A stretch of DNA of 14,729 nucleotides from Propionibacteriaceae bacterium (GTDB taxonomy: Bacteria; Actinomycetota; Actinomycetes; Propionibacteriales; Propionibacteriaceae). Made by a program: the position numbers and the translations under genes. The first letter of the stretch is position 1. Each line of letters begins with the position of its first letter. The notes under the pieces were generated by a model, which saw only the letters and a program-made list of their open reading frames with translations, did not search any database and was not told the origin of the DNA. Below are positions 1 to 14,729 of the stretch, in pieces. The stretch covers positions 1-14,729 of the forward strand of contig JAITSW010000231.1 of NCBI GenBank assembly GCA_031287505.1, given 5' to 3'.

Positions 1-1
1 C

Positions 2-253
2 GGAGACGCCACCCTGCCGCTGATCGATGGCTTGAAGATCGGCCCAGTGTCGTCCATCACAGCCGCCTACATTGCCCAGCTTCTCACCATCGGGACAGCC
101 GACCGACTGCGGCAGACCGGGTGTCTGCCCCCCATGTTCATCTCGGCCAACGTCCCCGGCGGCGACGAGCACAATACGGCACTACAGCAGAAATTCGGAG
201 CGCGTATCTCCCCCTATGCCTACCTCGACAATGCTGCCGCCCAGAGTCAGTGA
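2..253 (+). CDS. SIS-domain sugar-phosphate binding/isomerase-type protein, C-terminal part
   Basis: The gene enters from the left edge with its reading frame starting at base 2, and only about 83 residues of the C-terminus are present. The visible part has the segment IGPVSSITAAYIAQLL, followed by PPMFISANVPGGDEHN and a short tail. I recognise this as the end of the SIS-domain 'sugar isomerase' family (PRK02947-like), whose members bind phosphosugars and often sit beside amino-sugar or oligosaccharide transporters. The internal TTG at 32 is not a credible start, because the frame is open to the edge and the family's SIS domain lies upstream. It is followed after 61 bases by the binding-protein gene, so it is probably the first visible gene of the same operon. 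The family assignment is fairly firm; the substrate is unknown. Confidence 0.72.
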   Translation, partial: GDATLPLIDGLKIGPVSSITAAYIAQLLTIGTADRLRQTGCLPPMFISANVPGGDEHNTALQQKFGARISPYAYLDNAAAQSQ

Positions 254-314
254 AGACTCACCAAAGACCCACCCCGATCCAATTAAGAACATGCCACTTT
301 ATGAAAGGAAAACC

Positions 315-1727
315 ATGATTCACCTTATATCTCGCCGCCGCATCGTCGCAGCGGCGATGGCCGGCACCCTAGCCCTCGCGCTGGTTGCCTGCGCACAACC
401 ATCGCCTCCGCCCAGTACTGCGTCCAGTGCATCCGCACCCGGCACCGACGCCAACAACCCGTTCGGAGTAGCCCCCGGGTCTAGCGTCGAGGTCTACGGC
501 TTCGACGGTGGCTTCGGAACCGAATGGCTCAGCTTCGCTGCTGCCGCCGCACAGAAGAATCTGTCCGATGTCACGTTCACTGTGACGCCCACGACCAAAC
601 TCATGACAGAGCTACAGCCGCGCTTCGTGGCGAAGAACCCGCCGGATGTCATCGACAACACTGGTGCCGATGCCATCCCATTTGCCTCGATTATTGACCA
701 GTTGGAGACTCTGGACGACTTGTGGGCAGCCACAAACTATGACGGTGACAAGATTTCCGACGCCGTGTTCGGGGGAGTCGACAAGGCCGGCACATCCGAT
801 GGTAAGTTCATCAGACTGAACTACGCTTTGACGGTGTTTGGACTGTTCCACTCCAAGACGCTATTCGAGGCCAACGGCTGGGAGGCCCCCAAGACGTGGG
901 ACGACCTGGCGACGCTCTGCACCGCAGCCAAGGCAAAGGACAAGTATCTCTTTACGTTCGGCAAGGAAGCCGTCAGCTACTACGGCTGGCTGGTACTGGA
1001 CTCCGCCATCAAACAGGGCGGCATCGGCGTCATGAACGACATCGCCAACCTGAAGCCCGGCGCCTGGTCTGCGCCAGCAGTCAAGGATGCCCTGACGAAG
1101 CTCGAAGCGCTCATTAAGGACGGCTGCATGGTTCCCGGCGGCTCGGGCACCCAGTTCACTCAGGCCCAGGCCCAGTTCTCACAAGAACAGAAGGCCCTGC
1201 TGTACCCGAGCGGTTCCTGGCTCGAATCCGAGATGAAGGATGCCACCGCTCCCGACTTCCAGATGACCATCACGCCATTCCCGTTGTTGGACCCGGCTAC
1301 CGCAGCCATGCCGTACGAAGCCATCCAAGCATCGGGCGCAGAGCCGCTGTCTGTCACGAAGGATGGTGCGAACCCGGCAGGTGGCAAGGAGTTCCTGCGG
1401 GCAGTGCTTTCGAAGGAGGCCGCGACCAACTTCTCGAAGACCACCGGTTCACTGTCGGTCGTCAAGACAGCCGAGATTCCGGCTGACGGGTGGGGATCGT
1501 CGCAACTCGCGTCGTCCATGAGTGCCATGTCCGCCGCTGGCTCCAACGTCTTCGCCTGGATCGGCGACACCTACTCCATCTACTACGGCATTCAGGATTC
1601 CGTGTTGTGGGCGTCGTTCTTGGACGGCTCCATCACCGCCGAGAAGTTCATTGCCGGTGAAGAGGAACTGTCCGCAGCCGCAGCAGCCGATACGTCCATC
1701 ACCAAGATGGTCTACGACTACTCCTGA
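315..1727 (+). CDS. NgcE-like sugar ABC transporter substrate-binding lipoprotein
   Basis: A 470-residue extracellular solute-binding protein of the CUT1 type. The N-terminus has SRRR, a hydrophobic stretch and the lipobox LVAC, with the lipidated Cys at residue 26, so the mature protein should be anchored outside the membrane. The double Arg may indicate Tat export. After a Ser/Pro/Ala-rich linker comes the binding domain, with segments I recognise from actinobacterial NgcE (GlcNAc/diacetylchitobiose binding): PPDVIDNTGADAIPF, LTVFGLFHSKTLFEANGWEAP, YPSGSWLESEMK and MPYEAIQASGAEPL. I chose ATG 315 because AAAGGA lies at a good distance upstream; the in-frame ATG at 291 would only add 8 residues ahead of the signal peptide. 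The next gene starts 1 base after the stop. The true ligand is inferred only as an oligosaccharide, possibly amino-sugar or acetylated. Confidence 0.88.
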   Translation: MIHLISRRRIVAAAMAGTLALALVACAQPSPPPSTASSASAPGTDANNPFGVAPGSSVEVYGFDGGFGTEWLSFAAAAAQKNLSDVTFTVTPTTKLMTELQPRFVAKNPPDVIDNTGADAIPFASIIDQLETLDDLWAATNYDGDKISDAVFGGVDKAGTSDGKFIRLNYALTVFGLFHSKTLFEANGWEAPKTWDDLATLCTAAKAKDKYLFTFGKEAVSYYGWLVLDSAIKQGGIGVMNDIANLKPGAWSAPAVKDALTKLEALIKDGCMVPGGSGTQFTQAQAQFSQEQKALLYPSGSWLESEMKDATAPDFQMTITPFPLLDPATAAMPYEAIQASGAEPLSVTKDGANPAGGKEFLRAVLSKEAATNFSKTTGSLSVVKTAEIPADGWGSSQLASSMSAMSAAGSNVFAWIGDTYSIYYGIQDSVLWASFLDGSITAEKFIAGEEELSAAAAADTSITKMVYDYS

Positions 1728-1728
1728 G

Positions 1729-2721
1729 ATGACAAAACCAACTGCGACGGTGTCGCCGGACAGCCCCCCAAAGGCCGTCCGGCGGCGCCGCCGCCTCACT
1801 TTCGACAAGGCCAGCTTCATGGCCGTGTTCGTGTTACTGCCGCTGGCGGTTTTCACCCTCTTCGAACTGGTTCCGTTGGTGCAGGCGCTCTACTACGCGC
1901 TCACCGACTGGGCCGGATACTCCCCAGACATGAACTTCGTCGGCCTGACCAACTTCGCCGCCATGTTCTCCGACCCGCTCTTTATGAAGTCGCTGCGGAA
2001 CTCGGTGATCCTCGCTGCAGTCGTCCCGACCATCACGCTGGTGTGCTCGTTCGTCATCGCCGCTGTGGTGACCACCGGCGGACCGTCCACCGGTCGCATC
2101 CAGGGACTCAAGGGTTCCGGCTTCTACCGGGTAGTTTCCTTCTTCCCCTACTGCGTCCCGGCCATCGTAATCGGCATCATCTGGTCCCAGATCTATGACC
2201 CACAGCGCGGCCTGCTCAACGGCCTGTTGAGCGCTCTCGGGTTCGACTTTCAAGGGTTCCCCTGGCTCGGCAAGGTCGACACAGCCATGCCCGCCTCAAT
2301 AATGGTGATCATCTGGGGATCGATCGGCTTCTACACTGTCCTGTTCGTAGCTGCCATCAAGGGCATCCCGGCGGAACTCTACGAGGCTGCCCGGATGGAC
2401 GGCGCCGGACGTTTCCGCAGCGCCATCTCCGTGACCCTGCCCAATATGCTCAGTTCGCTGCAAACCGGCTATATCTACCTCGGCCTGATGGCCATCGATG
2501 CCTTCATCTATATGGTCGCCCTGAACCCGCTCGGTGGCCCGGACTACTCAACCTGGACGATGACCCAGAACCTCTACAACACAGCCTTCTTCAAGGGGAA
2601 GTTCGGCTACTCCACCGCACAGGGGGTGGCCCTCGCAATCGTCACCCTGGCCTACGCGGGGATTATCGCTTTGATCTTCCGGCTCGCTCGGGGCCGCGAC
2701 GACGGGACTGATCGCGCATGA
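1729..2721 (+). CDS. Carbohydrate ABC transporter permease (CUT1, MalF/NgcF-like)
   Basis: A 330-residue inner-membrane permease. A basic N-terminal tail (VRRRRRLTF, about 18-25) precedes the first membrane helix, and about six hydrophobic segments follow. The cytoplasmic EAA loop that docks on the ATPase is at residues 219-238 (EAARMDGAGRFRSAISVTLP), with the usual G in the middle. Segments such as RVVSFFPYCVPAIVIGIIW are typical of sugar permeases. ATG 1729 directly follows the binding-protein stop; upstream codons in the same frame overlap the binding-protein gene and are not needed. It forms the translocation channel with the next gene product. No ATP-binding subunit is encoded in this window, so a shared ATPase such as MsiK elsewhere in the genome is likely. 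Confidence 0.9.
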   Translation: MTKPTATVSPDSPPKAVRRRRRLTFDKASFMAVFVLLPLAVFTLFELVPLVQALYYALTDWAGYSPDMNFVGLTNFAAMFSDPLFMKSLRNSVILAAVVPTITLVCSFVIAAVVTTGGPSTGRIQGLKGSGFYRVVSFFPYCVPAIVIGIIWSQIYDPQRGLLNGLLSALGFDFQGFPWLGKVDTAMPASIMVIIWGSIGFYTVLFVAAIKGIPAELYEAARMDGAGRFRSAISVTLPNMLSSLQTGYIYLGLMAIDAFIYMVALNPLGGPDYSTWTMTQNLYNTAFFKGKFGYSTAQGVALAIVTLAYAGIIALIFRLARGRDDGTDRA

Positions 2722-3611
2722 CTACTATTGCCACAACAGCGGCGCCAGCCACAATCGGGCGAAACCGATCACATCGCTCGACAACGGGCGACAAGGTTGT
2801 CGCAGGAGTCAGCCACACCCTGCTCAGCATCTGGACGATCACTGTCATCGTCCCCTTCGCGTGGACCCTGCTCTGCAGCTTCAAAACCACCTCGGAGATT
2901 TTTGCCTCACCATTCGGCCTGCCCGCGCAGTGGAACTTCGACAACTACGTGAAAGCGTGGAGCGATGTTGGCATTGGCAAATACTTCTTCAACACCGTGG
3001 TAGTTGTTGGCTGCGCCCTGGTGCTGGTCATGCTGCTCGGCGCAATGCTGGCATACGCGCTGGCGAGGTTCAAATTCCTCGGAAACCGGCTGATCTACAA
3101 CACCATGCTGGCCGCCATGACCTTCCCTGTCTTCCTGTCCATCGTCCCACTGTTCTTCGTCCTATCCGGCTTCGGCCTGCTGTCGACCAAACCTGGACTC
3201 ATCCTGGTATACGTGGCGTTCGCGTTGCCGTTCACCATGTTCTTCCTCTACTCCTTCTTCAGGCAACTGCCACAAGATGTCTACGAGGCAGCGAAAATCG
3301 ACGGTGCCGGTGAGTGGCGGGCCTTCTTCTCGGTGATGCTGCCGATGGCCTCCCCTGGTATGGCTTCCGTGGCGATCCTCAACTTCCTCGGCCTGTGGAA
3401 CCAGTTCCTGCTGCCGGTGGTGTTGAATGCCAACCCCGAGAACTACGTCCTGTCGCAGGCGATGTCGGTGTTCCAGTCCAAGGCGGGTTATTCAGTGGAC
3501 TTCGGCGCTCTGTTCGCCGCCGTTGTCATGACCGTTCTGCCCGTCTTCATCGTCTACATCGTGTTCCAACGCAAACTGGAAGGCTCCGTCTCTCAAGGCA
3601 CCTTCCGCTGA
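2718..3611 (+). CDS. Carbohydrate ABC transporter permease (CUT1, MalG/NgcG-like)
   Basis: A 297-residue second permease of the sugar importer. Its ATG overlaps the stop of the preceding permease in an ATGA arrangement, so the two are translationally coupled, as expected for a heterodimeric channel. The EAA motif lies at residues 190-209 (EAAKIDGAGEWRAFFSVMLP). Hydrophobic segments include WTITVIVPFAWTLLCSF near the N-terminus and VVMTVLPVFIVYIVFQRKL near the C-terminus. The ending, LEGSVSQGTFR, is close to the usual MalG-family C-terminus, so the gene appears intact. It acts in the cytoplasmic membrane; the substrate is set by the upstream lipoprotein. Confidence 0.9.
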   Translation: MTTIATTAAPATIGRNRSHRSTTGDKVVAGVSHTLLSIWTITVIVPFAWTLLCSFKTTSEIFASPFGLPAQWNFDNYVKAWSDVGIGKYFFNTVVVVGCALVLVMLLGAMLAYALARFKFLGNRLIYNTMLAAMTFPVFLSIVPLFFVLSGFGLLSTKPGLILVYVAFALPFTMFFLYSFFRQLPQDVYEAAKIDGAGEWRAFFSVMLPMASPGMASVAILNFLGLWNQFLLPVVLNANPENYVLSQAMSVFQSKAGYSVDFGALFAAVVMTVLPVFIVYIVFQRKLEGSVSQGTFR

Positions 3612-3655
3612 CTGGCGTGCCACACCTGGCCGCCCTCTGACCGAAAGAATCATCA

Positions 3656-4669
3656 ATGCCTCGTTTTGACCTGCCTCCCGCCGAGCTGCGCACCTACCGT
3701 CCTGAGGTCGCCGAGCCTGCCGACTTCGACGAGTTCTGGGCGATGACGCTGACCGATCACCGGCCAGACCCCGCTCCAGTGATCACCCCATTCGCAACGC
3801 CATTGCGATTGGTGGACGCCTTCGACGTCACTTTCGCCGGGTTCGACGGCCATCCGATCAAGGCGTGGCTGCTGCTTCCGAAGAATGTCTCGGAGCCGCT
3901 GCCTGGCGTGGTGGAATACCTCGGTTACGGCGGCGGACGCAGCGTGCCGGACGAAAGGCTTGCCTGGGTGAGTGCTGGCTACGCCTACTTGGTCATGGAT
4001 ACGCGGAGTCAGGGTGGCGAATGGTGGTCGGGCGGCGCGACCACCGACCCGGTTGGCTCGGGGCCAGCGGTCGCCGGTTGGATGACGCGCGGCATTGAGA
4101 GTCCCGAGACCTACTTCTACCGCCGGGTGTTCACTGACGCAGTACAGGCCGTCGAGGTACTACGCCGCCAGCCGCAGGTGAACCCGGAGCAGGTGGCGGT
4201 GACCGGCTGCAGCCAGGGCGGTGGCATCGCGATCGCGGCAGCGGGGCTGGTCAGCGGATTGGTCGGTGCGATTCCCGACATGCCCTTCCTGTGTCATTTC
4301 GAACGGGCTGTAGGCCTTACCGACCGCGAACCGTTCAACGAGGTGGTTCGCTACCTGTCGGCTCACCGAGGCGCTGAAGCTCAGGTGTTCAAAACGTTGT
4401 CATACTTCGACGGGGTGAACTTCGCAAAGCGGGCTACCGCGCCCGCGTATTTCTCGGTCGGACTCTTAGACCCGGTTTGCCCTCCGTCCACCATCTTCGC
4501 GGCGCGCAACCACTGGGGCGGACCCTCCGAGATTGTCGAATACCCGTTCAACGAACACGACGGCGGCGAGTGGTGGCGACGGGCCGACTGGCTGGCATCG
4601 CGGCTGTCCGCAGACTCCCCGACCTGGTCCGCAGACTCCTCGTCCCTATCCGCAAACTCCCTCTCCTGA
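3656..4669 (+). CDS. Acetyl esterase, AXE1 (acetylxylan esterase/cephalosporin-C deacetylase) family
   Basis: A 337-residue alpha/beta hydrolase of the AXE1 (carbohydrate esterase 7) family, which removes acetyl groups from xylo-oligosaccharides and related small esters. The nucleophile elbow is GCSQGGG with Ser186. The likely acid is Asp272 in LLDPVCPPS and the base His301 in NEHDGG, an order and spacing close to the characterised family triad. The oxyanion-side segment MDTRSQGGEWW (about 114-124) is also typical. No signal peptide is visible, so it should act in the cytoplasm on imported oligosaccharides, which fits its place 44 bases after the permease. Family members are about 320 residues. 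The excess here is a Ser/Ala/Asp tail (residues 318-337) encoded by a 21-base tandem repeat. Substrate choice (xylan, pectin or other acetylated sugar) is not shown by the sequence. Confidence 0.87.
   Translation: MPRFDLPPAELRTYRPEVAEPADFDEFWAMTLTDHRPDPAPVITPFATPLRLVDAFDVTFAGFDGHPIKAWLLLPKNVSEPLPGVVEYLGYGGGRSVPDERLAWVSAGYAYLVMDTRSQGGEWWSGGATTDPVGSGPAVAGWMTRGIESPETYFYRRVFTDAVQAVEVLRRQPQVNPEQVAVTGCSQGGGIAIAAAGLVSGLVGAIPDMPFLCHFERAVGLTDREPFNEVVRYLSAHRGAEAQVFKTLSYFDGVNFAKRATAPAYFSVGLLDPVCPPSTIFAARNHWGGPSEIVEYPFNEHDGGEWWRRADWLASRLSADSPTWSADSSSLSANSLS
4607..4669 (+). repeat. Three tandem 21-base repeats forming the esterase C-terminus
   Basis: Three consecutive 21-base units start at 4607, 4628 and 4649. 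Each begins TCCGCAGACTCC or TCCGCAAACTCC, and they diverge in their second halves. The unit length keeps the reading frame and encodes the heptads SADSPTW, SADSSSL and SANSLS plus stop, so the last unit contains the stop codon. This is direct sequence evidence for in-frame repeat expansion at the end of the gene. Copy number may vary between strains. Confidence 0.85.
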
Positions 4670-4714
4670 GCACCGCTCACTTTGGAAGTAAAGACACCTT
4701 GTTGACCGAGCCAC

Positions 4715-4755
4715 AAGTGCAATGTACCCGCTGGTCCTGGAGTGAAGTGCGAATG
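4715..4755 (+). promoter_or_regulatory. Candidate AraC-type operator (direct repeat) upstream of the methyltransferase operon
   Basis: AAGTGC-AATG at 4715-4724 is repeated as AAGTGC-G-AATG at 4745-4755. The repeat starts are 30 bases apart, about three helical turns, and the downstream copy ends 3 bases before a possible -35 element. AraC-family activators commonly bind same-orientation direct repeats just upstream of or overlapping the -35. The operon encodes a PocR-AraC regulator, so it is the obvious candidate to bind here. The repeat is seen in the sequence; its role is inferred. Confidence 0.4.
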
Positions 4756-4758
4756 GAG

Positions 4759-4788
4759 TTACCAACCGGTGTATGAGAGTTCTATGCA
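4759..4788 (+). promoter_or_regulatory. Possible promoter of the methyltransferase operon
   Basis: A weak sigma-70-like pair: TTACCA at 4759-4764 and TATGCA at 4783-4788 with an 18-base spacer. Both boxes deviate from consensus, as expected for an activator-dependent promoter, and the direct repeat sits immediately upstream. An alternative TTGACC at 4702-4707 has no convincing -10. The 179-base gap 4670-4848 otherwise holds nothing I can name, and I see no cobalamin riboswitch. Confidence 0.3.
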
Positions 4789-4857
4789 GAGCTGGGAGGC
4801 TCGGGAGATGATCGGTGATATCGGCGCGATGGTGCGCCCTAACGGAAAGTGAGTCCT

Positions 4858-6255
4858 GTGTCCAGGAGAAAAATAGATTCGGTAGCGTACCTGGATTCGG
4901 GCGCCTTGATCTTCGGTCATGCGCCGCATCCGGTGTCAACCAGAAGCGGTTTAGAAATTGGTGGCGGGTTGGTGTACCCGGACATCAATTTCACATTGCC
5001 TCCGATGTTGGTCACCGAAGACAGCCTTAGTGAGGTGATTGGCAACTATCGGGAAATCACCGAAGGGATTTGTCGCCGCGCGGCTGAACTGGGGGCGCCT
5101 GGGTTCGTGGCCGAGATTGAGACCCTGCCGCCGATGACTTTCCACCCCGAGTGGGGCGTGGAGGTCTGCCGCACAGTACTGGAGGTGATTGGCGAATACG
5201 AGGCGAAGGAAGGGATTCACGCCGCCGTTCGGATGACCCCGAACGATATCCGTGAGGGACGCGAGTTGGAACACATGTGGCACGGATCGCATTGGGACAA
5301 CATCATGGCGACTTTCGAGGGTGCCGCTGAGATCGGTGCGGAACTGCTGGCAATTGAGTCGGTCGGGGGCAAGGAAGTTCACGACGAGGCGGTGATGTAC
5401 TGCGATTTGCCGAAGTCTATCTTCGCGCTCAGCGTGCTGGGTGCGCTCGACATGGAGCGACTGTGGACGGCGATCTGCGAAATTGCCGACCGGACCGGCA
5501 CGATAGCTGCGGGCGATACCGCGTGCGGGTTCGCGAATACGGCGATGGTGCTGGCCGAGCGGAACTACATTCCGCGGGTATTCGCAGCGACAGTCCGGGT
5601 CGTGTCAGCAGTGCGGAGCCTGGTGGCGGTCGAGTGCGGCGCTAAAGGTCCGCACAAGGACTGTGGCTACGAGGGCATCTATGTGAAGGCGATGACCGGA
5701 ATCCCGATCTCTATGGAGGGACGGACAGCGGCCTGCGCGCACCTGTCACCCGTCGGCAACATCGCGGCATGCGCAGCCGACCTGTGGAGCAACGAGTCAA
5801 TCCAGAACATCAAGCTGCTGGCCGGGCCAGCACCAACAGTGTCGTTCGAGCAGTTGGCGTACGACTGTCGGCTGCTCAACACCGCCAGTGCGCGGAGCGC
5901 GGAGACAGCGCTGCTGCTACGTGACCTGCACGCAGACTCGGATTCCCGGCTGGACCCGCAGGCGTATGTGCTGCGTCCCGATGTGGCGGTCCAAATCTCC
6001 AAAGAACTGGTGCAGGTCGAAGGCGACTACGAGCGCGGCAAGCTGGCCGCGAAACTCGCCCTCGACGTAATGCGGCAGGCTCACCAAAGCGGTGAGTTGT
6101 TGCTCGATGAGCGGGAGGAGTCTTGGCTCGACAACTTGTCGTACGCGGCGGACGACCTGCCCGCCACCGCCGAGGAGCTCACCCAGGAAATGTCTGATTC
6201 GTGTGAGAACTATGACCCAATGAAATATGATCTGAAGAAGGTAGGAGGACGTTAA
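4858..6255 (+). CDS. mtaB: Methanol:corrinoid methyltransferase, MtaB-like
   Basis: About 465 residues, matching the full length of MtaB, the zinc enzyme that cleaves the C-O bond of methanol and moves the methyl group to Co(I) of the corrinoid protein MtaC. Counted from GTG 4849, the zinc ligands of the Methanosarcina enzyme (Glu164, Cys220, Cys269) have clear counterparts: Glu170 in AIESVGGKE, Cys226 in GDTACGFANTAM and Cys272 in GPHKDCGYEG. The segments GIPISMEGRTAACAH and DLWSNESIQ are also MtaB-like. The frame is open from GTG 4849, but I prefer GTG 4858 because GGAAAGTGAG at 4844-4853 then sits at normal ribosome-binding distance. There is no in-frame amber codon, unlike the pyrrolysine methylamine methyltransferases. 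Its stop overlaps the next gene's start. Methanol is the family substrate; a related methoxyl compound cannot be excluded. Confidence 0.9.
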   Translation: MSRRKIDSVAYLDSGALIFGHAPHPVSTRSGLEIGGGLVYPDINFTLPPMLVTEDSLSEVIGNYREITEGICRRAAELGAPGFVAEIETLPPMTFHPEWGVEVCRTVLEVIGEYEAKEGIHAAVRMTPNDIREGRELEHMWHGSHWDNIMATFEGAAEIGAELLAIESVGGKEVHDEAVMYCDLPKSIFALSVLGALDMERLWTAICEIADRTGTIAAGDTACGFANTAMVLAERNYIPRVFAATVRVVSAVRSLVAVECGAKGPHKDCGYEGIYVKAMTGIPISMEGRTAACAHLSPVGNIAACAADLWSNESIQNIKLLAGPAPTVSFEQLAYDCRLLNTASARSAETALLLRDLHADSDSRLDPQAYVLRPDVAVQISKELVQVEGDYERGKLAAKLALDVMRQAHQSGELLLDEREESWLDNLSYAADDLPATAEELTQEMSDSCENYDPMKYDLKKVGGR

Positions 6256-6893
6256 TGTCCATATTGGAAAACTTGTCGGAAGCGGTACAGAAAGGCCGCG
6301 CAAAGGATGTGTTGACGCTCATCGAGGAAGGACTTGCGGAGGGCTTGTCAGCTCAGCGGTTGCTTGATGAGGGGCTGCTGAAAGGCATGAGTCTGCTCGG
6401 CGTCCGGTTCAAGAACAACGAGGTGTTCGTCCCCGAAGTGTTGATCGCCGCCCGCGCATTGAATAAAGGCTCAGAGGCATTGAAGGCGCAGTTGATCGCC
6501 GACGGCGTTGAGGCCAAGGGCAAAGCTGTGATCGGCACCGTGAAGGGCGACCTGCACGACATCGGCAAGAACCTGGTCAAGATGATGCTGGAAGGCGCAG
6601 GCTTTGATGTTGTCGACCTTGGGGTGGACGTCCCCGACGAGAAGTTCGTAGCGGCTATTCAGGAACAGACCCCGGACGTCTTGTTGCTGTCAGCGTTGCT
6701 GACGACCACGATGGGCCAACTGGGGGCTGTGATCGACGCGATCAAGGCAGCCGGACTGCGCGAACAGGTCAAGATTATGGTCGGTGGAGCACCGATCACT
6801 CATGGATTCGCTACCGAAATCGGAGCGGACGGCTACTCACCTGACGCCGCCTCCGCAGCCGAACTCGCCACCAGCCTGCTTGTAGCGGCCTGA
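6255..6893 (+). CDS. mtaC: Methanol-type corrinoid protein, MtaC-like
   Basis: A 212-residue cobalamin-binding protein that carries the methyl group between the two methyltransferases. Residues 1-85 form the four-helix cap domain, with typical GMSLLGVRFKNNEVFVPEVL. The Rossmann B12 domain follows, with the base-off signature D99-L-H101-D-I-G104, so His101 should be the lower cobalt ligand. SALLTTTM (146-153) and VGGAPIT (176-182) are the other loops that hold the corrinoid tail. GGAGG lies just ahead of the ATG, and TAATG couples it to the mtaB stop. The 1:1 pairing with MtaB and the family match make this assignment firm. Confidence 0.92.
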   Translation: MSILENLSEAVQKGRAKDVLTLIEEGLAEGLSAQRLLDEGLLKGMSLLGVRFKNNEVFVPEVLIAARALNKGSEALKAQLIADGVEAKGKAVIGTVKGDLHDIGKNLVKMMLEGAGFDVVDLGVDVPDEKFVAAIQEQTPDVLLLSALLTTTMGQLGAVIDAIKAAGLREQVKIMVGGAPITHGFATEIGADGYSPDAASAAELATSLLVAA

Positions 6894-6907
6894 GACCGGA
6901 CCACTGG

Positions 6908-7030
6908 ATGCCTCGCGAGATGGACACCGCAGACAGCGCAGCTTTGACCGGCCATGACGAGGGTCAACGCCGTCGCTGGATCGCCGAGTTGGCGCTGCTG
7001 ATCACCAGTGACCCGCGAGGCCTCGGATAG
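6908..7030 (+). CDS. Possible 40-residue small protein between mtaC and the second methyltransferase
   Basis: The 151-base gap after mtaC is almost filled by an open frame of 40 codons, from ATG 6908 to TAG 7028-7030, ending 1 base before the AAAGGAG ribosome site of the next gene. The product starts MPREMDTADS and has a basic/hydrophobic middle (GQRRRWIAELALLI, 19-32). I recognise no family, and the ribosome site ahead of it is weak. The gap is unusual in an otherwise tightly packed operon, which is the main reason to list it. It may be a non-coding spacer. Confidence 0.25.
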   Translation: MPREMDTADSAALTGHDEGQRRRWIAELALLITSDPRGLG

Positions 7031-7044
7031 TAAAGGAGCTTGAT

Positions 7045-8190
7045 ATGAGCGAATTGGACACGGCGAGGATGAGCAGCGACTTTGGCTTGGCCGAGCAACA
7101 GGGTCGAGAGGCCAAACTTCTTCAGGTGTATCAGCGCGAGAACCCGGCAGTGGCATTGGTCAACATGCAGCCGTTCTATGCCACGCCGATTTTCCCGCTC
7201 GTGGAGTGCATGGCGGACTTCACGAAGATGGAAGCCCAAGCCCGCCGGATGATGGCGCAGATGGCTTCGTCTCACAGCGATACGCCGGTCAATGTGGCCA
7301 CTTTCATCACCATCGGCATGGTGGCGGAAGCGTTCGGCGCTTCGGTGGAGTTCCTTCCAACCGGAGAAGTCGCAGTGCTCCCGGCGTTCGACGACATCAG
7401 TGCGGTACGTCACCTCAAACCGACACCAGTCCGGCAACTCGAGTACTACAGCAAAATGCGCGCCTGGGTGGACTACTCCCAAAGCCACATCGGTACGGAC
7501 TACCCGTTTTGGGGCCTCGATATCCAGGGTCCGTTCTCGGTCGCGGACACCATTATGGGCACCACCAACCTCATGCTTGCCATGTATGACGACCCAGAAT
7601 TGGTCCACAAGTTGCTGCAGATGATCACCGACGTGTCAATCGAACTGCACTCGGATCACCTCGCCCAGGCCGAACATCCAGGCTTCCCCGGACGGAACTT
7701 TCCGTCAATCTCGGAGAATGTCGGCCTGGTGGTGTCCGAGGACACTCCCATGATCATGCTGTCTCCAGACATGTACCGCGAGTTCTCCCTGCCGTACGTC
7801 AACCAGTTGAGCCAGCATTTCGGTGGACTGAGCGTGCACTGCTGTGGCGACTGGAGACTCAAGGCCGACTGCCTGCTGGAGATTGACCAGATTCGTGCAG
7901 TGCAATTGCATGGGGGGCCGGGTGAGTTTCCGCTGCCCAGCGAAACCGAGGAAGATAGCGTGTTCGCCCAAGTGGGGCAGCAGATCTGCACCCTGGTCGA
8001 CTCCAATGTCATTTCTCGGTCGGATGAGTGGGCAAAGCGCCCATTGGACTTCCACGAAGAGTACCTGCTGCCAAGGCTTACGCTCAACCCACCAAACTGG
8101 TTGATTGTGGATATCCCGGAGGCCGATCCTGCCACGAACGACAGCGAACTCGTCGCTGCGACTAAGGCGGGCCTCGCGGCGAGGCTCTGA
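7045..8190 (+). CDS. URO-D/MtaA-family methyltransferase (methylcorrinoid to acceptor)
   Basis: A 381-residue protein of the uroporphyrinogen-decarboxylase-like methyltransferase family, which takes the methyl group from the methylated corrinoid protein. The acceptor is coenzyme M in methanogens (MtaA) and tetrahydrofolate in bacteria, so tetrahydrofolate is the likely acceptor here. Family features include WGLDIQGPFSVADTIMG (156-172) and the zinc motif His265-x-Cys267 in SVHCCGDW. The third zinc Cys of MtaA normally comes late in the barrel, near a GCG-type loop. Here the matching end reads WLIVDIPEADPAT with no Cys, and the last Cys is residue 315. AAAGGAG at 7032-7038 supports ATG 7045. 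It lies between mtaC and the regulator. Function as the second methyltransferase is inferred from family and position. Confidence 0.82.
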   Translation: MSELDTARMSSDFGLAEQQGREAKLLQVYQRENPAVALVNMQPFYATPIFPLVECMADFTKMEAQARRMMAQMASSHSDTPVNVATFITIGMVAEAFGASVEFLPTGEVAVLPAFDDISAVRHLKPTPVRQLEYYSKMRAWVDYSQSHIGTDYPFWGLDIQGPFSVADTIMGTTNLMLAMYDDPELVHKLLQMITDVSIELHSDHLAQAEHPGFPGRNFPSISENVGLVVSEDTPMIMLSPDMYREFSLPYVNQLSQHFGGLSVHCCGDWRLKADCLLEIDQIRAVQLHGGPGEFPLPSETEEDSVFAQVGQQICTLVDSNVISRSDEWAKRPLDFHEEYLLPRLTLNPPNWLIVDIPEADPATNDSELVAATKAGLAARL

Positions 8191-8210
8191 CCCCGCGCCC
8201 ACCAGCGATC

Positions 8211-9425
8211 ATGGACACCAACGACGTTCAGACCCGGCGCACGGCCTCCGACTGGGCGGCCGTGACCGGTGTCCACGCTGGAGTGTTCAGTTTCATAGAT
8301 CGCGCCTTGTTGCCTGAGGCGGAGAACAGTTTCTGCGCGTCGAGATGCCCACTAGCCACCGATGGGCGCTGCGACCCGCAGGTTGCACACCGGTTCGGCA
8401 GCTACGAGGCCGAGCGCTGGGGCGGCCAGTACATCTTCTACTGTCCGGCTGGCCTGGTCTTCGTCGCCACCCTCACCAACGAGCAGGGAGCGCCCAGCTA
8501 CGGACTGGTCACCGGCCCGCTGGTGATGGGCGAACTGGATGATCTGCTCGATGATCTCGACCCTGAGCTGCCCGAACTGGTCGCCGTCCTGAAAGTACGG
8601 ACCCCTGCCGACGTGGGCGCGTTGGCCCGCGTTCAGGAAGCCTTGTGCCGATCACTGTCCAGCAATGCCCCACCAATCGCTCAGACTGGACCAGCTGAAG
8701 AGCTGGGCCTCGCGGGAACCGTCGAGCCGCTGGAAGGTGTCGCGCATTACCCGTTCGACGTGGAGAAGCGCCTGGTCGAGATGATCCGGCGTGGCGACCG
8801 GGCTGGTGCGTCCCAGCTGATCAACCAGCTACTGGCAGTGCTCTACCTGGCGAGTTCTGGGGATTTCTCGCGGTTGCGGCAGGGCGCGACCGAACTGATT
8901 ACTTTGTTCTCGCGAGCGGCGATCGACGGCGGCGCGGACACCGCCTCGATCTTCGGGGAGAAACGTGTCATGGATCGTCGGCTTTCGGGGTTCACGACCC
9001 TGGACGAGTTGTCGGGGTTCCTGGTGACGGTGTTCAACCGGTTCGTCGGCTACGTGTTCGACTTCTCACGTTTCCAGCACGCCAACATGCTGCGGCGGAC
9101 AGTGAGCTACGTCCGGGCGCACTACGCCGAGCGCATCAGCTTGGCTGACGTGGCCCGCGAAGTGTGGATGTCGCCGAGCTACCTCAGCACGGTGTTCTCT
9201 GCCGAGATGGGCATGAGCTTCACGGCTTATGTCCAGTCGGTGCGGATCGACAAAGGCAAGGAGTTCCTGATCAGTACCCATAAGACCATCGCCGAGGTTG
9301 CGGCAGCTACCGGGTTCTCCGACCAGAGCTATTTCACCAAGGTATTCACCAAGGCGGTCGGAGTGTCGCCAACTCAATTCCGCCGACAGGAGGTGGTTGA
9401 TCATGGACAGGGTGGTCGCAACTGA
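8211..9425 (+). CDS. PocR-domain AraC-family transcriptional regulator
   Basis: A 404-residue regulator. Residues about 12-115 resemble the PocR sensor domain, with FCASRCPLATDGRC (Cys42, Cys46, Cys54) and IFYCPAGLVFVATL (Cys78), the Cys-rich pattern of that domain. PocR was proposed to sense small hydrocarbon derivatives and is found in regulators of propanediol and methyl-compound pathways. A helical middle region (about 180-290) follows. The AraC DNA-binding domain is at about 295-392, with ISLADVAREVWMSPSYLSTVFS as the first helix-turn-helix and TIAEVAAATGFSDQSYFTKVF as the second. No strong ribosome site precedes ATG 8211. The gene sits inside the operon, so it probably senses the methyl substrate and activates the operon, perhaps at the direct repeat 4715-4755. 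Confidence 0.88.
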   Translation: MDTNDVQTRRTASDWAAVTGVHAGVFSFIDRALLPEAENSFCASRCPLATDGRCDPQVAHRFGSYEAERWGGQYIFYCPAGLVFVATLTNEQGAPSYGLVTGPLVMGELDDLLDDLDPELPELVAVLKVRTPADVGALARVQEALCRSLSSNAPPIAQTGPAEELGLAGTVEPLEGVAHYPFDVEKRLVEMIRRGDRAGASQLINQLLAVLYLASSGDFSRLRQGATELITLFSRAAIDGGADTASIFGEKRVMDRRLSGFTTLDELSGFLVTVFNRFVGYVFDFSRFQHANMLRRTVSYVRAHYAERISLADVAREVWMSPSYLSTVFSAEMGMSFTAYVQSVRIDKGKEFLISTHKTIAEVAAATGFSDQSYFTKVFTKAVGVSPTQFRRQEVVDHGQGGRN

Positions 9426-10911
9426 GTCTGGCCTGTTGGCAGATGCTTTGGCTGCAGCCGGTCACCATCTGCCGATGCCGTGCCGAGGCAGACACACCTG
9501 CGGCAAATGCGGCGTGTACGTCGCCGGGGAGGTCGAGCAGCCCACCCCGGTGGAGGCGGCGCTGCTGGCCCGGACACAACAGCCCGAACTGCCCGGCTAC
9601 ACCCATCGGTTAGCCTGCCTTGCCCGAATCCACGGCGAGGTGAACGCCGTCGCATCCAGCATCAGCGGCGTAGCCGTCGCCGATGTTGGCATGAGGCTGG
9701 CCAGCTACGACGGGGATGCACCCGACACGTTGGGGTGCGCGATTGACATTGGGACGACGACCGTCACCGTATTTCTTTTCCGGCTCGGTGACCGAGAACG
9801 GCTCGCGGACGTCAGCCAACTCAACCACCAAGCGGTACACGGCGCTGACGTGCTGAGCCGCATCAATGCCGCGAACTCGAACGGGGTTGCGGCCCTGCAG
9901 AAGCTGATCGTCGACCAGGTGGCCTCCATGTTGGAGCAGACGCTCCAGAAAGCGGCCGCGCGTCCGTCCGACGTCACCCGAGTCACCATCGCCGGCAACA
10001 CCACAATGCTGCACCTACTGACGGGCCGCGATGTGCGCTCGCTGGGGGTGTACCCGTTCACCCCCGAGACTCTGTTTGGCGACACCCTGCCCGCGTCTAC
10101 CCTTTTCCAAGACCTGACGCATGCCGAACTGTACCTGCCGCCCGGAATCTCGACTTACGTTGGCCCCGACATTACTTGCGGGCTGCTGGCGACCGGGCTG
10201 GACGGCAACGGTCGGCCCGAACTACTGGTCGATGTTGGCACCAACGGTGAGATGGTCTTGGCAGCCGACGGGCTGTGGTGCTGCTCGACCGCTGCCGGAC
10301 CCGCGTTCGAGGGCGCCGAGATTTCGGCTGGAATGCCAGCGCTGCCCGGCGCGATTGAGGACGTCTGGGTCGAAGGTGACCACCTCGGCTTCGCGACCAT
10401 CGGCCACAAATCCGCCAAAGGAGTGTGCGGCACCGGGCTGATCAGCGCGGTCGACGCCCTGCTCGATCTGGGCGTGATCGATGAGACCGGTGCTATGAAC
10501 ACCAGCACGGTTGAGCTAGGCAGCAGCCGTATCAGCCTCACCCAGGCCGATGTTCGCAAACTCCAACTCGCCAAAGCAGCGGTGGCCGCTGGCCTCGACA
10601 CCCTGCTCCACGAAGCCGGACTCACCCCCTCCGACCTCACCGCGCTGCATCTGGCAGGCGGGTTCGGCAGCTACCTGCAACCCCGCCCTGCTGTTGGCAT
10701 CGGTCTCATCCCGCAAGCGCTGGTGGACAAGACCGACTCGGCGGGCAACACCGCACTGACCGGCGCAGTCCTGCTCACGCTGTCGACTGCGGCCCGCCGC
10801 GCAGCGGAGGAACGCGCCGCACAAGCCCGCGAGGTGGCGCTGGCGACTCACCCGGTGTTCACCGACCGCTACATCGAGAACATGGCTTTCCGGGAGGAGT
10901 CCGATGACTGA
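9403..10911 (+). CDS. Corrinoid protein re-activase (RACE): 2Fe-2S ferredoxin plus ASKHA ATPase (DUF4445)
   Basis: A 502-residue ATP-dependent reductase that returns inactive Co(II) corrinoid to Co(I). The N-terminal 2Fe-2S domain has Cys27, Cys33, Cys36 and Cys72 (C-x5-C-x2-C-x35-C). The ASKHA-type ATPase follows: CAIDIGTTTVTVFLF (112-126), IAGNTTMLHLLTG (197-209), LLVDVGTNGEM (274-284), CSTAAGPAFEGAEISAG (294-310) and LHLAGGFGSYLQ (415-426). Characterised members are often above 600 residues; this one lacks much of the linker and middle region, so it is a compact form. I chose ATG 9403 because AGGAGG at 9388-9393 precedes it and the ferredoxin domain begins right after. The start lies inside the regulator gene (23-base overlap), implying coupled translation. 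Its partner is expected to be the MtaC-like protein. Confidence 0.9.
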   Translation: MDRVVATESGLLADALAAAGHHLPMPCRGRHTCGKCGVYVAGEVEQPTPVEAALLARTQQPELPGYTHRLACLARIHGEVNAVASSISGVAVADVGMRLASYDGDAPDTLGCAIDIGTTTVTVFLFRLGDRERLADVSQLNHQAVHGADVLSRINAANSNGVAALQKLIVDQVASMLEQTLQKAAARPSDVTRVTIAGNTTMLHLLTGRDVRSLGVYPFTPETLFGDTLPASTLFQDLTHAELYLPPGISTYVGPDITCGLLATGLDGNGRPELLVDVGTNGEMVLAADGLWCCSTAAGPAFEGAEISAGMPALPGAIEDVWVEGDHLGFATIGHKSAKGVCGTGLISAVDALLDLGVIDETGAMNTSTVELGSSRISLTQADVRKLQLAKAAVAAGLDTLLHEAGLTPSDLTALHLAGGFGSYLQPRPAVGIGLIPQALVDKTDSAGNTALTGAVLLTLSTAARRAAEERAAQAREVALATHPVFTDRYIENMAFREESDD

Positions 10912-11434
10912 CCTCGTGCAAGCGGCGCTCGACTTCGGGTTCTCTCACGCTGCCTTGCTGGACCCGGCAAGGCTGCGGGTCCTGGTGGAGGTTCGGCAGA
11001 TGTGCGCCGCCGACCGCTGCCAGGCGTTCAACCGCTCGTGGTCCTGCCCGCCAGCCTCCGGCACCCTCGAAGAGAGCCGTGCGACCATCGCCTGCTACCA
11101 CACCGGGCTGATCGTCCAGACCACCGCCGTACTCGACGACTCCTACGACTACGAGACCATGATGGCCGCCGGAGAAGAACAAAAACAGCGCCTGATCGAC
11201 TTCCGTGAGGAACTCTGGCCGTCCTACCCCGACCTGATCACCCTCGGCAACGGCGCCTGCACTATCTGTAGCCTCTGCACCTACCCGAACGCTCCGTGCC
11301 GCTACCCCGACCGGATGGTGCAGTCGATGGAAGCCTTCGGCCTGGTCGTCTCCGACGTCTGCACCGACAACAACCTCGGCTACTACTACGGCCCGAGCAC
11401 CATCACCTACACCGGCTGTTATCTGCTCGCCTAG
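10904..11434 (+). CDS. DUF2284 predicted metal-binding (Fe-S-like) protein
   Basis: A 176-residue cysteine-rich protein of the DUF2284 family, which I recall as common near corrinoid methyltransferase and re-activase genes but without a proven function. It has 10 Cys. A ferredoxin-like group is Cys119-x2-Cys122-x2-Cys125-x6-Cys132 (ACTICSLCTYPNAPC), and an N-terminal group is Cys34, Cys39 and Cys48 with the family signature WSCPPASG. The end, TYTGCYLLA, is also family-like. The ATG overlaps the re-activase stop by 8 bases, so the two are coupled. A role in electron delivery to the re-activase, or in cobalt/corrinoid handling, is inferred from context only. Confidence 0.8.
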   Translation: MTDLVQAALDFGFSHAALLDPARLRVLVEVRQMCAADRCQAFNRSWSCPPASGTLEESRATIACYHTGLIVQTTAVLDDSYDYETMMAAGEEQKQRLIDFREELWPSYPDLITLGNGACTICSLCTYPNAPCRYPDRMVQSMEAFGLVVSDVCTDNNLGYYYGPSTITYTGCYLLA

Positions 11435-11459
11435 CCTGCAACGGGTCGCGGCACTAGCC

Positions 11460-11483
11460 GACCGGAGAGCCGCTTGGCCGGTC
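11460..11483 (+). terminator. Possible hairpin after the methyltransferase operon
   Basis: GACCGG (11460-11465) and CCGGTC (11478-11483) can pair with a 12-base loop, 25 bases after the DUF2284 stop. There is no clear T-run after it, so it is at best a weak or factor-assisted terminator. Confidence 0.25.
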
Positions 11484-11545
11484 AGGTGGTTGCGACTTGA
11501 TTCCTCTTTATCTTTCGCAACATAAAAGTGAGTCTTGTCGAACCC

Positions 11546-11575
11546 TTGACAGGCATTGACGATCTCGGATACGTT
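11546..11575 (+). promoter_or_regulatory. Likely promoter of the iclR-aldolase-kinase operon
   Basis: A perfect -35 TTGACA (11546-11551) and a -10 TACGTT (11570-11575), matching the actinobacterial TAnnnT pattern, are separated by 18 bases. Transcription would start near 11582 and leave a leader of about 48 bases before the iclR ATG. The candidate IclR operator falls inside that leader. Confidence 0.5.
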
Positions 11576-11595
11576 CGACACCATTGAGACAATAA

Positions 11596-11610
11596 TGGAA
11601 ACGGATTCCA
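11596..11610 (+). promoter_or_regulatory. Candidate IclR-family operator (TGGAA-N5-TTCCA)
   Basis: The palindrome TGGAAACGGATTCCA lies 19 bases upstream of the iclR start. It matches the outer parts of the E. coli IclR consensus TGGAAATnATTTCCA, with differences only in the centre. Its position just downstream of the predicted transcription start would suit repression by blocking elongation or initiation, probably autoregulation of the whole uronate operon. The palindrome is seen; binding is inferred. Confidence 0.5.
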
Positions 11611-11629
11611 AATATTCGAAAGGGCGGCG

Positions 11630-12385
11630 ATGCAGCCGAACGCAAATCACTCATCGAGTGTCGAACGAGCCTTCGAACTTATTGGGATCGTCGCTGCTGC
11701 CGGTCCGCAAGGAATACAGCTCAGCGGTCTTGCCAAGAGAGCGCATCTCGCCGTGTCAACCTGTCATCGTTATGCGACGACACTGCTCGATCTGGCGGTT
11801 CTTGATCGTGACGCAGCCGGAAACTTTCGGCTTGGAATAGGGTTGGTGGCGCTGGCTGGGCGCTACTTGGAAGAAGATTCGCTGCGGGCTACTGCCCACC
11901 CTCACCTGGTTGAGTTGTCGCAAATCTCCGGTGAAACCGTCCACCTGGGTACCTTGGCTGGAGATCACATCGTCTATATCGACAAGATCGAAAGTGATAA
12001 GTCCGTCAGGCTGGTCTCGCGGATAGGTGCTCAAGCTCCACTGCACTGCACCTCTATGGGGAAGGCGATTCTCGCCGCACTTCCGGAGACTGATCGGGAA
12101 CGTAGCATTGCGGACGATAATGAAATACGCACCCCGCACACGCTGGTAGGTGACGCCTTGCGGGAAGAACTAAACCTGATTCGCACCTGCGGTTGGGCAA
12201 TCGACGACCAAGAAAATGAAGAAGGGGTGCGCTGCATCGGTGCCGCCATTATCTCTACCTCGGGCACTCCAGTAGGGGCCTTGAGTATCTCGGCACCGGC
12301 CAACCGATTCTCTCGGCAGGACTGCGAACTGCTGGCTCCTCAAGTCACCGCTGCAGCCAGAGATATCGGACGGCGAATCGGCTAA
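11630..12385 (+). CDS. IclR-family transcriptional regulator
   Basis: A 251-residue regulator with the standard two domains. The winged helix-turn-helix is at about 11-70 (VERAFELIGIVAAAG, then LAVSTCHRYATTLLDLAVL as recognition helix). The effector domain has the family signature, with YIDKIES at 116-122, RIGAQAPLHCTSMGKAILA at 131-149 and GVRCIGAAI at 199-207 (Cys202). AAAGGGCGG precedes ATG 11630. IclR relatives such as KdgR repress uronate and 2-keto-3-deoxygluconate genes and are released by pathway sugars. Here the gene leads the aldolase and kinase, so KDG or a related keto-acid is the likely effector (inference). Its G+C looks lower than that of the methyltransferase operon. Confidence 0.92.
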   Translation: MQPNANHSSSVERAFELIGIVAAAGPQGIQLSGLAKRAHLAVSTCHRYATTLLDLAVLDRDAAGNFRLGIGLVALAGRYLEEDSLRATAHPHLVELSQISGETVHLGTLAGDHIVYIDKIESDKSVRLVSRIGAQAPLHCTSMGKAILAALPETDRERSIADDNEIRTPHTLVGDALREELNLIRTCGWAIDDQENEEGVRCIGAAIISTSGTPVGALSISAPANRFSRQDCELLAPQVTAAARDIGRRIG

Positions 12386-12411
12386 CCGCAAGACCTTTGA
12401 CCACGGACTTC

Positions 12412-12429
12412 AAATGCAAAGGAGCATTT
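12412..12429 (+). promoter_or_regulatory. Hairpin with the ribosome-binding site in its loop
   Basis: AAATGC (12412-12417) pairs with GCATTT (12424-12429), leaving AAAGGA as the loop, followed by three more T. AAAGGAG (12418-12424) is the ribosome site of the 26-codon ORF starting at 12433. The structure could present or mask the site, or act as a weak attenuator. The stem is only 6 pairs, four of them A-T. Confidence 0.35.
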
Positions 12430-12432
12430 TTT

Positions 12433-12513
12433 ATGAACGCCACAGCCACCTTGGAAGGGCAAAACCTGGGCAACAGTGATGTGCTCGGTTTGGTGATTGG
12501 AAACCCAGAATGA
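12433..12513 (+). CDS. 26-residue leader ORF coupled to the aldolase
   Basis: ATG 12433 has a strong AAAGGAG site 8 bases upstream and opens a 26-codon frame (starts MNATATLEGQ, ends LGLVIGNPE). Its TGA (12511-12513) overlaps the aldolase ATG at 12510 as ATGA. The aldolase has no ribosome site of its own, so ribosomes finishing this ORF would be the natural source of its initiation. I recognise no family. It may be a regulatory leader peptide, or the stub left by an in-frame deletion of a larger gene once located here. Confidence 0.45.
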   Translation: MNATATLEGQNLGNSDVLGLVIGNPE

Positions 12514-13142
12514 TGAACGACTTGATTGACAGATTGGAAAAACTGAGAGTTGTGCCGGTTGTTGTCATTGATGACGCCAATGCTGCCCAGGAACTCGGAC
12601 AGGCCGTGCTGCAGGGAGGGCTGCCGGTTCTTGAAGTCACCTTCCGGACTCAGGCTGCACCTTCCGCAATCAAAATCCTCTCTCAAAACCCGGAACTTTT
12701 CGTCGGGGCTGGCACGGTGCTGAACGCTGATCAAGTCGATACTGCCGTACAAGCTGGCGCGAGTTTTATTGTTTCGCCAGGGTTTAGTCTCGCGGTCATT
12801 AATCGCTGTCGCGAACTGGGGGTGCCGGTGTTGCCCGGTGTCGCTACCGCCAGCGACATGATGGCTGCTATCGCCGCCGGGGTCGAAATCGTAAAGTTTT
12901 TCCCAGCAGGCACGTTGGGAGGCCCCGGCGCCATCAAGGATTATGCTGCGCCTTTCCCAGGGATTCGCTTCGTACCTACCGGTGGCATTACCACGCAAAA
13001 TGTGGCGCAATATCTTTCCATCCCGCAGGTGCTCGCGGTCGGAGGAAGCTGGATGGTGCCGCGTTCGGCTATCGCGGAGGGTGATTTTGCGAAGATCGCC
13101 ACTTTGGTTAGCCAGACGGTAACGCAAGTGAGGGGGCTGTAA
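12510..13142 (+). CDS. eda: KDPG/KHG aldolase (2-keto-3-deoxy-6-phosphogluconate aldolase)
   Basis: A 210-residue class I aldolase that splits KDPG into pyruvate and glyceraldehyde 3-phosphate, the last step of the Entner-Doudoroff and uronate routes. The Schiff-base lysine is Lys129 in IVKFFPAGTLGG. The catalytic Glu42 and phosphate-binding Arg46 lie in LEVTFRT, and GAGTVLN (66-72), VSPGF (88-92) and PTGGI (156-160) line the TIM-barrel site. These match the E. coli enzyme's Glu45, Arg49 and Lys133 in order and spacing. Starts at 12510 and 12513 (ATGATG) are equivalent. The kinase follows after 2 bases and supplies its substrate. Activity on 2-keto-4-hydroxyglutarate or 6-phospho-2-keto-3-deoxygalactonate is also possible. 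Confidence 0.93.
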   Translation: MMNDLIDRLEKLRVVPVVVIDDANAAQELGQAVLQGGLPVLEVTFRTQAAPSAIKILSQNPELFVGAGTVLNADQVDTAVQAGASFIVSPGFSLAVINRCRELGVPVLPGVATASDMMAAIAAGVEIVKFFPAGTLGGPGAIKDYAAPFPGIRFVPTGGITTQNVAQYLSIPQVLAVGGSWMVPRSAIAEGDFAKIATLVSQTVTQVRGL

Positions 13143-13144
13143 AA

Positions 13145-14257
13145 ATGCACAAAGAGTCCGTAATCACCCTCAAACCTCGTTCAGCTTGTGACTTCGACAT
13201 TGTTTCGTTGGGTGAAGTCATGCTGCGTCTCGATCCCGGTGAGGGTCGAATCCGAACTGCTCGGCAGTTCACTGCCTGGGAAGGTGGCGGCGAATACAAC
13301 GTTTCGCGCGGGCTGTCTCGGTGTTTCGAGAAGCGAGCCGCAGTCATCACCGCCCTTGCCGATAACGAGATCGGCAGACTCATCGAAAACTTTATTCTCG
13401 CCGGTGGCGTTGACACTTCATATATCGCTTGGCTGCCGTATGACGGTATTGGCAAGCAGATACGTAACGGACTGAACTTCACTGAACGAGGATTTGGTCT
13501 CCGCGGAGCGGTTGGAGTTTCTGATCGGGGACACACCGCCGTTAGCAAAATGACCCTCGAAGATGTGAATCTTGAAGAACTCTTCGAGAAAAGGGGAGTG
13601 CGTTGGCTGCACACCGGAGGTATTTTTGCCTCACTGTCAACAGAAACAGCACTGCTGGCCGAGCAGGTCATGGCAGCAGCTAAAGCTTCAGGCACCGTAA
13701 TCTCCTACGATCTGAATTACCGACCGAGCCTTTGGCAGGCCCAGGGTGGGCAACACCAAGCCCAAGAAATAAACAATCGTCTCGCCCAATACGTTGATGT
13801 CATGATCGGTAACGAAGAGGACTTCACTGCCTGTCTCGACCTCAAGGTCGAAGGTGTTGATGAAAACCTGACCACGCTGCCCGTCGATTCTTTCAAGCGG
13901 ATGATCGTGACCGCTGCCGAAAGATACCCGAATTTCAAGGCCATCGCCACGACTTTGCGCACTGTGCGAACCGCCACCAGGAACGATTGGAGTGCCATCG
14001 CCTGGTCCAAGACGCAAGGTTTTGCGCAGGCTACCGACCGCCCAGATCTAGAAATCCTCGATCGAGTGGGCGGCGGGGACTCGTTTGCCTCCGGCCTGAT
14101 CTACGGACTAATGGATTTTGATGACATCAACAGCGCCGTCGAGTTTGGTGCCGCCCACGGTGCCCTGGCCATGACCACTCCCGGAGACACCTCAATGGCG
14201 ACCCTGGCCGAAGTGAAACGGCTAGTAGCAGGCAGCAGCGCCCGAGTTCGCCGCTAG
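13145..14257 (+). CDS. kdgK: PfkB-family sugar kinase, probable 2-keto-3-deoxygluconate kinase
   Basis: A 370-residue ribokinase-like kinase expected to phosphorylate KDG to KDPG for the aldolase encoded just upstream. Features are SLGEVMLRLDPG (21-32), the sugar-binding GGGEYNVSRGL (47-57), YDLNYRPSLW (188-197), which is typical of KDG kinases, IGNEEDF (221-227) and the ATP/anion-hole signature DRVGGGDSFASG (306-317), with catalytic Asp312. AGGGGG ahead of ATG 13145 serves as ribosome site, and the gap to the aldolase is 2 bases. The pairing with an aldolase under an IclR regulator supports KDG over other sugars. The short Arg-rich end (SARVRR) is unremarkable. Confidence 0.87.
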   Translation: MHKESVITLKPRSACDFDIVSLGEVMLRLDPGEGRIRTARQFTAWEGGGEYNVSRGLSRCFEKRAAVITALADNEIGRLIENFILAGGVDTSYIAWLPYDGIGKQIRNGLNFTERGFGLRGAVGVSDRGHTAVSKMTLEDVNLEELFEKRGVRWLHTGGIFASLSTETALLAEQVMAAAKASGTVISYDLNYRPSLWQAQGGQHQAQEINNRLAQYVDVMIGNEEDFTACLDLKVEGVDENLTTLPVDSFKRMIVTAAERYPNFKAIATTLRTVRTATRNDWSAIAWSKTQGFAQATDRPDLEILDRVGGGDSFASGLIYGLMDFDDINSAVEFGAAHGALAMTTPGDTSMATLAEVKRLVAGSSARVRR

Positions 14258-14293
14258 AGTCTCCCATCGGAAGTTTGGGGATTAAGTAAGGCG

Positions 14294-14326
14294 GTAGCTG
14301 GAGCTGGGTGTTCGATTTCGAGCTAC
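14294..14326. terminator. Possible weak hairpin between convergent genes
   Basis: GTAGCT (14294-14299) and AGCTAC (14321-14326) can pair, with a mismatch and a few more pairs inside. It lies in the 78-base gap between the kinase and the minus-strand gene. There is no T-run on either side, so a terminator role is weakly supported. Confidence 0.2.
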
Positions 14327-14335
14327 TGGTCGCGA

Positions 14336-14728
14336 CTATTTCTTCGCCTTTGCGCGCAAGGCTTCGATGTCCAGATAACCAGGATCGACGATTTTTGAAA
14401 TCTCTCCAGTGGCCCAAGGGTCTTCCGGCAGGGGTTCCTCGTCCTCGGCAAAACCATGCGAAGGATCGAACGGGTTAGCCAGGAGCCGCTCATCGGCATG
14501 GGGAGCGATGGCGGTCAGGCTTTGCCGCTCGTCGGGGAGAGAGCGCAACACATCTTTGATATAGCCACCGGTGGCCTCTAGCAGCGGTACTTCGCGGTGT
14601 TCTCGCTGCGACTGGAACCAGCGGTAATCGAGAATTTCATGGAAAATCTGGGCAGCATCGCGTTTCCCACGCAATTCGGGTGGGATGGCGTTCAAAACAG
14701 GCTGGTAACACTCGGTTAACCAGCGGTG
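14336..14728 (-). CDS. DUF4032-like protein, C-terminal part
   Basis: A minus-strand gene that runs off the right edge, so its start is not visible. The frame is open to the edge (about 130 residues, beginning HRWLTECYQPVL), so the TTG at 14695 is not the true start. The segments IPPELRGKRDAAQIFHEILDYRWFQS and LLEATGGYIKDVLRSLPDERQ resemble the C-terminal part of the actinobacterial DUF4032 family, proteins with a kinase-like N-terminal half and unknown function. The tail is acidic and Pro-rich (EDEEPLPEDPW), then IVDPGYLDIEALRAKAKK. It converges on the kinase and shows no link to the sugar or methyl genes. Confidence 0.62.
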   Translation of the reverse strand, partial: HRWLTECYQPVLNAIPPELRGKRDAAQIFHEILDYRWFQSQREHREVPLLEATGGYIKDVLRSLPDERQSLTAIAPHADERLLANPFDPSHGFAEDEEPLPEDPWATGEISKIVDPGYLDIEALRAKAKK

Positions 14729-14729
14729 G

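What the first reader, a model, noticed from the sequence alone, without database searches (positions are those of the whole stretch)
4858..11434. Complete MtaBC-type methanol methyltransferase operon in an apparent actinobacterium
Six genes in one direction supply C-O cleavage (MtaB-like), corrinoid carrier (MtaC-like), second methyltransferase (URO-D family), corrinoid re-activase, a DUF2284 Fe-S-like helper and a PocR-AraC sensor. The system is best known in methanogenic archaea and acetogenic Firmicutes. A self-contained copy in a high-GC actinobacterial setting, with intact zinc and cobalamin motifs, suggests an undescribed methylotrophic or methyl-salvage capacity there.
Basis: partly seen in the sequence, partly recalled or inferred. 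Interest (0 to 1): 0.8.

Follow-up and report, generated by a model that had tools for sequence, protein, structure and literature searches.

The report
Methanol methyltransferase operon in Propionibacteriaceae bacterium
A bacterium of the Propionibacteriaceae carries genes that probably strip the methyl group off methanol with vitamin B12, but the acetogen marker genes that were looked for were not found, so where the methyl group goes is an open question.

Summary
The six genes are there, in one direction (4849-11434): MtaB, a corrinoid protein, a URO-D-fold protein, a PocR-like AraC regulator, a RACo-type reactivase and DUF2284. MtaB is genuine: PF12176 537.9 bits, zinc ligands of M. barkeri MtaB kept. 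The host is Propionibacteriaceae by inference from kinship. (1) 'Complete' is not supported: the URO-D protein is no recognisable MtaA (39.4 bits at best), belongs to a small subfamily (53 listed, itself included), and its closest group lacks the third zinc cysteine, as reported for O-methyl rather than thiol URO-D enzymes. (2) Wood-Ljungdahl markers are missing (FTHFS 0/14, CdhC 0/14 genomes), and the five genomes with near full-length MtaB show only two pterin proteins each, read as FolP and MetH. (3) Bacterial mtaB genes and actinobacterial methyl-O methyltransferase genes are already in print (PMC10805028, passages). The window's MtaB lies in a clade whose named members are all Actinomycetota, sister to Oscillospiraceae MtaBs; this suggests transfer, then use as a methyl-salvage module with an unknown acceptor.

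The parts
4849..6255 (+). mtaB: methanol--corrinoid methyltransferase; zinc ligands E170 (codon 5356), C226 (5524), C272 (5662)
   Evidence: PF12176 537.9 bits; only PDB relative at E <= 0.001 is 2i2x_A, E 3.7e-90; ligand columns E/C/C in 123 of 123 aligned MtaB rows
6255..6893 (+). mtaC-like corrinoid protein, DLHDIG at residue 99
   Evidence: PF02310 and PF02607; the 14 NCBIfam models matched are all below their cut-offs, best MtgC_2 216.5 of 370; motif
7045..8190 (+). URO-D-fold protein of a small subfamily; H265, C267 kept, D356 and P358 where most relatives have Gln and Cys; probable O-methyl methyltransferase of unknown substrate
8211..9425 (+). AraC-type regulator with PocR-like sensor
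   Evidence: HTH_18 84.1 bits; PocR 21.8 bits, cut-off 23.9
9403..10911 (+). RACo-type ATP-dependent reductive activator of corrinoid proteins (ORF opens at TTG 9298, likely start ATG 9403 with AGGAGG ahead)
   Evidence: RACo_C_ter, Raco_middle, Fer2; start and Fer2 motif
10904..11434 (+). DUF2284, cysteine-rich predicted metal-binding protein (10 Cys), possible electron-transfer helper
   Evidence: PF10050 145.6 bits; cysteines; in 10 of 82 MtaB loci within 8 kb
312..4669 (+). upstream sugar-type ABC importer (SBP 312-1727, permeases 1729-2721 and 2718-3611) and AXE1 acetyl xylan esterase (3656-4669); same strand, similar third-position GC, functional link unproven
11630..14257 (+). downstream IclR regulator (11630-12385), KDPG aldolase (12510-13142), KDG-kinase-like PfkB (13145-14257); different third-position GC, so probably a separate unit

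Best explanation
It is a regulated methanol methyl-capture module. MtaB (zinc enzyme) binds methanol and passes its methyl group to Co(I) of the corrinoid protein encoded next to it; RACo, perhaps helped by DUF2284, uses ATP and low-potential electrons to rescue the cobalt when it oxidises; the PocR-like AraC protein switches the operon on. The URO-D protein is most likely a second, O-methyl-specific methyltransferase that shares the corrinoid protein, not the acceptor enzyme. The methyl group is used for C1/methionine supply or oxidised as a side substrate, not for acetogenesis. Shown here: gene identity, intact motifs, gene order, absence of the tested Wood-Ljungdahl markers. Inferred: methanol as substrate (from the family), roles of DUF2284 and the regulator, role of the URO-D protein, fate of the methyl group, and a fermentative host (from the bacterial family, recalled).
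For: MtaB: Pfam and PDB match with all zinc ligands. Corrinoid protein with DxHxxG. Within 8 kb of MtaB in 82 loci: MtaC-like gene in 35, PocR-type regulator in 23, RACo in 17, DUF2284 in 10 (window counted; many loci are cut by contig ends). Clade of 27 rows (SH-aLRT 100; named members all Actinomycetota, other rows unnamed proteins) nested among Bacillota and Spirochaetota. FTHFS 0/14, CdhC 0/14, MTHFR 14/14, MetH activation domain 12/14 genomes; two Pterin_bind hits each in G000, G160, G162, G164 and G187, read as FolP and MetH from score and frame length. Cys-to-carboxylate change in the nearest URO-D group, read with the rule in PMC10418091 (sections 9 and 10 read).
Against: NCBIfam MtaB equivalog cut-off is not reached (406.8 of 720); identity to M. 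barkeri MtaB is 39.3%; no acetogen MtaB known to me to have been assayed is in the trees. Substrate is untested. Sugar-gene neighbours leave room for another methyl donor. G000 is 71% complete, so an acceptor enzyme may lie in the missing part. G160 and G164 carry other URO-D proteins with His-Cys-Cys-like motifs (read by eye) that could be acceptor enzymes, though a like protein is also in G142, which has no MtaB. The ligand reading is not clean: 13 of 53 URO-D relatives lack Cys at column 358, and 4 of these have Gln, not a carboxylate, at 356.
Confidence: 0.62

Rival explanations
1. The real methyl donor is an O-methylated sugar, sugar acid or other plant methoxy compound taken up by the neighbouring ABC importer; MtaB and the URO-D protein are demethylases for it.
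For: Sugar ABC importer and AXE1 upstream, KDG/KDPG genes downstream. Other MtaB loci sit by sugar genes: L012 (binding protein, ABC ATPase, permease), L067 (galactonate dehydratase, KDPG aldolase, then MtaB), L043 (IolE-like and IolG-like genes after MtaB), L032 (GH127). No CE8 pectinesterase in 14 genomes to make methanol.
Against: Neighbours of MtaB are very mixed: 146 Pfam families among 106 neighbours scanned, none with more than 5 members, and no background control was run. The KDPG block has a different third-position GC, 0.57-0.60 against 0.73-0.87. The zinc ligands and 76 columns in all are kept between M. barkeri MtaB and at least 97% of 123 rows.
Confidence: 0.15
2. Methanol-to-methionine route (a sub-case of the best explanation): methyl-MtaC hands the methyl to homocysteine through MetH or a thiol-type URO-D enzyme.
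For: No pterin enzyme beyond those read as FolP and MetH in the five genomes with near full-length MtaB; MetH activation domain in 12 of 14 genomes. MtaB genes in other phyla sit in sulfur amino-acid loci: Rrf2, O-acetylhomoserine sulfhydrylase or CysK within 8 kb in 17 of 82 loci, only 3 of which also show an MtaC-like gene; L021 has MtaB next to OAH sulfhydrylase, a MetH without activation domain, and MetF. L088/G162 has MtaB beside a URO-D protein with a His-Cys-Cys-like motif and a Met_synt_B12-like gene.
Against: No methionine gene was found next to the window operon. MetH is also present in the eight relatives without MtaB, so no need is evident. MetE-type PF01717 hits are few (3 of 14) and not tied to MtaB. 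No background rate was computed for the Rrf2/CysK neighbours.
Confidence: 0.3
3. Acetogenic or folate-linked methylotrophy, with the URO-D protein as second methyltransferase.
For: MTHFR in 14 of 14 genomes; the URO-D model is as close to M. mazei MtaA as to uroporphyrinogen decarboxylase.
Against: FTHFS and CdhC found in 0 of 14; URO-D protein only 22.9-39.4 bits against MtaA-type models with cut-offs 235-400; third zinc Cys lacking in its nearest group.
Confidence: 0.08

Closest known systems
MtaBC methanol:corrinoid methyltransferase of Methanosarcina barkeri (PDB 2i2x)
   Same: MtaB family, zinc ligands, corrinoid partner
   Different: 39.3% identity; no recognisable MtaA beside it; RACo-type reactivase
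MtaABC of acetogens (Moorella thermoacetica, Acetobacterium woodii; PMC13391211, passages)
   Same: bacterial MtaB with its own corrinoid protein
   Different: there MtaA (29.7 kDa) hands the methyl to tetrahydrofolate and the Wood-Ljungdahl pathway; here no such protein was recognised, and FTHFS and CdhC were not found
Type 1 mlp gene clusters (PMC10418091, sections 9 and 10)
   Same: corrinoid protein, reactivase, URO-D-family protein, no folate methyltransferase in the cluster
   Different: those hold at least two kinds of URO-D protein, nearly all His-Cys-Cys, and are proposed to act on methyl-sulfur/selenium; the window has one URO-D protein with a carboxylate near the third place, plus MtaB
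Bacterial mtxB genes of Stordalen Mire incl. Actinobacteriota (PMC10805028, passages)
   Same: methyl-O type methyltransferase genes in Actinobacteriota
   Different: peat lineages; relation of those genes to the window's clade was not tested

Membership tests
MtaB (PF12176) | Full-length profile match above gathering cut-off | tested here: met
   537.9 bits, cut-off 25, profile 2-459 of 460
MtaB (PF12176) | Zinc ligands Glu164, Cys220, Cys269 (ligand numbers recalled) | tested here: met
   E170, C226, C272 aligned
MtaB equivalog NF040651 (MtaB_Meth) | Score above curated cut-off | tested here: not met
   406.8 of 720 bits; I take this model to be built for methanogen-type MtaB, so it bears on subgroup, not on the Pfam family
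MtaB, methanol-specific | Methanol-dependent methylation of its corrinoid protein | not testable with these tools
   needs assay
Acetogen MtaABC system | Own methyl-corrinoid:tetrahydrofolate methyltransferase (pterin-binding) | tested here: not met
   none among the window's genes scanned; two Pterin_bind hits in G000 and in each of the four other genomes with a near full-length MtaB, read as FolP and MetH; G000 is incomplete
Acetogen (Wood-Ljungdahl) | FTHFS and CODH/ACS | tested here: not met
   0 of 14 for each of PF01268 and PF03598; other pathway genes were not searched; G000 is incomplete
MtaA / soluble CoM methyltransferases | MtaA-type model score and His-Cys-Cys zinc site | tested here: not met
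   39.4 of 244, 31.5 of 235.4 and 22.9 of 400 bits; H265, C267, but D356/P358 where 40 of 53 have Cys at 358
Type 1 mlp gene cluster | Mlp2 plus Mlp3 (His-Cys-Cys URO-D proteins) | tested here: not met
   one URO-D gene in the window, the only one hit in the incomplete G000, without a His-Cys-Cys site
RACo | Raco middle and C-terminal ASKHA domains with 2Fe-2S domain | tested here: met
   PF17651, PF14574, PF00111

The most novel reading that the evidence does not exclude
Many MtaB-family enzymes of anaerobes that are not acetogens are assimilatory: methanol (and, through the odd URO-D enzyme, a second O-methyl compound) is a methyl source for methionine rather than an energy source, with MetH or a thiol-type URO-D protein as acceptor. 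The window would be the Propionibacteriaceae form, and the MtaB genes without MtaC beside OAH sulfhydrylase, CysK, MetH or MetF in Clostridia and Spirochaetes the other form.
Probability: 0.25. Interest if true: 0.7.

Novelty: new variant of a known kind. Interest (0 to 1): 0.42.

Why it matters
Methanol from plant matter (pectin, as PMC13391211's abstract says) is usually booked to methanogens and acetogens in anoxic places. A bacterium that captures its methyl group without the Wood-Ljungdahl pathway would be a competing sink and would leave a concrete biochemical gap: which enzyme takes the methyl from methyl-MtaC when no folate methyltransferase can be recognised. The wider pattern, MtaB genes without MtaC in sulfur amino-acid loci, makes the question testable in several phyla.

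Tried and rejected
Pectin idea: KDG kinase, KDPG aldolase, a KdgR-like IclR (140 bits, below cut-off) and AXE1 suggested a pectin locus that makes and captures methanol. CE8 pectinesterase was found in 0 of 14 genomes, UxaC in 5 of 14, not in G000, and the third-position GC breaks before the KDG block, so I do not claim it.

Conserved sugar context across the family: a Pfam tally of 106 neighbouring proteins gave no dominant family. I chose those 106 by hand from the 400 neighbours of 220-1199 aa within 6 kb counted; they come from loci L002-L032 (L003, L026 and L030 not represented), L040 and L088, so most loci after L032 were not in the tally. No background control was run for any neighbour count.

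Dedicated acetogen-type MtaA among neighbours: a profile made from five partial MetH sequences found corrinoid proteins and one MetH-like protein (L021) but no separate pterin enzyme; the matches lay mainly on the corrinoid part of the profile, so this is weak.

URO-D protein against solved structures: no match as a single sequence; as a profile only weak ones, the best to a HemE (E 0.0007) and to M. mazei MtaA (E 0.045). The predicted model is equally close to MtaA and to uroporphyrinogen decarboxylase, so it does not decide function. Ligand geometry could not be measured because coordinates are not returned.

Trees: 'quick' method only, SH-aLRT without bootstrap; L066 and L067 left out of the second tree, as were MtaB rows under 400 aa and all but the first 40 proteins from both. 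The M. barkeri outgroup has a very long branch, so the root is unsure. The printout was cut before its last rows; all rows are seen. Acetogens with assayed MtaB were not recovered by name; the listings named Anaerotalea, Vallitalea, Clostridium formicaceticum and Petroclostridium. MtaB of G240/G447 was not put in a tree.

Literature: 10 paper searches; none of the titles and abstract starts listed described MtaBC in Propionibacteriaceae. Papers not opened were not read; of those opened only sections 9 and 10 of PMC10418091 were read, passages of the others.
Full report
Observation. MtaB matches PF12176 over its whole length (537.9 bits) and its only solved relative at E <= 0.001 is M. barkeri MtaB 2i2x_A. 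In an alignment of 123 MtaB rows the zinc ligand columns are E, C, C in all 123 (ligand numbers recalled, letters checked on the chain). The corrinoid protein carries DLHDIG and RACo carries CRGRHTCGKC. The PocR sensor domain is just under Pfam's cut-off (21.8 of 23.9 bits). Genes overlap or lie close, with ribosome-binding-like sequences before mtaC, the URO-D gene, RACo and DUF2284; promoter and terminator scans add nothing beyond chance.

Host. The window is contig C204 of an incomplete genome, 71.4% complete. Genomes of the same GTDB family include three whose MtaB contigs have exactly the lengths of named Propionibacteriaceae records, so the host family is Propionibacteriaceae by inference. 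MtaB occurs in 7 of 198 genomes of the family, two of these only as short fragments (G192, G056), and in 3 of 396 genomes drawn across the phylum, own genome included. The nearest named locus is an Actinomycetes MAG (L002, 75.7% identity); its code Emb289 stands for the termite Embiratermes neotenicus (PMC7024585, passages). Unnamed proteins reach 81%. The habitat of the window's own genome is not known.

Origin. In both trees the window's MtaB lies in a 27-row clade (SH-aLRT 100). All its named members are Actinomycetota; the rest are database proteins without an organism name. Its sister is a group of four rows, two Oscillospiraceae MAGs and their database copies. Bacillota and Spirochaetota surround it, which fits transfer into the actinobacterial line. 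Other actinobacterial MtaBs fall elsewhere: L063 (Coriobacteriales), and L088 of the same genus, which groups with Bacteroidota sequences. G240 and G447, another family of the phylum, have MtaBs that score higher in Pfam (646 and 650 bits), start much like the methanogen protein, and are followed by a corrinoid gene and a URO-D gene; they were not put in a tree. So MtaB seems to have entered Actinomycetota several times.

What is missing. In acetogens the second methyltransferase MtaA, 29.7 kDa, hands the methyl to tetrahydrofolate (PMC13391211, passages). I searched 14 genomes, six with a PF12176 match (G192 only partial) and eight without, chosen from the 198. FTHFS and CdhC were found in none; MTHFR in all; the MetH activation domain in 12 of 14, G000 and G192 being the two without; MetE-type PF01717 in 3, not in G000. 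Each of the five genomes with a near full-length MtaB has two Pterin_bind hits, which by score and frame length look like FolP and MetH; the MetH-like one of G000 lies in a 671-aa frame on contig C26. The eight genomes without MtaB have three such hits each, two of them FolP-sized. So no folate-linked acceptor was recognised. G000 is incomplete, but G160, G162 and G164 are 96-99% complete.

The URO-D protein. It scores 39.4 bits at best against methylcobalamin:CoM methyltransferase models with cut-offs of 235-400. A search listed 53 proteins at E <= 1e-3 including itself, the nearest other at 51%. Among the URO-D loci of the 14 genomes BLAST finds only a partial 30% match in G187 and a 27% one in G162 besides itself. 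Its model (pLDDT 90.7) has the URO-D/MtaA fold without preference. H265 and C267 are kept in 53 of 53. At column 358, 40 of 53 have Cys. The window has D356 and P358, and its four nearest full-length relatives have Glu at 356 and no Cys at 358. Of the 13 without that Cys, seven have Asp or Glu at 356, four have Gln, and two are distant. Kountz and Balskus state that His-Cys-Cys marks S/Se-methyltransferases of this superfamily and that in O-methyltransferases one or both Cys are replaced by carboxylates or by non-binding residues (PMC10418091). I therefore read the protein as a second O-methyl enzyme. This is an alignment-based inference; that D356 binds zinc was not shown.

Context in relatives. 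Of 82 MtaB loci (80, the window, and L088), 35 have an MtaC-like gene, 23 a PocR-type regulator, 17 RACo, 17 a URO-D gene of the main cluster, 11 CobW and 10 DUF2284 within 8 kb; contig ends make these lower bounds. Seventeen have Rrf2, OAH sulfhydrylase or CysK, and only 3 of these also an MtaC-like gene. L021 joins MtaB with OAH sulfhydrylase, a MetH lacking the activation domain and MetF. L067 joins MtaB with galactonate dehydratase and KDPG aldolase. No background rate was computed.

Reading. The window most likely encodes methanol capture by MtaB/MtaC with RACo-driven repair, in a bacterium without the tested Wood-Ljungdahl markers, and with an unidentified methyl acceptor. The upstream sugar importer and esterase share its third-position GC (0.73-0.87 for SBP to DUF2284) but the KDG block downstream does not (0.57-0.60), so only the former could plausibly belong with it. 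Methanol as substrate rests on family membership alone.

Novelty. Bacterial MtaB is widespread (6797 relatives among 7999 scored candidates). PMC10805028 reports bacterial mtxB genes across 19 phyla, methanol-type among them, and methyl-O gene expression by Actinobacteriota (passages). What is left is a variant: MtaBC with an aberrant URO-D partner and no recognised acceptor in Propionibacteriaceae.

Noticed in passing
L005, L007, L009, L020, L021, L028, L030, L042, L057, L060, L068 and others: MtaB genes, mostly without an MtaC-like gene nearby, beside Rrf2, OAH sulfhydrylase or CysK; in L021 also a MetH without activation domain and MetF. Suggests methanol-fed methionine synthesis.
   Followed up: partly
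L067:251-7388: Halanaerobiaceae MtaB preceded by galactonate dehydratase, KDPG aldolase and a kinase-like gene (by eye; no NCBIfam match), recalling the KDG genes next to the window operon.
   Followed up: partly
window 11434-11630: Step in third-position GC (0.73-0.87 before, 0.57-0.60 after), a likely boundary between two gene blocks of different history.
   Followed up: no
L120 and L121 (G447, G240): Another actinomycetal family carries an MtaB whose start resembles methanogen MtaB, with an MtaC-like gene and a URO-D gene directly after it.
   Followed up: partly
L088:7025-10084 (G162): Same genus as the window but MtaB of the Bacteroidota-like clade, beside a URO-D protein with a His-Cys-Cys-like motif and a Met_synt_B12-like gene.
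   Followed up: partly
L008:315-10252: MtaB surrounded by four URO-D-cluster genes and one of cluster 14.
   Followed up: no
L036:8785-10014, L066:7705-8934, L079:10796-13519: Cluster 14, about 410 aa: the two members scanned (L036, L079) have no Pfam match; the L079 members match the window URO-D protein by BLAST. Near MtaB in four loci.
   Followed up: no
G000, G160, G162, G164, G187: A high-scoring URO-D hit (356-367 bits, presumably HemE) is in 7 of 8 genomes without MtaB and in G192, but in none of the five with near full-length MtaB.
   Followed up: no
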